Shown piece after piece: positions 1 to 64,000 of a stretch of 64,000 bases of DNA. The notes under the pieces are model-generated. The model was not told the origin of the DNA and searched no databases. It saw nothing but the letters and a program-made list of their open reading frames with translations. Source of the DNA: Candidatus Vecturithrix granuli (GTDB taxonomy: Bacteria; Moduliflexota; Moduliflexia; Moduliflexales; Moduliflexaceae); the NCBI GenBank assembly GCA_000739535.1, contig DF820463.1:237554-301553 (forward strand). Reading direction: 5' to 3'. Each line of letters opens with the position of its first letter. Within the stretch, counting starts at the first letter, position 1. Both the position numbers and the translations under genes were made by a program.

Positions 1-38
1 GCTCTGCTTTCGCTGTCAAAGCAGAGCTTTGACACTCC
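1..38. repeat. Partial copy of the 49-bp double-hairpin repeat
   Basis: The left edge cuts into one copy of the element seen complete at 13579-13755, 38542-38590 and 42007-42055. Visible here are the second half of the first hairpin, the trinucleotide CTG, the second hairpin TCAAAGCAGAGCTTTGA (16-32) and the closing hexamer CACTCC (33-38). It lies upstream of the hydrolase gene. Confidence 0.85.
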
Positions 39-211
39 TGTTCACCTCTCTCGAAATGCCCGTTGCATGGACTTTTAAAACAGCTTCTAAGTCCTTATCA
101 ATAAATTTCTTTCACTATTTTTTTCTTGACAACCTCTGGTTTTATGAGTGTTGGAGTAAAATAGCGCTGAATTGGAACTGCTTTTTTGTCCGAGAAAGAA
201 AGGATTACTTT

Positions 212-1438
212 ATGCAAGAGATGATACCAAACATGCTTGGGACTTATGGACAATGGGCGCGAGATCTTATCTGCCCCGAGGATCTTCCGCTTTCTTTTTT
301 ACATCCGCAATGGTCTGATCACAAAGTCTGGAAAAGCATCGCCCGCAGCAAGGTGTTGGAATTGCTCGCGCCGCCGAAAACCGCTACAATGCGAGAGGCG
401 CGCCTTATCGCAGCCTATCAGTTCGATGGGTTAGAGGTTGAGGAACTCGCCTGGAACCTCCCGTACGGACCTGAAACCCGGGCGGTTTTCCTGAAATCGT
501 CTAACCATACTCGTCCTCTTCCGGGAGTCATTGGACTTCATGACCATGGAGGCATCAAATATTTCGGGAAACAAAAAATCCTCCGAACCCGTTCGGAAAT
601 CCATCCATTTCTTGCAGCTCATCAACATGAATATTATGGCGGCGTGGCCTGGGCAAATGAATTGGCAAAACAAGGGTATGGAGTGCTGGTACACGATGTA
701 TTTCCGTTTGAAAGCCGCAAAATTTTGGCTTCGGAACTTCCGGCGCATGTCGTGCAGCGCATGATGTCGTCGCCTGAGGCCATCAAAGAACTCACGCCAG
801 AGGATGTCAGAAGCAGGGATGTTCTCCGAAATTATGACGTGCCGGACGAGGAACCCGTCGAACAGATCCTCGCCTATAATGCCTTTGCGGCGCAACATGA
901 AGATATCATTGCCAAATCCCTGTTTTCAGCAGGATTAACCTGGCCCGGAGTGACTCTCGCAGAAGATCTTTACGCGCTGGATTATCTTTGTTCGCGGCCG
1001 GATATCGATCCCACTCGGATCGGATGCTGCGGATTGTCAGGCGGCGGACTGAGAACGAACTATCTTGCCGGATTGGACGACCGGATTCGTTGTTCGGTGA
1101 CAGCGGGCTTTATGACCACCTGGCGCGATTTTGTCTTTCAAACCTGTTTTACGCACACCTGGATGATTTATATTCCCTTGCTGCCGAATTTCATGGATTA
1201 TCCAGATATACTTGGCATGCGCGTTCCGTTGCCGTCACTTGTTCTGGCGACCAGCGATGATCCGCTTTTTACCCGTGAAGAGGTTGAGCACGCCGGAAAG
1301 AAGCTCGAAGCGATCTATGCAAAGGCTCATGCCCCGGAGGCCTTTCAACTCTCATGGCATGAGGGGCCGCATCGCTTCGATCTCCCCATGCAGAAAGAAG
1401 CCTTTGCATGGTTTGATAGATGGTTGAAAACGGCCTGA
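212..1438 (+). CDS. Alpha/beta hydrolase (dienelactone hydrolase / acetyl-xylan-esterase-like)
   Basis: A cytoplasmic serine hydrolase of about 408 residues. The frame stays open upstream to position 29, but ATG 212 follows a good AAAGGA ribosome site and the upstream residues look non-coding, so 212 is taken as the start. The nucleophile elbow reads C-C-G-L-S-G-G-G. An H-D-H-G-G segment near the middle of the N-terminal half fits an oxyanion-region loop. The acid is probably in S-D-D-P-L-F and the catalytic His in G-P-H-R-F-D near the C-terminus, giving a complete Ser-Asp-His set in the usual order. No signal peptide is seen. The substrate cannot be read from sequence; related proteins cleave esters of sugars or lactones. 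It stands alone, convergent with the kinase block that follows. Confidence 0.8.
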   Translation: MQEMIPNMLGTYGQWARDLICPEDLPLSFLHPQWSDHKVWKSIARSKVLELLAPPKTATMREARLIAAYQFDGLEVEELAWNLPYGPETRAVFLKSSNHTRPLPGVIGLHDHGGIKYFGKQKILRTRSEIHPFLAAHQHEYYGGVAWANELAKQGYGVLVHDVFPFESRKILASELPAHVVQRMMSSPEAIKELTPEDVRSRDVLRNYDVPDEEPVEQILAYNAFAAQHEDIIAKSLFSAGLTWPGVTLAEDLYALDYLCSRPDIDPTRIGCCGLSGGGLRTNYLAGLDDRIRCSVTAGFMTTWRDFVFQTCFTHTWMIYIPLLPNFMDYPDILGMRVPLPSLVLATSDDPLFTREEVEHAGKKLEAIYAKAHAPEAFQLSWHEGPHRFDLPMQKEAFAWFDRWLKTA

Positions 1439-1535
1439 GCAGGTGTTTAGCGTTCCGGCGGATTTGTTTTCGGTAGAATCACGTGAAAAGAGGGTTTTTT
1501 CGCAATAAATCAGAAAAGGATAAATTCAATACGAT

Positions 1536-3566
1536 CTAGGCCTTCATCGTGTTCATAGTCGGATTCCTTGCTTTGGGAAAGTTAAACAAGAATGTACTGC
1601 CGTTGCCCAATTCTGATTCAACCCAGATTTTCCCACCATAACATTCTACGATCTTTTTCACAATACTGAGCCCAATACCGGTGCTTTCCAATTCATCGCG
1701 CGGTTGAAGAGTTTGGAAAATCTGGAAAATTTTGTCATGATATTTCGGGTCGATCCCTGGTCCATTGTCAGTCACACTGAACCGCCAGTTTGCGCCAGCC
1801 TCGTCACAGCGGATGGTAATGGTTCCCTGCGGTTTATCCAAAAACTTGATGGCGTTACTCAGAAGATTCTGAAATACCTGGAGGATCCGGGTTCGTTCAG
1901 CGATAATCACCGGTAATGTATTTTCCACTGTAATATGAATATGGTCTGGAGACGCCAGGAGATCGATCACTTCTTGCACCAACACATTCAAATCCAGTTT
2001 CTCTCTGGGTTCGTAAACACGCCCGATGCGTGAATAGTACAGAATCCCGTCAATCAGTCTATCCATACGTTTGACCCGATTGACTAATAAGTCCAACATC
2101 TCCCGTCCCTTTGCATCAAAGATTCTCGCATAATCCGTCTGGATCCAGGAAGCCAGGCTGTTAATACCTCGCAGCGGGGCTTTGAGATCATGAGAGGCTG
2201 CATAGACAAAACTTTGTAATTCTTTATTGGCGGCATCTAGTTGAGCTGTACGCTGGCGGACGCGTTGTTCCAATTCAGTATTGAATCGGAGGACTTCTAA
2301 TTCGGTGCGTTTGCGTTGGGAAATATCTGTAAATATCGTGGCAAATTTTCCATTTTCCGGAGAAAACACGGAAATCTGAAAGTGTTTGTTCATAGGCGAA
2401 AAATAGGTTTCAAATGTCGTGGGTTTTCCGGTGCGCGCCACCTCTGCGTAAACATCCAAATATGGGGCGACGCCTGTGTCATACAGTTCTGACGCCAGCT
2501 TGCCGAGAGCCTGCTCCGCAGGTATCCCGGTAAGCTGTTCAAATTTGGGATTCACATCCAAAATGCAGTAATCAACCGCGCGTCCAGAGGCATCATAAAG
2601 AATTTCATGCAGAATGACGCCTTCACTCATTGTGGTGTACAGGCCTCGAAATTTCCGCTCACTTTCGCGCAGGGCCTGTTCGGCCCGTCTCACTTCCGTG
2701 ATATCAATCGCGGTGCCAGCATACTGTTTTACCTGTCCGTCACGCGTTCGCAGAAACACGGTATCCCACCTATGCAACACGTACCAGTTGCCATTGGCAT
2801 GCCGGATGCGATACTCGATTTCCAGCACTTCATCATCATGAGCCGCCTGTATATGAATGCCATGCGCACTAACGCGGGGCAGATCATCAGGATGAATAAG
2901 CGTTGGAAATAAATTTGCTTGAAAATCAGTGACTTCTTCAGGCGAATATCCAAGCATGCTGAAACTTCTGGCATTCACATAGATATTGCGTTGCTCTTCC
3001 AGATCATAAATATAGACCAGAAAAGGGGCATGATCGAGAATCTGAGCGATAAAATGGTCGCGTTTACGTAGTGCGTCAGCAACACGCTTCCGCTCGGTCG
3101 TATCAATGATAAACCCTTCCAGTCCAATCACCTTGCCTTCTTTGATGACCGGTCTGACGGTAAATGTATGATAGCCGATTGATCCGTCTTTGCAGCGTCG
3201 AGTAAATTCTCCGGAGGGAATCGGTGCTCCGGCCAGTGATCTTTCTACATTGCGCTGCGCGCTCTCGAAATCTGTATCAACCTGCGTTATTGAAAAATGT
3301 TTGCCAAGAATTTCATCGGCGGAAGAATACCCGTGCAGACGTAGCCAGGCGGCGTTGACCTGCCGAAAAATGCCGGCCCGGTCGATGAAAAAATATCCGG
3401 CCTCCGTATCCTCAATAATCTGGCGAAACCGCTCTTCATGCTCTCGCAAACCAACTTCCATCCGTTCCTGATAGGTGATAACCAGGTTTTCTAATTCCGC
3501 ATTGCGCTGTCGTAAGGCCTTGATTTCTTCGCACAGTTGCACATGAGTTTTTTCTTCGTCCTTCAT
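1536..3566 (-). CDS. Cytoplasmic PAS-PAS-PAS histidine kinase
   Basis: A 676-residue sensor kinase with no membrane segment. After a short N-terminal coiled coil (about 1-45) come three PAS domains (about 45-155, 168-295 and 305-420), a coiled linker, a HisKA domain with phospho-accepting His in S-H-D-L-K-A-P-L-R, and a HATPase domain with D-N-G-P-G-I-D and S-T-G-I-G-L-S-I-V-K-K boxes (about 545-665). The core is of the phytochrome-like type often linked to PAS sensors. There is no receiver domain. It is the last gene of a minus-strand chain: its ATG overlaps the stop of the kinase at 3563-6874 by four bases. The first ~40 residues resemble the start of that neighbour, which points to tandem duplication. 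The signal sensed is unknown. Confidence 0.9.
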   Translation of the reverse strand: MKDEEKTHVQLCEEIKALRQRNAELENLVITYQERMEVGLREHEERFRQIIEDTEAGYFFIDRAGIFRQVNAAWLRLHGYSSADEILGKHFSITQVDTDFESAQRNVERSLAGAPIPSGEFTRRCKDGSIGYHTFTVRPVIKEGKVIGLEGFIIDTTERKRVADALRKRDHFIAQILDHAPFLVYIYDLEEQRNIYVNARSFSMLGYSPEEVTDFQANLFPTLIHPDDLPRVSAHGIHIQAAHDDEVLEIEYRIRHANGNWYVLHRWDTVFLRTRDGQVKQYAGTAIDITEVRRAEQALRESERKFRGLYTTMSEGVILHEILYDASGRAVDYCILDVNPKFEQLTGIPAEQALGKLASELYDTGVAPYLDVYAEVARTGKPTTFETYFSPMNKHFQISVFSPENGKFATIFTDISQRKRTELEVLRFNTELEQRVRQRTAQLDAANKELQSFVYAASHDLKAPLRGINSLASWIQTDYARIFDAKGREMLDLLVNRVKRMDRLIDGILYYSRIGRVYEPREKLDLNVLVQEVIDLLASPDHIHITVENTLPVIIAERTRILQVFQNLLSNAIKFLDKPQGTITIRCDEAGANWRFSVTDNGPGIDPKYHDKIFQIFQTLQPRDELESTGIGLSIVKKIVECYGGKIWVESELGNGSTFLFNFPKARNPTMNTMKA

Positions 3567-6500
3567 AGCCGGCCTCCTTGCTTTGGGAAAGTAAACAAAA
3601 ATGTACTGCCGCTGCCCACTTCTGATTCCACCCAGATTTTCCCACCATAAAATTCTACGATCTTCTTAACAATCGCCAATCCCACCCCGGTACTTTCCAT
3701 TTCATCACGCGGTTTGAGCGTCTGGAAAATCTGGAAAATTTTGTTGTGATATTTCGGATCGATCCCCGGTCCATTGTCAGCCACGCTGAATTGCCAGTCT
3801 GCGCCCGCCTCCTCACAGCGAATCGTAATGATTCCCTGGGGTTTATCCAGAAATTTCATGGCGTTGCCGATCAAATTCGCAAATATCTGCTGAACCCGAA
3901 CTATATCGCCAAAAACGAGAGGTAATGCCGAAGCGATGACGACCTGGATGCCTGGAGGCGGGGAGAGCGAATCAATCACGTCTGGCAACAATTGATTGAG
4001 ATCAAGAGGCTCTGCCTGTCCAATGATGCGTCCGATCCGCGAATATTCCAGAACCCCGTCAATCAGGTTATCCATGCGTTTTACCCGGCCCATCAGCAAT
4101 TCAGCCATCTCCTGGCCTTTGGCATCAAACGCCTCGGCATAGTCATCGAGTAACCACTGAACCAGCCAGTTGATAGCACGTAACGGAGCTTTCAAGTCGT
4201 GTGAGACGATGTAGGCAAAACTCTGGAGTTCTTTATTCACAGCTTCAAGTTTGGCCGTGCGTACATGCACACGTTGTTCTAATTCGGCATTGAGGGTACG
4301 GATGGCTGCCTCAACCTGCTTGCGTTCAGTGATGTCGCGCGCAACGGCATAGATCATCTTCTCGCTCGGATACGATCTCCATTCGATCCAGCGATATGAG
4401 CCATCTTTGCAACGGTAGCGGTTTTCAAAATTCAGAATTTGGTTCTGGCTTGCAAGTTGTGAGAGGGCCGCAACCGTCGCGTCAAGATCTTCCGGATGCA
4501 CGAATTCGAGGAATTGTCGGCCTTCGAGTTCGGCAATGGTGTATCCTAACGTGGTTTCCCATTCAGGATTCAACCGACGGAAATATCCATCAGTATCAGC
4601 AATGCACAGGAGATCAAGGCTTGATGTAAAGTACCGATCAAGTTCCGCCGTTTTGGACTGGAGGGCTTGCTCCGCCCGCTTACGTTCGGCAATGAACCGC
4701 GCCTGTTGCACATTCTGATAAGCGGATGTGGAAAGCTGATTGGCCAGCACAAACAGAACCTGGGCTACTCGCTCGAATTGCTCCTGCGACATGATGGGCA
4801 CTTTGCGATAGGCGGCGCGAAACGCGGTTTCGTCTGCACCGATCTCGCGGGCGTATTGCATGATTTCTTCCTCATTCTGCGTTTCGTTCCGGACCTGGCC
4901 AATCAGCCAATTGGCGATATGACGTCCACCGACGGAGATGCTTGCCCCAGCATTGCACAGGCCGGCGCTCAGGCACGGTTGGATGTTAGGGCCGGAGGGA
5001 TTGTACTTTCCGATCATTGCATCCGAGTAATTACAGTTTTTGAGGCCCTTTGACGTTTTGCGAATGATGTCGCCACAGAGTTCGCTGAAATTACTCGGTT
5101 GCGTGATCGGTGTCCCGTCCGGCCTCGTAATCAGGGCCGCGACGCCGAAAGCCTTGGCATACAGGTCTTGCAGATGTTGGATATCCGCCAGATTGAACAA
5201 ATCTTCAAATGCGATGCCCTCGGCGGTCTCCATCGGTCGGGTTAAGGCCACGATGCGTTTTTCGAGCGCTTCCTCAATTCGCTTGCGTTCGGTAATGTCG
5301 CGCGAAACGCCGAGAATAGATTTCACCTGACCAGCCTCGTCTTTGATGGGAACCAGCCATGTCCCCAGCCACATCCTCTGGTTCGGAAACTGGGTCGGAT
5401 TTTCAATGTACACGGGTTGGCCGGCTTCGAAAACCTGGCGTAAGCTGTCCTTTTGGTGTTCAGCATCACTGGATCGGAAGAGTTCAGCCTGGGATCTGCC
5501 GATGATTTCTTCGGGCAAGCGTCCGAGCTGTTGGGCCGCAAAACGATTGACATAGTCAACCGTTCCATCACGATTGAGGATAAAGATCATGTCGTGCGCT
5601 GCCTCGGCGAGCAAGCGATAGCGCTCTTCACTTTCGCGCAACGCCGCCTCCATTTGCTTGCTCTCGGTGATGTCTTTCACAAGTGCGGAAAACTTTCCTT
5701 CATCAGGCTTGAAGGCATACACTTCAAAATACCTGTTATAGATTTTTGAAGGGAAGGTGTAGTTTTCAGGGATGCCAGTCAGCGCAACGCGCTTAAAACA
5801 ATCCAGCCAGCCGGATTCTGGATCGGGAGGCACCAGTTCATTATACGTTTTCCCGATGAGTTGTTCTTGTTGTAAACCTATGATGTGTTCAAATGCCGAA
5901 TTGACATCAAGATACATGAAATCGCATGGCATCCCATCTTCATCGTAAAGTATCTGCGCTACATAGAACCCCTGGCCCATGGACTTAAATAACATTCGGT
6001 ATTTTAATTCATTTTCAACCAGGGCTTCTTCTGCCCGCTTGCGGTCGGTGACGTCACGACCTACGGCCTGTAGCTCGACAACTTGACCATGTTCATTGCG
6101 AATACATTGGACAACCCATTGAATCCAACACTCTTTGCCATCATGCCGGTAATTCAGGTACTCACCTATGATCTGTCTGGGGTTCCTGGCCAGATTTTCA
6201 GTTTCTTGCCGGACGAGATCACGGAATTCAGGCGCGACCATAAACACATAACTCTGCCCAATCAATTGTTCACGGGTTTTGCCATAAAACCGGCAGTACG
6301 CATCGTTCACAAATGTCAGTGTGGTATCTGGTCGGTATCGGCTGATCAGGTCAACCTGGCTTTCGATGACAGCCCGGTAGCGCGCCTCGCTCTCGCGCAG
6401 GGCCGCTTCCATCTGCTTGCGTGCGGTGATGTCACGTGAGACTGTGTGAATTTCCACGATCTCATCGGTCTGTTCAGCACGGATGGCATGGCTGGTGGTT

Positions 6501-6874
6501 TCGAACCAGATGTACATCCCATCTTTCCGGCGGATGCGGTAACTCACGGTAGATACCGTTGGCTGTTCAAGAACCGTGGCATGGGAGGCCGCAATGGCCG
6601 CCCGATCCTCAGGGTGGAAAAATTCATACGCCGAATGTCCCACGAGGTCTTCCGGATCATATCCAAGTAACGGGCGACAGGCGGGGGACGCGTACAGATA
6701 CACTCCGTCTGGGGTATGGCAGCAAATGAGATCGGTTGAATTCTCAACCAGTAAACGGAATCTGGCCTCAGCCTGGCGATGTTCCGCTGCCTGAGCTTCT
6801 AATTCAGCATTGCGCTGCCGTAACATCGTCATTTCTTCAAGCAACTCTGCGTAAGTTTTTGCTTCGTCGTTCAT
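3563..6874 (-). CDS. Multi-PAS histidine kinase with an internal PocR ligand-binding domain
   Basis: A 1103-residue soluble sensor kinase. Domains in order: N-terminal coil, four PAS domains (about 38-545), a PocR-type domain (about 555-720, starting around F-E-D-L-F-N-L-A-D-I and containing the Cys-bearing C-L-S-A-G-L-C segment), a fifth PAS (about 740-860), HisKA (S-H-D-L-K-A-P-L-R) and HATPase (D-N-G-P-G-I-D; S-T-G-V-G-L-A-I-V-K-K). PocR domains are known from regulators of propanediol/cobalamin metabolism and from sensors near methanol-type methyltransferases, where they are thought to bind small organic ligands. That fits the corrinoid methyltransferase genes upstream in the same block. 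It overlaps both neighbouring kinase genes by ATGA, so translation is probably coupled. Confidence 0.88.
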   Translation of the reverse strand: MNDEAKTYAELLEEMTMLRQRNAELEAQAAEHRQAEARFRLLVENSTDLICCHTPDGVYLYASPACRPLLGYDPEDLVGHSAYEFFHPEDRAAIAASHATVLEQPTVSTVSYRIRRKDGMYIWFETTSHAIRAEQTDEIVEIHTVSRDITARKQMEAALRESEARYRAVIESQVDLISRYRPDTTLTFVNDAYCRFYGKTREQLIGQSYVFMVAPEFRDLVRQETENLARNPRQIIGEYLNYRHDGKECWIQWVVQCIRNEHGQVVELQAVGRDVTDRKRAEEALVENELKYRMLFKSMGQGFYVAQILYDEDGMPCDFMYLDVNSAFEHIIGLQQEQLIGKTYNELVPPDPESGWLDCFKRVALTGIPENYTFPSKIYNRYFEVYAFKPDEGKFSALVKDITESKQMEAALRESEERYRLLAEAAHDMIFILNRDGTVDYVNRFAAQQLGRLPEEIIGRSQAELFRSSDAEHQKDSLRQVFEAGQPVYIENPTQFPNQRMWLGTWLVPIKDEAGQVKSILGVSRDITERKRIEEALEKRIVALTRPMETAEGIAFEDLFNLADIQHLQDLYAKAFGVAALITRPDGTPITQPSNFSELCGDIIRKTSKGLKNCNYSDAMIGKYNPSGPNIQPCLSAGLCNAGASISVGGRHIANWLIGQVRNETQNEEEIMQYAREIGADETAFRAAYRKVPIMSQEQFERVAQVLFVLANQLSTSAYQNVQQARFIAERKRAEQALQSKTAELDRYFTSSLDLLCIADTDGYFRRLNPEWETTLGYTIAELEGRQFLEFVHPEDLDATVAALSQLASQNQILNFENRYRCKDGSYRWIEWRSYPSEKMIYAVARDITERKQVEAAIRTLNAELEQRVHVRTAKLEAVNKELQSFAYIVSHDLKAPLRAINWLVQWLLDDYAEAFDAKGQEMAELLMGRVKRMDNLIDGVLEYSRIGRIIGQAEPLDLNQLLPDVIDSLSPPPGIQVVIASALPLVFGDIVRVQQIFANLIGNAMKFLDKPQGIITIRCEEAGADWQFSVADNGPGIDPKYHNKIFQIFQTLKPRDEMESTGVGLAIVKKIVEFYGGKIWVESEVGSGSTFLFTFPKQGGRL

Positions 6875-9519
6875 GGCCGTTCTCCTGACTTCGGAAATGT
6901 AAAAAAGAAGGTACTTCCTTTGCCTGTCTGAGATTCTACCCAGACCTTCCCGCCATAAAATTCCACAATCTTTTTCACAATCGCTAACCCCACCCCGGTA
7001 CTTTCCACTTCATCGCGTGAATGGAGCGTCTGGAAAATCTGAAAAATTTTCTCATGATATTTCGGATCGATCCCTGGCCCATTGTCAGCCACGCTGAATT
7101 GCCAGTCCGCGCCAGCATCCTCACAGCGAATCGTAATGATTCCCTGGGATTTATCCATAAATTTCACGGCGTTACCGAGCAAATTCGCGAACACTTGTTG
7201 AATGCGAACAATATCACCAAAGATGACGGGCAAGGCAGAGACAATGCTGATCTGGATATTTGGAGGCGGGGCGAGCGAATCAATCACGTCTGGCAATACG
7301 TGCTGAAGCTCTATCGGCTCGGCGTGAACAGCCATGCGTCCGATCCGCGAATAGTCCAGAATCCCGTTAATCAGGTCGTCCATCCGTTTGACCCGACCAA
7401 TCAAGAGTTCAACCATCTCGCTGCCTTTGGCGTCAAAGACCCCGGCATAATCCTCGACCAGCCACTTGACCAGCCGATTGATAGCGCGTAACGGCGCTTT
7501 GAGATCGTGGGAGACCACATAGGCAAAACTCTGAAGCTCTTGATTCGCGGTCTCAAGCTCGGCGGTGCGGTCGCGTACCCGCTGTTCCAATTCGGCGTTG
7601 AGACTGCGAATTTCTTCTTCGGCCCGCTTGCGGTCGGTAATGTCGAGAACTGTGAACGTCACTCCCCTGGAAAGATCCGTAAGGTCAATCGGAGTGGATG
7701 CGAGCAGGATATCGATGATGGAACCGTCTTTTTTCTGCCAACGTGTCTCGACAGCCCCGCTACCTTTTTGGGCGATCTGTTTATACTTTTCTTTTCCGAC
7801 AAATTCAAAGTCTTCCTGTGTGGGATATAACACCCTGGCGCTTTGTCCAATTAATTCTTCTTTAGCGTAGCCTGTCATTTCACAGATACGAGAATTGACA
7901 TCGAGCAGGACCCTGTTACTGACAACCCCAATCCCGGTTGGGGCAATACGAAAGATGCTGCGCATCTTTTCTTCGCTCTTGCGCAGAGACTCTTCCATCT
8001 GCCTGCGATCTGTGATGTCACGAGCCGCAGCATAGATGAGACTCCCCGACGGCTGTGAACGCCATTCAATAAAGCGATAGGAACCATCCATGCAACGATA
8101 GCGGTTTACAAAATTCAACACCTGTTCCTTTGCACCCAATTGTGACATTGCCTTCAGTGTGGAATCCATATCTTCAGGATGGACAAACTCCAGAAATTTT
8201 CGGTGTTCAAGTTCAGAAGTAGAATATCCAAGAATTGATTCCCAGGCCTTGTTTACCTTGATAAAATTACCCTCAATATCGGCGATACATAGCAAATCAA
8301 GATTCACAGAAAAGAATTGTTCCAGTTTTTCTTCCGCACGCTTGCGCTCGGTGATGTCTTCCGAAATACCCAGAAGATATGCCGGATTCCCATTTTTGTC
8401 CAGGATGGGGATTTTTTTCGTATGCAAGATTCTTTCGCCGTGATTCTTTGTCAGGATAAATTCTTCAGGAATATCACGCAAGGTTTTATGATCAAGCACA
8501 TCCCGATCGTATTTGGTAAAAAAATCCGCCTCATGCTTTGGAAAAAAATCGTGGTCACTTTTCCCAAGGAGTTCCTGTCTGGAATAGCCTAACAGCGTTT
8601 CGCCAGCTTTATTAAGTCGTACAAACCGAAGTTCTCTGGCCTCTTTCACAAAAATCATATTGGGGATATTCTCCACAATGTTATGGAGAAATTCCTCGCT
8701 CTCGCGCAATGCCTCCTCCGCCCGTTTGCGTTCAACTATATCGCGTTGAATAGTGTCGAATTGCGCTTCAATTTGTTCAAAATTTTGATGTAACTGTTGC
8801 GCCATCCGATGAATGGCGTCAGCCAATTGGCCGATTTCATCATGCTGAGAAAACTGAAAGGATTGGTCAAAATGACCAGCGGCAATCGCTTTCGTCACAT
8901 TGACCAGTGTTGCAAGCGGAGTCACAATCGATTTTTTCCCGATGACATACGCAAGGACAAACACGCCAATAAACACGAGCAACGAAAAAAAACTCACAGC
9001 CATAAAATAGACGTGACGCTGCTGAAACATGGTGGTTTGGGGAAGCGAAACGCCGATTAACCAATCCCACGTCTCAAGATACTGATAGACAGTGAAATAT
9101 ATCACTCCTTCCTGTCTAAAATTGGTCGCTCCAGACGTTGTTTCAAACATCTCCTTGAGTACGTCATCGCTGATGTTCAGGTCCTGTCCTGTCTTTGGGT
9201 GTAAAAGCGACTGATGTTCCTTTCCTGTAATAATATAATACTGCTCAGTCTGGGCAGCTATCTGTTCTTGAAGTTTTTGCAGCATCTCGGTTTGCGCCTG
9301 GCGCACATATTCTGCAATTCCGGTCGCGCCCGACTCTTCTAAGATTTTGACGACTGTTTCAATTTTTTCAACCTGCATCGCTAATTTCAATGAAAGGAGT
9401 TCCGTATTCAGTCTGTAAATGATGGTATTGATCACCCTGGTTCCAATGCCCACAGTCACAACAAGCAACACCAGGAGCATCGCTGCCATAAACACGATAA
9501 GCTTCGCTTGAATGTTCAT
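6871..9519 (-). CDS. Membrane-bound Cache-HAMP-PAS histidine kinase
   Basis: 882 residues. A transmembrane helix at about 7-28, a periplasmic Cache-like sensor (about 35-170, containing Y-Y-I-I-T-G-K and a W-D-W-L-I-G-V strand), a second helix at about 172-192 and a HAMP linker (about 195-250) place the sensor outside the inner membrane. Then follow three PAS domains (about 270-640), a coiled coil, HisKA and HATPase closely resembling the two downstream kinases. The start codon has a strong AAGGAGAAGGG site. A Cache domain suggests direct detection of a small extracellular ligand such as an organic acid or amine, but the ligand cannot be named. The gene heads a three-kinase ATGA-linked chain, separated from the next upstream kinase by a nested inverted repeat. 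Confidence 0.9.
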   Translation of the reverse strand: MNIQAKLIVFMAAMLLVLLVVTVGIGTRVINTIIYRLNTELLSLKLAMQVEKIETVVKILEESGATGIAEYVRQAQTEMLQKLQEQIAAQTEQYYIITGKEHQSLLHPKTGQDLNISDDVLKEMFETTSGATNFRQEGVIYFTVYQYLETWDWLIGVSLPQTTMFQQRHVYFMAVSFFSLLVFIGVFVLAYVIGKKSIVTPLATLVNVTKAIAAGHFDQSFQFSQHDEIGQLADAIHRMAQQLHQNFEQIEAQFDTIQRDIVERKRAEEALRESEEFLHNIVENIPNMIFVKEARELRFVRLNKAGETLLGYSRQELLGKSDHDFFPKHEADFFTKYDRDVLDHKTLRDIPEEFILTKNHGERILHTKKIPILDKNGNPAYLLGISEDITERKRAEEKLEQFFSVNLDLLCIADIEGNFIKVNKAWESILGYSTSELEHRKFLEFVHPEDMDSTLKAMSQLGAKEQVLNFVNRYRCMDGSYRFIEWRSQPSGSLIYAAARDITDRRQMEESLRKSEEKMRSIFRIAPTGIGVVSNRVLLDVNSRICEMTGYAKEELIGQSARVLYPTQEDFEFVGKEKYKQIAQKGSGAVETRWQKKDGSIIDILLASTPIDLTDLSRGVTFTVLDITDRKRAEEEIRSLNAELEQRVRDRTAELETANQELQSFAYVVSHDLKAPLRAINRLVKWLVEDYAGVFDAKGSEMVELLIGRVKRMDDLINGILDYSRIGRMAVHAEPIELQHVLPDVIDSLAPPPNIQISIVSALPVIFGDIVRIQQVFANLLGNAVKFMDKSQGIITIRCEDAGADWQFSVADNGPGIDPKYHEKIFQIFQTLHSRDEVESTGVGLAIVKKIVEFYGGKVWVESQTGKGSTFFFTFPKSGERP

Positions 9520-9613
9520 CCCTTCTCCTTTTGTACTATGAAAACCTCACTATTCAAAAGAGTAACCAAACTCATGTTACGTAATCCCCTCACCCCCTGC
9601 CCCCTCTCTGAGA

Positions 9614-9729
9614 GCAGGGCTGTTAAGTTCTGTGGGTGTTTGTGTCATCTCGACTTCGCTCGATGACCGGAACACCGCACGTCGAGCGAAGTCGAGACGC
9701 TATATTTTGCGAGAACTTAACAGCCCTGC
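9614..9729. repeat. Nested inverted repeat between two kinase genes
   Basis: An outer perfect 18-bp inverted repeat (9614-9631 with 9712-9729, GCAGGGCTGTTAAGTTCT) encloses an inner perfect 16-bp one (9648-9663 with 9682-9697, TCTCGACTTCGCTCGA). The flanks (about 9585-9613 and 9730-9765) are C-rich then G-rich and resemble the long inverted repeat at 25221-25324. The inner core GAGCGAAGTCGA recurs at 48459-48560. It looks like a small non-autonomous element. Confidence 0.8.
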
Positions 9730-9803
9730 CTCTCCAAAAGGGCGAGGGGGGAAAGAGAGGGTAACCATTATTTTACAAAATGCATTGACCATTGCCTCTT
9801 TTT

Positions 9804-11450
9804 TTAAAAGGACTCTGATTTTTTGGGCACAGTAAAATAAAAGGTGCTTCCCTGCCCTATGGTGGATTCGACCCAGATTTTCCCGCCATATAGTTCCACG
9901 ATCTTTTTCACAATTGTCAGTCCGATTCCGGTGCTTTCGAATTCATCGCGCGGTTGAAGGGTTTGGAAAATCTGGAAAATTTTGTCATGATATTTCGGAT
10001 CGATCCCCGGCCCATTGTCAACTACGCTGAACCGCCAATCTGCACCAGCATCCTCACAACTGATGGTAATAATTCCTCGGGGTTTATCCATGAATTTCAT
10101 AGCATTGCCGATGAGATTGGCAAAGATTTGTTGAATACGAGTAGTATCCCCAAGAATAAGGGGCAATTCTGAGGCGATGGCGATCTGAATATTCGGCGGC
10201 GGCGTCATGGAATCAATCACCTCCGGCAGGAGTTGATTGAGATCAATAGACTCGAGATGGCTATCAACGCGTCCGATCCGAGAGTATTCCAGAATACCAT
10301 CTATCAGATTATCCAGCCGTTTTACTCGACTAATCAGTAGATTCACCATGTCTTGTCCCTGAGCATCAAAGGCGGAGCCATAATCTTCCAGCAGCCATTG
10401 CGACAGTTTGGCGATCGCCCGCAAGGGGGCTTTTAAATCATGCGAGACGATGTAGGCAAAACTTTGGAGTTCATTGTTGGCAACCTCCAGTTCGGCGGTG
10501 CGTTCATGCACGCGTTGTTCTAATTCTACATTAAGTCTGTGCACTTCTTCTTCAGCCTGCTTGCGAGCGGTTATATCGGTGACGATGCCTTCCAATGCAA
10601 TGGGCTTGTTTTCAGTATCACGAATGAGAACATTACGTTGATTAACCCATTTGATATCGCCAGATTTGTGGATGATCTGATATTCATACTCTGGCGGCAG
10701 GTCGCCCTGTAAAAGTTTTTCCCACTGAAATGCAAAATATGTCTGCCAGTCCGGATGAATTATTGTGCGAATCAGCTCGGGGTTGGCGTACCATTCTTCG
10801 GGCATGTAGCCCGAGAGGTCGGCGGCGGCCGGACTGATATATTCGTAGCGCCCCTCAGGAAGCAGCATCCGATAGATCATGTCCTTCGCATTTTCTGCCA
10901 GCCGTCGGAAACGCGCCTCACTTTCTCGTAGGGCTTCTTCAGCCTGTTGCCGCTCGCTGATTTCTTGTTGGAGTCGCTGATTCGTCCGCACAAGTTCGTT
11001 GGTACGCTCGCGGACCTTCTGTTCTAATTGTTCATTCAGGTGGTGCAAGCGCACGTGGGTAACGATCCGCGCCAGGACTTCTTCTTGTTGCAAGGGTTTG
11101 GTGATATAATCTACGGCCCCGGCCTGGAACGCCCGAACTTTATGTTCGATATCAGTTAACGCCGTCATAAAGATGACGGGGATGTCCCTGGTATCAACCC
11201 GTGTTTTCAGCATGCGGCAGGTTTCAAACCCATCAATCTCCGGCATCATAATATCCAGCAGAATCAGGTCTGGATGGGCGCGTTGCGCTTTGTCAAGACC
11301 GGATTTCCCATCCCAGGCCACCAGAATTTTTACCGGATATTTTTTCAAATATACGGCCAGCATGTCCAAATTCATGGGCTCATCATCGATCAGTAAAAGC
11401 ACCTTATCCTGAAGAACAGAATGATATAAATGCTGAAGCATACTCTCCAT
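9804..11450 (-). CDS. Receiver-PAS-histidine kinase (inverted hybrid)
   Basis: 548 residues, soluble. An N-terminal receiver domain (about 17-130: L-L-I-D-D-E, phospho-acceptor Asp in L-I-L-L-D-I-M-M-P, Lys in I-T-K-P-L) is followed by a coiled coil, one PAS domain (about 172-297, PAS_3 type), HisKA with S-H-D-L-K-A-P-L-R and a HATPase domain. A receiver placed before the kinase suggests it is a phosphorelay intermediate that takes phosphate from another kinase, perhaps one of its neighbours, and changes its own kinase output. No DNA-binding output domain is encoded by it or its neighbours. The catalytic half is nearly paralogous to the kinases on both sides. Confidence 0.9.
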   Translation of the reverse strand: MESMLQHLYHSVLQDKVLLLIDDEPMNLDMLAVYLKKYPVKILVAWDGKSGLDKAQRAHPDLILLDIMMPEIDGFETCRMLKTRVDTRDIPVIFMTALTDIEHKVRAFQAGAVDYITKPLQQEEVLARIVTHVRLHHLNEQLEQKVRERTNELVRTNQRLQQEISERQQAEEALRESEARFRRLAENAKDMIYRMLLPEGRYEYISPAAADLSGYMPEEWYANPELIRTIIHPDWQTYFAFQWEKLLQGDLPPEYEYQIIHKSGDIKWVNQRNVLIRDTENKPIALEGIVTDITARKQAEEEVHRLNVELEQRVHERTAELEVANNELQSFAYIVSHDLKAPLRAIAKLSQWLLEDYGSAFDAQGQDMVNLLISRVKRLDNLIDGILEYSRIGRVDSHLESIDLNQLLPEVIDSMTPPPNIQIAIASELPLILGDTTRIQQIFANLIGNAMKFMDKPRGIITISCEDAGADWRFSVVDNGPGIDPKYHDKIFQIFQTLQPRDEFESTGIGLTIVKKIVELYGGKIWVESTIGQGSTFYFTVPKKSESF

Positions 11451-11483
11451 CGTTTTATCGCATTCCTTCCTTATGAAAATTTA

Positions 11484-12941
11484 CTACTTTACCCCTTGTT
11501 TGGGAAGACTAAACCAGAATGTGCTCCCATTACCAACTTCTGACTCTACCCAGATTTTCCCGCCATGTAACTCTATGATTTTCTTCACAATACTCAGGCC
11601 GACGCCCGTGCTTTCCTGGTCATCATGTGGTTTCAGGGTTTGGAAAATTTGAAAAACCCGATCATGATATTTCGGATCGATCCCTGGTCCATTATCGGAT
11701 ACACTGAATTGCCAAAAGACTCCGGCATCCAGCCATTCGACCGTGATTTCCCCTCTCGGCTTATCCATGTACTGGATAGCATTCCCGATCAAATTCTGAA
11801 ATACTTGCAAAATACGGACTTTATCGGCGACAATTACGGGGAATCCGGGTTGTAGTGCGATACGAATGGCTGGCGGCGGGCTTAGAATCTCAAGTACCTC
11901 TTGCAACATCAGATTCAGATCAATATGCTCAGCATTCCCCACTACTCGCCCCACACGAGAATATTCCAATACCCCATCGATTAAGTTATCCATCCGTTTC
12001 ACACGTTTCAACAGTAACTCTATGTATTGTTGGCCTTGCTCATCAAATGCTGAGGCATAATCTTCGACCAGCCAGTGTGTAATCTGAGCAATTCCTCGCA
12101 ATGGAGCTTTCAGGTCGTGTGACACGACATAGGCGAAATTCTGCAACTCCTGATTGGCAGTTTCAAGTTCAACGGTGCGTTGCTGCACCCGTTGTTCTAA
12201 CTCAGCGTTGAGGGTACGGATCTCCTCTTCTGCTTTTTTGCGCTCAGCAATTTCAGCTTTCAGGTTTACATTAGTTCGGGCTAATTGCTTTGTCCGTTCT
12301 GCAACCAGTATCTCTAATTCATCACGCGCCCGGCGCAGTTGTTCCTCAGCATGCTTACGTACAATGATCTCCTGTTCCAATTGATCATAAGCCTTTTTGA
12401 GCCGGGAAGAACTCTGAATCTCGTTTTTCAACACCAGAGCAGCGTAATTCAAAAATGACTGCAATTGCTCCTGGACTGAAGACGCAGTCATCAACATATC
12501 CTCCATTTTGAGGACCGCAATCAGATCCGTGCCGACCAGAAGCGGGAAGACCCATGTGGATGCCTTCGTAAATTCAGGCATGATCAACTTTGTATCGCCG
12601 AATGCATGATCATATTCTACAAATGTACGTGTTTCAAATACACGTTTCACAAGTGGATCTACGATGTCTTCGATGCCGGCGAGTTCCTTTCCTTTCCCAT
12701 AGGCATCGGCAAAATAGATCTCCTGATCGATCAGATAATAGATGCTGACATTAGTGCCGCCGATACTTTCAATGACGGTGTGCACGATATTCTCAACCAC
12801 GTTTTCGAGACCGGATACATCGCTTAATTTCTTGACCAGAGTGTAGATTAACTGAGAGTATGATTTTTCCACCGCCATTTTTTTGAGGCGTGCTTGCAGA
12901 TGAAGCCACTCATCTTGAGGGACGGTTATCATTTCTGACAT
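11484..12941 (-). CDS. GAF-type histidine kinase
   Basis: 485 residues. The N-terminal ~190 residues have a GAF-like fold pattern (V-V-E-N-I-V-H-T-V-I-E-S-I-G-G-T, then W-V-F-P-L-L-V-G-T-D-L-I-A-V-L-K). A long coiled coil (about 190-255), HisKA (S-H-D-L-K-A-P-L-R-G) and HATPase follow. GAF domains bind small molecules, haem or redox cofactors; no diagnostic ligand residues can be seen. It starts with GGAGGAAC six bases before ATG 12941, and this start lies inside the end of the DUF1638-type gene (13-base overlap). That overlap physically ties the sensor array to the methyltransferase genes. Confidence 0.88.
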   Translation of the reverse strand: MSEMITVPQDEWLHLQARLKKMAVEKSYSQLIYTLVKKLSDVSGLENVVENIVHTVIESIGGTNVSIYYLIDQEIYFADAYGKGKELAGIEDIVDPLVKRVFETRTFVEYDHAFGDTKLIMPEFTKASTWVFPLLVGTDLIAVLKMEDMLMTASSVQEQLQSFLNYAALVLKNEIQSSSRLKKAYDQLEQEIIVRKHAEEQLRRARDELEILVAERTKQLARTNVNLKAEIAERKKAEEEIRTLNAELEQRVQQRTVELETANQELQNFAYVVSHDLKAPLRGIAQITHWLVEDYASAFDEQGQQYIELLLKRVKRMDNLIDGVLEYSRVGRVVGNAEHIDLNLMLQEVLEILSPPPAIRIALQPGFPVIVADKVRILQVFQNLIGNAIQYMDKPRGEITVEWLDAGVFWQFSVSDNGPGIDPKYHDRVFQIFQTLKPHDDQESTGVGLSIVKKIIELHGGKIWVESEVGNGSTFWFSLPKQGVK

Positions 12942-13528
12942 GACAGTTCCTCCATTTTGCGCATGATCGTTGTCTGCAAAATTGATTCAAGATGATCGAG
13001 TGAGACATCCATCCATCGCAGCGGCAGTCCCACGATATCGGCGACTTCTTCGGCCTGAGTCGTAAAATCCTCGGAACAAGGAGTTCTGAGAGCGAGCAGG
13101 TAAGTGTGGTGACACTGGAAAATGTACTTCACACCTTTAGAGTTGTTTCCGGATATTTTGTTCGTTATCTCATTCCAGCGCCGCGCCCAGTCTTCCACCA
13201 GAAAGAAGGCCCTCTGAGAAAGCTCTTGCGTAAATACTGCCGGCCCCAGAAGAATATCCAAGCAGTTCTGGCCGGAAGTCCGGAAGGTGGCCGCATCTTC
13301 GAGCATCTGGTCCATGAGGGGATGGCAGCAGCCATAAAATACGATGATGTTGCGTCCGTGGTAGGCCCTCAAGACAGCGGTGAGACCGCGGGCCAGTTTA
13401 TCAAAATCAACGTGGAGGGCCGAATTCAGAAAGATCGCCTCCACCGGCCATTGATTTTTCTCAATCAACCATCGAATTTCCCTTTTGAGAATCCCGCACC
13501 CGACAAGCAGAAGTTTCTGGTTATTCAT
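12929..13528 (-). CDS. DUF1638-type protein of a corrinoid methyltransferase locus
   Basis: About 199 residues. The sequence (L-L-L-V-G-C-G-I-L-K-R-E-I at the N-terminus, V-F-Y-G-C-C-H-P in the first half, conserved Cys and His later) matches my recollection of DUF1638, a family of unknown biochemistry found beside methylamine/methanol-type methyltransferases. ATG 13528 is preferred to the in-frame ATG 13534 because GAGG sits six bases upstream of it. Three Cys/His-rich spots (G-C-G, Y-G-C-C-H, Q-C-H-H) would suit metal or corrinoid handling, which is inference. It overlaps the following GAF kinase gene. Confidence 0.7.
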   Translation of the reverse strand: MNNQKLLLVGCGILKREIRWLIEKNQWPVEAIFLNSALHVDFDKLARGLTAVLRAYHGRNIIVFYGCCHPLMDQMLEDAATFRTSGQNCLDILLGPAVFTQELSQRAFFLVEDWARRWNEITNKISGNNSKGVKYIFQCHHTYLLALRTPCSEDFTTQAEEVADIVGLPLRWMDVSLDHLESILQTTIMRKMEELSCQK

Positions 13529-13578
13529 CGTCATCCTCTTTTTTCATAAGTATCCGGACAAAATTCATAGTATCAGTT

Positions 13579-13755
13579 GGAGTGTCAAAGCTCTGCTTTG
13601 ACAGCGAAAGCAGAGCTTTCGCACTCCTGCATAGTATCCTTTGGAGTGTCAAAGCTCTGCTTTGACAGCGAAAGCAGAGCTTTCGCACTCCTGCATAATA
13701 TCATTTGGAGTGTCAAAGCTCTGCTTTGACGGCGAAAGCAGAGCTTTCGCACTCC
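13579..13755. repeat. Three tandem copies of the 49-bp double-hairpin repeat
   Basis: Copies lie at 13579-13627, 13643-13691 and 13707-13755, an exact 64-bp period with 15-bp AT-rich spacers. Each has an outer stem GGAGTG/CACTCC around two perfect hairpins, TCAAAGCTCTGCTTTGA and CGAAAGCAGAGCTTTCG, joined by CAG (CGG in the third copy). The two arms are also largely complementary to each other, so a single long hairpin is the alternative fold. The third copy overlaps the end of the methyltransferase gene. Confidence 0.95.
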
Positions 13756-14789
13756 TGCGGTCTCAAGCTGCCAAATTCATAAGCCGCTTCAAGCATTGTG
13801 TTGATGTTCTCTTCTGGAATGCAATAGGGCATTCCCATTGTTCCGAATACGAACTTCCCCCCCGGCATCCCGGCCTCAAGAATTCGTTTGACCTCACACC
13901 GGATCTCGTCGTGTGACCAATCAATGAGCTTGAGATCATTCAGGATGCCGACGGTTAAAGCTCGTCCGGCGATAATGCGCTTGCCCTCAACAACATCGTC
14001 GAAGGGACTCAGGTTATATGCGGTTATTCCTGTTCTTTCGATCACTACATCGAGCACCGCATTCATGCGTGACGTGCCGCAATAATAGACCAATCCCTCT
14101 GCGCCAACCGCGTTGACGTCCTTTTCAATCCAGGGCAGCGCGTGTTCCCGAAAAAACTTCAGCGGAATTGTATCGGTCGAGCCAAAGGGATTTGAATACA
14201 CCAGCGCATCGGCGCCGGCCTTGCGATAGGCGGCCATTTCTCGCGTAAAAAATTCATGGCACTTTGACAACAATTCATCGCGCAAATCCGGCGGCCCCCA
14301 CAACAGTAATTCCAACCATTTCTCCATGCCCATCAACAGAACTGGCAGCGTCATGGAAGATGTGATGTAGGCTACAATCGAATATTTCCCACCGACTTCA
14401 GCTTTCAAGAGGCGCAGACAGGTTAGTTCTTCCTGGAAAGCCGGGTGATCGATGATATTGTCAGGAATCTGGAGTTTGGGAATATCCTCATAGCTCTTGA
14501 TCACAAAATCTTGCACATTGGGAGGGCCGTCTTGGGCGAAGAGAATCTTACGGCATCCTAACAGTTCAGCTTCCTTCCCAACATAAAAAAGACTCCAGAC
14601 ATTGTCGTATCCGTATTTTTCCCGCATACGGATTTGCCCTTCAGCGACATATTCCCCTTTTGCATAATATTCCTGAAGCGACATCCCCAGTTCTTTAGCT
14701 CCCTGATCCACCAGATTACAGAAGACAGGGATGCGATCCAATATTTCCCCTTTGATCGCAGCATTCAGCCGTTCTATTCCAGTGATCAT
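13713..14789 (-). CDS. Uroporphyrinogen-decarboxylase-fold corrinoid methyltransferase (MtaA-like)
   Basis: 358 residues of the UroD/MtaA family, whose methyltransferase members move a methyl group between a corrinoid protein and a thiol or tetrahydrofolate. The N-terminus (M-I-T-G-I-E-R-L-N-A-A-I-K-G) is typical. The family zinc motif H-x-C...C appears changed: Y235-Y236-C237 with C323 in P-Y-C-I-P, so the usual His is Tyr. Start ATG 14789 has AGGAGGTG and overlaps the corrinoid-protein stop by ATGA, so the two are co-translated partners. The last residues (E-C-E-S-S-A-F-A-V-K-A-E-L) and the stop are encoded by the third copy of the 49-bp repeat, which has replaced or extended the natural C-terminus. 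It could be an O-demethylase component; the substrate is unknown. Confidence 0.82.
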   Translation of the reverse strand: MITGIERLNAAIKGEILDRIPVFCNLVDQGAKELGMSLQEYYAKGEYVAEGQIRMREKYGYDNVWSLFYVGKEAELLGCRKILFAQDGPPNVQDFVIKSYEDIPKLQIPDNIIDHPAFQEELTCLRLLKAEVGGKYSIVAYITSSMTLPVLLMGMEKWLELLLWGPPDLRDELLSKCHEFFTREMAAYRKAGADALVYSNPFGSTDTIPLKFFREHALPWIEKDVNAVGAEGLVYYCGTSRMNAVLDVVIERTGITAYNLSPFDDVVEGKRIIAGRALTVGILNDLKLIDWSHDEIRCEVKRILEAGMPGGKFVFGTMGMPYCIPEENINTMLEAAYEFGSLRPQECESSAFAVKAEL

Positions 14790-15451
14790 CGGCGCACCTC
14801 CTTGATCAGTTCGGTAATCACGCTTCCGGCCGCGATCCCGTTCGCGGCCCAGGCGTCGGCCTGCACAGTTTTGTACAAGTTGTGATCAAAACAATACGGC
14901 GCGCCTCCGACAATAATTTTGATCTTTTCTTCGAGGCCGCCTTCTTTCAAAAGCTGGCGTACTTTGCGACAGCCGTTTTCCCCTCGGGCGGTATGAACCA
15001 TCATGGCCGAAATTCCAATGACTTGCGCATCGTGAGCAAGCGCCTCGGCCACAAAGCATTCAGGCTCGACATTCACCCCTAAATCCGTAACATCAATCAT
15101 GAGCGCTGTCAGGCAGCCCGCCACAATCCGCTTGCCGAGCGAGTGTAAATCGCCTTCGGCTGTCCCGATGACGATATGGCCGGCCGCAACCGGCCGCTTT
15201 TTAAATTTCGAAATCATTTCATCCGTGATTTCCAGCGCGATCTGAGAACTCATAAATTGTTGCGCCAGATTGATTTCGAAGCCCTCGCCAACAGCTTTTT
15301 CAAATTCTAACACCGTAGGCAGGACAAGCTTGAAGAGAATATCTTCCGGAGCAAAGCCCTCTTGCAAAGCCGCATGCACGACTACCAATGCTCTTTCCCG
15401 GTCAGTATCGAAAAGGGCTTCCTTATACGCCGTCAATAGCTTGTCAATCAT
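14786..15451 (-). CDS. Corrinoid (B12-binding) protein, MtaC/MtbC type
   Basis: 221 residues. A helical B12-binding cap (about 1-85) precedes a Rossmann B12-binding domain with the hallmark D101-L-H103-S-L-G106 (lower axial His ligand) and later V-G-G-A-P-Y, as in methanol, methylamine and aromatic O-demethylase corrinoid proteins. It carries the methyl group on cobalamin between the substrate methyltransferase and the second methyltransferase. It has an AGGAGGT site before ATG 15451, follows the activator gene by 15 bases and overlaps the methyltransferase gene by four. Confidence 0.93.
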   Translation of the reverse strand: MIDKLLTAYKEALFDTDRERALVVVHAALQEGFAPEDILFKLVLPTVLEFEKAVGEGFEINLAQQFMSSQIALEITDEMISKFKKRPVAAGHIVIGTAEGDLHSLGKRIVAGCLTALMIDVTDLGVNVEPECFVAEALAHDAQVIGISAMMVHTARGENGCRKVRQLLKEGGLEEKIKIIVGGAPYCFDHNLYKTVQADAWAANGIAAGSVITELIKEVRR

Positions 15452-15466
15452 AGCGTACCTCCTATT

Positions 15467-17089
15467 TTAGTCCATTGATATTGGTTGAAGATAGAGATGC
15501 TCGATGAACAGGTTTTCATAGATCGGGTCAGAGGACATATTGATTATTCTGGCCTTCCTTCTCAGCGACTTCAATATGCTTGTGTTATCAGAGCAAAGCA
15601 GCATCTCAGCCCCGGCTAATGCGGTATTCCCGCAGAGTTCGACATGTTCAGGAGCAATGCCTGGTAAAAGGCCGATAGCCTGAGCATTTGAAACATTCAA
15701 GAATCGTCCGAACGCCCCGCATACGCAGACGCGCCGTATTTCTCTGGGATACAGATCGGCTTGTTTTAGCAAGCAGGTTATTCCGGCGCCTATGGCCGCC
15801 TTCGCCCGCTGGAACATGTCAACATCCTGTTTGTACAGCACAATGTCTCGCGATCCCTTCAGAATGCAAAAACCTTCATGGCCGAGATTCCCGGTAAATA
15901 GACCATTACGTTTCAATTCTCCGCTCTGACACAGGCTTCCAATAATATCCACCAGGCCGGAGCCACATACGCCGCACGCCTGGCCGCCGCCGATCACCTC
16001 AATCTGCAAGTTGGAAGAGTCGCCTCTATGGTCAGCCCTGTAAATTGCTCCCGGTTCTGCCGGCATACCGCAACTGATTCCCCAGCCTTCAAAAGCGGGC
16101 CCCCCGGCGGCTGATGTCACCCATAATTGCATGCCATCCCACAAGGCGATTTCAGAATTAGTGCCAAAATCGATCAGAAGCGACCCGGCCGCCCCCTGAG
16201 TCAGTTGTGTGGCAAGCACACCTGCCAGCAGATCGGAACCCACGAAGCCTGCCAATGGCTGAACGATTTCGATGACCGCGCTTTCATGACATTCCCAGGA
16301 GCGACGCCAGGAATCTGTGTCGTCAGGCTGGCAATTGATCTCCCGCATCCAGTACTCAGGATGAAGCAACAGGTGAGCATTCCGTTCTGCCAACAGCGCC
16401 AACATGGCGCTATTTCCCACAATCATTATGTGCCCGATAGCCTGACTGTTCCAACCGCCTTCAGACAGCATATCCCGCAGCGCCCCTCCGATGGCATCCC
16501 GCGCTAATCCTCCGATTTCCCGCATCCGGTCTGGCGATTCGGAGGCGTTTACCAATCGCGTGAGCACATCAGTTCCGAAGCAACTCTGGGGATTCAGCCC
16601 CACGCGTCCTGCCAGCCGTTGCTTTTTTTTCATGTCCCAGAGGGAAAGACGAATTTGCGTGGTGCCTAAATCTACAGCGACGCCATAGGAGGGGTGCTTC
16701 TGAGTGGATGTTGAAATGCTCTGGGTCGAAAGGTCAAACGGAGTGTATTCGTCTTCAAGAAGGCTTCGCCAGGAAGCTTGAGGCACAGAACGTTCGATCC
16801 TTATCCGTACATTCTGGCACGGTCTGACCTGACATGCCAGACGCATTCCCTGAGCAAGCTGATCCGATGCCAGTTTATGTAGTTCGTTGGGTGTGGGATC
16901 ATTCACACACCCTGCTTCAACGCCCACAAGACATTGACCACAGATACCAATTCCTCCGCAGGCTGATCGGAGTCGTAGAGGAGTGGAAGCGAGGATTTCA
17001 TGAATCGAAAGGCCAGGCAAAAATGAGATGCGATGTTCGCCATCCGTCATGACAATCTGCATCACGAAGGACTGGCTATCTTTTTCCAT
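15467..17089 (-). CDS. Corrinoid activation/regeneration protein (ASKHA, RACo-type, [2Fe-2S])
   Basis: About 540 residues. The N-terminal plant-type ferredoxin domain has cysteines C44, C50, C53 and C86. The rest is a DUF4445/ASKHA ATPase with G-V-A-V-D-L-G-T-T-Q, L-L-I-D-F-G-T-N-S-E and G-P-A-F-E-G. Such proteins use ATP and a low-potential electron to reduce Co(II) corrinoid back to Co(I) after accidental oxidation. The frame is open to 17155, but ATG 17089 follows GAGAGAGGGTGG and begins just before the ferredoxin fold. It is the first gene of the methyl-transfer operon and directly precedes its natural substrate, the corrinoid protein. Confidence 0.93.
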   Translation of the reverse strand: MEKDSQSFVMQIVMTDGEHRISFLPGLSIHEILASTPLRLRSACGGIGICGQCLVGVEAGCVNDPTPNELHKLASDQLAQGMRLACQVRPCQNVRIRIERSVPQASWRSLLEDEYTPFDLSTQSISTSTQKHPSYGVAVDLGTTQIRLSLWDMKKKQRLAGRVGLNPQSCFGTDVLTRLVNASESPDRMREIGGLARDAIGGALRDMLSEGGWNSQAIGHIMIVGNSAMLALLAERNAHLLLHPEYWMREINCQPDDTDSWRRSWECHESAVIEIVQPLAGFVGSDLLAGVLATQLTQGAAGSLLIDFGTNSEIALWDGMQLWVTSAAGGPAFEGWGISCGMPAEPGAIYRADHRGDSSNLQIEVIGGGQACGVCGSGLVDIIGSLCQSGELKRNGLFTGNLGHEGFCILKGSRDIVLYKQDVDMFQRAKAAIGAGITCLLKQADLYPREIRRVCVCGAFGRFLNVSNAQAIGLLPGIAPEHVELCGNTALAGAEMLLCSDNTSILKSLRRKARIINMSSDPIYENLFIEHLYLQPISMD

Positions 17090-17139
17090 GCCACCCTCTC
17101 TCGTCATAAAGGTTTCCCCAACGTCTAAATTCAGACATG

Positions 17140-17306
17140 ATCGGAAATAGAACACTGATGGGACTGATTGAACTGATCTCTACTGATTTTTCGAGAAGAG
17201 TGACGTATGCTCCATGCTGTTCTCATGATCATGAACCGTGTCCTGAATTCATCGTCATATCAGTGAGCATCAGCCCAATCAGTCCCATCAGTGTTCTATT
17301 TCCGAT
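17140..17306. repeat. Perfect 31-bp inverted repeat upstream of the corrinoid operon
   Basis: Arms 17140-17170 and 17276-17306 are exact reverse complements (left arm begins ATCGGAAATAGAACACTGAT) separated by 105 bp. The interior holds further short imperfect palindromes around CATGATCATG. It fills the gap between the nitroreductase and the corrinoid activator, so it may carry or disturb the operon promoter, or be a MITE-like insertion. Confidence 0.85.
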
Positions 17307-17326
17307 AACCTCGTAAGGGCACTCCC

Positions 17327-18220
17327 TTATTGTTCACCGATCCAACTGGCGCGATATTCCGTATGTTCAGATAATGGCGCTATTCCCGGATCAGCCACTT
17401 CCCATGTCCCCGAAAGCTCCTGTTCACGGGCAGTAAGCTCAAAATGACAGAGCGCAATGCCTATATCCATCCGCTGTAAATCAGCTACTTTCAAAAAGAA
17501 TTTTTCACTGCGGTTATATCCGGGCGTACGTTCAAGATAAAAATGAAACACCGACTTTTCAGGTTCTTTGACAATACGCCAGGGCTGTTTATTGGAAGCT
17601 GATGGGCCTAATCGCAGCATTTCCAAAGGAGTTGCATAGATCCCGGCCATTTCCTGCGTCAGGGGTGTTTGGAAATTCTGCTGAAAAAACAAGTTTTCCC
17701 AGGGCTTACGATTTTTTGATCCAGCTATAAACCGTACAACGCTATCTCTGAGGCTTGGCTTTGCAGCAATATTGCCGATAGATACGACCGCAGGGATGCT
17801 TTCATCATTCTGTATCTCTATGGCCCGGGCAAAATTGCTTTGTCGGAAACTGCCGCCTAACCAACAGGTTCCCAGGTTAAGATCCGTCGCAAACAGAATA
17901 ATCTGTTCCATCGCATACCCGAAATCTTCAAGATTCATCCTGTCTGTATTCTTCATTGCCGCCACAATAAAGCCGGCCGGATGCCGGATCACACCATAGG
18001 TTCCCAACCCTTTGAGCGCATCCGCATCGCCCGGTTGGGAAGCAATCAGGCGAATGCGCGTGCGACGTAAGGGCGCTCCCTTCTGAAACGGTCCAGCCTG
18101 ATGGGCGGCGATAAATTCATTGAGCGACTCAAGGGTCTGCGGAGCAATCGGATTTTTGGAATATGTGCGCACCGAAGTGCGGGTTGTGATCAATTGCGTT
18201 ACTGGTTTCGTAAATGCCAT
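17327..18220 (-). CDS. Nitroreductase-family flavoprotein (TM1586-like)
   Basis: 297 residues. The start V-T-Q-L-I-T-T-R-T-S-V-R-T-Y-S and two weakly repeated halves, the second containing L-R-L-G-P-S-A-S-N-K-Q-P-W-R, fit the FMN-binding TM1586-type nitroreductases, in which the two halves form a pseudo-dimer. These enzymes use NAD(P)H and FMN, usually on unknown electrophilic substrates. D-x-x-G-I-A-x-C-H-F-E near the C-terminus is a family-like stretch. A GAGGGAGC site lies before ATG 18220. It may be an independent unit, since a long inverted repeat separates it from the corrinoid operon. Confidence 0.78.
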   Translation of the reverse strand: MAFTKPVTQLITTRTSVRTYSKNPIAPQTLESLNEFIAAHQAGPFQKGAPLRRTRIRLIASQPGDADALKGLGTYGVIRHPAGFIVAAMKNTDRMNLEDFGYAMEQIILFATDLNLGTCWLGGSFRQSNFARAIEIQNDESIPAVVSIGNIAAKPSLRDSVVRFIAGSKNRKPWENLFFQQNFQTPLTQEMAGIYATPLEMLRLGPSASNKQPWRIVKEPEKSVFHFYLERTPGYNRSEKFFLKVADLQRMDIGIALCHFELTAREQELSGTWEVADPGIAPLSEHTEYRASWIGEQ

Positions 18221-18278
18221 AATAACCTGGCTCCCTCTTATAATGGGTTCTGTAGTGATTATAAATAATTTTTTTCAG

Positions 18279-18355
18279 TTTCTCGCAAAGCCCGCAAAGC
18301 TCGCAATGAATGGATATTCAAAGGCTTTACGTCTTTGCGGGCTTTGCGAGAGAAA
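18279..18355. repeat. Inverted repeat upstream of the nitroreductase gene
   Basis: CTCGCAAAGCCCGCAAAG (from 18282) and its reverse complement (to about 18350) form an 18-bp perfect stem with a 33-base loop, extended by TTTCT/AGAAA with a two-base bulge. It is AT/GC-patterned like small dispersed palindromes; no terminator U-tract is evident. Confidence 0.7.
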
Positions 18356-18411
18356 TCAAATATTGATTATTCATACTTACTATAAAGCATAAGAAAAGCC
18401 CTCATGTTTTG

Positions 18412-18738
18412 TCAAATATTTATTTGTATTTTCAGAACTGGCTGCCAGGCCTGTTCAAATTGTGTTCTTAAATCGTTTTTGGCGTCTTCCGAAAGAAATG
18501 ATGCCGTGATTCCATTGAAACTGATCTGTTTCAGGTCATCCATCGTAAAAAGAAATTGTTCATGGATCACACGATATTCCTGGTTGATTGATGTATTAAA
18601 CATCGTTGGATCGTCGGAATTCACTGCCATCAACAGCCCTTTCTCAAAATAGTCACAGGTCGGATGTTGAATAATCGAGCCATACAAATGACAAGCTTGT
18701 TGAATCTTACTCAATGGGAAGTTGAAATGCTTATACAC
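18412..18738 (-). pseudogene. C-terminal remnant of adenosine deaminase
   Basis: The 108-residue frame matches only the last third of adenosine/AMP deaminases. F-P-L-S-K corresponds to the family's C-P-x-S-N strand, M-A-V-N-S-D-D-P-T-M-F contains the two Asp residues that close the active site (one binds zinc), and the final helix F-N-G-I-T-A-S-F-L is typical. The first ~230 residues, including the H-x-H and catalytic His/Glu, are missing, and the homology stops abruptly near 18738, next to duplicated DNA. It cannot be an active deaminase. Confidence 0.75.
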
Positions 18739-18775
18739 TTTAGAAGTTTATAAGAATACACTAATGGTTTTACCC

Positions 18776-18913
18776 ACCCCTAACTCTCGCAATGCCCCCG
18801 GCAAATTCAGGTTGTATTAGAATTTTTGATTGAATGTCACCCCAGTTTTCATCCATACGTTCAGTGATTGAGGATGACACATATCCTCTGGATGTGAATG
18901 TTATTTCATGCAT
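18776..18913 (-). pseudogene. Truncated, frameshifted copy of the trmO 5' end
   Basis: Reading leftward from ATG 18913 gives M-H-E-I-T-F-T and then G-Y-V-S-S-S, nearly identical to the first ~43 residues of the intact trmO at 20117-20575. One extra C in the run near 18796 shifts the frame, and homology then ends. The upstream flank (18914-18990) also matches the trmO upstream flank. Confidence 0.85.
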
Positions 18914-19044
18914 TTTATTTTCCTATAAAGCCGAAAATGATTGGTTTTGGGGGGCGTCTGACGCGGATACGGAGCGTGAAACTGCATCAAGGCGTTGTGC
19001 GGAAAGGAAAACGATGGAATCGCCGCAGTTTTTCCACCTTTTTC

Positions 19045-19839
19045 TTAGATACTCTGCTGGTCTGATCCGGCATGGTAGAAAAAGTGCTCTGTGATCACAC
19101 CTGGCGTCAATCCTAGCGTTTCTGCGACCCGAATAGAGGAGATATTGGTTTCAGCGACTTGATAGCGAGGCACATATTGGCGGGCCATGAGTGTCTGGAG
19201 CGCCGTCTCCACGACCATACGGGCATATCCCTTTCCTCGATGAGCCGGATCAGTATACACACCGCCAATCTCCCATATACGCTCGTAGTTTTGAAACGTG
19301 AAACAGGTTGAAAGGGGGTGAGCATGGTCATACAGCGTAAATGACATTGCTCCCTGTTCAAAATACTGGTTCATCTCATCAGGGGTATAGCCATTGGCGT
19401 GATAGTAAGGGAGCAAGCGTACATCCAACATCGACGAGGCGACGACGGCAGCATGCTGGTGAAACGCTTGCGTGTAGGCCGTATAGGACACATAAGCTGT
19501 CACTCGCGTTGAAGGGAATTGCTGACATATAACCTCTTTTGTTGTATCATCCACGAGCTTAAACACCAGATTTTCTGTAGGAGGAATATACCGGATGATC
19601 TGGTAAAGCACATCCCTGTCAGTAGCCGCCAACAAAACAATAAACGCTGAGTTCGGATAGGTCCTGGCGTCAAAGGGCACAACGGGAGTCGGAACTAACA
19701 AGACGACGCCCTTTTGCCCCTTGTGATGTTCATAATAGCACACAATATGCTCCGAATACGCGTGGATCATCTTCAAGTGCACGATATAGTGGAAGGCGTT
19801 GGTATTCAGATATGATTTTACCTCAACTTCATGATTCAT
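19045..19839 (-). CDS. GNAT-family N-acetyltransferase
   Basis: 264 residues. The C-terminal half carries the GNAT acetyl-CoA motif (I-G-G-V-Y-T-D-P-A-H-R-G-K-G-Y-A) and the later A-E-T-N-I-S-S-I-R-V-A-E-T-L-G-L segment typical of the FR47/GNAT fold. The N-terminal ~140 residues are a weakly recognised partner domain. It acetylates an unknown small molecule or amine. This is the only intact copy; broken copies lie at 20650-20757 and 21690-21842. A small gene (19904-20047) sits just upstream, and the same pair is repeated in damaged form further right. Confidence 0.82.
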   Translation of the reverse strand: MNHEVEVKSYLNTNAFHYIVHLKMIHAYSEHIVCYYEHHKGQKGVVLLVPTPVVPFDARTYPNSAFIVLLAATDRDVLYQIIRYIPPTENLVFKLVDDTTKEVICQQFPSTRVTAYVSYTAYTQAFHQHAAVVASSMLDVRLLPYYHANGYTPDEMNQYFEQGAMSFTLYDHAHPLSTCFTFQNYERIWEIGGVYTDPAHRGKGYARMVVETALQTLMARQYVPRYQVAETNISSIRVAETLGLTPGVITEHFFYHAGSDQQSI

Positions 19840-19903
19840 ACTTCACGATTCCCCAGGGAGGTTTTATCCCCCATGTATGTATGTTCAGTTGTTTCTCCCG
19901 CGT

Positions 19904-20047
19904 TCAGAGGCTCAGCAGAATGCCATCTTCCTGCATGTCACTGTGGTTCGAAAAAGACTGCTCGGCAAAATGCATAGACAGCCCATCGGCCTCAGCGTCA
20001 TTATCCAGCCACATTTTCGCAGTCGGCAGCTTAATCACATTCGTCAT
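19904..20047 (-). CDS. Small 47-residue protein, possibly DUF2283-like
   Basis: An open frame from ATG 20047 to TGA 19904 encodes a 47-residue acidic peptide with a W-L-D-N-D-A-E-A-D-G-L segment and a later E-D-G-I-L-L-S-L end. The D-x-E-A-D pattern recalls DUF2283 proteins (D-E-A-D-x-L-Y-I), which are about 60-70 residues, so this may be shortened. A diverged second copy at 21905-22049 has a one-base frameshift. Its position directly upstream of the GNAT gene in both copies argues that the two once formed a pair. Function unknown. Confidence 0.45.
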   Translation of the reverse strand: MTNVIKLPTAKMWLDNDAEADGLSMHFAEQSFSNHSDMQEDGILLSL

Positions 20048-20116
20048 AACGGATGAATTAAGCGTCGCTGGCCCGCAGGGTACGCGCCCGCTTGAATGAT
20101 TCGTTATCGGTAGTAT

Positions 20117-20575
20117 TTAAAAATAATTTTTCATGAGTCTCTCTACCCATTCAGGAATCCTGGCATTCTCGATTTTATCATACTGTGGATAATACGGTTT
20201 AATATCCAATACAGGGGTTTCATGGATGGCATCCAACCCTTTGACTTCAAGCCAGTCATTGCCCACATTGATTATTTTAACGGCCGTAATCCCTATTGGG
20301 TTTGGTCTATTTTTGGCCCGTTGCGCGAAAATCCCGACCTTTGGCATGGTTGCTAAATTTCTTGGTCTGCGTTGAAGATGTTTTTCTTGTTCATAATGAG
20401 CCTGATGCAAATAGGTCACGATGATCGCATGAGAAAATCCTTCTAACCCTCGCAATGCCCCGGCAAATTCGGATTGTAAGAGAATTTTTGATTGAATGTC
20501 ACCCCAGTGTTCATCCATACGTTCAGTGACTGAGGATGACACATATCCTATTGGTGTGAATGTTATTTCATGCAT
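20117..20575 (-). CDS. trmO: tRNA (N6-threonylcarbamoyladenosine37-N6)-methyltransferase TrmO
   Basis: 152 residues of the TsaA/UPF0066 family, which methylates t6A37 of certain threonine tRNAs using SAM. The family signature R-P-N-P-I-G-I-T-A-V is present, as are the N-terminal F-x-P-I-G-Y-V and the C-terminal D-I-K-P-Y-Y-P-Q-Y-D motif. Length fits the short form of the family. The gene appears intact, whereas a 5' fragment is duplicated at 18776-18913. Upstream lies a broken GNAT copy, so the present promoter context results from rearrangement. Confidence 0.88.
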   Translation of the reverse strand: MHEITFTPIGYVSSSVTERMDEHWGDIQSKILLQSEFAGALRGLEGFSHAIIVTYLHQAHYEQEKHLQRRPRNLATMPKVGIFAQRAKNRPNPIGITAVKIINVGNDWLEVKGLDAIHETPVLDIKPYYPQYDKIENARIPEWVERLMKNYF

Positions 20576-20649
20576 TGTATTTTCCTATAACGCCAAAAGT
20601 GATTGGTTTTGGGGGAACGCTTGACAGCGGAGACGGAGCATGAAATGAC

Positions 20650-20757
20650 ATATCCCTTTCTGCGATGATCCGGATCGATAGACACCCCGCCAATCTCCCA
20701 TATACGCTCGTAGTTTTGAAACGTGAAACACGTGGACAGAGGGTATGTAAATAGCAA
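20650..20757 (-). pseudogene. Internal fragment of the GNAT acetyltransferase gene (second copy)
   Basis: The frame encodes P-L-S-T-C-F-T-F-Q-N-Y-E-R and I-G-G-V-S-I-D-P-D-H-R-R-K-G-Y, almost identical to the acetyl-CoA motif region of the intact GNAT at 19045-19839. The homology then breaks at about 20650 into a joint sequence (GATTGGTTTTGGGGG at 20601) that also occurs at 18939 and, in slightly varied form, at 21652. Both ends of the gene are missing. Confidence 0.85.
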
Positions 20758-20780
20758 CGCAAAATTGATCCACTTTTTCC

Positions 20781-21170
20781 CTATGGCGACGTATATGTCA
20801 CGGGCTGATAGAACGAGATTCCTGTAATAAAACGAAAATCTTTCTGGTTGAGGGTATACAGTTTATGATGATGGATCGATGTTGCCGCGATCATCGCATC
20901 TGGCAAACTGAGCTTATGGCTCAAGCAGTATGTTTCCATGATCTCAATAAATCGACCAGAGATGCTGTTCGTGACCGGAAACACCGTCAACAGCGACAGA
21001 TGCGTTTTGATCTTGCGCAATTCCGCTTTATCAAGCGCACCAAAATAGAGTTCGGCCTGTGTAATAGCGCTGATAGCCAGATGTGTGTACCCGATGGCAT
21101 GCAATTCCTGCACAATATTCGACGTATTCTTGTAAAATTCGATCAGGATATTGGTATCACAGACGATCAT
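20781..21170 (-). CDS. PIN-domain toxin (VapC-like ribonuclease)
   Basis: 129 residues from ATG 21170. Acidic active-site residues of the PIN fold are visible: D5 (C-D-T-N-I-L-I-E), E40 (Q-A-E-L-Y-F-G) and D91 (L-P-D-A-M-I-A-A-T), with a further Asp in Q-K-D-F. Such toxins cut RNA, often tRNA or rRNA, and are held inactive by the partner antitoxin. The frame is open a little further upstream, but ATG 21170 overlaps the antitoxin TGA as ATGA, the usual arrangement for this class. It sits in a duplicated, rearranged region, a typical place for such modules. Confidence 0.88.
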   Translation of the reverse strand: MIVCDTNILIEFYKNTSNIVQELHAIGYTHLAISAITQAELYFGALDKAELRKIKTHLSLLTVFPVTNSISGRFIEIMETYCLSHKLSLPDAMIAATSIHHHKLYTLNQKDFRFITGISFYQPVTYTSP

Positions 21171-21406
21171 ACGAATTGCCTCGGCCATGCCTGTTGACGA
21201 AGGGTGGTCACGGAGAGATCTCTCTCACTCCACAATCCGGCATAGGAAAAGAATTCTTCAGTGCGATCCACAGTGTCTTGCTGAACATGTTGCAGAATCT
21301 CTTGATCATCCATCGAGATGTGTATGACAAAATCAAGCGATTGCAAGACGCTGTACAGCAATTGCGCCTTCTCATGATCTTGAACTTCCACCAGAATATG
21401 TTGCAT
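21167..21406 (-). CDS. Antitoxin partner of the PIN toxin
   Basis: 79 residues, translated just before and coupled to the PIN toxin (ATGA overlap). No AbrB, RHH or Phd signature is clear. The N-terminus M-Q-H-I-L-V-E-V-Q-D is strand-like, the centre is helical, and the C-terminal aromatic/Arg-rich tail (L-W-S-E-R-D-L-S...R-Q-Q-A-W-P-R-Q-F) could thread into the toxin groove. The assignment rests on position and size, not on homology. Confidence 0.65.
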   Translation of the reverse strand: MQHILVEVQDHEKAQLLYSVLQSLDFVIHISMDDQEILQHVQQDTVDRTEEFFSYAGLWSERDLSVTTLRQQAWPRQFV

Positions 21407-21689
21407 ACGTTACGCCCCTCTTTCTTACCAATAATTCGTGTCAGTATGCCTCGCAGAAGGCATTTCATGCTCCCTATGTCCGAGGCACCTATTGCTCTCA
21501 TTGGCAACATCGGGAATAGCGACCGAATTTACGCCTCAAATATGTCGTATAGAATCTTTACCGTTATCCTGTTGTATCGCGCACAGTATGCTGAATGATG
21601 CGTTTCCTGTCAACAGATTTCTTCAAGAGAATGCCGAACATGATTGGTTTGGGGGGACGCCTGACAGCGGGCACGGAGCGTGAAACTGC

Positions 21690-21842
21690 ATCTCCCTTTC
21701 TGCGATGAGCCGGATCGGTAGATACCCCGCCAACCTCCCAAATATTCTCGTAGTTTTGAAACGTGAAACACATAGAAAGAGGGTGCGTATGGCCATACAG
21801 CGTAAAAGACATCGCTCCCTGTTCAAAAACTTCATGATTCAT
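21690..21842 (-). pseudogene. GNAT gene with large internal deletion (third copy)
   Basis: Starts M-N-H-E-V like the intact GNAT, then jumps directly to F-E-Q-G-A-M-S-F-T-L-Y, removing about 155 residues, continues through I-W-E-V-G-G-V-S-T-D-P-A-H-R-R-K-G and breaks off at about 21690 into the joint sequence shared with the other copies. It cannot fold as an acetyltransferase. Confidence 0.85.
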
Positions 21843-21904
21843 CGTTCACGATTTCCAACGGAGGCCTTCTCCCATATCTTTATGTTCAATTGGTTCTCCC
21901 GCGT

Positions 21905-22049
21905 TCAGATGCTCAGAAGCATGCCTTCCTCCTGCCTTTCACTGGGGTTTGAAAAAGGCTGCTCGACAAAATGCAGAAACAACCCATCAGCCTCAGCGTC
22001 ATCATCCAACCATAATGTTCGCAGTCGCCAGCTTGATGACATTTGTCAT
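21905..22049 (-). pseudogene. Frameshifted second copy of the small DUF2283-like gene
   Basis: Aligns along its length with 19904-20047 but is one base longer, so M-T-N-V-I-K-L is followed by a shift before D-A-E-A-D-G-L. It lies upstream of the deleted GNAT copy, repeating the order of the intact pair. Confidence 0.75.
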
Positions 22050-22285
22050 AACAACCCCACTCACCTGCTTAAGAGACATCCTTGTGAGCGGGCACACAGG
22101 TTGAACCACTAGCCGACCTTGGCCGGAAGCACTATGCTTAAAATTGCACCGCGTCTCTCAAGTCAGATGTAGTTGGATTATTATTACTTCGTCGCCTTCT
22201 ATCATGGAATATTGTACAAACCGATCAAGATATTTTGTAGGTTGCCTTTAGAAGGCTTGTGATAATTCTTTTCTTATTCTAAACT

Positions 22286-24031
22286 TTATGGATAAAAGCA
22301 ATCGTTAATATATTGGACAGATAGAATGAAAAGAATTATGGTAACCACGAATAACTCGACAATACAGGTCATCAAGGCCATTATCCCCTGACCATACGCA
22401 TAAAGGGCTATACCATATTTTTGTTTGGCTAACATATTGATAAACATAGGTATGCCTGCTGAAAACCCCGCTATCATCCAACTCGGAAATATGATAATCA
22501 ACACGGTCACCATCTTTTTCCAACGTGAACAACTATTGAAAAACAACCACGCGCCACACGCGGCCATCAGCAATGACGAGAAGAGAAACCATATATTGAT
22601 ATCAAACGCTGCATCCATGGTCCGGATTCGGTTAGTATATAAGGCATGTAAATGCTCCTGGCGCATGACAGCATAGCCGCCTCGAAAGAGAGTCAGTGCC
22701 AGACCGACAACAAGCGCATCTGGCAAGTATTGCCGGATGTCCATCTGACGGCGCGCCGCAAACCAACCGCTTATGAGCAGCATAAGACCACTTCCTATCA
22801 GGCCAGGCAGAAAATTGCTCTCGGCAAAGTAGAGCACAGTGGTATGATCCAGAGCGGAAAGAATTGGCGTAATAAACTGTTGCTTCCAGGGGAGATTTTT
22901 AGAGAGTTTTATCGTAAAATCGCCGCCTTGATGGAGAAAGAGCAGGTATTTGTCAGAACCGAGATTGATCTGCTGCACATATTGATTATAAAACAAAGCG
23001 TGATCCCATGCGGCGCCTACACCTGGTATTTCTACAAAACGATAACGGGCGCCATTCCGAATATACACAGGGATCACTCCTTTCGGCGCATTGCTATAGG
23101 TGAGAACCCGCCCTGTAGAATTTTCATATTCGTCAATGAGCTGATAGGGCATGTCTGCCAGAAAAGATAAGCGGGGATCGCCAAGCAGAAAATAGAAGGG
23201 CCAGGCCAGGAATCCTTGAAGATACCCCTGATTTTGCACCTGGACCACATGTCCTATGGGGAAATCCGGCCAGGTATAAGAAAAAGGAAATCCCTTCGGT
23301 TCCCCGAAAGCATACGCGAGAGGGCTATAGACAAATCCTGCATAAGCAGCAGCGCCTTGATCAAGAACTCTCAGAGCAATAGACTCTTGATTCCAAACTT
23401 TAAGCGTTTGACATGCAAGCGCATTCACCAGGAGAGGAGGCAGAGGTGGAATATCATCGGCTATCAGGTCGATCCCATCTTCTAATAACCAGTGTCGCCG
23501 GGAGCCATGACCTTGAAAGGTCACATACGCCGCTTCCTGGAGAGAGGCGACAACATTATTTTTGTTCAGGAGAATTGATGTGGTTTGCTCCTTCTCGTGC
23601 AAAAAAATTTTATGTTCCCTGGGAATCACTGCAAGGGATTTTCCATTGAAAAGTCGCCGCTGCCATAACGAACGAGCCTTCTCCTGGGAACTGCCAGTCA
23701 GAATCCCTATTGAAATGACAGCCCGATGTTTTTGTAGCGTTTGTCCAAATTGGGAAAACACGGAATCTGATAGATGCTCAGGGGTTATCACCCACAGTAA
23801 AAAAATTGGTTTATGCTTCAAGGCATCCTTCAGTGAGTGGGTAAGCGGTAGATTTTCCGAGTGGGCTATTTCTTCAGCTAAATCGTAGTAAGGATCAGAG
23901 CGCGCAGCTAAGATGACCATATCTGAAGCCCCTCCAAAACCATCTTTAGAGGTGGTTGCGGCGATATTCATATTCCAATCCGCGAATATGATAGCAAGCA
24001 ACACTGCGGCAAAGAACCAGGAAAATCTCAA
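22286..24031 (-). CDS. Membrane-anchored caspase-like (gingipain C25-type) protein
   Basis: 581 residues, not matched to a named protein. A signal peptide or N-terminal anchor (about 1-25) leads into a soluble domain with the order and spacing of clan CD peptidases of the C25 type: beta-strand plus Gly-His-Gly in T-F-Q-G-H175-G-S, then a hydrophobic strand ending in Cys (N-A-L-A-C207-Q-T), then G-A-A-A-Y-A-G-F-V and F-L-L-G-D-P-R-L-S-F (about 281-290), a stretch common to gingipain-like domains. After a beta-rich region, about six membrane helices fill residues 410-581. The catalytic domain should face the periplasm. Gingipains cleave after Arg or Lys, but specificity here is unknown. The gene is single, between the toxin region and the sugar regulator. 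Confidence 0.68.
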   Translation of the reverse strand: MRFSWFFAAVLLAIIFADWNMNIAATTSKDGFGGASDMVILAARSDPYYDLAEEIAHSENLPLTHSLKDALKHKPIFLLWVITPEHLSDSVFSQFGQTLQKHRAVISIGILTGSSQEKARSLWQRRLFNGKSLAVIPREHKIFLHEKEQTTSILLNKNNVVASLQEAAYVTFQGHGSRRHWLLEDGIDLIADDIPPLPPLLVNALACQTLKVWNQESIALRVLDQGAAAYAGFVYSPLAYAFGEPKGFPFSYTWPDFPIGHVVQVQNQGYLQGFLAWPFYFLLGDPRLSFLADMPYQLIDEYENSTGRVLTYSNAPKGVIPVYIRNGARYRFVEIPGVGAAWDHALFYNQYVQQINLGSDKYLLFLHQGGDFTIKLSKNLPWKQQFITPILSALDHTTVLYFAESNFLPGLIGSGLMLLISGWFAARRQMDIRQYLPDALVVGLALTLFRGGYAVMRQEHLHALYTNRIRTMDAAFDINIWFLFSSLLMAACGAWLFFNSCSRWKKMVTVLIIIFPSWMIAGFSAGIPMFINMLAKQKYGIALYAYGQGIMALMTCIVELFVVTIILFILSVQYINDCFYP

Positions 24032-24085
24032 CCTTGTAAATCCTCCTTCATCTTCCCACTTCTTTATTGATATTACGATGGTAAA

Positions 24086-25198
24086 CTACCAGGAAGGCTT
24101 TTTCACAGAGTTTCGCACGGCAATTGCCGGGTGGAGGATCATTTGCTGGGGGGTGTTGCGGCCCTGATGCTCGATCTGGTCGCAGAGAATCTCGGCCGCC
24201 CATTTTCCGATTTGATATTTGGGATGGATCATCGTAGTCAGAGGAGTCTCCGCCAGCACCGCCAGGTCAGAATCATCAAACCCCATTACCGAAATATCGT
24301 CCGGAATTTTCAGTCCTGCTTCGCGAATGGCGGCATAGGCTTGTAAGGCGGTCTCGTCATTAAAAAAGAAGACCGCTGTGGGCCGGTCGGTTCCCAATGC
24401 AATTAATTCTTTCATAAGTAAATATCCATGATTCGCGTCACGCCACTTGAGGGTGGTATTGGTTTTTGCCAGCCGGGGATCAAACTCGATTCGATTGGCG
24501 GCAAGGGCTTTCCTGTATCCTTGATAGCGCTGGATGCCAGGGACATGGGTATTGGGATAGACATACGCAATTCGCCGGTGCCCGGCTTCAATCAAATAGC
24601 TTGTCGCTCGAAATCCGCCTTCAACATCATCTAAGGAAACATAAGAGACCTCATGAGTAGCAAGAGCCCAATCCATGAAGACGACAGGGATCGTGAGGGC
24701 TTGTAGGAAGTGATAGGTTTTTGAATCTAAAAATTGCTGTGGACCGATAGACGGCTCAAACAGCAGTCCATCAATATTTTTTTCAAGCAGTTGTTCTAGA
24801 CATGCGGGTTCCTTCTCCGGATCGGTATCTGAACTCCCCAGCACAATGTTGTAGCGCTTTTGATACACAATATCGTTAATACCCTGGATGATTTTCGGGT
24901 AAATATAGAAAGACAAGCCGGGCACAATAACGCCGATGAGATAACTGCGGTTTTGATTCCCCCGGGTTTTTCCGGAAAAGAAACTGCCAAGTCCTTGTTT
25001 TTTATAAATAACCCCCTCATTCACTAATTCCGCTAAGGTCTGTCGGACAGTACTCCGGCTCACGTGAAATTGGACCATCAGCTCGCTTTCTGAAGGGATC
25101 TTCTGATCAGTTTGATAGTGTTCGTCTTTGAGATGACGTTTGACGATTTCTTTCAACTGGAGATATTTGGGGGTTGATTTCTCTGCATCAATTTTCAT
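24086..25198 (-). CDS. GntR-LacI chimeric transcriptional repressor (AraR-like)
   Basis: 370 residues. An N-terminal GntR winged helix (about 10-75: K-I-P-S-E-S-E-L, V-S-R-S-T-V-R-Q-T-L-A-E-L, G-V-I-Y-K-K-Q-G-L-G-S-F) is joined to a LacI/periplasmic-binding-protein effector domain (G-V-I-V-P-G-L-S onwards, S-V-M-G-F-D-D-S near the C-terminus). This is the layout of Bacillus AraR. It is divergent from the GH5 gene and so likely controls the adjacent sugar locus. Two AraR-like sites (25344-25355, 25644-25657) lie in the shared upstream region. The effector is presumably a mono- or oligosaccharide released by the GH5 enzyme. Confidence 0.9.
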   Translation of the reverse strand: MKIDAEKSTPKYLQLKEIVKRHLKDEHYQTDQKIPSESELMVQFHVSRSTVRQTLAELVNEGVIYKKQGLGSFFSGKTRGNQNRSYLIGVIVPGLSFYIYPKIIQGINDIVYQKRYNIVLGSSDTDPEKEPACLEQLLEKNIDGLLFEPSIGPQQFLDSKTYHFLQALTIPVVFMDWALATHEVSYVSLDDVEGGFRATSYLIEAGHRRIAYVYPNTHVPGIQRYQGYRKALAANRIEFDPRLAKTNTTLKWRDANHGYLLMKELIALGTDRPTAVFFFNDETALQAYAAIREAGLKIPDDISVMGFDDSDLAVLAETPLTTMIHPKYQIGKWAAEILCDQIEHQGRNTPQQMILHPAIAVRNSVKKPSW

Positions 25199-25220
25199 TG
25201 TTTCTCATCATGCTTTACGC

Positions 25221-25324
25221 ACCCTCACCCCCGGCCTCTCTCTCAAAGGGCGAGGAGGGGAAGAGTACAAACGTCCTGGTCTTTACTCCCCTCGCCCTTT
25301 GAGAGAGAGGCCGGGGGTGAGGGT
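25221..25324. repeat. Perfect 34-bp inverted repeat with 36-bp loop
   Basis: Arms 25221-25254 and 25291-25324 are exact reverse complements (left arm begins ACCCTCACCCCCGGCCTCTC), extended outward with small bulges. It lies just upstream of the repressor gene. Its C-rich/G-rich composition resembles the flanks of the element at 9614-9729. It is a non-coding palindromic element. Confidence 0.9.
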
Positions 25325-25343
25325 GGCGTAAGCCTTGCTATAT

Positions 25344-25355
25344 TTATTCGTACAA
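25344..25355. promoter_or_regulatory. Possible operator near the repressor gene
   Basis: TTATTCGTACAA shares eleven of twelve bases with the corresponding part of the site at 25644-25657 and with the AraR-type core TTGTACGTACAA on one side. It lies between the long inverted repeat and the GH5 promoter and could serve autoregulation. Recognition by this repressor is inferred. Confidence 0.4.
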
Positions 25356-25621
25356 TACAATAAACATATATCGAACAAGTATTTTAAAGTCAAGAATTTT
25401 TTCTTTCTATCATTCTTTCCTTATAAAAATAATTCATCATGATAGACCAATGAACATTGAAATCTGTAAGGATCTCGACAATATTAACTTTCTGCTCTTG
25501 CCGGGTTTATTACCTGGCTTCAAAAGAGCCTGGGTTACAAATTCAGTCTTGAGCAGAAGGGTCACTCAGGCATACTTATTTTAATTTCACATTATCGAGT
25601 TAAAAGTCTTTCTTTTTTTAC

Positions 25622-25650
25622 TTGACACATCATCATATTATCACTTATAC
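25622..25650 (+). promoter_or_regulatory. Sigma70-type promoter of the GH5 gene
   Basis: TTGACA (25622-25627), a 17-base spacer and TTATAC (25645-25650) stand 50 bases before the GH5 start. The region 25325-25621 is otherwise AT-rich without a recognisable gene. Confidence 0.65.
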
Positions 25651-25657
25651 GTACAAG
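25644..25657. promoter_or_regulatory. AraR-like operator over the -10 region of the GH5 promoter
   Basis: CTTATACGTACAAG is a near-perfect 14-bp palindrome (one mismatched pair) and closely resembles the known AraR operator core TTGTACGTACAA. It overlaps the -10 box, where a bound repressor would block RNA polymerase. Confidence 0.55.
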
Positions 25658-25699
25658 CAAACATAAGAACGCAGCATGAGCCGTTGAGAGGAATAAAAT

Positions 25700-27082
25700 A
25701 TGAAACAGCGTCCATTCTTAACAACACAAGGCACAAAACTTGTTGATCGCGATGGGAAAACTGTCATCCTGCGGGGGGTTGGGCTTGGCGGCTGGATGAA
25801 TATGGAAAATTTTATTACAGGGTATCCGGCTAATGAAACCGCCCAACGCCAGGTGATCCATGAGGTGCTCGGAGAGCAAAAATACGATCTCTTTTTTGAG
25901 CAATTTCTGGAAAACTTTTTCACCGAGGATGATGCCAAGTTTCTTCAATCTTTGGGGCTAAATCTCTTGCGCCTTCCTGTCAACTATCACCATTTTGAAG
26001 ATGACATGGAACCCTTCGTAATCAAAGAATCCGGATTTACACATTTAGATCGGGTTATTGATCTCTGTGCGCAACACGAGATTTATACCATCATCGATCT
26101 TCATGCTGTGCCAGGGTATCAAAATCAGGCCTGGCATTCAGACAATCCCACCCATAAAGCCCTTTTTTGGGAACACAAGCATTTCCAGGACAGAACGGTG
26201 AAACTCTGGGAAACCTTTGCTCGCCATTATAAGGACAATCCGTGGGTGGCCGGGTATAATCCGATTAATGAACCGGCAGATCCCACAGAACGCCGGATCA
26301 TGCCGGTGTATGACCGGATTGTTGCAGCGATTCGAGCGATTGATCGGGATCATATTATCTTCCTGGAAGGAAACTGCTATTCCAGAGATTTTCACATGTT
26401 TGGCGAACCGCTGCCGAACATTGTGTACACCAATCACGATTATGCATTGCCCGGATTTATTGATGGAGGCCCGTATCCGGGATATTCCAGAGGAATTTAT
26501 GTTGATCGGGATGTGCTTGAAGCGACCTTCTTAAAACGCAGCCAGTACATGCTTGATCACAATGTCCCGATCTGGGTAGGCGAATTTGGGCCGGTTTACA
26601 CAGGAGAGCCTGACGCTGATGCCATGCGTTACCAGGTGTTGCAGGATCAGCTTGAGATTTATGCGAAATATGAAGTGAATTGGGCGCTCTGGACCTATAA
26701 AGACATTGGGTTGCAAGGGATCGCATACACAAACCCTGAGAGTGCGTGGATCAAGCGTATCCAGCCGATGCTCAAGAAAAAAGCTCGTCTCGGTGTTGAC
26801 GCCTGGGGCGGACTTGACAAAGACATTCGGCACATTATGGAACCGTTGGAACGGCTGTTTGCCCAAGAATTTCCTGATTATGATCCATTTCCCTTTGGAG
26901 TACAACGGCAAATCAATCTTCTTGTCAGGCATATTCTGCTATCAGAACCGCTATTGAAGGAATTTGGAGAATGTTTCAGAGGGATGAGCGACACCGATAT
27001 TCACGAAATGATGGAATCGTTCCTTTTTAACCAGTGCGTGATTCGTCAACCACTGGTGGATATGCTGCGGAATTTTGCATGA
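25700..27082 (+). CDS. Glycoside hydrolase family 5 enzyme (glucanase/cellulase-like)
   Basis: 460 residues with no signal peptide, so it probably acts in the cytoplasm on imported oligosaccharides. The GH5 (beta/alpha)8 signatures are clear: G-V-G-L-G-G-W at the start, L-R-L-P-V-N-Y, I-D-L-H-A, acid/base E191 in N-P-I-N-E-P-A-D and nucleophile E295 in W-V-G-E-F-G-P. The N-terminal G-x-G-L-G-G-W and the length recall exo-1,3-glucanase-like subfamilies, but linkage specificity cannot be fixed. GAGAGGA precedes ATG 25700. It is followed by an ABC sugar importer and preceded by a divergent repressor, so the unit imports and cleaves a beta-glucoside-type sugar. Confidence 0.9.
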   Translation: MKQRPFLTTQGTKLVDRDGKTVILRGVGLGGWMNMENFITGYPANETAQRQVIHEVLGEQKYDLFFEQFLENFFTEDDAKFLQSLGLNLLRLPVNYHHFEDDMEPFVIKESGFTHLDRVIDLCAQHEIYTIIDLHAVPGYQNQAWHSDNPTHKALFWEHKHFQDRTVKLWETFARHYKDNPWVAGYNPINEPADPTERRIMPVYDRIVAAIRAIDRDHIIFLEGNCYSRDFHMFGEPLPNIVYTNHDYALPGFIDGGPYPGYSRGIYVDRDVLEATFLKRSQYMLDHNVPIWVGEFGPVYTGEPDADAMRYQVLQDQLEIYAKYEVNWALWTYKDIGLQGIAYTNPESAWIKRIQPMLKKKARLGVDAWGGLDKDIRHIMEPLERLFAQEFPDYDPFPFGVQRQINLLVRHILLSEPLLKEFGECFRGMSDTDIHEMMESFLFNQCVIRQPLVDMLRNFA

Positions 27083-27480
27083 ATACAATCTGGGATCATG
27101 CAATAAAAGTCTTTATTTGAAGGAGTCGTCATGATCTGGCGACTATCCGGCTTGATGGAACTATATGGATTTCATATCATCAGAAAGAAAATATCCTTGC
27201 TTATGAGGAATCCTTGTAGTTTCAAAGGAGTTGCCATGAGTTTCGGCTCACCCGGCACAATGAACATCAGATGTACCGCGAAACTCCAGTTTCGCGGCTG
27301 TCAACGAATACGCGAAACTGGAGTTTCGCGCTACATTTTCAAAGGAGGTGATGAACAGGGGAGAATATGGCGATGCGGAGAGTGTGAATGCAGTAACCAC
27401 ATCGCGTAAACTTGTGGAGTCGATACATAGAATTTAATACATTGTTAACACTTCTATGACAGGAAAAAGGAGAACAGATT
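27083..27480 (+). other. Gap between the GH5 and binding-protein genes
   Basis: 398 bases. It holds the double-hairpin element at 27272-27335 and an AAAGGAGG-like sequence at 27340 with no good frame after it. A 92-codon open frame (27131-27409) runs through the palindrome and is judged non-coding. AAGGAG for the binding-protein gene is at about 27466. No convincing promoter is visible. Confidence 0.5.
27272..27335. repeat. Double-hairpin palindrome, second sequence family
   Basis: Outer TGTA/TACA (27272-27275, 27332-27335) encloses two perfect hairpins, CGCGAAACTCCAGTTTCGCG (27277-27296) and CGCGAAACTGGAGTTTCGCG (27311-27330). The plan is the same as the 49-bp repeat but the sequence is unrelated. 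Each hairpin is the reverse complement of the other, so a long cruciform is also possible. Confidence 0.9.
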
Positions 27481-28758
27481 ATGAAAAAGTTTATCGGTAT
27501 TTTTCTCTGTGTGACTTTTCTGATGGCTATAGGCAGTCAGATGACAGCCGCAAAAGAAAAACTGGTCATGTGGGATGTAATGACCTCCAATGTTGTCAAG
27601 GATTTGCTTGATGAGACGGCGGCACAGTTCAACAAGGACAATCCTGATTTTGAACTCGAAGTGGTGCATATTCAGAATGATCCCTATAAAACAAAATTGA
27701 AAGTCGCGATGGGTGGGGGAACTCCGCCTGATATTTTCCACAACTGGGGCGGCGGACCGCTCAAAGAATATATTGATTCCGGGATGGTGGCTACGATTGA
27801 TGAGATTAAAGAGGATCTGCTGAAAACCTATATTCCGGCGGCCTTCGATCCGGCTACCTTTGACGGAAAAACCTATGGTGCCCCCTATACTGGCTTAACG
27901 GGGGTGTACTTTTTTTACAGAAAAGACATCTTTGCCAAATACAACCTGACTCCTCCGAAAACCTGGGAAGAATTGCTTGAAGTCGGGGAAACCCTCAAGA
28001 AAAACGGCATCATTCCGATTACTCTCGGAAACAAGACCAAATGGCCCGGCTCTTTCTACTACATGTATGTGGCTGACAGAGTAGGCGGCGCGGATATGTT
28101 CTTGAACGCTCTGTATCGGAAAGAAGGGGGAACATTTGAGGATCCGGCGTATGTAAAAGCCGGGGAACTGGTGCAAGAATTGGTGAAACGCGACTTCTTC
28201 CCCAAAGGGTTCAATGGGATGGAAGAAGATGTAGGGCAATCGCGTGCATTGATCTACACTGGCAAAGCCGCAATGTTTCTGATGGGAAACTGGTTTATTG
28301 GCGCTGCAAACAAAGAGGCTCCGGAAGTACTCGAAAACATTGACTTCTTCACATTTCCGGCAATCGAAGGTGGAAAAGGCGATCCCACAAACCTGATCGG
28401 CAGTCCGGGACAGAACTATTTCTCGATCGCCAGTACCTCCAAAAACAAAGAGATGGCGCTGAAGTTTCTGAAAGACTACATCATGAGCCCATCCTATATC
28501 AAGTTTCTCGTGGACAAGGCCGGCTATGTTCCTCCGGTGAAAAACGCTTCCTCGTATGTAGAGGATCCGATGATGAAGAAAATTGCTGAGACCTTCGAGG
28601 CTGCCGGGCATGTCCAGGTCTATTATGACCAATTTATGTCTCCGGCAATGGGGGAGAAACACAAGGATCTCGTGCAATCGCTTTTTGCTCTGACCATCAC
28701 GCCTGAAGAGATGGCAAAAGGCCACGAAGATGCGATTCTTGAGGAACTGAAACAATAA
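27481..28758 (+). CDS. ABC transporter extracellular sugar-binding protein (family 1)
   Basis: 425 residues with a cleavable signal peptide (about 1-23, M-K-K-F-I-G-I-F-L then hydrophobic core and T-A-A-K). The mature protein starts K-L-V-M-W-D-V and contains G-T-P-P-D-I-F-H-N-W-G and later G-K-A-A-M-F-L-M-G-N-W, typical of CUT1 carbohydrate-binding proteins. It delivers a sugar to the permeases encoded just downstream. AAGGAGAA lies before the ATG. A strong hairpin after the gene should partially end transcription, giving excess binding protein over permease, as in many sugar operons. Confidence 0.93.
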   Translation: MKKFIGIFLCVTFLMAIGSQMTAAKEKLVMWDVMTSNVVKDLLDETAAQFNKDNPDFELEVVHIQNDPYKTKLKVAMGGGTPPDIFHNWGGGPLKEYIDSGMVATIDEIKEDLLKTYIPAAFDPATFDGKTYGAPYTGLTGVYFFYRKDIFAKYNLTPPKTWEELLEVGETLKKNGIIPITLGNKTKWPGSFYYMYVADRVGGADMFLNALYRKEGGTFEDPAYVKAGELVQELVKRDFFPKGFNGMEEDVGQSRALIYTGKAAMFLMGNWFIGAANKEAPEVLENIDFFTFPAIEGGKGDPTNLIGSPGQNYFSIASTSKNKEMALKFLKDYIMSPSYIKFLVDKAGYVPPVKNASSYVEDPMMKKIAETFEAAGHVQVYYDQFMSPAMGEKHKDLVQSLFALTITPEEMAKGHEDAILEELKQ

Positions 28759-28775
28759 TACGATTGTACCTCTTA

Positions 28776-28812
28776 AACCTGAAAGGTCATTGCAGACCTT
28801 TCAGGTTTTTTT
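28776..28812 (+). terminator. Intra-operon terminator/attenuator
   Basis: A perfect 13-bp stem AACCTGAAAGGTC (28776-28788) with its complement (28795-28807), a six-base loop and a run of T follow the binding-protein stop. Permease genes continue downstream on the same strand, so it probably tunes the protein ratio. Confidence 0.88.
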
Positions 28813-28835
28813 GACCGGAAAAAGGATGCGATCCA

Positions 28836-29723
28836 ATGAAGAAAAAGCATGATTTCCTGGTTGCGCTGCTCTTTATTCTTCCAGCATTAGCAATTTATCT
28901 CTTTTATTTTATTTTCCCTATTCCGGCATCGGCCTATTATAGCTTTTTCCAATGGAATGGAATCTCCCCGACGAAGAAATTTTTAGGATTTGGAAACTGG
29001 GTGGCCTTGTTTAATGATCCGGCTTTCTGGAAAGCTCTGACCAATAATATCATTCTGGTCATTGCTTCTATTCTCATCCAACTGCCTATTGGGCTGATCC
29101 TCGGAGTCTTTGTATCATCGAAACTGAAAGGGACGAAATTCTTAAAACTGATCTACTTTCTGCCTATGTTGCTTTCGGCTGTCGCCATCGGCCTCACCTG
29201 GAATTTCATCTATGAACCCACGTTCGGACTTTTTAATGCATTTCTGAATGTCATTGGCTTAGGGCGATTTGCGACCGGTTGGCTGGGGGAAGAAAAATTT
29301 GCCCTGTGGGCGGTCATTATCGCGATTTGCTGGCAATATATCCCATATTATATGGTCTTATTCGCTGCGGCCTTAGCAGGCATTCCGCAAGAACTCTACG
29401 AAGCGGCTTACATTGATGGGGCTTCAAAGGGTCAGGGATTTTTAACGATTACCCTCCCTCTGTTGAAAAATACCATTCGTATTGCATGCGTTCTCTCGCT
29501 GACAGGATCGCTGAAATATTTCGCGCTGATTTTCGTCATGACAGGAGGCGGGCCGAATCATGCGAGCGAGTTATTGGCAACCTACATGTTTAAACAGGCG
29601 TTCACGTCGTTCAGGATGGGGTACGGAAGCGCCATTGCCGTGTTTATGTTCATGATTTCTTTTGTGTTAACCGTCTTTATTCTCAGAAAAGGAAAACGAC
29701 AAGAAGAAATCGTGTATGGGTAA
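28836..29723 (+). CDS. ABC sugar permease, MalF/UgpA type
   Basis: 295 residues with about six membrane helices. The EAA loop (E-A-A-Y-I-D-G-A-S-K-G-Q, about residue 190) contacts the ATPase. It belongs to the CUT1 sugar importers and pairs with the permease at 29749-30594. A weak AAGGAT site precedes ATG 28836. No ATP-binding subunit is encoded nearby, so a shared MsmK-like ATPase elsewhere is expected. Confidence 0.93.
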   Translation: MKKKHDFLVALLFILPALAIYLFYFIFPIPASAYYSFFQWNGISPTKKFLGFGNWVALFNDPAFWKALTNNIILVIASILIQLPIGLILGVFVSSKLKGTKFLKLIYFLPMLLSAVAIGLTWNFIYEPTFGLFNAFLNVIGLGRFATGWLGEEKFALWAVIIAICWQYIPYYMVLFAAALAGIPQELYEAAYIDGASKGQGFLTITLPLLKNTIRIACVLSLTGSLKYFALIFVMTGGGPNHASELLATYMFKQAFTSFRMGYGSAIAVFMFMISFVLTVFILRKGKRQEEIVYG

Positions 29724-29748
29724 TTTCCAAAGAGGAACAATAGCATTT

Positions 29749-30594
29749 ATGAATAACAAGCCTTCACAGCTCAAAAACGTTCTTACAAAAGGTGGAATTT
29801 ATGCACTTGCCTTCCTATGGCTGTTGATTACGATCTACCCATTGGTATTTTTGATCCAGAATTCCTTTAAGCAGTCCATGGAATTCTTTATGTCCTCTGT
29901 CTGGTCTCTCCCACAGAAATTTTCGATGGTAAATTATCAACGCATCTGGGAAAATCAATTTTACAGATTTTTCTTGAATTCTGCCATGGTGACCAGTGGG
30001 TCGTTGTTGATTATTCTTATTGTTGGCAGTGCTGCGGCTTTTGGGCTTGCGCGCATACGGTTCCGTTTCCGGAATCTGTTCTATTTTCTTTTCATCGGCG
30101 GTTTAACCATTCCGGTCCATATCACGCTCATCCCGATCTATACGCTCACCCGCAGCATTGGCCTGTACGATTCCCTTTGGGCATTGCTCGGCCCTTATGT
30201 GGCTGCAAACCTGCCTGTAACGGTGTTTATTCTGGTCGCTTTTATGGAAGAGATCCCCTTGAGTTTAGAAGAAGCCGGCTATATAGATGGCGCAACACGC
30301 TGGCAAATATACTGGCATATTGTGCTCCCTATTTCCAGACCGGCGATGACCGCCGTAGGCATCTTCAATTCGGTTGTACTCTGGAATGAATTTATCTTTG
30401 CCCTGGTGCTCATCAATGCTGAATCGAAACGGCCTTTGACTCTGGGCTTATGGAACTTTCAGGGGCAATTTGCCACTGATATCCCCGCCATGATGGCAGC
30501 TCTCTTTCTATCCATGCTGCCATTGCTTATTTTCTATGCCATTGTCCGGGAGCGTTTGATAGAAGGATTGACAGCCGGAGCGATCAAAGGCTGA
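29749..30594 (+). CDS. ABC sugar permease, MalG/UgpE type
   Basis: 281 residues from ATG 29749, which has AGAGGA 12 bases upstream; an in-frame ATG at 29716 overlaps the previous gene and is less likely. About six membrane helices and the EAA loop L-E-E-A-G-Y-I-D-G-A-T-R-W-Q are present. Last gene of the sugar importer; the 274 bases after it hold no recognisable gene. Confidence 0.92.
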   Translation: MNNKPSQLKNVLTKGGIYALAFLWLLITIYPLVFLIQNSFKQSMEFFMSSVWSLPQKFSMVNYQRIWENQFYRFFLNSAMVTSGSLLIILIVGSAAAFGLARIRFRFRNLFYFLFIGGLTIPVHITLIPIYTLTRSIGLYDSLWALLGPYVAANLPVTVFILVAFMEEIPLSLEEAGYIDGATRWQIYWHIVLPISRPAMTAVGIFNSVVLWNEFIFALVLINAESKRPLTLGLWNFQGQFATDIPAMMAALFLSMLPLLIFYAIVRERLIEGLTAGAIKG

Positions 30595-30868
30595 GGATTG
30601 GAAAAGTTTTCATGCTGACATACACATGTTCCTTCCAGGTCCTGACGTTTTAGGCCGAGACGGCGAGGGTGGTCTGAAGAGGATGCCACCATCACAGACA
30701 TGTTTGTTCGAAACGCTCCATCGTCTGAGCCGCTGGGCTTCGCGGGACAGCGAGGCGCAGCCCCATGCGTTTGTGCGGGGAACGTCCCCCACTCCAGTCA
30801 TTATCCAGAGCCTCTGACGCCACAATGTGTCAAAATACACTGCGTAAGCTTTTACACCGCCAATACGA

Positions 30869-31279
30869 TCACCGGGATGAGACCAGTTCTTTCGTGATTG
30901 CCGTCAGATTCATGGTCAGCAGCACGCCGGGCTTGGGAAGCTCATTGACGCCAATCACGGTTCGCGCGGGACGGTGATCGCCCATCTTCTCGACATAGAC
31001 CTGATTCATACGCTCAAAATCTTGCATATCTTTGAGAAAGACATTGACATGGATGACGTGATTCAAATCAGACCCCACAGATTCAAGCATGACTTTGAAC
31101 GATTCCAGAATTTGCGCTGTCTGGGAGTGCACGTCCGGGCCAGCAAGCTTACCCGTGGCGGGATTGACGCCGGCTGTGCCGCCAATACTAATGAATTGAC
31201 CCACCTTCGCAATATGATTGTATGGGCCAATAGGTTGAGGAGTGTTGGGTGGTGTGGAAGTTTCTACTCTCGATGACAT
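30869..31279 (-). CDS. RidA-family enamine/imine deaminase
   Basis: 136 residues, the family's normal length. It has G-P-Y-N-H near residue 18, the Arg-bearing R-P-A-R-T-V-I-G-V and a glycine-rich I-S-I-G-G strand. RidA proteins form trimers and hydrolyse reactive 2-aminoacrylate-type enamines from PLP enzymes; the Arg binds the substrate carboxylate. The last strand V-L-L-T-M-N-L-T-A-I departs from the usual V-E-I-E, so it may be a non-RidA subgroup (Rid1-7). It is transcribed alone. Confidence 0.88.
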   Translation of the reverse strand: MSSRVETSTPPNTPQPIGPYNHIAKVGQFISIGGTAGVNPATGKLAGPDVHSQTAQILESFKVMLESVGSDLNHVIHVNVFLKDMQDFERMNQVYVEKMGDHRPARTVIGVNELPKPGVLLTMNLTAITKELVSSR

Positions 31280-31685
31280 ATTTCCTCCCTATCAGATACT
31301 TTCTTGTACATAGCCGCGTTTGGCGGACTAACAGGTGATTATCTTGATCTGGTGATCATCCTACTGAGGGTGATTATCAGAAAGACCATACAACAAACTC
31401 ACAGCTGTCACCATGAGAATGGATGTCCTACTCCAAAGACGTTATTGTGTCAACATTTTTCCAGGAGGTTCTGTTCACCGGAATATAAAATTTGCGAAAT
31501 TTGTTCTATTGTATGATCACAATCAGTCCTTCGTTTTTGTCGCTTGAGAGGAATTCTCCAATACAATCTAACCGGCTTCGAATTTCTATTGACAATCCTT
31601 TGCTATACCTGCATGATTTATTCAAGTCAGGTTGCCGTAATTTATGACACAATGTTGAAAAGATCGAACATTGGAGAATCTGCTA
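31280..31685 (+). other. Intergenic region between ridA-like and transglutaminase-like genes
   Basis: 406 bases holding the divergent upstream regions. TTGACA (31589-31594), a 17-base spacer and CATGAT (31612-31617) form a moderate promoter for the rightward gene. No RNA gene or open frame of note is seen. Confidence 0.4.
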
Positions 31686-32339
31686 ATGAAAAAAACATTT
31701 TCGAATAACATGCCACAGCCATGGACTCCCGAAGAATTTGCCGTATTTGAACATTTTGTCACCCCTGGGGATATTCAGGCGTTTTTAGACGACATCCCTT
31801 ATAGCGATGACCCGATTTACCGTTCCCCTCGCAGCGTACTGCGCGACCGAAAAGCGCATTGCTTTGACGGCGCATTGTTTGCCGCCGCCGCTCTGCGTTT
31901 GCTTGGGTATACACCGCGCGTGTGTGAGATAAAAGCGGTGCGGGATGATGTGCATCTGCTATCGCTATTTACCATTGACGGCCATTTTGGCGCCATCGCC
32001 AAGTCAAATTTTTCCGGCCTGCGTTTTCGAGAGCCGGTGTTTCGGAATCTGCGCGAATTAGTGTTGTCATATTTTGAAGATTATTACAATGTGGATGGCG
32101 AAAAAACGATGCGGGGTTATACGATTCCATTGGACCTCAGCCGCTATGATTCCCTGCACTGGATGACAGAGGATGCAGGACTTGACGTGATTGCAGAGAA
32201 ATTGGATCAGATTCGCAGCATCTCCCTTCTGACCCCTGTCATGGAAGCCAGATTACATCGCATGGATCAGCGAAGCTATCAGGCCGGATTACTGGGCGTA
32301 AATGAAGCCGGACTCTATCGGCCTGAAGAGCATCATTAA
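31686..32339 (+). CDS. Transglutaminase/papain-fold protein of unknown substrate
   Basis: 217 residues from ATG 31686, which has TTGGAGA seven bases upstream (an in-frame upstream start at 31671 overlaps that site). The pattern K-A-H-C59-F-D-G-A-L-F-A-A-A-A-L-R-x-L-G-Y, then D-D-V-H90 and G-H-F-G-A-I-A-K-S-N-F, matches transglutaminase-like cysteine enzymes in which Cys, His and Asp/Asn follow in order. Related proteins in other bacteria are only called hypothetical. It is followed by a terminator. No signal peptide, so cytoplasmic. Function unknown; peptidase, amidase or cross-linking activity is possible. Confidence 0.6.
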   Translation: MKKTFSNNMPQPWTPEEFAVFEHFVTPGDIQAFLDDIPYSDDPIYRSPRSVLRDRKAHCFDGALFAAAALRLLGYTPRVCEIKAVRDDVHLLSLFTIDGHFGAIAKSNFSGLRFREPVFRNLRELVLSYFEDYYNVDGEKTMRGYTIPLDLSRYDSLHWMTEDAGLDVIAEKLDQIRSISLLTPVMEARLHRMDQRSYQAGLLGVNEAGLYRPEEHH

Positions 32340-32372
32340 CTCCGTATTGGCTCAAAAGTTTTCAGGTATTTA

Positions 32373-32407
32373 AAAACCAGATTTCTTCGAAGAAACCTGG
32401 TTTTTTG
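32373..32407 (+). terminator. Rho-independent terminator
   Basis: AAAACCAG with CTGGTTTT, closed by TTTCTTCGAAGAAA, followed by a T run. It follows the transglutaminase-like gene and resembles the palindromes at 44295, 45969 and 55991. Confidence 0.8.
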
Positions 32408-32431
32408 TCCTGGCAGGGAACAGGTGTCAAC

Positions 32432-35400
32432 GTGACTGAACGTAAATCGAGAGAGCAGAGACTACGGCATCGAATCAAATTCGAGCAATTGATCGCCAGC
32501 ATTTCAACAATGTTCATCAACCTTGAGCCCGATGACATTGCGGCGGGAATTCATCAAGCCTTAGAAGATATTGGAGATTTTGCAGGGGCTGACCGGAGCT
32601 ATGTGTTCCTCCTCTCAGATGATGGAACGTACGCTGATAATGTGTATGAATGGTGCGCTGAGGGCATAGACTCGCAAAAGCAAGCCCTGCAGCATTTATC
32701 CATAGAGACATTCCCCTGGTTTACTGAGCAGCTCCAACGCTCAGGGGTGCTTCATATTGCACGAGTGGCCAATCTCCCTCCGGAAGCCAGTGCTGAAAAA
32801 GCAGGGTTTGAAATGCAGCACATTCAGTCGCTGGTGACGGTGCCGCTGGTGCATGGCAAGCAGATCATGGGGTTTCTGGGATTCGACGCGGTCAAGACGG
32901 AAAAGACCTGGAAGCAAGAGGATATCGTACTTCTTCAAACCGCCGGCAATATTTTTGCCACGACCTTACAGCGTCAGCAGGCTGAAAATGCTCTGCGAGA
33001 AAGCGAAAAACGCTATTCTGGAATTTTTAACGCCACGACCGATGCCCTGGTGCTTGTCAGTGCAGATGGCCGAATTCTCGACGCCAACGTACAGGCCTGT
33101 TCCATCTATGGAATTCCGTATAACGAGCTGCTGAAACTTCACCTCACCGATCTGGTGACGCCCGATTATCACGACTATCTCTTGAATCAGATCAAGATGA
33201 CCATCCAGACCAATAAACGGCTCAGTCTGGAAGCGATCAATCTCCGCAGCAACGGAACTCCGTTTCATGCTGAAATTCAGGGTGGGGCCTTTGAGTTTAA
33301 GGGACAATCCCATTTTTTAGCAGCGATACGAGACGTGAGTGAAAGAAAACAGGCCGAGGAGCAGTTACGAATCTATCATGATCGCCTTGAGAATTTAGTC
33401 GAAGAACGAACAACCGAACTCGTTCAGACAAATCAACGTTTGATCAAAGAGATCGCTGAACGCAAACAGGCCGAGCTTGATCTGAAAAAAAACGAGCAAT
33501 GGTTAGCGGCGATTCTGAACAGTATCGAAGAAGGGGTGATTGTCACCGATGATGCCGGCGTGGTGACGTTCATGAATCCTGCAAGTGAATTGCTCACTGG
33601 CTATAGCCGGGAAGATGCTTCGGGAAAAGATATCATATTTCACGTGTTTGACAAAGAAACCCGGGACCCTTTGCCAGACCCTATCAAGAAAGTGCTGCAA
33701 AAAAATCTGGCTATTGGCCTGACTGATCACTCCTTCTTGCTTGCCAAAGATGGGAGAGAGATTCCGGTTGAATATCGCGGTACTCCTCTGAGAAATGAAC
33801 GTGGGAATGTGACCGGAGTTGTGCTGGTATTTCATGACATCTCGGAGCATCTTCGAACCCGGGAAGTGTTAACAGAAGAACGAACCCTGTTACGCACTCT
33901 GATTGATACCCTGCCAGATTTTGTGTTTGTCAAAGATCATCAGAGCCGGTTTGTGCTGAACAATAGTGCACATATTCGGCTATTGGGGGCAAGTTCGCAA
34001 GAGGAACTCCTGGGTAAGTCGGATTTCGACATCTTTCCGCAGCAATTAGCGGCCTCGTATTATGCGGATGAACAAGAAGTCATACACACCGGGCAAGCGT
34101 TAATTAACCATGAGGAAATCACCATTGACCCCCAGGGAACAACCTATTATCTGCTAACGACCAAAGTTCCATTGTACGACAGCCATGGAGAGGTCATCGG
34201 AATTGTCGGGATTTGCCGCGACATCAGTGAACGTAAACGGGCTGAAGTCGAATTACGGAATAAAGAAGAATTGCTGCGCGCCACACTTGATTCAACGACT
34301 GATGGCATCCTGGTTGTGGATAACACTGGTCAGGTGACACATGCCAATGCTCGTTTTGCTGAAATGTGGCGTATTCCTGAAACAATACTTGTAACCAGAA
34401 ATAACGAGCAATTACTGAATTATGTGTTAGAACAACTTGAGAATTCACAGCAATTTCTTATGAAAGTTCATGGGTTATACCAGACAGCGGTAGAAGATTT
34501 TGATACCCTCTACTTTAAGGATGATCGGATATTTGAACGGTTTTCCTGTCCGCTGATTCAAGACGGAAAATCCGCCGGACGCGTTTCGAGCTTTCGAGAT
34601 GTGACTGCGCGTAAACGGGTTGAAAAAGAATTAGAGGCCTACCAGACCCATTTAGAATATCTGGTTGAAGAACGCACCCTTAAATTACAACAACTCAATG
34701 CCCAACTCCTGCGCGAGATCGATGAGCGCCGGCGGGCAGAAACAGAAATTCAAGCCATCGCCCAACGTTTCCAGACCGTGATCGAGACGGTTGGAGAGGG
34801 CATCACATTGAGTAATGATGCGGGTTATTTTGAAATTTTTAACTCGGAAATGCAAGAAATCAGCGGATATACACGCTCAGAAGCAAACAGTGATAGTGAT
34901 TTTCTCGCACGGCTTTACCCTTTGCCCTCCGAACGGCAAAAAGCAATTGATGGCATGCAGGAAGTTCGTCAATGCCAGAGTTTGAGAGATATCGAAACAA
35001 CCATCCAAACCAAAGAGGGGAATCAAAAGACCCTGCTCGTCTCGACAGCCATGATGCAGTATCAGGGGTGCGACTGGTTTTTAAGCGCCTATCATGATAT
35101 TACCATACGCAAACAGACTGAAAAAGCCTTACAGGAAAGCGAAGAACGCTATCGGACGCTTGTCGAAACATCGCCGGATGTGATTGTTCTGATTGGTCCG
35201 GAGAGAACCGTTCTCACGTGTAACCAGCAGGCATTACGTTTAAATGGGGCTGATAGCATTGACGAAATCATTGGAAGAAGTGTGTTTGATTTTTTGGCAC
35301 CAGAGGAGTATCGGCGGGCGTTGAACGATATACAGCGCACTCTGGAACTGGGATCGCTCAAAAACGTCGAATATACGTGCCTCAAAAAAGATGGAACCCG

Positions 35401-36994
35401 CTTTCCTACGGAACTCAGCGCCTCCAGGATTCGAGATGATTCCCAACAGGGACAATCGCTTGTGATTGTCATGCACGACATTACCGAACGGAAACAGATT
35501 GAACAGGCACTACAGCAAGCCAAAGAAGCGGCAGAAACAGCCAATCGGGCTAAAAGTGAATTCCTGGCGCACATGAGCCATGATCTCCGCACGCCGCTCA
35601 ACGCCATTTTAGGCTATACACAAATTCTCCGTAGCGACCCAACTCTGTCAGAAATCCACAAAAATGCTCTGGACGTGATGTACCGTAGCGGCAATCATTT
35701 ATTAACCCTGATTAATGATATTTTAGATTTATCGAAAATTGAGGCTCGAAAGTTAGAAATTGTATCAGACATCATTTTTCTGCCTGAATTTTTGAAAAAT
35801 CTTGCTGAAATTGGGCAAATTCATGCGCAACAAAAAGCTATTCGTTTTGATTATCATTTCAGCCCAAAATTACCTACACGAGTGTATGGCGACGAACGGC
35901 GGCTGCAGCAGATTCTTCTGAACTTACTGAGTAATGCGGTGAAATTTACTAACCAGGGACGTGTTGAATTCCGTGTATTTTGTTCCATCCCTCGGCATTC
36001 ACCCTTCGGAACACGCCTGTGTTTTGAGGTACAAGATACCGGTATTGGAATTCCCCCGGATCAATTGACTCAGATTTTTCTCCCCTTTCACCAGGTCGCC
36101 CATGGTGGAGGATTTAGCCATACAGAGGGGACTGGTTTGGGATTGACCATTAGCCAGTATCTGGTACATAGCATGGGAGGAGAACTCCAGGTTGAGAGCG
36201 CGCCTGGGAAAGGAAGTCGTTTTTGGTTTGAGCTTGACATGCCTGAAACAACCGTGGAGAATGCCCGGTCTGGCGATGTTGCTCTGGAAGGATCGCGGAT
36301 TATCGGATTTCGCGGTGCACCACGCAGGCTCTTGATTGCAGATGATCATGATGCGAACCGTATTTTACTCAAAGATCTCTTAGCGCCATTAGGATTTGAA
36401 CTTTTAGAGGCTAGAAATGGTCGGGAAACCCTTGCAAAAATTTTTGAAGATGCTCCGGATCTTGTGTTCCTTGATTTAGTGATGTCTGAAATGGACGGCC
36501 TTGAAGTTGTCCGTCAGATTCGTCAAGCTCCCGAACTTAAAGACCTGATTGTGATTGCCATTTCAGCCAATGTCTTTGAACATACGCGCCAGGAAAGTTT
36601 AGCGGCTGGCTGCGATGATTTTCTTCCAAAGCCGATCAATATGTCAGAGTTATTACAAAAATTACAGCAGTATTTACAAATCGAATGGCAATATCAACCG
36701 TTCGATTCCCAACCAGGTCAAAATAATCATATAGATACAAACCTTCAAACGATAGCTATCCCATCATACGAGGAAATTCATGCGCTTATAGCTCTTGCTC
36801 AACAAGGGCATTTGAAAAAACTGATGATCGCGCTTGACAGACTTGACCAACTTGATATACGCTGGAAACCGTTAACAACTCAGGTACGACAGTTTGCAAA
36901 CCGATTTGAGATAGATCATATCTGTCAATTTTTAGAGCAGAATTTCGAACGAGAAGGAATGCCATGCAAAACATCTCCCAAGGGGTCATTTTAG
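32432..36994 (+). CDS. Large hybrid histidine kinase: GAF, six PAS, HisKA, HATPase, receiver
   Basis: About 1520 residues. GTG 32432 is preferred because the open frame before it begins inside the upstream terminator. Order: GAF (about 15-185), PAS (200-315), coil, PAS (360-480), PAS (485-610), PAS (615-735), coil, PAS (775-895), PAS (900-1025), HisKA with S-H-D-L-R-T-P-L-N (about 1045-1110), HATPase (D-T-G-I-G-I-P; G-T-G-L-G-L-T-I), receiver (I-A-D-D-H-D; L-V-F-L-D-L-V-M; P-K-P) and a helical C-terminal tail also found in the kinase at 57466-59454. The kinase core is of the BarA/ArcB-like S-H-D/E-L-R-T-P-L-N class, unlike the phytochrome-like ones at 1.5-13 kb. The 3' end overlaps the next kinase by 31 bases, so they act together. 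Confidence 0.92.
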   Translation: MTERKSREQRLRHRIKFEQLIASISTMFINLEPDDIAAGIHQALEDIGDFAGADRSYVFLLSDDGTYADNVYEWCAEGIDSQKQALQHLSIETFPWFTEQLQRSGVLHIARVANLPPEASAEKAGFEMQHIQSLVTVPLVHGKQIMGFLGFDAVKTEKTWKQEDIVLLQTAGNIFATTLQRQQAENALRESEKRYSGIFNATTDALVLVSADGRILDANVQACSIYGIPYNELLKLHLTDLVTPDYHDYLLNQIKMTIQTNKRLSLEAINLRSNGTPFHAEIQGGAFEFKGQSHFLAAIRDVSERKQAEEQLRIYHDRLENLVEERTTELVQTNQRLIKEIAERKQAELDLKKNEQWLAAILNSIEEGVIVTDDAGVVTFMNPASELLTGYSREDASGKDIIFHVFDKETRDPLPDPIKKVLQKNLAIGLTDHSFLLAKDGREIPVEYRGTPLRNERGNVTGVVLVFHDISEHLRTREVLTEERTLLRTLIDTLPDFVFVKDHQSRFVLNNSAHIRLLGASSQEELLGKSDFDIFPQQLAASYYADEQEVIHTGQALINHEEITIDPQGTTYYLLTTKVPLYDSHGEVIGIVGICRDISERKRAEVELRNKEELLRATLDSTTDGILVVDNTGQVTHANARFAEMWRIPETILVTRNNEQLLNYVLEQLENSQQFLMKVHGLYQTAVEDFDTLYFKDDRIFERFSCPLIQDGKSAGRVSSFRDVTARKRVEKELEAYQTHLEYLVEERTLKLQQLNAQLLREIDERRRAETEIQAIAQRFQTVIETVGEGITLSNDAGYFEIFNSEMQEISGYTRSEANSDSDFLARLYPLPSERQKAIDGMQEVRQCQSLRDIETTIQTKEGNQKTLLVSTAMMQYQGCDWFLSAYHDITIRKQTEKALQESEERYRTLVETSPDVIVLIGPERTVLTCNQQALRLNGADSIDEIIGRSVFDFLAPEEYRRALNDIQRTLELGSLKNVEYTCLKKDGTRFPTELSASRIRDDSQQGQSLVIVMHDITERKQIEQALQQAKEAAETANRAKSEFLAHMSHDLRTPLNAILGYTQILRSDPTLSEIHKNALDVMYRSGNHLLTLINDILDLSKIEARKLEIVSDIIFLPEFLKNLAEIGQIHAQQKAIRFDYHFSPKLPTRVYGDERRLQQILLNLLSNAVKFTNQGRVEFRVFCSIPRHSPFGTRLCFEVQDTGIGIPPDQLTQIFLPFHQVAHGGGFSHTEGTGLGLTISQYLVHSMGGELQVESAPGKGSRFWFELDMPETTVENARSGDVALEGSRIIGFRGAPRRLLIADDHDANRILLKDLLAPLGFELLEARNGRETLAKIFEDAPDLVFLDLVMSEMDGLEVVRQIRQAPELKDLIVIAISANVFEHTRQESLAAGCDDFLPKPINMSELLQKLQQYLQIEWQYQPFDSQPGQNNHIDTNLQTIAIPSYEEIHALIALAQQGHLKKLMIALDRLDQLDIRWKPLTTQVRQFANRFEIDHICQFLEQNFEREGMPCKTSPKGSF

Positions 36995-38106
36995 TTGTGG
37001 ATGATACGCCTGAAAATCTGGGGATCCTATTTAACTATTTGGATCACCGCGGATTCACGGTTCTGCTGGTTCAAAATGGAGAAAATGCTCTGAAACAAGC
37101 TCAAACGTGCCATCCTGATCTCATTTTATTAGATGTGATGATGCCCGACTTAAATGGTTTTGATGTCTGTCGGCGGTTGAAAGCGAACGAGACCACCTGC
37201 CATATTCCGGTCATTTTCATGTCGGCTCTTTCGGAAACCGTGGATAAACTGCAAGGATTTGAAGTCGGTGGAGTTGACTATATCACCAAACCGATTCAGT
37301 GTGAAGAAGTCGAGGCCCGGGTGAAGGCTCATCTCATGCTGCGCAAACTGCAACAAGAACTTCAAAAAAAAAATACAGCCCTCGCCGAAAAGAATGAGCA
37401 GTTACAAGCAGCTAATGCCAGTAAAGATCGTTTTTTTTCGATTATTTCCCATGATTTACGAACCCCGTTTGTCGGTCTGATTGGGTTGACCCAGGTACTT
37501 ACTGAAGAATTTGAGGCCTATCCCAAAGAGGACCTCAAACAGCTCTTGATCAAATTGCGGAAAACCTCTGAAACATTTTACGCCCTACTTGAAAATCTTC
37601 TAACCTGGTCGCGCAGCCAGCTCGGGGTGATCGAAATGGCACCGCGCATAGTGAATATTCGAGAAGCTATTCTTCGAAATCTGCACATCTTTGAACAAAC
37701 GGCCCGAGACAAACAGATTGCCTTGACGACAAGTCTTGAGGAACCAATGTTCGTCTATGTGGACGAAAAAATGCTCGAGACCATTCTCAGAAACCTCATC
37801 TCAAATGCGGTAAAATTCACACCTTACGGCGGAAAAGTGACGATCTCCGGTGGGCAAGATGGCTATATGGCCACGATCGTCGTCACCGATACCGGCATCG
37901 GCATCGGCCAGGAATACCTTCCCAGGCTTTTTCGGATTGATGCCCAGTATAAACGCAAAGGAACGGCGGATGAGCAAGGGACAGGTTTAGGCTTGATTCT
38001 GTGTCAGGAATTTCTCGAAAAAAATAGAGGGAAAATATGGATAGAAAGTAGAGAGAACGAAGGCTCGACCTTTAAATTTACCCTGCCCCAGCAACCTCCA
38101 GCATAA
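36964..38106 (+). CDS. Receiver-histidine kinase
   Basis: 380 residues: receiver (about 9-125: V-V-D-D-T-P-E-N, Asp in L-I-L-L-D-V-M-M-P-D, I-T-K-P), a short coiled coil, HisKA with I-I-S-H-D-L-R-T-P-F and HATPase (D-T-G-I-G-I-G; G-T-G-L-G-L-I-L). Its start lies inside the end of the large hybrid kinase, so the hybrid's receiver and this protein's receiver are likely steps of one phosphorelay. No output regulator is encoded nearby. Confidence 0.9.
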   Translation: MQNISQGVILVVDDTPENLGILFNYLDHRGFTVLLVQNGENALKQAQTCHPDLILLDVMMPDLNGFDVCRRLKANETTCHIPVIFMSALSETVDKLQGFEVGGVDYITKPIQCEEVEARVKAHLMLRKLQQELQKKNTALAEKNEQLQAANASKDRFFSIISHDLRTPFVGLIGLTQVLTEEFEAYPKEDLKQLLIKLRKTSETFYALLENLLTWSRSQLGVIEMAPRIVNIREAILRNLHIFEQTARDKQIALTTSLEEPMFVYVDEKMLETILRNLISNAVKFTPYGGKVTISGGQDGYMATIVVTDTGIGIGQEYLPRLFRIDAQYKRKGTADEQGTGLGLILCQEFLEKNRGKIWIESRENEGSTFKFTLPQQPPA

Positions 38107-38153
38107 GTGCATGATCACAAGTTGTCAGAAGATTCCTGAAAATTTGTGTTTCA

Positions 38154-38537
38154 ATGCACTCCGCATGTATGAATATTAAAGTTTCCCATGCGATCCATAA
38201 AAAAGAGCTTTTACTGCAATACCAGGAACAGAAGCAAAAAGAGCGTCAATTGCAGGAAACCGCCTTACAAGAAGCACAACGTCTGGCGCTCATGTTAGTG
38301 GAACAATTTGGCATTGAGCGGGTGTATCTGGTTGGCCCGTTGGCATACAACAAGTTTACGGCCGGCATGAAACTTGAATTGGCGTTAGAAGGCATTCCGA
38401 CAGGAACTTACGCCAGTGCATTGGGGTATCTAAAACAGAGTTCGACCTTTGAGCTAGATCTCATTGACCTCCAACAGGCCGATACCTGGACTAAACTCGC
38501 GCTCAAAGAAAAAGGCAAGCTCCTGGCAAAAAAATAA
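38154..38537 (+). CDS. Degenerate nucleotidyltransferase-fold (MNT-like) protein
   Basis: About 127 residues, or 122 from ATG 38169. After an N-terminal coiled coil (Q-E-Q-K-Q-K-E-R-Q-L) the C-terminal part has the strand pattern of small MNT nucleotidyltransferases (G-I-E-R-V-Y-L-V-G-P-L, then F-E-L-D-L-I-D-L at the end). The catalytic G-S...D-x-D is replaced by G-P...K-L-E-L-A-L, so transfer activity is doubtful. It follows the kinase pair closely and could be a regulatory remnant. Identification is tentative. Confidence 0.5.
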   Translation: MHSACMNIKVSHAIHKKELLLQYQEQKQKERQLQETALQEAQRLALMLVEQFGIERVYLVGPLAYNKFTAGMKLELALEGIPTGTYASALGYLKQSSTFELDLIDLQQADTWTKLALKEKGKLLAKK

Positions 38538-38541
38538 TCCT

Positions 38542-38590
38542 GGAGTGCGAAAGCTCTGCTTTCGCTGCAAAAGCAGAGCTTTTGCACTCC
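38542..38590. repeat. 49-bp double-hairpin repeat, compensatory variant
   Basis: GGAGTG, hairpin CGAAAGCTCTGCTTTCG, CTG, hairpin CAAAAGCAGAGCTTTTG, CACTCC. Relative to the other copies both hairpins have changed bases on both arms, keeping pairing. It sits between two convergent genes, where a terminator would be expected. Confidence 0.95.
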
Positions 38591-38604
38591 GGAAACGCCG
38601 CGTG

Positions 38605-40272
38605 TTATTTTTTCCAGAACCGCAGCCTTCGTTTGAGCCGCCGCCAGGAAACTAACAACGAACACTGCCATTGTGCCAATTGATAGACCCAATCGGCGTC
38701 AGGAACACCATAATATTTCATGCTTCCCGGACAGCATTTATTGAGCAAGACGACGTCATACATCCGGGCATAGCGGGAACGCCAGGGACGCGCGCGGGTA
38801 CAATCAATCATCCTGATTTGATCGTCATGCAGCAGAAAATTTTTGACGTGCGGATCGCGGTGAACCCATCCTTGCTGGTGTAATGTCCGCAACATCGCCG
38901 CAATACGCTCGACCTCGGCGCATGTGCAGGGCTGTCCTTCAAGATATTGATAGACGCTCCAGGAAGCCATGACAAACCCGAAACGTTTCTTTTCCAGGAT
39001 AAACACCGGCTGCGGCACAGGCAAACCTGAAGTGTGCAACCTCTCCATATTTCGTAAGGTTCTCTCGCCTTCTCCGGCTCGGTACCAGCTCGTGAATTGC
39101 GCCCACCAGCGTTTTTCCTGGGTTAACGACCGTTTCACAATAAACTGTTGCCCTGAATGTCGAATCAGAAACACTTCCCCGCGATTATGCGATTGGAGCA
39201 CGATTTTCGGTCTGGCGAGAAAACCGGCGACGTCCGCAAGCGTCTGAAACGTATCTTGCCACGCCGGAAAAATGTGTAAACGCCAACCAGGCTCTCTGTC
39301 AAAAAATGGCATGTTGACGACAGGCTGTTGTTTCGGTTTGTCTTGAAATTCGGAAATGATGACAGGTGGTTCTTTGACAAAATCAGAATGGTACATAAAC
39401 GTAGAAGGCGGTGCTGAGCGGATAAACTGCTGCTGATGCTTTTGCAATCGAAATTGCGTCCGTTGCAAGACGGCATAAAACAGTTCTCGGAGCGTTCTGG
39501 TTTCTTTGGTGTAGGTATTGAGGTAGTATTTAAGAAATCTCAGCCGATCAGGTGTGGTCAACAGACGCAGATCAAGAAAATTCCGTCCCAACTCATCCAG
39601 ATTTTTGATACGGCGTCGCTCTGAAATCCAACGCGTCGAACGCACAGCATCAAGATCAATAAGATAAACGCGCCATTGTTCGCCGCATCGCGCAAGCAGA
39701 ATATTATTCGCTGTCAAATCGCCATGATACGCGCCTGCCAGATGAAGTTTACCCAAAAATTCGGCCACACTGCGGATGAGTGCGCGTTTCAGAGCTATGG
39801 GATTATCCCCTTCCTGAAAGTACGAAGAAAGATATTTTTTTTCTGGCGCAAACTGCCAATATTCTCGGAGCGAAAGGCCGCCGGCAACGCCCTGTGTGAT
39901 TAAAAGATATTCTCCTGAACGCCATGAGGTTCGGCAGTGTAAGAAAGCGACAGGCTGCGGGGTTAGGATACCTTTGCGCAAAAGAATTCGGGCAATCCGC
40001 CAGGATTTTTGCGCTTTATGTGCTTGAAAAAGAGCCTGAATCGTTGGTTTCAGATTGTTGATGAGGTAGCGTTTGATATACACCTCGCCGGAATTCAGCT
40101 TGAGGCAATAGACTGCCCGGTCAGAATACTTCGTCAAGGGCGCATGAACATCCCGATCAGACGCCAAAAATGCTTGCAATTGCACTCGAAAGTCCGGAAC
40201 GTTCCATATTTCCAGCAGATACCCCGAATAGCCTGCAAGCGTCACTGGTTGAAAGAACTCAGGCATCCTCAT
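38605..40272 (-). CDS. Tandem LPS-kinase-like protein (two WaaP/InaA kinase domains)
   Basis: 555 residues with two eukaryotic-type kinase folds of the Kdo/WaaP class. First domain: K67 (V-Y-I-K-R-Y), catalytic loop Y-H183-G-D185-L-T-A-N-N190, metal site I-D206-L-D208. Second: K380 (F-I-V-K-R-S), H471-R-D473-P-H-V-K-N478, M-I-D490. Both sets look complete. WaaP-type kinases phosphorylate heptose or Kdo of the LPS core. Its ATG lies 14 bases inside the end of the MsbA gene, so the two envelope proteins are co-translated. The fusion of two such domains is unusual. Confidence 0.82.
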   Translation of the reverse strand: MRMPEFFQPVTLAGYSGYLLEIWNVPDFRVQLQAFLASDRDVHAPLTKYSDRAVYCLKLNSGEVYIKRYLINNLKPTIQALFQAHKAQKSWRIARILLRKGILTPQPVAFLHCRTSWRSGEYLLITQGVAGGLSLREYWQFAPEKKYLSSYFQEGDNPIALKRALIRSVAEFLGKLHLAGAYHGDLTANNILLARCGEQWRVYLIDLDAVRSTRWISERRRIKNLDELGRNFLDLRLLTTPDRLRFLKYYLNTYTKETRTLRELFYAVLQRTQFRLQKHQQQFIRSAPPSTFMYHSDFVKEPPVIISEFQDKPKQQPVVNMPFFDREPGWRLHIFPAWQDTFQTLADVAGFLARPKIVLQSHNRGEVFLIRHSGQQFIVKRSLTQEKRWWAQFTSWYRAGEGERTLRNMERLHTSGLPVPQPVFILEKKRFGFVMASWSVYQYLEGQPCTCAEVERIAAMLRTLHQQGWVHRDPHVKNFLLHDDQIRMIDCTRARPWRSRYARMYDVVLLNKCCPGSMKYYGVPDADWVYQLAQWQCSLLVSWRRLKRRLRFWKK

Positions 40273-41992
40273 TATTACTCAGCATCTGGGTTTCATATAA
40301 GCGGGTGTAAACGCCGCCCTGGCTCAGTAATTCCTGGTGCGTGCCGCTTTCAAAAATCCTGCCGCAATCGAGCACAATGATATTTTCCGCTTTTTTGATG
40401 GTTGATAAGCGGTGGGCAATCACCAGCGTGGTGCGATCCTGCATCAGGTTCGCAATCGCGATTTGCACCAGTCGTTCCGACTCCGAATCCAGCGAAGAGG
40501 TCGCTTCATCGAGGATGATGATGGGCGGGTTTTTCAAAATCGCCCTGGCAATCGCCAGCCGTTGCCGCTGCCCGCCGGATAAACGCATCCCATGTTCGCC
40601 AATGACTGTCTGATAGCCTTCAGGCAAATTTTCGATAAATTCATGGGCATTGGCGACTTTGGCGGCCTGAATGATCTCTTCCTCAGAATAGTATTTTGCG
40701 CCGTAAGCGATATTATTGGCGACCGTATCGTTAAACAAAATCACATCCTGTGTCACAATGCCGATTTGCTTGCGCAGCGAGGCAAAGGTGACCTCGCGGA
40801 TGTTTGTCCCATCAATAAAGATATCGCCGGCGGTCGGGTCATAAAATCGGGGCAATAGGCTGAGCAAGGTGGTTTTCCCCGCGCCACTCAAACCGACAAA
40901 GGCGGTGACATGCCCAACCGCTGCCGTAAAATTAATGTTGTGTAAGATGACCTCATCATCATATTGAAACGACACGTCTTTATAGGTGATACAATCTTTA
41001 ATCGGCAACAATTCAATAGCATCGGGAGCTTCAATGACATCGGGCTGCATGTCGAGAACCGCGAAGACACGTTCGGCCGCCGCCACCGCTTGTTGAATTT
41101 TCAGATTGAACTTGCTGATACGTTTCAAGGGTTCGTACAGCATCAATAAGGCGGTGATAAACGTCGCAAAAGTGCCAGGCGTCGTAATCCCCTGAGTCAC
41201 TTCGTAGCCCCCATACCAAATCACGCCCGCAATCCCCACGCCTCCCAGAATTTCTGAAAGTGAAGAATTGACAGCGCGGATGCGCACGGCGTACAGCGAG
41301 GTCTGAAAATAATCCTGAAGAACGTGGAAAAATCGCTCAATCTCAATTTGTTCTGCGCTAAAGGCTTTGACAATGCGGATGCCGGAAATTTTTTCATATA
41401 ACAGATTGTTGATGTCAGCCATTTTTACCTGTAACGTGTGACTATTCTTCTTGATCTTCCGGCCAAAATAGGCCACCAGCGCCACCGCTAACGGCAGAAT
41501 CACCAATGAAATGATCGCTAACTTCCAGTGATGATAAAAGACCACAACTAATAACGCCAGTGCCGTCACAACGCTGCGAATGGCGTCTGCAATAACTGTT
41601 GCCACGGCCGTTTGAAGTAAATTCACATCATTCGTAATTCTTGACACCAGTGTTCCGCTTTGCGTGTGAGAGAAAAATTTGAGCGAAAGGGTCTGGATAT
41701 GGCGGTAGATCTCATCGCGCAGGTGTAACACGACCTTTTGACCGACATATTCAATAGAATAATCCTGACCATAAGAGGCCAGTCCTTTGATCGTAATTAA
41801 CACCAGAACGATCAGCGGGATATACACCAGCATGGTCTGATCTTTTTCCACAAAAATGCCATCAACCACTTTTTTGACCAGCGAGGCTGATAAGCCTGTC
41901 GATCCTCCGGCAACGGCTGCGCACAATAAGGACAGAACGATTGTTGCAATATAAGGCCTGGTATAGGTTAAAAGTCGTTTATAAACTTCCAT
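40259..41992 (-). CDS. msbA: MsbA-type ABC exporter (lipid A/lipid flippase)
   Basis: 577 residues: a six-helix ABC_membrane domain (about 1-310) fused to an ABC ATPase with Walker A G-L-S-G-A-G-K-T-T-L, signature L-S-G-G-Q and Walker B I-I-I-L-D-E-A-T-S-S. A half-transporter acting as homodimer in the inner membrane, flipping lipid A-core or another lipid. Coupling to the LPS-kinase gene supports the lipid A role, but a general multidrug/lipid exporter cannot be ruled out. Confidence 0.85.
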   Translation of the reverse strand: MEVYKRLLTYTRPYIATIVLSLLCAAVAGGSTGLSASLVKKVVDGIFVEKDQTMLVYIPLIVLVLITIKGLASYGQDYSIEYVGQKVVLHLRDEIYRHIQTLSLKFFSHTQSGTLVSRITNDVNLLQTAVATVIADAIRSVVTALALLVVVFYHHWKLAIISLVILPLAVALVAYFGRKIKKNSHTLQVKMADINNLLYEKISGIRIVKAFSAEQIEIERFFHVLQDYFQTSLYAVRIRAVNSSLSEILGGVGIAGVIWYGGYEVTQGITTPGTFATFITALLMLYEPLKRISKFNLKIQQAVAAAERVFAVLDMQPDVIEAPDAIELLPIKDCITYKDVSFQYDDEVILHNINFTAAVGHVTAFVGLSGAGKTTLLSLLPRFYDPTAGDIFIDGTNIREVTFASLRKQIGIVTQDVILFNDTVANNIAYGAKYYSEEEIIQAAKVANAHEFIENLPEGYQTVIGEHGMRLSGGQRQRLAIARAILKNPPIIILDEATSSLDSESERLVQIAIANLMQDRTTLVIAHRLSTIKKAENIIVLDCGRIFESGTHQELLSQGGVYTRLYETQMLSNNEDA

Positions 41993-42006
41993 TCTTTATG
42001 CAAACA

Positions 42007-42055
42007 GGAGTGTCAAAGCTCTGCTTTGACTGCGAAAGCAGAGCTTTCGCACTCC
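42007..42055. repeat. 49-bp double-hairpin repeat
   Basis: GGAGTG, TCAAAGCTCTGCTTTGA, CTG, CGAAAGCAGAGCTTTCG, CACTCC; identical to the tandem copies except for the middle trinucleotide. It lies between isochorismatase and msbA on the minus strand. A degraded half copy may lie at 43466-43485. Confidence 0.95.
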
Positions 42056-42059
42056 TCAA

Positions 42060-42620
42060 TTATTCAGGTTTTTTCAGGATGAGTAACGCCTCTTCCACGC
42101 TCAGCACGTTGGCATACGTGGAAGCAAGAGCCGCCAGAAATGCGCCGTGAACCTGTCTGGCCGGGATCATTTCGCTCTGGAAAGACAGCGAACGAGTTGC
42201 ACAGGCGTCATGAACTACCAGGCATTCAAATCCGTAATCAAAGGCGGCGCGTGTTGTGGCTTCGACACATATATGGGTCATCATGCCGCAAAGAACAAGC
42301 CGCGTAATCTGTTTCTGCTGCAAATATTCCAATAGGCAGGTTTCTCGAAAACTGTTCGGATAATGTTTTTGAATCATAAGTTCATCCGCCAACGGTTGAA
42401 CATGCGAATGAATCTTGACTCCTTCGGTCTCAGGCAGAAAAAACGCTGCTCCGGGGCGAACGGAAATATGTTGAATATGAACAACAGGCAATTGCTGCTC
42501 CCGGAAGTAGGTTAACATCTGTTGAGCCTGAAGACTGGCTTCAACACTCCCTTCCAATTCCATTTTGCCATTTGGAAAATAATCATTCTGAATATCAATA
42601 AGAATAAGCGCTGTTTTCAT
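42060..42620 (-). CDS. Isochorismatase-family cysteine hydrolase
   Basis: 186 residues. The catalytic triad is visible: Asp in L-I-D-I-Q-N-D-Y-F, Lys in I-Q-K-H-Y-P-N-S-F and Cys in M-M-T-H-I-C-V-E-A-T. The family includes nicotinamidase, isochorismatase and various amide hydrolases; the short Y-P-N-S-F loop and lack of extra domains suggest a YcaC/EntB-like hydrolase of unknown substrate. No signal peptide. Confidence 0.88.
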   Translation of the reverse strand: MKTALILIDIQNDYFPNGKMELEGSVEASLQAQQMLTYFREQQLPVVHIQHISVRPGAAFFLPETEGVKIHSHVQPLADELMIQKHYPNSFRETCLLEYLQQKQITRLVLCGMMTHICVEATTRAAFDYGFECLVVHDACATRSLSFQSEMIPARQVHGAFLAALASTYANVLSVEEALLILKKPE

Positions 42621-42742
42621 GAATATCCTTTCTCATTTTAATGGTTGTTTTACATTGAAATGTCAGAAATCTTCAGGAGGGCAAAGGTCTCATTTTCGTT
42701 ACAAAAGCTCAATTTTTACCTTCCATCAGTGCTTGTACTCGT

Positions 42743-43405
42743 TTAATCTACAGTATTTCGTCCATCTCCGGTAATCGGAATGACTTTTCCCAGATATTTC
42801 GGTTGAGTATGCCACAGGTGAACATCAAGGAACGCTTTAACTCGTGCGAACATTTCCCGCACAACAGACTTCATCTGCGAGGTTGGCATATATACCCGCC
42901 GGTCAGCCGCAAGGCCGACCGCATCAAGGCCAAGTTGTTGAGCGATATACACAGCGCGAGCCAGATGGAATTTCTGTGTCACCACGATCACATTTTGAAC
43001 CTGAAACACGTCTCTGGCCCGATACATACTGGCGTAAGTGTTAAATCCGGCGTGATCCATGAAGATGTCTTCCTCTGGGACACCATGTTTGAGCAAATAA
43101 ACGCGCATCGCATTGACTTCATCGTAATCCTTTTGCCCATGATCGCCGGACAACAGAAGCTTTTGCACGGTTCCCCCGCGATAGAGTTCCAATCCGGTAA
43201 GCACACGATCTTCGAGCATGTGAGAAAGCCTGCCGCCAGAATGCACTTTGGCCCCTAAAATCAAAGCTGCATAAGCCTTTGGAACCGTTTGCCCCTGCTC
43301 ATAAATAACGTGACCGGCGGTTTTGCTGATATACAGATTGATCCCGCTTATCCCTCCTGCAAACAAAAGCATTGCTATGCCAATAACATACATCATCGGT
43401 TTCAT
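42743..43405 (-). CDS. SanA/YdcF-like DUF218 membrane-associated protein
   Basis: 220 residues with one N-terminal membrane helix (about 4-25). Motifs of the DUF218 family follow: A-L-I-L-G-A-K-V, L-L-L-S-G-D-H-G, Y-D-E-V-N-A-M-R, D-H-A-G-F-N-T-Y and V-V-T-Q-K-F-H-L-A-R-A. SanA in enteric bacteria affects envelope permeability and vancomycin tolerance; the biochemical reaction is unknown. Location fits the surrounding envelope genes. Confidence 0.85.
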   Translation of the reverse strand: MKPMMYVIGIAMLLFAGGISGINLYISKTAGHVIYEQGQTVPKAYAALILGAKVHSGGRLSHMLEDRVLTGLELYRGGTVQKLLLSGDHGQKDYDEVNAMRVYLLKHGVPEEDIFMDHAGFNTYASMYRARDVFQVQNVIVVTQKFHLARAVYIAQQLGLDAVGLAADRRVYMPTSQMKSVVREMFARVKAFLDVHLWHTQPKYLGKVIPITGDGRNTVD

Positions 43406-43559
43406 ACTTCTCCATCGGCTCTTACAGCATCATTCAGTTCAGTTGACCTTCCTCTGCCAAAGCCAAAGATGAACTTTGACACTCCTCTGTCCCATCTGTC
43501 TGAACTGACGTTTTTCATCAAGACTTTTTTTCATAGATTACTCATATTCATAAGTTTCA

Positions 43560-43588
43560 TTGACAAATTTTCTTCTCTAATGTAGTAT
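43560..43588 (+). promoter_or_regulatory. Sigma70-type promoter for the MBL-fold gene
   Basis: TTGACA (43560-43565), a 17-base spacer and TAGTAT (43583-43588), 62 bases before the start codon, with a GGAGGGAAGAG ribosome site downstream. Confidence 0.55.
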
Positions 43589-43650
43589 TATATAGAGTAA
43601 AATCCGAATTGCTGTCGTAAGAACTTTATATTCATCAAGGAGGGAAGAGT

Positions 43651-44271
43651 ATGATTGAGAACATTACCTGGTATGGACATGCAACGATGAAATTTCGGGG
43701 GGAAAAAATTGTCTATATCGATCCGTATGAGTTGAAGGGTTCAGCTTATGAACCGGCAGATATTGTGCTCATTACCCATGATCATTATGACCACTGCTCG
43801 CCGCAAGATATAGAAAAAGTAGCAAAGGCCGACACTGTGATCATTGCTCCGGCAAGCTGCCAATCTCAACTTTCAGGGAAAATCAAAATCATTGCGGCAG
43901 GGGAGAAAATGATCGAACAAGGTGTGCAGATTGAAGCGGTTCCGGCCTATAATATCGGCAAAAAATTTCATCCTAAATCTGCCGGTGGCGTAGGGTATAT
44001 CGTGACGCTCAACGGTAAGCGGATTTATCAGGCCGGAGACGCCGATTTTATTCCGGAAATGAAACAGATTACGGCTGATATTGCGATCTTGCCGATTGGG
44101 GGCACTTATACGATGACGGCTGCCGAAGCCGCTGAAGCTGCAAATGCCATCAATCCGGAGATCGCGATTCCGATGCACTTTGGCGCAATTATCGGGTCAA
44201 AGAAGGATGCGGAGGAATTTAAAAAGCGAACGAATGTGCGTGTCGAGATTTTGACGCCGGAGAAAAATTAA
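43651..44271 (+). CDS. MBL-fold metal-dependent hydrolase (UlaG-like)
   Basis: 206 residues. Starts W-Y-G-H-A-T-M; the metal-binding T-H-D-H-Y-D-H-C, the G-D-A-D strand and the final M-H-F-G are all present, as in the beta-lactamase_3 branch related to UlaG (L-ascorbate-6-phosphate lactonase). Cytoplasmic, monocistronic with its own promoter and terminator. Substrate unknown. Confidence 0.88.
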   Translation: MIENITWYGHATMKFRGEKIVYIDPYELKGSAYEPADIVLITHDHYDHCSPQDIEKVAKADTVIIAPASCQSQLSGKIKIIAAGEKMIEQGVQIEAVPAYNIGKKFHPKSAGGVGYIVTLNGKRIYQAGDADFIPEMKQITADIAILPIGGTYTMTAAEAAEAANAINPEIAIPMHFGAIIGSKKDAEEFKKRTNVRVEILTPEKN

Positions 44272-44294
44272 GATGTGAATCTTTCGGAATTTTT

Positions 44295-44327
44295 AAAAAC
44301 CGGGGTTCTTGAAGAAACCCGGTTTTT
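44295..44327 (+). terminator. Rho-independent terminator
   Basis: AAAACCGGG and its complement CCCGGTTTT, with TTCTTGAAGAA in between and a T run after. It ends the MBL-fold gene. Confidence 0.85.
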
Positions 44328-44435
44328 CTGCCTGAAAATTGAGTAAAAGAAATATTACTCTAAATAATCGGGGGGGCTGTTCGTACACGATGCTTTTCAG
44401 CGCGAGTTTGAAGACAGGTCATCCATTGGTGCAGC

Positions 44436-45956
44436 ATGGCGATTAGTAACCTTATCCAGGATTATATTTTTATTTCTCTTTTCGCATTTTTCATCAGTGT
44501 TATCCTGACCCCAATTATCAGAAACCGGTGTCAGCAAAGAAATGTGTTAGATTTCCCAACGCTCGCCCGGAAAATTCATACGCATCCGATCCCAAGATTA
44601 GGCGGCATTGCGATTTATTTCGGATTCTTTCTGTCGCTCTTGAGTATTTTTCTCGCCGATGGGCCTGTTCATTCACTGTTTATTGCCCACCTTGATATCC
44701 TGTTGAGCCTGCTTGTTACAAGCAGCCTTATTTTCGTAATCGGTATCTACGATGATATTCACGGAGCAACCGTATTCCAGAAATTAAGCGTCCAGACGCT
44801 AGCAGCGATTTTGATCTATTTTTTAGGATTTAAGATTAATATTATCGCTATCCCCTTTGTGGGGCAGGTTAATTTGGGTATATGGGGCTTTCCTCTCACC
44901 ATTCTTTGGTTTGTGGGCGTTACGAACGCAATTAATTTCACGGACGGGGTTGACGGGGTAGCCAGCGGAGTCGGGTTTTTTTCCGTTTCAACCATCTTTA
45001 TTCTTTCGCTCTTTCTGCATCATACTCTGACAGCCTGTTTTGCGGCCGCACTTGCAGGAGGAATTTTCGGATTTGCCCTGTACAACTTTGCCCCAGCCTC
45101 TATTTTTATGGGAGATTCCGGGAGTTTATTTATTGGCTTCGTGATTGCCGCCATTTCATTACACGGATCCCAGAAAAGTTCCACAGCAGTCGTGCTGCTG
45201 ATCCCGATTGTCGCATTAGGCGTTCCGATTGCCGATACACTGCTGGCCATTATCCGGCGTGTCGGAAAAGGACGGTCGCCCTTTACGGCTGATAAAGAGC
45301 ATATTCATCATAAACTCCTGGGCATGGGATTTTCATCAAGACAGGTTGCGTTCATTTTGTATGGGGTCTGTTGTCTGCTCGGAATCACGGCTCTCTTAAT
45401 GACCGCGGTGAATAATCAGGTTCTCACCCTCATCTTACTCATTTTAAGCGTGATGACCATTGGTGGCATGAAGATGCTCGGCTATACCACGAATATGATG
45501 GAAGTAAGCACTTTAGCGAAAAAACGTATTCAAGAAAAAAAGGAGTTTCTCAGAAAACAAAAATCAGCGCAGGAGATTCTGGAAGAGATTCAAACAACGA
45601 CTGATGGGGTCATGCTCAAAAAATTGCTGATCCGATATCTTGAAAGTTTGGAATTTGATACAGGAAAAATCGCGTTCTCTAGCATAAGGAAAACGTTTGA
45701 AAAAGCGCGAGGTGTAAATTTTTCTGTCCGTCTCTCCTGGCTCAGCCCCCGCTGCGAAGAACAAAACCTTCCTCACAATCAGATCTGGAAAATTCAAATC
45801 CCTTTAGTCTGTCACAATCAGAGTATTGGAGAATTGGAAATTGGAAAATACCTTGCTCCCGAAGTCTCATCCCTCGAAACGCTGTTCTTTGCCGAGCATC
45901 TTAAATATGCCATCGAATATGCTTTGACACATCATCAGAAGCATAGCGCGTACTAA
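44436..45956 (+). CDS. WecA-type undecaprenyl-phosphate sugar-1-phosphate transferase
   Basis: 506 residues. The first ~350 have about eleven membrane helices and the polyprenol-P transferase motifs: D106-D107 (Y-D-D), N-F-x-D170-G-V-D173, M-G-D-S-G-S (225-230) and H-I-H-H-K-L (289-294). It attaches the first sugar phosphate (GlcNAc-1-P or similar) to undecaprenyl phosphate, starting O-antigen or exopolysaccharide synthesis. Residues about 360-506 form a soluble tail, first charged/coiled then beta-like, beyond the usual family length. A terminator follows, convergent with the Wzc-like gene. Confidence 0.87.
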   Translation: MAISNLIQDYIFISLFAFFISVILTPIIRNRCQQRNVLDFPTLARKIHTHPIPRLGGIAIYFGFFLSLLSIFLADGPVHSLFIAHLDILLSLLVTSSLIFVIGIYDDIHGATVFQKLSVQTLAAILIYFLGFKINIIAIPFVGQVNLGIWGFPLTILWFVGVTNAINFTDGVDGVASGVGFFSVSTIFILSLFLHHTLTACFAAALAGGIFGFALYNFAPASIFMGDSGSLFIGFVIAAISLHGSQKSSTAVVLLIPIVALGVPIADTLLAIIRRVGKGRSPFTADKEHIHHKLLGMGFSSRQVAFILYGVCCLLGITALLMTAVNNQVLTLILLILSVMTIGGMKMLGYTTNMMEVSTLAKKRIQEKKEFLRKQKSAQEILEEIQTTTDGVMLKKLLIRYLESLEFDTGKIAFSSIRKTFEKARGVNFSVRLSWLSPRCEEQNLPHNQIWKIQIPLVCHNQSIGELEIGKYLAPEVSSLETLFFAEHLKYAIEYALTHHQKHSAY

Positions 45957-45968
45957 CAACCAGACCCA

Positions 45969-46001
45969 AAAAGCCAGGTTTTTGAGAAAAACCTGGCTTT
46001 T
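45969..46001. terminator. Bidirectional terminator
   Basis: AAAAGCCAGGTTTTT pairs with AAAACCTGGCTTTT; the stem lies between converging genes and has A and T tracts on both sides, so it can serve both. Confidence 0.82.
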
Positions 46002-46035
46002 CATAGTCAAGTCAGACAGATTTTCATAGACCTCT

Positions 46036-48444
46036 TTATGAAGAGCCTTGTTGAGGCTTGTCAGAAGGTTCGATAGAGCTTCCTTTTTTCATCAGGTTAG
46101 CGGCCTGTAAAACTTTCTGTGGATACTTTATCGGCAACCGAGTCTCCTTGGTGGCCTGATTTAATTCATTTTGATCGCGATGATAATAATAATTGTGATA
46201 ATAAGAATAGTAATAGTAATTATCCTTTTTCAGATCGACACTGTTCAGTACGCCTCCCAAAATATTCGCCTTGACATCCAGAAGTTGTTCGCGCGCGCGA
46301 CGTACCACATCTCGCCCTGTTTCCCCGGCCCGGATAATTATGATAACCCCTCCGGCAATCTGGCTTAAAATGACAGGATCGGTGACGACGTTCACTGGCG
46401 GAGAATCAATCAAAATTTTATCATACACTTTGCTCAGAGCCTCAATTAAGCGTCGTGTTCGTTCGGAACCCAATAATTCTGACGGATTCGGAGGAATTTT
46501 TCCGCAGGGGATCAGATCTAAATTCGGAATTTTCGTGCGTTTCACCGTAATACGTAAGCCGTTTGTTCCCAAATTGGCAATCATATCTGTAATCCCTTGT
46601 TCATGTTCGGCAATATTAAAAATTTTGTGCATGCGAGGTTTCCGCAGATCGCAATCAATAATTAATGTTTTACTCCCACTTTGGGCCATGGTTACTGCGA
46701 GATTCGCCACAGTAATGCTTTTCCCTTCCGTTGGTCCCGCACTTGTGACCAGCAAAACCGGGCCACGCTCAAGGGAGGAAAAGAGCACGTTGGTCCGTAA
46801 ACTTCGATACGCTTCAGAAACTGTTGATTTCGGATCAAATGCCGCCACCAGTTCTATTGAATAAGGACTGCTATTGAGAAGTGCAGGATGTTCGTAGGAG
46901 ACTTTTGGGATAAAACCGAGAAAAGGAATATTTACATATTGCTTAATATCTTCCGGCGTTTTAATGCTATTATCAATGTATTCAAAAAAGAACGCCAGAG
47001 CTGTTCCCAGCACAGCCCCCATCACCATTGCCAAAAAGATATTCAATTTTTTCCGGGGAGCGACAGGATAATTCGGAATGCTTGCCTGGTCAATAATGCG
47101 AATATTGCTGGTCTCCAGTTGTTCGGTCACAGAAGTTTCTTTGGTGCGTTGCAATAATGCATCATAGACCCGTTTATTACTTTGCACTTCTCGATCCAGA
47201 ACTCCGTACTGGATCGATTTTTCATTGAGGTCTAGCGCTTCGCGTTTCTGCTCTTCAAGGGCCGCTGTCATCTCCTGTTCCTGGGCCAGGGCCAGATCAT
47301 ATTCGTTTTTGATACTTGTCACAATTCGACTGATTTCAGAATTGATCCGATTACGAACCGAGTCAATTTGGGAACGTAAGGCAATCACATTCGGGTGCTT
47401 GTTGCGAAATTTTTTGAGCAAATCGGAGAGTTCGCTCTCTAAGGTTGACAATTCAACTTTTAAGCGTTGAATCAACGGATTATTGATCACCTGGGAAATA
47501 GATTCTAATTTCTCGATCGCCTTTGCATTTGAACTGGATTCAACAGCCGCCAGATATTCCTGAATCTGATTATATTGGGTCTCTGCAGTAATCCGTTTGA
47601 TTCTAGCGTTATTCACCGCTGTGTTGAGTTCCGACAATTTTTGCATCACCATATTTTGCCGGTCTTCAAATGAGATAATCGCATGCTGTTCTTTGTATTG
47701 AAACAAAGCGTTCTCCGAATCGGCAACTTTTTGCTGCGTGACTTTTAATTGTTCTGCTAACCACCCTACAGCATCTTTTGACGCTGATAATTTCGCTTCA
47801 AGGTTTTGCTGAATATAAGTTGCAACAAGAGTATTTGCAATATTCGCGGCTAATTTCGGATCCGTTGAAAAAGCGTTGACATCAACTAAACGGCTGCCTT
47901 TGATGGGTTCTATTGTAATCATATCATTTAAGAAATGATCAATCGCCTGTTGTTCTCTGGCTCGATTTTGCGCTTCTTCAGAAAGTGATTCACGCAATCC
48001 AAGCAATACTATCAAACCGGAAACCAACCCTCGAATGGAAAAACTTCGCGATTCGGTCTGCATGGCCTGTTCCATGAGTCCGAGCTTTTCAAGTACCTCT
48101 TTGGCGAGGGTGCGACTTTTCAGGATAGTATATTGGGTTTGATAATAATCCGTATCAGAAGTATCTAACGCCAGGACCTCTTTAAATGATAAAACGTTCG
48201 GCGTTTCTTTCTCAATTAGAATCCTGGTAGTAGCTCGATATATCGGAGATTTCAGAAATGTGGTAATGGCGACGCTGACAACGACAATCACAAAAAATGT
48301 CAGAATCACCCATTGGCGTTTTTTAATGATACGAAGATAGTCTCGTAAGTGAACTTCTTCTTGAAACACGTCTTTTCCCCCTTTTGTCTTTGGAAAATCT
48401 GTTTTCTTACCCTCCTCACAAGGTATCATTCTCGATTCGTTCAA
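46036..48444 (-). CDS. Wzc-type polysaccharide co-polymerase / BY-kinase
   Basis: 802 residues. Wzz chain-length domain between two membrane helices (about 45-65 and 475-495) with a long periplasmic coiled coil, then a cytoplasmic tyrosine autokinase: Walker A in S-A-G-P-T-E-G-K-S (about 565-577), Walker A' L-I-I-D-C-D-L-R-K-P and I-L-I-D-S-P-P. The tail has a dense tyrosine cluster (ten Tyr within eighteen residues after K-K-D-N). It controls export and length of exopolysaccharide by cycling phosphorylation of the cluster. Convergent with the WecA-like gene, so the two probably serve the same polymer. Confidence 0.92.
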   Translation of the reverse strand: MNESRMIPCEEGKKTDFPKTKGGKDVFQEEVHLRDYLRIIKKRQWVILTFFVIVVVSVAITTFLKSPIYRATTRILIEKETPNVLSFKEVLALDTSDTDYYQTQYTILKSRTLAKEVLEKLGLMEQAMQTESRSFSIRGLVSGLIVLLGLRESLSEEAQNRAREQQAIDHFLNDMITIEPIKGSRLVDVNAFSTDPKLAANIANTLVATYIQQNLEAKLSASKDAVGWLAEQLKVTQQKVADSENALFQYKEQHAIISFEDRQNMVMQKLSELNTAVNNARIKRITAETQYNQIQEYLAAVESSSNAKAIEKLESISQVINNPLIQRLKVELSTLESELSDLLKKFRNKHPNVIALRSQIDSVRNRINSEISRIVTSIKNEYDLALAQEQEMTAALEEQKREALDLNEKSIQYGVLDREVQSNKRVYDALLQRTKETSVTEQLETSNIRIIDQASIPNYPVAPRKKLNIFLAMVMGAVLGTALAFFFEYIDNSIKTPEDIKQYVNIPFLGFIPKVSYEHPALLNSSPYSIELVAAFDPKSTVSEAYRSLRTNVLFSSLERGPVLLVTSAGPTEGKSITVANLAVTMAQSGSKTLIIDCDLRKPRMHKIFNIAEHEQGITDMIANLGTNGLRITVKRTKIPNLDLIPCGKIPPNPSELLGSERTRRLIEALSKVYDKILIDSPPVNVVTDPVILSQIAGGVIIIIRAGETGRDVVRRAREQLLDVKANILGGVLNSVDLKKDNYYYYSYYHNYYYHRDQNELNQATKETRLPIKYPQKVLQAANLMKKGSSIEPSDKPQQGSS

Positions 48445-48458
48445 AACGAGTAGGTAGT

Positions 48459-48560
48459 GGTTAAATGGTAAGTGATGCCCGCTCGTTGAGCGAAGTCGAA
48501 ACGAGCCGCTCAGTGTTCCCTTCGACTTCGCTCAGGGAACGCATCACTTACCATTTAACC
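48459..48560. repeat. Nested inverted repeat upstream of the Wzc-like gene
   Basis: Outer perfect 20-bp arms (48459-48478 and 48541-48560, GGTTAAATGGTAAGTGATGC) enclose inner 14-bp arms (48487-48500 TGAGCGAAGTCGAA and 48521-48534). The inner core matches that of the 9614-9729 element. It lies 14 bases from the Wzc-like start. Confidence 0.88.
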
Positions 48561-48968
48561 ATTACCAACGAGTAAATTTAAAAGGATAGTGTCACACTCT
48601 TTATATTCCTGTCAAATAAAAAATCTTTCCTATAAGAATAAGACGTAAGAGACTTGCACAGAAAGACATTTGAAGATTGTCAATTATGATTTCAGCAAAA
48701 ATAAATCAGGAGTGTTGTTTCGATAGTTTGTATAACACCTGTAAACAGAGAAAGTAAGAGTACTTGACAGAAAATTTTCGCATTTCCTCGATTTCCTTCT
48801 TGACAAGGCAGATGCTTATGATAAAGTTATGTTGAATTTAGCTCAAGGGCTGATTTCTGGCGGAAAAGGGCGTGGGAAAACTCTTTTTCCCAAAACCCTT
48901 GAGGAAAGTAAAGGAAAGATGCAAGCGCTTTTTCAGGGGCCTCGGCTTCTGAGGAGGAACGGAATCTT
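48561..48968 (+). other. Intergenic region with structured leader before the SEC-C gene
   Basis: 408 bases without a gene. The last ~130 can fold: CTCAAGGG (48842-48849) with CCCTTGAG (48896-48903) encloses TGGGAAAA/TTTTCCCA (48873-48880, 48885-48892). A further hairpin CCTCGG-CTT-CTGAGG (48940-48954) abuts the ribosome site GAGGAGG (48951-48957). TTGACA boxes occur at 48764 and 48800 but without convincing -10 partners. It matches no riboswitch I know. Confidence 0.45.
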
Positions 48969-49463
48969 ATGGATACATCAAATATGCTTAAACCCGGAAG
49001 TTCTTTGATTTTATCAGGAATAGTGATCCTGATGATTGTTGGCGTGACCTTACTCGTTGTTTCAGCAGGAATCGTCTTGATGGGATATGTCTTATCCTAT
49101 GTGACAACCACGCTCTTCCACGCCACAACCATGAAATTTTTTCATTATGTCCTGGTTGTCCTGGCGATTAGCTGCACGGCAGGTTTAGGAATTCCGATTT
49201 TATTACTCGCACGAAATATCCAACGGTCAACTGAAAATTTTTCATTACTACAATTTGACGATGAGCTTGATGAAGATGAGGAATACGATGGCGGGGACGG
49301 TGATACGCTTGATGATGGCGCAGAACTGAATGAATTTCTGAAAAAGCTGCATAAAACTCGAAATATTGGGCCCTTTATTCCGTCTCCGAAAAGCATGGAT
49401 GATCTGTGTCCCTGCGGAAGCGGTTTAAAATATAAAGATTGTTGTGGGAGATTTTGGGTATAA
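48969..49463 (+). CDS. Two-helix membrane protein with acidic linker and SEC-C zinc motif
   Basis: 164 residues. Two membrane helices (about 13-40 and 58-85), a very acidic linker (D-D-E-L-D-E-D-E-E-Y-D-G-G-D-G-D) and a C-terminal SEC-C zinc knuckle (C-P-C-G-S-G-x-K-Y-K-D-C-C). SEC-C motifs bind zinc and, in SecA, contact SecB and ribosomes; here the motif would face the cytoplasm at the membrane. No close family is recognised. Translation start has GAGGAGG inside a possible hairpin. Confidence 0.75.
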   Translation: MDTSNMLKPGSSLILSGIVILMIVGVTLLVVSAGIVLMGYVLSYVTTTLFHATTMKFFHYVLVVLAISCTAGLGIPILLLARNIQRSTENFSLLQFDDELDEDEEYDGGDGDTLDDGAELNEFLKKLHKTRNIGPFIPSPKSMDDLCPCGSGLKYKDCCGRFWV

Positions 49464-49509
49464 TTCTGACGCAAAGGAGTGATCGTGTTTCAAAAACAGC
49501 GTGTTTGCC

Positions 49510-51852
49510 CTATAAATGTTTGATTTGGCGCATATCATCAATCCGTTTCATGGCTTCAAGCAGAAGCCCATGTACATTCATGGTGACTGTTCGCTCAACA
49601 TTGACCTCTCCAGGCATAAAACGGAAAGACGCATCATGCCATGTCATGAGTCGAAAAAAGGCTTGTTCGCCTTTTAAGTTCTTGGTCATGGCATGGATCA
49701 CGAGACCATTCTTAATAAAAATCTTGCCTTTATCATTCTGGTTATCAATGGTTAAAATGCCGGTTTTATTGGCGGTATATAACGTCTGAATTAATTCTTC
49801 CAGGCTGATGGTACTCAATTTTCCTACCAGCCCTTTGTGGAATTCTCCGCCTTGCGCTTTGGCACTTGTAAAATTGAGACGTTCAGAAAGAATGCGATGG
49901 AAATAGCGATTTAAGACTGGGTATTCAAGCAGAATATCATTGAACCGCTCCTCGCTTAGTTTCAGGAGTTGGACATCTTCGATGCTAGTAATTGACGCTG
50001 AGGCTGGATTTCCAGTCAAGAGCGACATTTCCCCAAAGCAATCACTGGTGCGCAAAATCGCCAATTCAATCTCTTTGCCGCCTTTACTCGGAATACCAAC
50101 GGTCACGCTACCTTGTTTGATCACATAAAAGGCGTCTCCTTTTTGTCCTTTCTGAATAATGATCGTATTTTTCGAATATTCCTGTAATTCAAACCGATCC
50201 ACAATCCGCTCAATCGCGCTCGTTGAAAGCGTCCGAAAGAGATCGCTTTCCAATAACACTTTTTTCGCTTCCAGGCGAAAAGCATCCATCTCTTCCCGAT
50301 AGTTTTTGCTTTCCTCCAATTTTAAATTCAAGGCTTCGAAAATGTTTTTGGAGACTGTATAATATTCAAACATCACATCAACATTTTCCTGCATATTCAA
50401 TAACAACGAAAGTCGGGCGAGTAACAACACGTTATGTTTAATCGTATTCACTCGATATTTTTGGGCGATTTCCTGCGCCGTCAGGCCTGCAAAGCGCGTT
50501 AAGCGTTCTTTGAGAAATTCATCCTTAAAGAGCACAAGATTTTGCTCGATATGTCCCAGTAGTTCCTGATATTTTTTGTGTTTTTCCGGTTCTTCCCACA
50601 TCAAAATCTGAATGCCTTCTGCTTCCAGGACTTTTACAAGGGTTTTATGGCGTACAAGCACATCCTCAGCATTTTCATCGTCTTCGGAGGCCGCAATCGA
50701 CGCTTCCAGCACTTTTCGGAATTCTCGAATGCGTTCATAGGGTTGGTAGGCGGCGAGTTCATCAGGATGAATCCCTGCCAGTTCATCACAGAGTCGCAAG
50801 CCAAGTTGTTCTTTATAGGGGTTCAATTTGATGCTCAACGCTTCGGAAATCCGTTTCGAGGTTTCATTATATTGTTCAAGAATATGAAGGTTATTCTGAC
50901 TCTCCAGCAGCAGGGTGAAATGGGATAGTATCAACAGGTAGTGTTTGATCATGGTCGCATCATACTTGCGGGCAATGTCTCTGGGGCTCATTGAGGTAAA
51001 TTGATTGAGCAGGGCTGTCACAAATATCGTTTTCTCCGGCCCGAGATAATTTTCGATTTCATTGAGAATTTCTTGGTATTTCCGATTCTCTTTGACGCTC
51101 AATGCTTGAATTCCAATCGCTTCCAGCACCTTCATTAAGGCATAGCGTCCTGTTTGCCGAGATTCTTCGGCATGTTCAACCTGCTCAACACCGACATCAA
51201 GCGAACTTTCCAAAATCGCCCGGAACTCTTCCAGTTCCTGGGGAGGATACGAGGCGATTTCCTCGGCGGTGATCGAGGAGAGTAATTCGCTGATTTCCTG
51301 GGCTCGTCGTCGAAGCAGAAGAAACGTCTCGCCAACTTTTGTCAGAACATGCTGAAGGGTGTGTAATTCTTGTTGAAGCCGTTTGTGTTTTTCAGTCAAA
51401 ATTTGCTGATAGTCTAGTAAGGATCGCTGATAATGAACAACGGTTGAATAGGAAGTTCTGGCAATGTTATCAGGCGTGGTATTGGTCAAGCGATGGAAAA
51501 GGTCGCGCACAAAATCGGTCTTTAACCTGATCGCGGTCGTGATTTTCCGCAGAATTTCAGCATACCGTCGGAAATTATAGGATTTATGCCCCTCTTTCTG
51601 TAAAATGACGCGCATTTCCTCTGAGATGAGCTGCCTGTACGATTCCAAAATTTTCAGGTTATAGGTGGTATTCTGGACAATGAGCGTGACATCTGATGGC
51701 AGAGATTTCACAATCTTTTCTGCTGTCATGGTGCTGTCGTCATCATCAACAAGGATTTCAAAATCAATAACATTATTCGCCTCTTCGAGAAGAGACGCAT
51801 TCCCATTTCCATCATGATACATATTCATGAGATGTTGTTTTTCCAATTCCAT
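49510..51852 (-). CDS. cNMP-binding/DUF4388 protein with triplicated helical repeats
   Basis: 780 residues. Residues ~60-520 contain three repeats of about 175 residues, each all-helical, recognised by R/K-Y-x-E-I-L...P-x-x-I-A-R/Q-K-Y...H-x-x-L-L stretches. Then a cyclic-nucleotide-binding domain (about 535-660: G-x-x-G-D-A-F-Y-V-I, F-G-E-M-S-L-L-T-G-N-P-A-S-A-S) and a C-terminal DUF4388/PATAN domain (about 670-770: G-x-L-S-T-I-S-L-E-E-L-I-Q-T-L). The phosphate-binding cassette lacks the canonical Arg (A-S-A-S), so cAMP binding is uncertain. No DNA-binding domain. Probably a cytoplasmic signalling scaffold; role unknown. Confidence 0.8.
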   Translation of the reverse strand: MELEKQHLMNMYHDGNGNASLLEEANNVIDFEILVDDDDSTMTAEKIVKSLPSDVTLIVQNTTYNLKILESYRQLISEEMRVILQKEGHKSYNFRRYAEILRKITTAIRLKTDFVRDLFHRLTNTTPDNIARTSYSTVVHYQRSLLDYQQILTEKHKRLQQELHTLQHVLTKVGETFLLLRRRAQEISELLSSITAEEIASYPPQELEEFRAILESSLDVGVEQVEHAEESRQTGRYALMKVLEAIGIQALSVKENRKYQEILNEIENYLGPEKTIFVTALLNQFTSMSPRDIARKYDATMIKHYLLILSHFTLLLESQNNLHILEQYNETSKRISEALSIKLNPYKEQLGLRLCDELAGIHPDELAAYQPYERIREFRKVLEASIAASEDDENAEDVLVRHKTLVKVLEAEGIQILMWEEPEKHKKYQELLGHIEQNLVLFKDEFLKERLTRFAGLTAQEIAQKYRVNTIKHNVLLLARLSLLLNMQENVDVMFEYYTVSKNIFEALNLKLEESKNYREEMDAFRLEAKKVLLESDLFRTLSTSAIERIVDRFELQEYSKNTIIIQKGQKGDAFYVIKQGSVTVGIPSKGGKEIELAILRTSDCFGEMSLLTGNPASASITSIEDVQLLKLSEERFNDILLEYPVLNRYFHRILSERLNFTSAKAQGGEFHKGLVGKLSTISLEELIQTLYTANKTGILTIDNQNDKGKIFIKNGLVIHAMTKNLKGEQAFFRLMTWHDASFRFMPGEVNVERTVTMNVHGLLLEAMKRIDDMRQIKHL

Positions 51853-52620
51853 AAATCCTCTCCACCAAATATTTTCTTCTCACAAAGTCTCCACAGAAGA
51901 TGACCTCTATACTTTAGGAAATATTACGTTTCTGGTACAAAACTCGTCAAGTATTAATTAAATGCAGCAACAGATATTCCTTAGAAAGGCATGAGTTGGC
52001 ATTACTCATTGTTTTTATTAGAGTTAGCTGATTTCAAAAATTTGCGATAAAAGAAAGCTTTCCTAATTTTTTGTGTGATAAAAATGGAAAAATTTTCACA
52101 ACATGCTCTATCTTCTTAAAATATTTATAGTTGCTGATATTTTATCCTTGACAAAACTTTTCTCCCTGGTCTATTGAATAGATAATCCTTTCTTTGTAAA
52201 GGTTGTGTTTTTGATGATAAAGGGAATTTTTTAACTGCTTATGAGTGTGAAGGAGGAATTTCCGTTTTCAAAAAGGATGTGTGTTGTCGCCCACTGGAAG
52301 CGAAAGCTGTAAGGACTGGTCCTCCTTACAGCTTTCAGAAGCGACAAAAGGGAGAAACAGCCATGTATGCGGGAAAGCTGTTTATATGTATGCGCCCTTC
52401 TGTGCTCCTATTCGTCCGATTGTATCCTTGCGATTTGGTTTTTCTACGGTGGAAATTTCTTGATACTGGCTCATGGTTGAGAAAGAAGAATTCATTGTTC
52501 CCATTCTTGTTCCCCCTCTCTCTTGATCCAAAATATTACTCTCCCCCATCCTTTTGTAAAGGAAAAAAAACAAAAAAATACTCCTCTGCTCATAATCTGC
52601 ACGATAGCGGGAGAGAATGT
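51853..52620 (+). other. Long intergenic region with a hairpin element
   Basis: 768 bases. TTGACA at 52148 has only a weak TATTGA partner. At 52274-52347 a perfect 14-bp stem (52302-52315 with 52323-52336, GAAAGCTGTAAGGA) is bracketed by TTGTCGC/GCGACAA. The open frame running through 52279-52620 into the zinc-ribbon gene has no protein-like composition and crosses the hairpin. No RNA gene recognised. Confidence 0.5.
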
Positions 52621-52902
52621 ATGTCAGCACATGCCAACAAACAAGACATACCAAGACATGAAGAAGCCGGGCAAATGATTGCCAGGCGTTTGCGGGAAGC
52701 CAGGAAAACCAAAGGACAGGTTGTATGCCCGACCTGTCATCTTACATTTGATGCAACCTATCTTCTGAAATGTCCGCGCTGCCGGACTTTGATCGGACGA
52801 AGTTTTTGCGAAGTTCGTTTGACGAAAAAACTCCGGAAACCACGACAAAGAAAAAAACCTGAGCGAGACTCCAGGAAAATGGAACTTGACTTTTTTGCAT
52901 GA
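52621..52902 (+). CDS. Small zinc-ribbon protein
   Basis: 93 residues from ATG 52621, preceded by CGGGAGAGA. Four cysteines form two knuckles, V-C-P-T-C and K-C-P-R-C, spaced for a zinc ribbon; a fifth Cys follows. The N-terminal helix (E-E-A-G-Q-M-I-A-R-R-L-R-E-A-R-K-T-K-G) and the C-terminal tail are strongly basic, suggesting RNA or DNA contact. No named family is recognised. It precedes a PP-loop tRNA-type enzyme but with 136 bases between them. Confidence 0.65.
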   Translation: MSAHANKQDIPRHEEAGQMIARRLREARKTKGQVVCPTCHLTFDATYLLKCPRCRTLIGRSFCEVRLTKKLRKPRQRKKPERDSRKMELDFFA

Positions 52903-53038
52903 CTTCGTTCAAGTAACTACAAGGATTTCTCATAAGCAGGGATTTCAGGAAGTTTATTTGATAGTGGCGATTTTTGCCAACACAGAAGTCATCTGTCTTT
53001 AACGGATAATAACCTTCCCATAAAAGAAAGCGAGAGAG

Positions 53039-54052
53039 ATGATAAAAGCGATCGGATTGTTTTCAGGAGGTTTAGACAGTATCCTGGCCGTCAAGTTAAT
53101 CAAAGATCAAGGGATCCAGGTCGAAGTGATTCACTATGGCATCGGGGTGGAACCGTTACACATTGAACGGCGAGTCAAACAGCGGGAAATCGAAGTCACC
53201 GAGCAAGAGATTGAACAGCAACTGGGCGTAAGCATTACGCATCTGGATGTGGCGCAGGAATTTCTCTCTGTTTTCTTGCACCCAAAGCATGGTTATGGTT
53301 CCGGGATGAATCCGTGTATTGACTGTAAAATCTTTATCATGCAAAAGGCCAGGGCCTATATGGAGGCTCATGACGCTCAATTTGTGTTTACAGGCGAAGT
53401 GATTGGCCAACGCCCGATGTCGCAGCATCGCCAGACATTGCTGCAAACCGAACGCGAAGCCGGGCTGAGCGGGTATTTAGTACGTCCGCTTTCCGCGAAA
53501 TTGCTAGATCCGACTATTCCTGAACAGCAGGGATGGGTGGATCGCGAAAAATTTTTGGATATTTCCGGGCGCGGGCGCAAAGCTCAGACCGAACTTGCGC
53601 AAAAATATCAGTTACGCTATCCTCAGCCAGCAGGAGGCTGTTTACTGACTGACCCTCAATTTTCAAAGCGTCTGAAAGAACTGTTGACATATATCGCCCC
53701 GGAACATATTCAGGTCGAAGATGTGCAACTCTTGAAATTAGGGCGGCATTTTCGTTTTCCCGGGGGCCTGAAAGTGATTGTGGGGCGCCATGAATTCGAT
53801 AATACTTTGTTGGCGCAATACGTTCGAGGGCGCTGGCAAGCGCAACTCCGGGAATGTGAAGGGCCGCTTGTCCTGATTGAAGGAAATCCAGCAAATGAGC
53901 AATTTGAGCAGATCGCGCAATTACTTGTGAGTTATACCAAAGCAAAACATGCTGAACAGGCCACGGTTGATTTTATTCGGGAAGATGAACGTCACACTGC
54001 TGTGATCATTCCTGATATAACATGTCATTTTGAACCGTGGCGCGTGATATAG
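53039..54052 (+). CDS. PP-loop ATPase, predicted tRNA-thiolation/MnmA-ThiI-like enzyme
   Basis: 337 residues. PP-loop S9-G-G-L-D-S14 near the N-terminus, C93-x-x-C96 in N-P-C-I-D-C-K and a third Cys in G-G-C-L-L-T at about 201 form the set seen in tRNA 2-thiouridine/4-thiouridine enzymes, which adenylate a base and insert sulfur. The C-terminal ~100 residues resemble the NFACT-R-like domain found in a widespread but little-studied subgroup. The GHMP kinase gene follows after 11 bases; any functional link is unclear. Confidence 0.8.
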   Translation: MIKAIGLFSGGLDSILAVKLIKDQGIQVEVIHYGIGVEPLHIERRVKQREIEVTEQEIEQQLGVSITHLDVAQEFLSVFLHPKHGYGSGMNPCIDCKIFIMQKARAYMEAHDAQFVFTGEVIGQRPMSQHRQTLLQTEREAGLSGYLVRPLSAKLLDPTIPEQQGWVDREKFLDISGRGRKAQTELAQKYQLRYPQPAGGCLLTDPQFSKRLKELLTYIAPEHIQVEDVQLLKLGRHFRFPGGLKVIVGRHEFDNTLLAQYVRGRWQAQLRECEGPLVLIEGNPANEQFEQIAQLLVSYTKAKHAEQATVDFIREDERHTAVIIPDITCHFEPWRVI

Positions 54053-54063
54053 GAGTTGTTCTT

Positions 54064-55092
54064 ATGATTATTCGCACAACCACGTATGCCAGAGCAGGTT
54101 TAATCGGCAATCCGTCGGATGGGTATTTTGGTCGCACGATTTCGTTTTCAGTTCGCAATTTTTCTGCCAAAATCACCCTGTATGAATCGCCGGAATTAGA
54201 GATTAAATTGCATACCAATGATCGCTTGATGTTCCGTTCTATGCAGCACCTCGTTGATGACATCAAATTCTCAGGCTATTATGGCGGGATTCGTTTAATT
54301 AAAGCGGCTATTAAAAAATTTTATGAATACTGCCTGGAAAATGAGATCGAACTTGAACAGGCGAATTTCACGATTTTGTACGATTCAAATGTCCCTCTGC
54401 GAGTTGGATTAGCCGGGTCAAGCGCCATTATTACCTCAATTATGAAGGCCCTCATGCAGTTTTATGGGGTCGAAGTTGAAAAACCTGTTCTGGCGAACCT
54501 CATTCTGTCTGTAGAAGTTGACGAACTCGGCATCAGCGCCGGACTTCAGGATCGCGTGATTCAAGTGTATGAAAACATGGTATATATGGATTTTGACCGG
54601 CAATACATGGAAGAATACGGGTATGGAATGTATGAATATCTGGAGCCGGAAGTCCTGCCTAATTTTTATGTCGCCTATTCTGACGACCTGAGTGAAGGCA
54701 CCGAAGTTTTTCACAATAACATTCGTCAGCGTTATGATAACGGCGACCGTCAGGTGCACGAAGCTATGCAAGAATTTGCCGAGATTACGAATCAGTTTCG
54801 CGATGCCCTGCTGGCAGGGAATATTTCCATCATGAACATGTTGATTAATCGCAATTTCAATCTGCGGGCCTCAATTTATAAAATCAGTAAACGGAATTGG
54901 GACATGATTAACTGCGCCAGAAATCTTGGTGCCTCGTCAAAATTCTGTGGATCGGGCGGGGCGATCGTCGGCATTTATAAAGACGAGAACATGTATCAAC
55001 GCCTTGAAATCGAGATGAAAAACATTCGGGCGCGCGTCATCAAACCGATCATTTTTGAAGAACAGCCGGATGAAGAAGGAGAACAACTATGA
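54064..55092 (+). CDS. GHMP kinase, glucuronokinase-like
   Basis: 342 residues from ATG 54064, with AGGAG upstream. The N-terminus A-R-A-G-L-I-G-N-P-S-D-G-Y-F-G is the signature of glucuronokinase-type GHMP kinases; P-L-R-V-G-L-A-G-S-S-A-I is the ATP-binding motif and F-C-G-S-G-G-A-I-V-G the third motif. It likely makes a sugar-1-phosphate (glucuronate-1-P) that the overlapping galU product, or a relative, converts to UDP-sugar. Product assignment rests on family resemblance and the galU coupling. Confidence 0.8.
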   Translation: MIIRTTTYARAGLIGNPSDGYFGRTISFSVRNFSAKITLYESPELEIKLHTNDRLMFRSMQHLVDDIKFSGYYGGIRLIKAAIKKFYEYCLENEIELEQANFTILYDSNVPLRVGLAGSSAIITSIMKALMQFYGVEVEKPVLANLILSVEVDELGISAGLQDRVIQVYENMVYMDFDRQYMEEYGYGMYEYLEPEVLPNFYVAYSDDLSEGTEVFHNNIRQRYDNGDRQVHEAMQEFAEITNQFRDALLAGNISIMNMLINRNFNLRASIYKISKRNWDMINCARNLGASSKFCGSGGAIVGIYKDENMYQRLEIEMKNIRARVIKPIIFEEQPDEEGEQL

Positions 55093-55988
55093 TCAAAAAA
55101 GCCGTGATTCCTGCGGCCGGCTTTGGGTCGCGTTTTTTACCAGCCACCAAAGTGCAGCCAAAAGAAATGCTTCCGATTATTGACACGCCTACCATTCAAT
55201 ATGTGATTGAGGAAACAGTTAAATCCGGAATTTCACAAATTCTGGTGATTACCGGAAAAGGCAAACAGGCTATCGAAAACCATTTTGATCGCTCATTTGA
55301 ATTGGAGGCCGAACTTGAGAAGAAAAATAAGCAGCGTCAATTGAAAGAGGTGCAGGATATTTCGAGCATGGCCGAAATTTTTTATATCCGCCAGAAGGAA
55401 TTAAACGGCCTCGGTGATGCAATCCGCTATGCGCGGAATTTTGTGGAAAATGAGCCTTTTGTTGTGCTGCTGGGCGATACGATCATCAAAAGCAAAACGC
55501 CCTGCGTGCGGCAGTTGATTGATGTATACAATCTGCACCATACCACGATGATCGGAGTGGAAGAAGTACCGGAAGAGAAAGTCGGACGCTATGGTATTGT
55601 GCAGGGGGAACGGATTACAGAATCGTTATATCGGATTTCCAACCTGATCGAAAAACCTGAGCCTCACAAAGCCCCATCGCGTCTGGCTATTGGCGGCCGC
55701 TACATTCTTACTCCCGCGATTTTTGAGTATTTGGAACGCACAAAAGCCGACAAAGGCGGCGAAATCCAACTCACCAATGCTCTGCGCGATATGTGCAAAG
55801 ATGAGGAAATCCTCGCCTTTAAATTTGAAGGAAAACGCTACGATATCGGGAATAAACTCGATTATTTGATTACAGAAATCGAATTTGCGGTTGATCGCCA
55901 GGACCTTGGCTACGAATTCCGTAAATTTTTACGAGACTTTGTGAAAACGCTGGACACGAATGCTGACAGGTCTGAACTCGTGGAATGA
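55089..55988 (+). CDS. galU: UTP-glucose-1-phosphate uridylyltransferase
   Basis: 299 residues. G-F-G-S-R-F-L-P-A-T-K is the nucleotide loop, followed by K-E-M-L-P-I-I-D-T-P, V-L-L-G-D-T and G-K-R-Y-D-I-G-N-K-L-D-Y, all GalU hallmarks. It makes UDP-glucose for envelope polysaccharides. It overlaps the GHMP kinase stop by ATGA. Given this coupling it may also accept glucuronate-1-P, which is inference. Followed by a terminator. Confidence 0.93.
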   Translation: MIKKAVIPAAGFGSRFLPATKVQPKEMLPIIDTPTIQYVIEETVKSGISQILVITGKGKQAIENHFDRSFELEAELEKKNKQRQLKEVQDISSMAEIFYIRQKELNGLGDAIRYARNFVENEPFVVLLGDTIIKSKTPCVRQLIDVYNLHHTTMIGVEEVPEEKVGRYGIVQGERITESLYRISNLIEKPEPHKAPSRLAIGGRYILTPAIFEYLERTKADKGGEIQLTNALRDMCKDEEILAFKFEGKRYDIGNKLDYLITEIEFAVDRQDLGYEFRKFLRDFVKTLDTNADRSELVE

Positions 55989-55990
55989 TC

Positions 55991-56021
55991 GAAACCGGGT
56001 TTTTGCCAAAAACCCGGTTTC
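55991..56021 (+). terminator. Rho-independent terminator
   Basis: GAAACCGGGTTTTT and AAAAACCCGGTTTC form a near-perfect stem with a GCC-containing loop directly after galU. Same style as the terminators at 32373, 44295 and 45969. Confidence 0.82.
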
Positions 56022-56082
56022 TTACACACAATGTAACGCTGAAGCGTTTACGACAAACTCATAATTTACACAGGAGAAAGCT

Positions 56083-56589
56083 ATGCCAATTGTGAATATT
56101 CCCCAGGATCATGGACAACATATTGATGATTTACGCACGGCGATTGAACACCGGGCAACCTGGATGTATTTATTACTGGATGAGGCGCGGCAACGCGGCT
56201 TGAATTGGGAGGACTTTGCTCGTAAAGCCATTCGTCGCTGCGGCTGTTTTCACGGCGAATCTCGATTTTCAAAAACCGATCGCGCCGATGTCTTTGCCAA
56301 CGAATTTGCGACGGAGAATGTCAAACAGATTTTTGATCTCGATATTTGTGAAACGACAGAAGAACGTTTTGTGTGTGAATTCCATTATTGCCCGCTGGTC
56401 AGCGCATGGCAGAAAATCGGAGCTGCCGCGGAAGATATTCCGCAGCTTTGCGATCTTGCCATGGAAGGCGACCGCGGCATTTTAGCGACTATTCCAGATC
56501 TGGATTTTTGTCTGGAACAGACTTTAGCCCGCGGTGAAAGCGTGTGCCGCATTGTGATCTCAAAAGTAGCAAGGGACAAAAGGGACTGA
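56083..56589 (+). CDS. L-2-amino-thiazoline-4-carboxylate hydrolase-family protein
   Basis: 168 residues. The family pattern is recognisable: helical N-terminus, F-H-Y-C-P-L-V-S-A-W-x-x-x-G with the conserved Cys, then L-C-D-L-A-M-E-G-D and a Cys-bearing final strand C-R-I-V-I. ATC hydrolase opens a thiazoline ring on the way to cysteine, but most family members have no tested role. The last residues (V-A-R-D-K-R-D) are encoded by the start of an inverted repeat. Monocistronic start with GGAGAAAG. Confidence 0.72.
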   Translation: MPIVNIPQDHGQHIDDLRTAIEHRATWMYLLLDEARQRGLNWEDFARKAIRRCGCFHGESRFSKTDRADVFANEFATENVKQIFDLDICETTEERFVCEFHYCPLVSAWQKIGAAAEDIPQLCDLAMEGDRGILATIPDLDFCLEQTLARGESVCRIVISKVARDKRD

Positions 56590-56671
56590 AGAGATTGAGG
56601 GGACAAGTGAGTAAAGTTTGAAGCTTTCCCAACTTTCGTCCCTTGCGTCCTTTCAGTCCCTTTCTACTACT
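56565..56671. repeat. Imperfect inverted repeat between two small-enzyme genes
   Basis: AGTAG and AAAGGGACTGAA on the left are mirrored by TTTCAGTCCCTTT and CTACT on the right, with shuffled GGGAC/GTCCC units between. It covers the last codons of the ATC-hydrolase-like gene and ends at the DUF1445 start. Confidence 0.65.
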
Positions 56672-57451
56672 ATGACGCCGTATGAATTACGCCAATTGGC
56701 AGCACGGGGGGAATTTACATCTCCGACCGCCGGGTATTGCGAAGGGTATGTTCAGGCGAATTTAGTTGCGCTGCCTGAACAATATGCGCAGGATTTTGAA
56801 GCGTTTTGCCGCAAAAATCCGAAACCCTGTCCGTTGTTAGAAGTGGTTGGCCCGGGAACTGCCCTGACATCGCGCCTGGCAGAGGGCGCGGATCTCAGAA
56901 ACACGCTTCCCCGTTACCGGGTGTGGCGCGACGGCAAAATCCAGCAGGAAACGCAGGATGTCACCGCATTTTACCAGGAAGACCTGGTCTTTTTCCTGCT
57001 AGGATGCAGTTTTTCCTTTGAATCCGCGTTAGTGCAAGCCGGAATCAGCCTGCGGCATGTGGAAGAGCAACGTAATGTCTCGATGTATAACACTAATATC
57101 GAGTTGGAAGCGGTTGGCGTTTTTACCGGCAGCATGGTGGTGAGTATGCGCCCGATTCGTTATGATCGTGTGATAGATGCCTGTTTGATTACCGCGCACT
57201 ATCCAGAAGTGCACGGCGCGCCGGTACACATAGGATACCCGCACCTGATCGGTATTGCCGATCTTCAGTCGCCGGATTATGGCGACAGCGTGAGCATTCA
57301 TGCTGATGAAATCCCAGTCTTCTGGCCCTGCGGCGTTACTCCGCAAAATGTGCTTGTACAGGCGAAATTGCCCTTTGCGATCACCCATGCTCCTGGCCAC
57401 ATGTTTGTCGGCGATATGAAGAATGCAGATTTCTACCAGGAAATTCGATAA
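56672..57451 (+). CDS. DUF1445 (YcsI-type) putative hydro-lyase
   Basis: 259 residues from ATG 56672; an upstream TTG at 56618 would start inside the inverted repeat. Family motifs: G-Y-C-E-G-Y-V-Q-A-N near residue 25, L-L-G-C-S-F-S-F-E, H-G-A-P-V-H-I-G and F-W-P-C-G-V-T-P-Q near the C-terminus, ending T-H-A-P-G-H-M-F-V. Relatives include the D-glutamate cyclase domain; the general bacterial role is unproven. No clear ribosome site is visible, perhaps because the repeat has replaced the leader. Confidence 0.85.
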   Translation: MTPYELRQLAARGEFTSPTAGYCEGYVQANLVALPEQYAQDFEAFCRKNPKPCPLLEVVGPGTALTSRLAEGADLRNTLPRYRVWRDGKIQQETQDVTAFYQEDLVFFLLGCSFSFESALVQAGISLRHVEEQRNVSMYNTNIELEAVGVFTGSMVVSMRPIRYDRVIDACLITAHYPEVHGAPVHIGYPHLIGIADLQSPDYGDSVSIHADEIPVFWPCGVTPQNVLVQAKLPFAITHAPGHMFVGDMKNADFYQEIR

Positions 57452-57465
57452 GATTTGTCATAGAA

Positions 57466-59454
57466 TTATTTTCGCGATGATGATAACGAATTCGTTATGA
57501 ACTCGATAATTTGCTTGAATTGAAAGGTACTTGCCATGTCTTCCAGCCTGGCGACAAAGGGCAGCAGACGAGGGTCGGATGCCTTCATACGAGTAAGAGC
57601 TTGCCGGATATCGGTAATATAGCCGCCTTTTGCAAATTCCAGCAGGGATTTCAGGTCTTCTCTCGGTGGGAATATCAGAGGTTGCGTTTCAAGATCAGCT
57701 TCAGCAGAAGACTCATATTCCCATTCAATGTCTAAATGAAGGCGCAAGTGGTCTAATAACCGCTTGAGATGAAGCGGTTTGGCAAGAAAATCATCACCGC
57801 CGCTTGCCATTGCTTGTTCCTGGACAGAGAGTGAGGTATTCGCTGAGACGAAGATGAGCTTGAGATGTTTGAATTCGGAGGAGTTGCGCAATTGACGAGC
57901 TACTTCAAACCCATCTATCCCTGGCATAATGACGTCCAGGAAAATGAGATCAGGGAGAGAGTTCCTTGTCTCATGCAATTGTTTCAACGCATCCTGACCA
58001 TCAACTGCCTCCATCACGTCAAAACCGAGTGGTCGTAAGAGGTTGAGCAGCATCGTGCGATTCTGCAGATTGTCATCAGCGACCATAATCGTGCGCCGGG
58101 CGCCTTTGTAACCGATGATCCGCTGTGATTTCAGAGTTGTTTGTGTACTGGATGTCGGCGCTTCAGGCAAGGAGATATCGAACCAAAAACGGCTTCCCTC
58201 TCCTTCTGTGCTTGCCACTTCCAGTTCACCCCCCATGAGCCGCACTAATTGCCGGCTAATGGCTAAACCTAAACCGGTGCCTTTACGCTTGCGGGTATGA
58301 TTACCGATCTGGACAAATGGAGAAAAAATGTCATCCAGATGATGGGCGGGAATCCCGGGACCAGTGTCAGAGATTTCAAATTTGAGGTTTGAGGTTTGAG
58401 GTTTCAGATTGCCACTTTCAACTTTAGGCACGTGAGTCACTTTCAATGTCACGCGCCCGTGGTCTGTAAATTTGACCGCATTACCCAACAGATTCAGCAG
58501 AATCTGGCTCAGGCGGTTTTCGTCGCCCAACAGCATGAGCGGCGATTCGAAAGGTGGTTCAAAATAGAAGGTAATTCCCTTAATTTGCGCCCGTATCTGA
58601 ATCATCGAGGCCACCATCCGCAGACATTCATGCAGGTCAAATGGCGCGAATTGCAATTCAAATTTGTGGGCTTCAATCCGCGACAAATCTAACAGATCAT
58701 TAATCAGGCTGAGCAGCAGAGTTCCACTGCGTTCGATGATGTCCAGACTGGCATAATCCTGATCAGTTGAAGATTTGTTGCTTTTCAGAATATATGCATA
58801 TCCCAGAATTGCATTCAGTGGGGTTCGCAGTTCGTGACTCATGTTTGAAAGGAATTCGCTTTTGGCTTGATTTGCGATCTCAGCCTCGTGTTGCGCTTTA
58901 AGCGCGGCTTCTTTGGCGCTTAGCAATTCTGCCATCCGTTCGTGCACTTTTTGTTCTAACGTACAGGAGAACATGGCATAGTCAATCGAGATCGCAACCA
59001 GTAAGGAAAGCAAGGTCAGCATGTTCAGATGCCCGGGAAGAAAGATGCCGGCAAGTAAGTTATTCTCCAGATACAGAACGCCAACCAGCCTCCTCTGATG
59101 CGACAATGGCAGACAAAGCACCGATTTGGTCTGTGCGGTCATGATGTAGGGATCTGTCGTGAATTGCCCTTTTCGCGCAGCATCTTCCACTATCACAGGT
59201 TCTCTGGTACGCGCCACATAGGTGATGACGGATTCCGGAAATCCCGCTCTCGTCGTATGCGAACCATGTACGACTTTGACTACCCATTGTCCCTTTTCTT
59301 CACACACAATCAGGCCACGCACAGCACCGGTATATTCAACGATGATCTCAATCAGGCGCGGAAGAATATTCTTCAGCCCGATTTCATCCGAAAATAGTTG
59401 AGAAACTTTGTTCACGATCGCCGTATCCAACGCGTCTAAATCCGCATTGCTCAT
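57466..59454 (-). CDS. GAF hybrid histidine kinase with receiver
   Basis: 662 residues. GAF domain (about 25-165: V-L-C-L-P-L-S-H-Q-R-R-L-V-G-V-L-Y-L-E-N is the usual GAF strand pair), coiled coil, HisKA with M-S-H-E-L-R-T-P-L-N, HATPase (D-T-G-P-G-I-P; G-T-G-L-G-L-A-I), receiver (V-A-D-D-N; L-I-F-L-D-V-I-M-P-G; A-K-P) and a helical C-terminal tail shared with the 32432-36994 kinase. The GAF sequence resembles those after serine/threonine kinases in the AfsK/PAS family. Convergent with the DUF1445 gene. Target regulator unknown. Confidence 0.9.
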   Translation of the reverse strand: MSNADLDALDTAIVNKVSQLFSDEIGLKNILPRLIEIIVEYTGAVRGLIVCEEKGQWVVKVVHGSHTTRAGFPESVITYVARTREPVIVEDAARKGQFTTDPYIMTAQTKSVLCLPLSHQRRLVGVLYLENNLLAGIFLPGHLNMLTLLSLLVAISIDYAMFSCTLEQKVHERMAELLSAKEAALKAQHEAEIANQAKSEFLSNMSHELRTPLNAILGYAYILKSNKSSTDQDYASLDIIERSGTLLLSLINDLLDLSRIEAHKFELQFAPFDLHECLRMVASMIQIRAQIKGITFYFEPPFESPLMLLGDENRLSQILLNLLGNAVKFTDHGRVTLKVTHVPKVESGNLKPQTSNLKFEISDTGPGIPAHHLDDIFSPFVQIGNHTRKRKGTGLGLAISRQLVRLMGGELEVASTEGEGSRFWFDISLPEAPTSSTQTTLKSQRIIGYKGARRTIMVADDNLQNRTMLLNLLRPLGFDVMEAVDGQDALKQLHETRNSLPDLIFLDVIMPGIDGFEVARQLRNSSEFKHLKLIFVSANTSLSVQEQAMASGGDDFLAKPLHLKRLLDHLRLHLDIEWEYESSAEADLETQPLIFPPREDLKSLLEFAKGGYITDIRQALTRMKASDPRLLPFVARLEDMASTFQFKQIIEFITNSLSSSRK

Positions 59455-59602
59455 ATCAAATATGCGAATAAAGAGTTGACGACATCACTCACCCTATCAT
59501 GTACGTGAAAAAGAATACTTGACAGGGGCATTGCTTTCTGCCATCCTTCCGCCCGTCAAAATAACATGGGCACGGGGATATCCTATGAAAGGAGAGGCAG
59601 CC

Positions 59603-60484
59603 ATGGAATGGGAAACCCGATGAGTCACCGTCTATTGTGAAGTGTGTGACCACTATCAACGTCATTGATGGCAATATTGTGAGCGGATGAGTAAGAATAG
59701 TCAGCCGGAGTTCACTGATGAAGAGATGCTGACCATTTCCCTCTTTGGGATTATGCAGTATCACCGCACAGTACGGGCGATCTATGACTATACCTCGGAT
59801 CATTGACGTGACTGGTTTCGCCGGTTGCCTTCGGATGAAGCGTATGTCCAGCGCGTAAACAATGGGGGGAAGGTCTTTCCTGTGTTCATGACTGCGGTGA
59901 CGGAGCGGTGGCCGAGTTTAGGGAATAACGTGGCATATCTCCTGGATTCCATGCCCGTGATGCTCGCGTCAGAGAAACGACGGAAACGAGCCAAAGTGGC
60001 ATCAGAAGTCGCGAATTGTGGGTATTGTGGGTCGAAGGATGTCTATTATTACGGCGTGAACGTCCATCTGCTAGCGATTCGGCGAGCCGAGCAATTACCC
60101 CGCCCAGAATATTTGGAAGTGACCGCGGACAGCAATCATGATCTGACGGTGTTAGAGGGGCTGGCTCCCTTTCTACGGCAGGGATCACTGTATGCTGATA
60201 AGGCATACAGTGACGCACTGGTTCTCCAGATTCTCGCGGCCCAGGAGAGCACCATTCAGACGCCCATCAAGAAAGCCAAAGGCCAGGAGCGGCTCCATTG
60301 GTTTGAACAACTCTTCTCCACGGCGGTGAGTCGCGTCCGCCAGCCGGTTGAATCGTTCTTTAACTGGGTGGAGGAGCATACCGGCATTCAATGCGCGTCG
60401 AAAGTTCGGTCGCTCAAGGGGTTAAACGTCCATGTGTTTGGACGTTTGACCGTTGCGATGCTGCTCCTCAACTTCAACTCTTAA
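59603..60484 (+). pseudogene. IS982-like transposase gene interrupted by three in-frame TGA codons
   Basis: From ATG 59603 a single frame runs to 60484 without frameshift. It reads through TGA at 59621, 59666 and 59804 and no TAA or TAG. The product would be about 290 residues: an N-terminal Cys-rich part (V-Y-C-E-V-C), D-E-E-M-L-T-I-S-L-F-G, L-L-D-S-M-P-V (first Asp), T-A-D-S-N-H and Y-A-D-K-A-Y-S-D (second Asp) and a final Glu region (V-E-S-F-F-N-W), as in IS982-type DDE transposases. The open part from 59825 alone would lack the N-terminus. Terminal inverted repeats are not clear. Other genes here use TGA as stop, so recoding is unlikely; all three could derive from CGA by C-to-T change. 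Confidence 0.72.
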
Positions 60485-60670
60485 TTCGCATGAATTGTTC
60501 GATTTATGCTAATGATGACATGGTATGCTGGCAAACGAAGAATTGTCAATGGAAAATTGTGACGGCTCTCATAAATTCATCGGCGGCCTGAAACACGCTG
60601 TTTTCTATCCTGTCCGGCTCAGGATAAAGCTGAGGGAAAATACATTCGTATTTTCATGTCTGATGAATTT

Positions 60671-61459
60671 TTACTTCATGCAAAGGTCTGAACGAACGTG
60701 CGCGAGGACGGGGAGTTTGGCACGGACATTGTGAAGACGTTCGGCCTGGAGTTCAACGATCAGGATCTGCTCTTGTTCACCCGCATCGGCGATCTGGACG
60801 CCGAAGGGATCAAACGCTGCACTGCGGCCGCAAAAACTTGAGCTAATAGCATTTACTGCAGCGACATAGCACGTATTTTCAATCGCCCTGGCGCGCAGTA
60901 AGGTGAGCCAGTGATCTTCTTTGAGAGTCCCTGCATACCAGGCCGACGGAAGAAGAATCGCGTTTGCACCTTGAAAAGCCAGATAGCGAAAAAGCTCCGG
61001 AAAGCGCAGGTCATAACAAATCGCCAGACCGATCTTGAAGTCTGCGACCGGAATCACTTCTGGCAAAGTCTTTCCGGCTATCATCGTGTCTGATTCGCGC
61101 ACGTTTAACGCATCGAACAGGTGCAACTTGCGGTAGGCGGTGAGCAGTTCGCCCTGCGGCGAGAGCATAACGATGACATTCCCGACGCGCTCTTCCTGGG
61201 GGATGCGTTCCCAAACGCCAGCGACTACATACAGGTGATGTTTACGGGCGAGGTCTTGTAAAGCCGTCACAAACGGGCCGTCCAGAGGTTCAGCGACCGT
61301 CGCGAGAGCTACGTTTTTGCGCGGAAGGGCCATAAACATTTCAGGAAAGGCAAGAATGGTCGCGTTCTGTTCCGAAGCGGTGGTTGCAAAACGCTGCGCC
61401 GCCGCGATATTATCTTCTGGATTCGGGCTAATCGGTAGTTGCGCAAGCGCCAATTTCAT
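60671..61459 (-). CDS. Nitrilase-superfamily amidase (NIT1/YbeM-like)
   Basis: 262 residues from ATG 61459; the frame continues upstream only through a palindrome. The Glu-Lys-Cys triad is present: F-P-E-M-F, Y-R-K-L-H-L-F-D and A-I-C-Y-D-L-R-F-P-E. Y-R-K-L-H-L-F-D with C-Y-D-L-R-F-P-E-L-F-R is typical of deaminated-glutathione or omega-amidase members, which repair or recycle alpha-keto amides. Cytoplasmic. It is separated from the superoxide reductase gene by a palindrome. Confidence 0.88.
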   Translation of the reverse strand: MKLALAQLPISPNPEDNIAAAQRFATTASEQNATILAFPEMFMALPRKNVALATVAEPLDGPFVTALQDLARKHHLYVVAGVWERIPQEERVGNVIVMLSPQGELLTAYRKLHLFDALNVRESDTMIAGKTLPEVIPVADFKIGLAICYDLRFPELFRYLAFQGANAILLPSAWYAGTLKEDHWLTLLRARAIENTCYVAAVNAISSSFCGRSAAFDPFGVQIADAGEQEQILIVELQAERLHNVRAKLPVLAHVRSDLCMK

Positions 61460-61475
61460 AGATGTTGATACTAGT

Positions 61476-61510
61476 AGGACTCCGGGAGTCTCGGAGACTC
61501 CCGGAGTCCT
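61476..61510. repeat. Double-hairpin palindrome, third sequence family
   Basis: Perfect 16-bp arms AGGACTCCGGGAGTCT (61476-61491) and AGACTCCCGGAGTCCT (61495-61510). Each arm is itself a small hairpin (GACTC/GAGTC), again giving two alternative folds. It lies between superoxide reductase and the amidase gene, about 17 bases from the amidase start, and could act as a terminator or processing site. Confidence 0.88.
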
Positions 61511-61534
61511 GTCGCGCAAGATTTTTCTGAAAAA

Positions 61535-61873
61535 CTATAATGCCAGGCTATTGTCCCAGACGCCGTGCAGGTTGCAATACGACAGGGCTGTCAGAGATTT
61601 GTACTCTTCTTTTTTGATTACCAGCGATCCGCGGGGAAAAGCTGTACCTCTCCCAAAATTCAATTCGCCAATCTCAACAAATTTACCTTCCTGGGTTTCT
61701 CCAAAGACCTTCACCCATTCAATATGATGCTCTTTGGTGGTAGGGTGAACGACTTCTTTTCCCACTTGAATGGTGACAACGGTTCCCAGGTCACTTGTTG
61801 ATAGCGCAATATCAGGAACATGTTTTTCCTTGCCTTCAAATTCAGGAGCATGAATAAATTGTGCCAATGCCAT
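61535..61873 (-). CDS. Superoxide reductase (neelaredoxin type)
   Basis: 112 residues. The iron site is complete: H18, H43, H49 and H103 with C100 (Y-C-N-L-H-G-V-W). No N-terminal desulforedoxin domain, so this is the single-iron class. It reduces superoxide to peroxide without releasing oxygen, drawing electrons from rubredoxin, whose gene lies directly upstream (61907-62068). It marks an anaerobe or microaerophile. Confidence 0.93.
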   Translation of the reverse strand: MALAQFIHAPEFEGKEKHVPDIALSTSDLGTVVTIQVGKEVVHPTTKEHHIEWVKVFGETQEGKFVEIGELNFGRGTAFPRGSLVIKKEEYKSLTALSYCNLHGVWDNSLAL

Positions 61874-61906
61874 TGTCTTTTCCTCCTTGTTATGAGATTC
61901 AGATCA

Positions 61907-62068
61907 TTAATCCAGGGGTTCAAACATATCTTTTTCAACGCCACAATCGGGGCAAACCCAATCATCAGGCAGATCTTCAAATGCCGTCCCTGCCGCCACT
62001 CCATTCTCAGTATCACCAACTTCCGGGTCATAAATATACCCACATACCGTACATTTATACTTTTTCAT
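61907..62068 (-). CDS. Rubredoxin
   Basis: 53 residues, read from ATG 62068 to TAA 61907. The two knuckles C6-T-V-C9-G and C39-P-D-C42-G hold one iron; Y-I-Y-D-P-E-x-G-D and D-D-W-V-C-P are classic. It is the electron donor for the superoxide reductase encoded 33 bases downstream, so the pair forms an oxygen-defence operon. A GGAGTGGTG-like site precedes the start. Confidence 0.96.
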
Positions 62069-62371
62069 GAGTTCACCACTCCTTTTGCGTTTCGACAGAG
62101 ATGAGAATGATTGACTCTCTGCCAGTATTGCATGTTGTTACGAATCTGTATTCCCGAACATTCATAAGAGTGATAAGAAATCTAACAATCTTATCATGGG
62201 TAGTGAGGGGGAATCCCCTATGAATGTCAAGAAAAAAAAACATTGCATCGAGACAACTCAATTTCTATGTGAGAAATTCTTGACACGATTTCATAGTTCT
62301 TCATAAGCTGTTTATAATAGCAGTACAGGGAAGATTAAACGAGTTGCTCTGGTTGTAGAGGAGAAGGGATA
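62069..62371. other. Divergent promoter region between rubredoxin and the V-ATPase operon
   Basis: 303 bases. Rightward, TTCATA (62290-62295), 17 bases and TATAAT (62313-62318) form a probable promoter for the V-ATPase genes; a TTGACA at 62280 is too far from this -10. Leftward, a reverse-strand TTGACA at 62225-62230 lacks a clear -10. GGGGAATCCCC (about 62208-62218) is a short palindrome. Confidence 0.5.
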
Positions 62372-62677
62372 GTGAATATTCTTGAAAAAATGCTTGAGGT
62401 CGAAACTCAAGCGCGTCAGATTGTTGAAGACGCCAAAAATGAAGCCAATTCTATTCGGAAAAAAGGCCGCGAAGATGCAAAACAGCTTGTGACCAATGGG
62501 AGAAAGTCCATTCAGGAAGAAGTGCAGCAGGAGATTCTCAAGATTGAACAAGAAGCAGAGGAACGGAAGATCGCCATTGTGGATAAGATGAACGCACAGT
62601 TAGAAAAGATGGAACAGAAGGCCGGAGAACGAATCATGTATGCTGTCGATCATGTGTTAACAACGCTTTTAACATAA
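62372..62677 (+). CDS. V-type ATPase subunit G/H (stalk subunit)
   Basis: 101 residues starting at GTG 62372 with GAGGAGAAGG upstream. Almost wholly a charged coiled coil (E-T-Q-A-R-Q-I-V-E-D-A-K-N-E-A-N), the form of peripheral stalk subunit G/H, which pairs with subunit E. First gene of the V-ATPase operon. Confidence 0.85.
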   Translation: MNILEKMLEVETQARQIVEDAKNEANSIRKKGREDAKQLVTNGRKSIQEEVQQEILKIEQEAEERKIAIVDKMNAQLEKMEQKAGERIMYAVDHVLTTLLT

Positions 62678-62684
62678 GACCCTG

Positions 62685-63755
62685 ATGTTCATGATCAACT
62701 CAGTTTTCAAATACGCTTATCCTCACGCAAAAATTCGCGCGCTGAAAGGGAGGCTATTATCCCAAGAACATTTGCGAGCATTGCTTCACACCGAAAGCTT
62801 TGAAGAAGTCTTGCACGTGCTCCAAATGACTTCTTATGCTGACAGCCTGGGCGATTCTTCCGCTGCGGATATGTCTATTCCGCTGTTGACCCGTATTATC
62901 TATCGAAGTCTGTTTGGCGATTATGAAAAAACTATTCGGTCGGTTGCCAGAGATATTCAACCGCTTTTCATCTTTTTGTACCAGAAGTACGAACTGGTCA
63001 ATCTGAAAACGATTTTGCGCGGCATTATCAGTCATGCCGATCCTCAAGACATTGCCGCGCTTCTTTTGCCCACAGAACAGTATACGTTATTTTCTAAACA
63101 ATCTCTGCTGGAATATCACGAGGTACACCATGTTATTGAGCACCTCCAGGGTTCTTTTTTCCAGTATCCATTAAATCGGGCATTACGACGATTTGAGGAA
63201 GAACAGGAATTTTTTCCGCTCGAGATGGCCCTGGATCTGCACTATTATCACAGCCTGTGGGATACTACTCTGAAATTGCCGGAACAAGAACGCCAGGAAA
63301 GTCAGCGTATTTTGGGAATGTGGCTTGATATTCTCAATATCGTCTGGATTATCCGTTTTAAAGAACACTATCATTTTTCTCCTGAAGAAATTTTGAATTA
63401 TACAATTCAACACGGGTATGCGTTCAGGCTTCGTGAACGTAGGCAACTAGCTCATGCTCGCGGAAGTCAGGAAGTACGCGAGTATCTGAAAACAACTTTT
63501 TACGCCAAAGCCATGGAAGGTGAAAGCGAGGTTCTTAACACGTTACACGTCGCACTCTATCGATATCTGGTTGATCAGTTACACAAGTGTTTTTATGGAA
63601 ACCCTTTTCATATCAGGGTGCTTCTCGGATATTTGCTGATCAAAGAGTTTGAGATTTCTGATATTCTGACGATTGCTGAAGCGAAAAAGTATGGGTTTTC
63701 ACTCGAGCAAAGTCAACATTACGTCATTCGCATGGGAAGGGATAGTTATGTTTAG
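62685..63755 (+). CDS. V-type ATPase subunit C (AC39/d)
   Basis: 356 residues, soluble. Matches the AC39 family: Y-A-Y-P-H-A-K-I-R-A-L-K-G-R-L-L near the start, Y-E-L-V-N-L-K-T-I-L-R-G in the first half and the repeated helical layout of three lobes; L-L-G-Y-L-L-I-K-E-F-E-I near the end is the usual C-terminal signature. It links the central rotor to the membrane ring. ATG 62691 is an alternative start. The end overlaps subunit I by eight bases. Confidence 0.9.
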   Translation: MFMINSVFKYAYPHAKIRALKGRLLSQEHLRALLHTESFEEVLHVLQMTSYADSLGDSSAADMSIPLLTRIIYRSLFGDYEKTIRSVARDIQPLFIFLYQKYELVNLKTILRGIISHADPQDIAALLLPTEQYTLFSKQSLLEYHEVHHVIEHLQGSFFQYPLNRALRRFEEEQEFFPLEMALDLHYYHSLWDTTLKLPEQERQESQRILGMWLDILNIVWIIRFKEHYHFSPEEILNYTIQHGYAFRLRERRQLAHARGSQEVREYLKTTFYAKAMEGESEVLNTLHVALYRYLVDQLHKCFYGNPFHIRVLLGYLLIKEFEISDILTIAEAKKYGFSLEQSQHYVIRMGRDSYV

Positions 63756-64000
63756 ACCGCTTGAAATGGTCAGGGTTGTTCTGCAAGTGCTGCATTCTGA
63801 TGCCGCGAAAGTGACGCATGTGATTGCCAAACAAGGGTTATTCCACTTGTTAGACAGCCGGCAATTTGCCAAATTTGCCGGCCAGGCAAAAGTTGGGGGT
63901 GAAGCGTTTCAATCACTGGTGAGTCGTTTTAGCGCGCTGGATCAGGAGTTACAGAATATGTTTCACACGCTCTCAATTCATCGAACGCTGCGTAAAGATA
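63748..64000 (+). CDS. V-type ATPase subunit I (a), 5' part
   Basis: Starts at ATG 63748 inside the end of subunit C and runs off the window. The visible ~84 residues (M-F-R-P-L-E-M-V-R-V-V-L-Q-V-L, later helical) fit the N-terminal soluble arm of subunit I. The membrane part with its essential Arg lies outside. Confidence 0.72.
   Translation, partial: MFRPLEMVRVVLQVLHSDAAKVTHVIAKQGLFHLLDSRQFAKFAGQAKVGGEAFQSLVSRFSALDQELQNMFHTLSIHRTLRKD

Follow-up and report, generated by a model that had tools for sequence, protein, structure and literature searches.

A corrinoid, URO-D-fold and DUF1638 cassette joined to histidine kinases or diguanylate cyclases is most likely a sensor front end

In methanogens, the sensor kinase MsmS is tied to methyl-sulfide corrinoid methyltransferase genes, which this haem-binding protein regulates—a point of difference from the cassette described here. 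Type 1 mlp clusters (Kountz and Balskus, PMC10418091) hold codirectional genes for MtaA-like URO-D proteins (Mlps, at least two per cluster), a corrinoid protein and a Ram/RACo activator, with no H4folate methyltransferase nearby. URO-D-fold proteins are the substrate-specific methyltransferases of O-demethylase and chloromethane systems, and CdmB and the Moorella MtvB combine this fold with a separate corrinoid partner and a dispensable MtaA zinc site (PMC13222342). Canonical DUF1638 acts alongside a RamA-like activator and a corrinoid protein in B12 reactivation for the split methionine synthase of Phaeobacter; the role there is biosynthetic and involves no kinase or GGDEF protein, and fitness data tie the domain to RamA-dependent reactivation (PMC5764234). 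Corrinoid-binding domains also act in signalling, in CarH and the photocobilins, some with a GGDEF output, and neither URO-D nor DUF1638 is part of those systems (PMC11796333).

We analysed a window of 64,000 nucleotides, the whole stretch of Candidatus Vecturithrix granuli DNA under study. The initial annotation had placed an activator, a corrinoid protein, an MtaA-like protein, a DUF1638-type gene and five histidine kinases on one strand, and all of these genes were confirmed, on the minus strand (Table 1).

Table 1. Features of the minus-strand array and its intergenic repeats
Feature	Positions	Strand	Evidence or remark
RACo/RamA-like corrinoid reductive activator	15467-17089	-	2Fe-2S + RACo middle + ASKHA domains
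Corrinoid-binding protein	14786-15451	-	PF02310, E 3.7e-20
URO-D-fold methyltransferase-like (MtaA-like) protein	13713-14789	-	PF01208, E 5.1e-43
Three tandem 64-nt REP-like palindromic units	13566-13757	.	between URO-D and DUF1638 genes, into URO-D 3' end
DUF1638, divergent 'sensory' subtype	12929-13534	-	PF07796, E 2.3e-29
HK1: GAF-like sensor + HisKA + HATPase	11484-12941	-	domain search
HK2: receiver + PAS + HisKA + HATPase	9804-11450	-	domain search
Inverted-repeat (MITE-like) element, 158 nt	9593-9750	.	fills HK2-HK3 gap
HK3: periplasmic Cache-like (weak) + HAMP + PAS x3 + HisKA + HATPase	6871-9519	-	
HK4: several PAS + PocR + PAS + HisKA + HATPase	3563-6874	-	
HK5: PAS repeats + HisKA + HATPase	1536-3566	-	

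The activator gene, for which an alternative GTG start is possible at 17155, encodes PF14574 (E 1.3e-62), PF17651 (E 3.7e-32) and PF00111 (E 1.7e-7), and the presence of both the RACo middle and the C-terminal ASKHA domains marks its product as RACo/RamA-like. Neighbouring genes overlap by 4 bp at the corrinoid/URO-D, HK3/HK4 and HK4/HK5 junctions, and the overlap previously noted between the DUF1638 and kinase genes amounts to 13 bp, with HK1 starting inside the DUF1638 gene. Dispersed repeats occupy the two wider gaps of the array, and further copies of the 64-nt unit lie in the window and at other loci of the genome. A consensus promoter and terminator scan gave site counts not above those of shuffles and is uninformative on transcription units.

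As in type 1 mlp clusters, the corrinoid and Ram genes are codirectional within 2 kb, and a profile search detected no H4folate methyltransferase within 20 kb; the window differs in adding DUF1638 and kinases and in having one URO-D protein, and identity with this cluster type, for which at least two Mlps are required, was rejected. The URO-D protein, 60% identical to its nearest relative, lacks the MtaA zinc-ligand set (His-x-Cys plus a later Cys): these ligands are not conserved in its alignment with 4ay7, where Y235 stands at the His position, C237 is kept and the third ligand is absent. It resembles CdmB and MtvB in fold, in its separate corrinoid partner and in this altered site, but no acceptor methyltransferase accompanies it, and the tie is to signalling outputs instead. 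The array contains neither MttB nor MtaB, as had been stated, and a genome-wide search located one MttB, on another contig. By analogy, this absence should be no gap in the system, because URO-D-fold proteins themselves act as substrate-specific methyltransferases (PMC13222342).

Within the 8.4-Mb genome, URO-D-family matches number 33, and among 20 such loci inspected as a control only that of the window has corrinoid, DUF1638 and kinase neighbours. The same contig carries, ~78-90 kb further left, a second cluster of DUF1638, RACo, corrinoid, URO-D and methyltetrahydrofolate (MeTHF) methyltransferase genes, in which DUF1638 is canonical. When the MeTHF methyltransferase of this genome was used to build a profile, neither the window nor the 19.5 kb beyond its left end gave a match, a search that distant homologues could escape.

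Scanning ~85,000 genomes with the window URO-D protein alone yielded 283 confirmed relatives, of which the best 80 were examined. These best 80 of the 283 loci span many bacterial phyla and some archaea; a corrinoid gene adjoins the URO-D gene in 77 of them and a divergent DUF1638 domain lies downstream in 65, while three of the 15 loci without it stop less than 300 bases from the URO-D gene. DUF1638 is fused to an output in 56 of the same best 80 loci (histidine kinase, 41; GGDEF diguanylate cyclase, 15), against a background of 8.9% histidine kinase or GGDEF genes in those loci (binomial P ~2e-42). RACo was present in two of these 80 and a MeTHF methyltransferase in one, so that, again unlike type 1 mlp clusters, most cassettes have no activator beside them. 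A separate search with a DUF1638 profile recovered the same cassettes, including corrinoid-URO-D-[DUF1638...GGDEF] arrangements amid unrelated flanking genes. The constant part of the cassette is corrinoid, URO-D and DUF1638, and its output swaps between histidine kinase and GGDEF. Gene order in relatives, whose comparison the initial annotation had proposed, thus shows the three components next to kinases or GGDEF proteins, or joined to them by fusion, in many phyla. The combined terms corrinoid, URO-D, kinase and GGDEF retrieved no description of such a cassette from the open-access literature, and it is apparently undescribed so far.

In the window, a same-strand corrinoid/URO-D pair is followed directly downstream by divergent DUF1638 and the adjoining HK1; this is a split-gene, RACo-equipped form of the cassette. 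Its closest relative, in Candidatus Lambdaproteobacteria (L129/L030), reads corrinoid-URO-D-DUF1638-GAF-HK-REC with a divergent RACo, and linkage to HK1-type kinases is seen again in L129 and L130. A URO-D tree with chosen comparators grouped 46 cassette URO-Ds, the window protein among them (branch support 99), and united the window with L129 and L130 (support 100). The nearest relatives examined, from the same family and order, carry no DUF1638 of the sensory subtype. RACo is wholly absent from 11 of 30 cassette-bearing genomes tested, and Co(I) cycling is therefore not general; the RACo kept in the window form would also fit a working enzyme, which counts against a sensor.

The window DUF1638 passes the Pfam gathering score (102.8 bits versus 27; PF07796) and scores 290 bits against a cassette-DUF1638 profile built from four seeds, itself included, versus 21 for canonical DUF1638. 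Its conserved candidate metal ligands C13, H41, C70 and C91 suggest that the domain likely holds a metal or Fe-S centre. The predicted model has pLDDT 89 and pTM 0.85; because a fold search gave no match at E <= 0.001 and none with Z of 8 or more, the fold offers no tie to a known function. The portions of the open-access literature on DUF1638 that we covered mention no link to kinases.

All five kinases retain intact H, N, G1 and G2 boxes, placing them among HisKA kinases. Their cores, 59-76% identical, are mutually closest copies in a genome with 90 kinase-core matches, indicating that the five arose from one core by local duplication and differ in their sensor domains. HK1 is modelled with a GAF-like order of elements (~residues 45-170, predicted structure), and this region is colinear with, and weakly similar to, the segment that follows DUF1638 where homologues are fused (HHalign probability 16%); since matches in the fold comparison were dominated by kinase cores, the GAF assignment is based on the order of elements and the weak profile match. 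HK2-HK5 have no counterparts in the nearest cassettes. The PocR domain reported for a later kinase lies in HK4 (residues 558-719, E 2.5e-48); PocR was dropped as a cassette component, because the ten extra kinases that accompany other cassettes all lack it. The initial annotation had found no response regulator with an output domain and placed the receivers elsewhere: HK2 does lack an output domain, but carries a receiver of its own (residues 19-129, E 3e-28), so the latter statement is half right.

The cassette is most likely a sensor front end and not a catabolic operon with regulators, because it recurs without a catabolic pathway and its DUF1638 is usually fused to an output. The proposal of a sensory network for methylated-compound use accordingly holds in its link between methyl transfer and signalling, which recurs across many phyla, but probably not in any picture of an operon placed under kinases. 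We lean towards a sensory role in which a ligand or methyl donor is perceived at the corrinoid/URO-D pair; that methyl transfer is the actual signal is a more tentative idea. A catabolic or methyl-salvage operon under kinase control, its methyl groups leaving through the MeTHF methyltransferase of the second cluster, seems unlikely to us. The tightly linked RACo, the canonical cluster and MttB elsewhere in the genome, and the existence of zinc-free URO-D-fold methyltransferases such as CdmB and MtvB (PMC13222342) would suit such an operon, but RACo and acceptor methyltransferases are missing near the cassette's relatives, DUF1638 is fused to kinase or GGDEF, and the output type varies while the other three components stay together. 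A chance neighbourhood, in which kinases expanded locally beside an unrelated methyl-transfer operon, could draw on the kinase-rich genome, on HK2-HK5 being unseen beside other cassettes and on the near relatives without the sensory subtype; it is nevertheless very improbable given the 13-bp overlap and an HK1-type linkage repeated in L129, L130 and, fused, in dozens of loci of many phyla.

The corrinoid proteins bear on a further alternative. The window protein has an intact DxHxxGK motif (D101, H103, G106), and H103, G106, S148, G182 and G183 are invariant among 87 corrinoid proteins from the loci compared. In 80 of these 87 the CarH-like GxxW position holds a Trp, which would not be expected of a plain methyl carrier; GxxW is a motif of light-responsive B12 domains (PMC11796333). 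The corrinoid protein might thus sense light, redox or cobalamin state, with URO-D as a non-catalytic scaffold and no methylated ligand, in keeping also with the genomes without RACo, the changed zinc ligands and the phototrophs among the hosts (Allochromatium, Thiocapsa). We consider this improbable: the cassette corrinoid proteins lack the EH motif seen in CarH-type photoreceptors, many hosts are anaerobes of dark sediments, and the window form, besides having RACo, no longer has the Trp. For want of the EH motif, CarH-type photoreceptor identity was set aside, and the output, unlike in CarH and the photocobilins, is not on the B12 protein. Points that sit less well with sensing of a ligand or methyl donor are the weak HK1-GAF similarity, the corrinoid Trp, the solitary HK2-HK5 and the RACo-less genomes.

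For a sensor cassette of the window type, we can sketch a route. RACo would reduce the corrinoid protein to Co(I), as known for the RACo/RamA family; URO-D would bind a methylated compound and either pass its methyl group to the corrinoid or merely hold the ligand. DUF1638 might then read the corrinoid or methylation state and contact the HK1 GAF region, as DUF1638-kinase fusions in relatives support, altering HK1 autokinase activity. HK2-HK5 could converge on a shared downstream regulator or act on one another, the HK2 receiver being a candidate internal acceptor. In general form this might be a new mode of perception, possible though far from assured: given a methylated compound, a dedicated URO-D methylates the corrinoid, and a metal-bearing DUF1638 reads the methylated or demethylated corrinoid and switches a kinase or diguanylate cyclase.

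If the sensor reading is correct, a recurrent three-gene set that Pfam-based annotation would label corrinoid methyltransferase/uroporphyrinogen decarboxylase is a widespread sensor family, DUF1638 gains a role, C1/corrinoid chemistry is joined to two-component and c-di-GMP signalling, and metabolic predictions that count cassette URO-D genes as catabolic need correction. Hosts include Chloroflexota, Bacteroidota, Desulfobacterota, Geobacteraceae, cable bacteria, purple sulfur bacteria, Spirochaetes and methanogen-related archaea. Cultured among them are Geomonas limicola, Geomonas diazotrophica, Geomesophilobacter sediminis, Allochromatium humboldtianum and Thiocapsa marina, which make the sensor hypothesis testable.

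Gene calls and domain matches on the window bore out the gene order of the initial annotation, which runs on the minus strand, from upstream to downstream, through a RACo-type corrinoid reductive activator, a corrinoid protein, an MtaA-like methyltransferase-fold protein (URO-D), DUF1638 and five histidine kinases (HKs): HK1 (GAF-like), HK2 (receiver-PAS), HK3 (weak Cache, HAMP, PAS), HK4 (PAS, PocR) and HK5 (PAS). Genes overlap at corrinoid/URO-D, HK3/HK4 and HK4/HK5 (4 bp each) and at DUF1638/HK1 (13 bp). Two wide gaps, of 178 and 284 bp, are mostly occupied by repeats, so the operon was perhaps more compact until these inserted. One holds a palindromic REP-like unit, which also supplies the URO-D protein's C-terminal residues and is dispersed at other genome loci; the other holds a MITE-like element whose inverted ends measure 39 nt and which has an internal inverted repeat of 23 nt. 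The downstream end faces a convergent hydrolase-like gene. Upstream of the array, 171 bp from the GTG start of RACo, the same strand carries a nitroreductase-like gene with weak matches only (SagB, BluB, Acg families).

Coordinates of features in the window and at compared loci
Location	Positions	Feature
Window	1536-17089	Activator to HK5 array, minus strand
Window	9593-9750	MITE-like element, HK2-HK3 gap
Window	12929-13534	DUF1638 gene, minus strand
Window	13566-13757	Three tandem copies of 64-nt REP-like unit, URO-D/DUF1638 gap
Window	near 38543, 38589, 42054	Further REP-like units
Window	17327-18220	Nitroreductase-like gene
Window	32405-38106	Hybrid kinases, HK-receiver then receiver-HK
Window	57466-59454	Hybrid kinase, HK-receiver
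L017 (own genome, C21:148000-167000)	6095-13637	Second methyl-transfer cluster
L196	5562-11742	Two URO-D genes
L160	2442-7478	Two URO-D genes
L194	7974-11208	Two URO-D genes

The DUF1638 of the window belongs to a divergent subtype, and its closest relative among 385 sampled genomes (47%) lies in genome G353, at a locus ordered corrinoid, URO-D (60% identical to the window URO-D), DUF1638 and GAF-HK-receiver, with RACo divergent. In two weaker matches from that sample the DUF1638 domain is part of a GGDEF protein, and one of these two genes immediately follows a corrinoid gene and a URO-D gene. A profile built from these four sequences found corrinoid, URO-D and a DUF1638-HK-receiver protein in G353 relatives, and corrinoid, URO-D and a DUF1638-GGDEF protein in several genomes of the phylum of genome G063, which named matches of a URO-D search suggest to be Chloroflexota.

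That search covered a separate genome collection with the URO-D protein alone, neighbours playing no part in selection, and gave 309 pattern matches, 283 of them confirmed. Among the best 80 of the 283, a corrinoid gene adjoins URO-D in 77 loci (73 upstream, 4 downstream), a DUF1638 domain follows URO-D in 65, and DUF1638 is fused to a kinase in 41 and to GGDEF in 15; in a few, DUF1638 and output are split as in the window. With 76 as denominator, to account for loci truncated close to the URO-D gene, 56 such fusions against a background HK or GGDEF share of 8.9% among other genes of the 80 loci give a chance P of ~2e-42, a guide only, as genes are partly dependent. The window methyl-transfer genes belong to a recurrent cassette, most likely one for signalling. 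Since 19 of the 80 loci have an additional gene of the kinase, receiver or GGDEF type right beside the cassette, accompanying kinases also recur, but the window's five-kinase array does not.

This array is a local expansion of a single kinase core with exchanged sensor parts, because core identities are 59–76% pairwise and the closest genome-wide matches to the HK1 core lie within the array (61–100%); two other kinases (57% and 54%) and a 93-residue fragment (59%) follow before identity falls to 34%, among 90 kinase-core matches in the genome. All five retain their H, N and G boxes, and they likely share output specificity. Further hybrid kinases in the window fall outside this lineage.

A quick maximum-likelihood tree separated 46 cassette URO-Ds from 23 comparators (mostly own-genome URO-Ds, one other-genome URO-D in two copies, MtaA and HemE) with support of 99, and grouped the window URO-D with those of L129 and L130 (support 100); since similarity was the criterion for collecting the cassette set, the result establishes no more than the window URO-D's membership in that set, and not that all signalling URO-Ds form one clade. 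The own genome, whose assembly has a stated contamination of 10.75%, contains 33 URO-D-family matches, and profiles revealed no corrinoid, DUF1638 or kinase neighbour within ~1.5 kb of any of the 19 others inspected. Its second cluster, ~78–90 kb left of the window, is a canonical methyl-transfer system comprising a URO-D-like protein, a corrinoid protein, a MeTHF methyltransferase, RACo, a canonical DUF1638, a GntR-like regulator (judged from the start of its sequence) and a second corrinoid protein.

As DxHxxG is kept in 86 of 87 cassette corrinoid proteins, and GG is kept too, these very likely bind a corrinoid. The MtaA zinc set is not kept in cassette URO-Ds (mostly His, Ala, His; in the window clade Tyr, Cys, none), and MtaA-like thiol methylation is unlikely; catalysis may still be possible, since zinc-free URO-D methyltransferases, such as CdmB and that of the Moorella O-demethylase, are known (PMC13222342). 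Cassette and canonical DUF1638 forms share C13, C70, C91 and a fourth position, which is Cys in the majority of cassettes and His in canonical forms; in the window, a His aligns within one or two residues of it. This set probably constitutes a metal or Fe-S site, of which we found no prior description. In Phaeobacter, a canonical DUF1638 shows cofitness with both a RamA-like activator and a split methionine synthase (PMC5764234), which fits DUF1638 as a protein touching corrinoid proteins.

Building on the observed genes, linkage, fusions and conserved motifs, we propose that the corrinoid/URO-D pair would perceive a methylated compound and that DUF1638 would, by contact, couple perception to the kinase; in the window, multiplication of the kinase lineage would let several other cues join, presumably at a shared response regulator. 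A catabolic operon with attached kinases as its regulators, as first read, predicts that relatives keep the activator and acceptor methyltransferase and may lose the kinase. The compared loci show the reverse: the kinase or GGDEF link is kept, yet RACo occurs in 2 and MeTHF methyltransferase in 1 of the best 80 loci (flanks ≤8 kb, absence meaning absence nearby), which disfavours that reading. RACo is present somewhere in 19 of 30 cassette-bearing genomes and in none of the other 11, and is hence no universal cassette part. The corrinoid protein might instead sense light, redox state or cobalamin; of the B12-photoreceptor signature motifs GxxW and EH (PMC11796333), most cassette corrinoid proteins keep the former and not the latter. 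Counting this option in, we are fairly confident that the cassette has some sensory role; we lean towards a methylated-ligand sensor, and regard actual methyl transfer as the signal as rather doubtful.

All protein families involved are known and the kinase and GGDEF outputs are standard; what appears to be new is the input module, for which we found no published description in the open-access literature, the only literature searched. Three compared loci, possibly double-input cassettes, carry two URO-D genes next to DUF1638 or to the end of the contig; those of L196 form two corrinoid-URO-D pairs.

Follow-up and report, generated by a model that had tools for sequence, protein, structure and literature searches.

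The 49-bp element that recurs in the window (the whole stretch of 64,000 nucleotides analysed here) consists of two REPs placed tail to tail, that is, it is a REPIN or BIME. The sequence data point, with a probability of about 0.9, to a REPIN made of GGAGT-tagged REPs that would be a non-autonomous miniature element mobilised by a cognate RAYT (TnpA-REP) encoded at C18:825665-826207 of the same genome. The literature on REPs, REPINs, RAYTs and REPtrons is extensive and gives tags of the GTAG/GTGG, CGTC (no transposase) or CnGA (class 3) type (PMC2817692, PMC3116915, PMC3733652, PMC6006769, PMC8266576). The element belongs to this known kind, a REPIN family with its RAYT; new are the non-canonical GGAG guide and the natural variation of the tag within the RAYT clade. 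With this family, RAYT/REPIN systems reach into a bacterial lineage that has been little sampled, and the tag is one unreported in the open-access text examined: in the main text of that literature, GGAG is present only within longer REPs, such as GTAGGAG, and not as a tag. The tetranucleotide at the 5′ foot of the hairpin is GGAG(T) and not the canonical GT[AG]G. However, the classification that treats GT[AG]G as canonical also admits as REPs the repeats of subclass 2.6 and class 3 that lack it (PMC6006769). Therefore, the GGAG tag only bars the name "canonical GT[AG]G REP", not membership in the wider REP kind.

Each half of the element is a REP composed of the tag GGAGT and a perfect 8-bp hairpin, usually with the loop TCT, and the full 49 bp read as GGAGT, an 8-bp hairpin with a 3-nt loop (TCT), any nucleotide, an 8-bp hairpin with a 3-nt loop (AGA), and ACTCC. 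The original prediction had divided the repeat into GGAGTG, hairpin, trinucleotide, hairpin and CACTCC. The two hairpins stand, but the linker is 1 nt rather than 3, because the G at position 6 pairs with the C at position 24. The five full copies and one edge copy reported earlier were re-located at the same positions. Three of them form a tandem array with a spacing of 64 bp (13579..13627, a TC-type REP plus a CG-type REP; 13643..13691; 13707..13755). The copy at 42007..42055, also of TC/CG type, lies between the ORFs 40259-41992 (-) and 42060-42620 (-), and the copy at 38542..38590, with stem types CG and CA and every pair formed, lies between the convergent ORFs 38154-38537 (+) and 38605-40272 (-). 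A truncated copy occupies the window edge (1..38). The copy at 38542 had been said to carry paired changes in both hairpins; its stems are indeed intact, but the description of both hairpins as changed holds in one orientation only. On the minus strand, one hairpin is of the common CG type and the other differs by the change of TC..GA to CA..TG, with 4 substitutions in all. The 358-aa ORF 13713-14789 (-) overlaps the third copy of the array with its 3′ end and has its stop codon inside that REPIN; therefore, the REPIN may have altered the end of the protein. A weak, diverged single unit, GGAGTGTCAAAGTTCATCTTTGGC, at 43462-43485 (-) of the window is possibly a REP relic or a chance match.

In the genome of Candidatus Vecturithrix granuli (8,384,694 bases, or 8.38 Mb, in 21 contigs), the strict double (49-bp) pattern is present in 107 copies and the exact half-unit, GGAGTGNNAAAGCNNNGCTTT, in 395 copies, which is on average one exact unit per 21 kb. 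Both numbers exceed the 100 copies of a short palindrome per genome by which REPs are recognised. The same patterns read backwards had 0 matches genome-wide, and these controls rule out a chance origin of the repeat. Runs of N start inside REPINs, several of them in a MITE (for example, G000:C20:657015, C20:691670 and C19:152393); therefore, the copy numbers are lower bounds. Further counts are based on a sample of 1.86 Mb (about 22% of the genome: contig C20 in full, 600 kb from C19, the window, and some shorter stretches), from which 231 units were gathered with no requirement for pairing at the variable positions. Neighbouring units in this sample are arranged tail to tail in 83 cases, versus 8 head to head and 30 direct, and a 1-nt gap, found in 58 of the 83, is the commonest arrangement. 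The inverted doublet is the main form (162/231 units are paired), and about a third of the units lie outside close tail-to-tail pairs. All 8 stem pairs are intact in 75% of paired versus 62% of unpaired units, a modest gap in the direction expected if singlets were less conserved than doublets. As expected for REPs and REPINs, the location is extragenic: only 36 of 146 units lie in ORFs, although ORFs, called mechanically, make up 85.5% of the sequence (p=4e-61). Two REPINs lie within long ORFs (1039 aa and 1207 aa) and leave the frame unbroken (G000:C20:803493 and G000:C19:256138).

Selection on the folded form, proposed earlier from the copies in the window, is supported by strong genome-wide covariation within the single hairpin. 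Watson-Crick pairs are formed in 205/231 units at positions 7:23 (shuffle mean 127, max 145), in 208/231 at 8:22 (mean 91, max 114) and in 208/231 at 13:17 (mean 159, max 171). When the partner is slid by 1-3 columns, pairing falls from 93% to 4-32%, and changes on both sides number 195 cells in the true register versus 2-9 in the slid ones. Uncompensated stem changes genome-wide would speak against such selection; for the units in pairs this is not what is seen, 92-100% of them being base-paired at each position. These shuffles and slid registers concern one genome, and the statistics ignore the kinship of copies. There are only seven intact stem types, accounting for 164/231 units; therefore, independent events were few, and the covariation, which is seen among founder types and not over hundreds of events, may reflect a few founder events. 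Compensatory changes in REPINs have been reported before (PMC3116915).

It had also been proposed that the copies fold either as two hairpins or as one long hairpin. For DNA as for RNA, folding prediction assigns the minimum energy to the single long hairpin. However, the variable dinucleotides match across its arms in 18 of 76 doublets, compared with 23.7 expected by shuffling. The long hairpin is therefore rejected as the selected form despite its lowest energy, and the conserved form is the single hairpin. As variation preserves the single hairpins and not the long one, it points to a single-stranded DNA substrate of a RAYT rather than to RNA, which narrows the earlier suggestion of a form folded in RNA or DNA.

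The genome contains 12 loci encoding a Y1_Tnp (IS200-like) transposase. One of them, a 181-aa gene at G000:C18:825665-826207 (L034:1423-1968), encodes a Y1 HuH transposase of the RAYT type: it matches PF01797 and the NCBIfam model NF047646 REP_Tyr_transpos (94.5 bits, cutoff 80), and it is homologous to PDB 4ER8 (TnpA-REP, E=4.5e-9), the positions of HuH (HYH), Tyr115 and Asn119 being conserved. Six fully intact REPs, or eight if mismatches are allowed, are present on both sides of this ORF within about 0.3 kb. None of the other 11 Y1_Tnp loci has a REP of the same family nearby. The search for a REP-associated transposase (TnpA-REP/RAYT) recommended earlier thus led to a RAYT flanked by the element's own REPs, and the two together constitute a REPtron.

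That the RAYT binds and cleaves these REPs, that transposition proceeds through a single strand and that the system is active at present are inferences from sequence comparison. Where a strand is single, for example in the lagging-strand template, each REP would fold its own hairpin, and the RAYT would bind the hairpin together with the GGAG tag, the latter serving as the guide that selects the cleavage site. The catalytic Tyr would then attack, and the strand would be excised or joined elsewhere. Such a mechanism would explain the covariation, because any change of the stem letters would be tolerated that leaves the hairpin able to form. The junctions were studied in 183 distinct flanks, all of them from copies outside the MITE. 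C occupies position -2 relative to the tag in 67% of these flanks, against about 24% expected, and G occupies position -1 in 1%; farther out, the composition is closer to background. The cleavage sites of described RAYTs are CT alone or both CT and CA, and replacement of GTAG by GTGG redirects cleavage to CC (PMC8266576). Under this rule, a GGAG guide is therefore predicted to select CC and CT. The dinucleotide CA, found at 42/183 flanks, is unexplained by the rule.

Some REPINs reside in another repeat, a 127-bp IS5-type MITE with 18-bp terminal repeats, AGAAGCTGTTTTAAAAGT, which has 81 termini genome-wide. Every complete 127-bp copy sampled carries a REP inside (window 1-88; G000:C19:69397-69523; others), so that one mobile element sits within another. 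In the window, part of this MITE extends over 1..88, including the edge REPIN, with the terminal inverted repeat ACTTTTAAAACAGCTTCT at 71-88. The MITE's terminal repeats are also found on an 859-bp IS5-type element encoding a 261-aa DDE transposase (DDE_Tnp_1) at G000:C21:930755-931613 (L214:1256-2114), which is its probable parent. With a REPIN inside, 81 termini and a full candidate parent, this MITE could in principle have spread the repeat passively, with no part for the RAYT. We consider this scarcely credible, since the MITE holds only 14 of the 81 sampled REPINs (about 17%) and is rejected as sole carrier. The flanks of singles, of tandem arrays and of most other copies are unrelated, and the MITE does not account for the REPs on both sides of a RAYT. 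The 49-bp element is itself no IS5-type MITE; the terminal repeats are true only of its 127-bp carrier.

Retention of the hairpins for a function in RNA, as terminators or stabilisers of mRNA 3′ ends, with their spread being secondary, also appears very unlikely. The RNA fold of the unit is very stable (-31.5 kcal/mol, z -7.1), the REPIN at 38542 lies between convergent genes, and convergent gaps show a slight excess of units (odds ratio 1.5). However, this excess falls short of significance (p=0.11), and T tracts are rare, at least 5 T being present in the first 8 bases of only 12/134 flanks; on these grounds the terminator reading was rejected. Moreover, variation fails to preserve the long hairpin predicted as the RNA fold, and an RNA function leaves unexplained the GGAGT tag, the association with the RAYT and the preferred C at -2. 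The Rfam 15 covariance models have no match in the window, and none of the present results requires an RNA role. Roles as a site for gyrase, IHF or DNA Pol I, or in chromosome structure, have been published for enterobacterial REP/BIME (PMC6006769, PMC2817692), and the doublet form is compatible with a site for another such DNA-binding protein or with a structural cruciform. None of the present tests favours such a role. It would be a use acquired later by a mobile repeat and no rival account of the repeat's origin, and as an explanation of the element it is highly improbable.

The element resembles several characterised systems. The REPINs of Pseudomonas fluorescens SBW25 (Bertels and Rainey 2011, PMC3116915) likewise have two inverted REPs per unit, are extragenic, number in the hundreds, form tandem clusters, show compensatory changes and have a cognate RAYT; their singlets are more decayed than their doublets, as may also be the case here. 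In contrast to the GTGG/GTAG-tagged SBW25 REPINs, the present ones have the tag GGAGT, a 1-nt linker and variation that preserves the single hairpins rather than the long one. The Stenotrophomonas REPtron Sm (group 3 TnpA-REP, PMC8266576) shares the perfect 8-bp palindrome, the 3-nt loop, the adjacent tag and a RAYT flanked by REPs, but its tag is GTAG and its RAYT belongs to a different group. In E. coli, inverted REP pairs also flank the gene for a homologous TnpA-REP (PDB 4ER8), with which the 181-aa RAYT has in common HuH, Tyr115, Asn119, W94 and R104. However, the E. coli REPs have a bulge and a GTAG tag, whereas the stems here are perfect, and the guide-contact positions align as Q95 to W, E100 to D and H101 to Y. 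TnpA-Y1 subclass 2.8 (Quentin et al. 2018, PMC6006769) is similar in its HYH and Y---NP motifs, and in the proline-rich HHPPH with which relatives of the 181-aa RAYT begin; this is a likeness by motifs and not a formal assignment, and the published members of this subclass are cyanobacterial and have GT[AG]G REPs.

The double pattern is absent from 39 other genomes searched, of which one shares the family and two share the order, and a scan of GTDB contigs added a single locus, in an Anaerolineales MAG. RAYTs 56-70% identical to the 181-aa protein are encoded in genomes related to the Anaerolineales genome, while no such RAYT is found in three same-family or same-order genomes. This suggests a transfer of the RAYT between distant bacteria. 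The REPs adjacent to three of the related genes (L175, L177 and L178) read GGAGTCCAAAGC-TT-GCTTTGG or GGAGTGCAAAAGC-ATCTT-GCTTTTGC, with the tag GGAGT and the stem CAAAGC/GCTTTG or CAAAAGC/GCTTTTG, and L176 has GGAGTCCAAAGCC doublets. One compensated change is present within L175 (CCAAAGC..GCTTTGG and CCAGAGC..GCTCTGG). In the Anaerolineales genome G040, the RAYT is flanked by a different GGAGT hairpin; therefore, no RAYT matching the AAAGC-type REPs of G040 was found in that genome. Among 32 RAYT loci, the density of GGAGT hairpins is 1.24 per kb up to 350 bp from the gene versus 0.20 per kb beyond, and that of GTAG hairpins is 1.05 versus 0.08 per kb, contrasts that are blurred by approximate gene bounds at some loci.

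The tags occurring in this RAYT clade are GGAGT, GGA[CT]T and GTAGT. Related RAYTs thus have differing tags, GTAGT in L195, L196 and L198 versus GGAGT in L034, L175-L178 and L184, and the presumed tag-reading residues differ too: the three loci with repeated GTAGT hairpins share the loop WxRYSDRAIR, and at GGA-tag loci the corresponding loop is mostly Wx[NQS]YWD[TYR]C. Tentatively, and with the odds somewhat against it, the guide tag may have switched among GTAGT, GGAGT and GGA[CT]T in this clade, with the guide-reading loop changing along and GGAG picking other cleavage dinucleotides. If true, the guide and its reader would amount to a code that can be both read and switched, in which a GGAG guide selects CC/CT, CA being also seen. 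The three GTAG loci seem to belong to a single lineage; therefore, the pairing of tag and loop is a lead and not a demonstrated code. Natural tag variants accompanied by transposase variants make the reading of the guide by RAYTs and their choice of cleavage site directly testable.

Other GGAGTG hairpins are present in the same genome. A second RAYT, an internally deleted remnant at G000:C4:50242-50523 (L082, L216), is flanked by a second such hairpin family, GGAGTGCGACGCGGTCGTCGC, of which the genome contains 25 exact copies. Yet another GGAGTG hairpin, GGAGTGCGATGAGGTCATCGC, at L026:3187-3207 (-), near the Y1_Tnp gene at G000:C19:63997, perhaps represents a third REP family.
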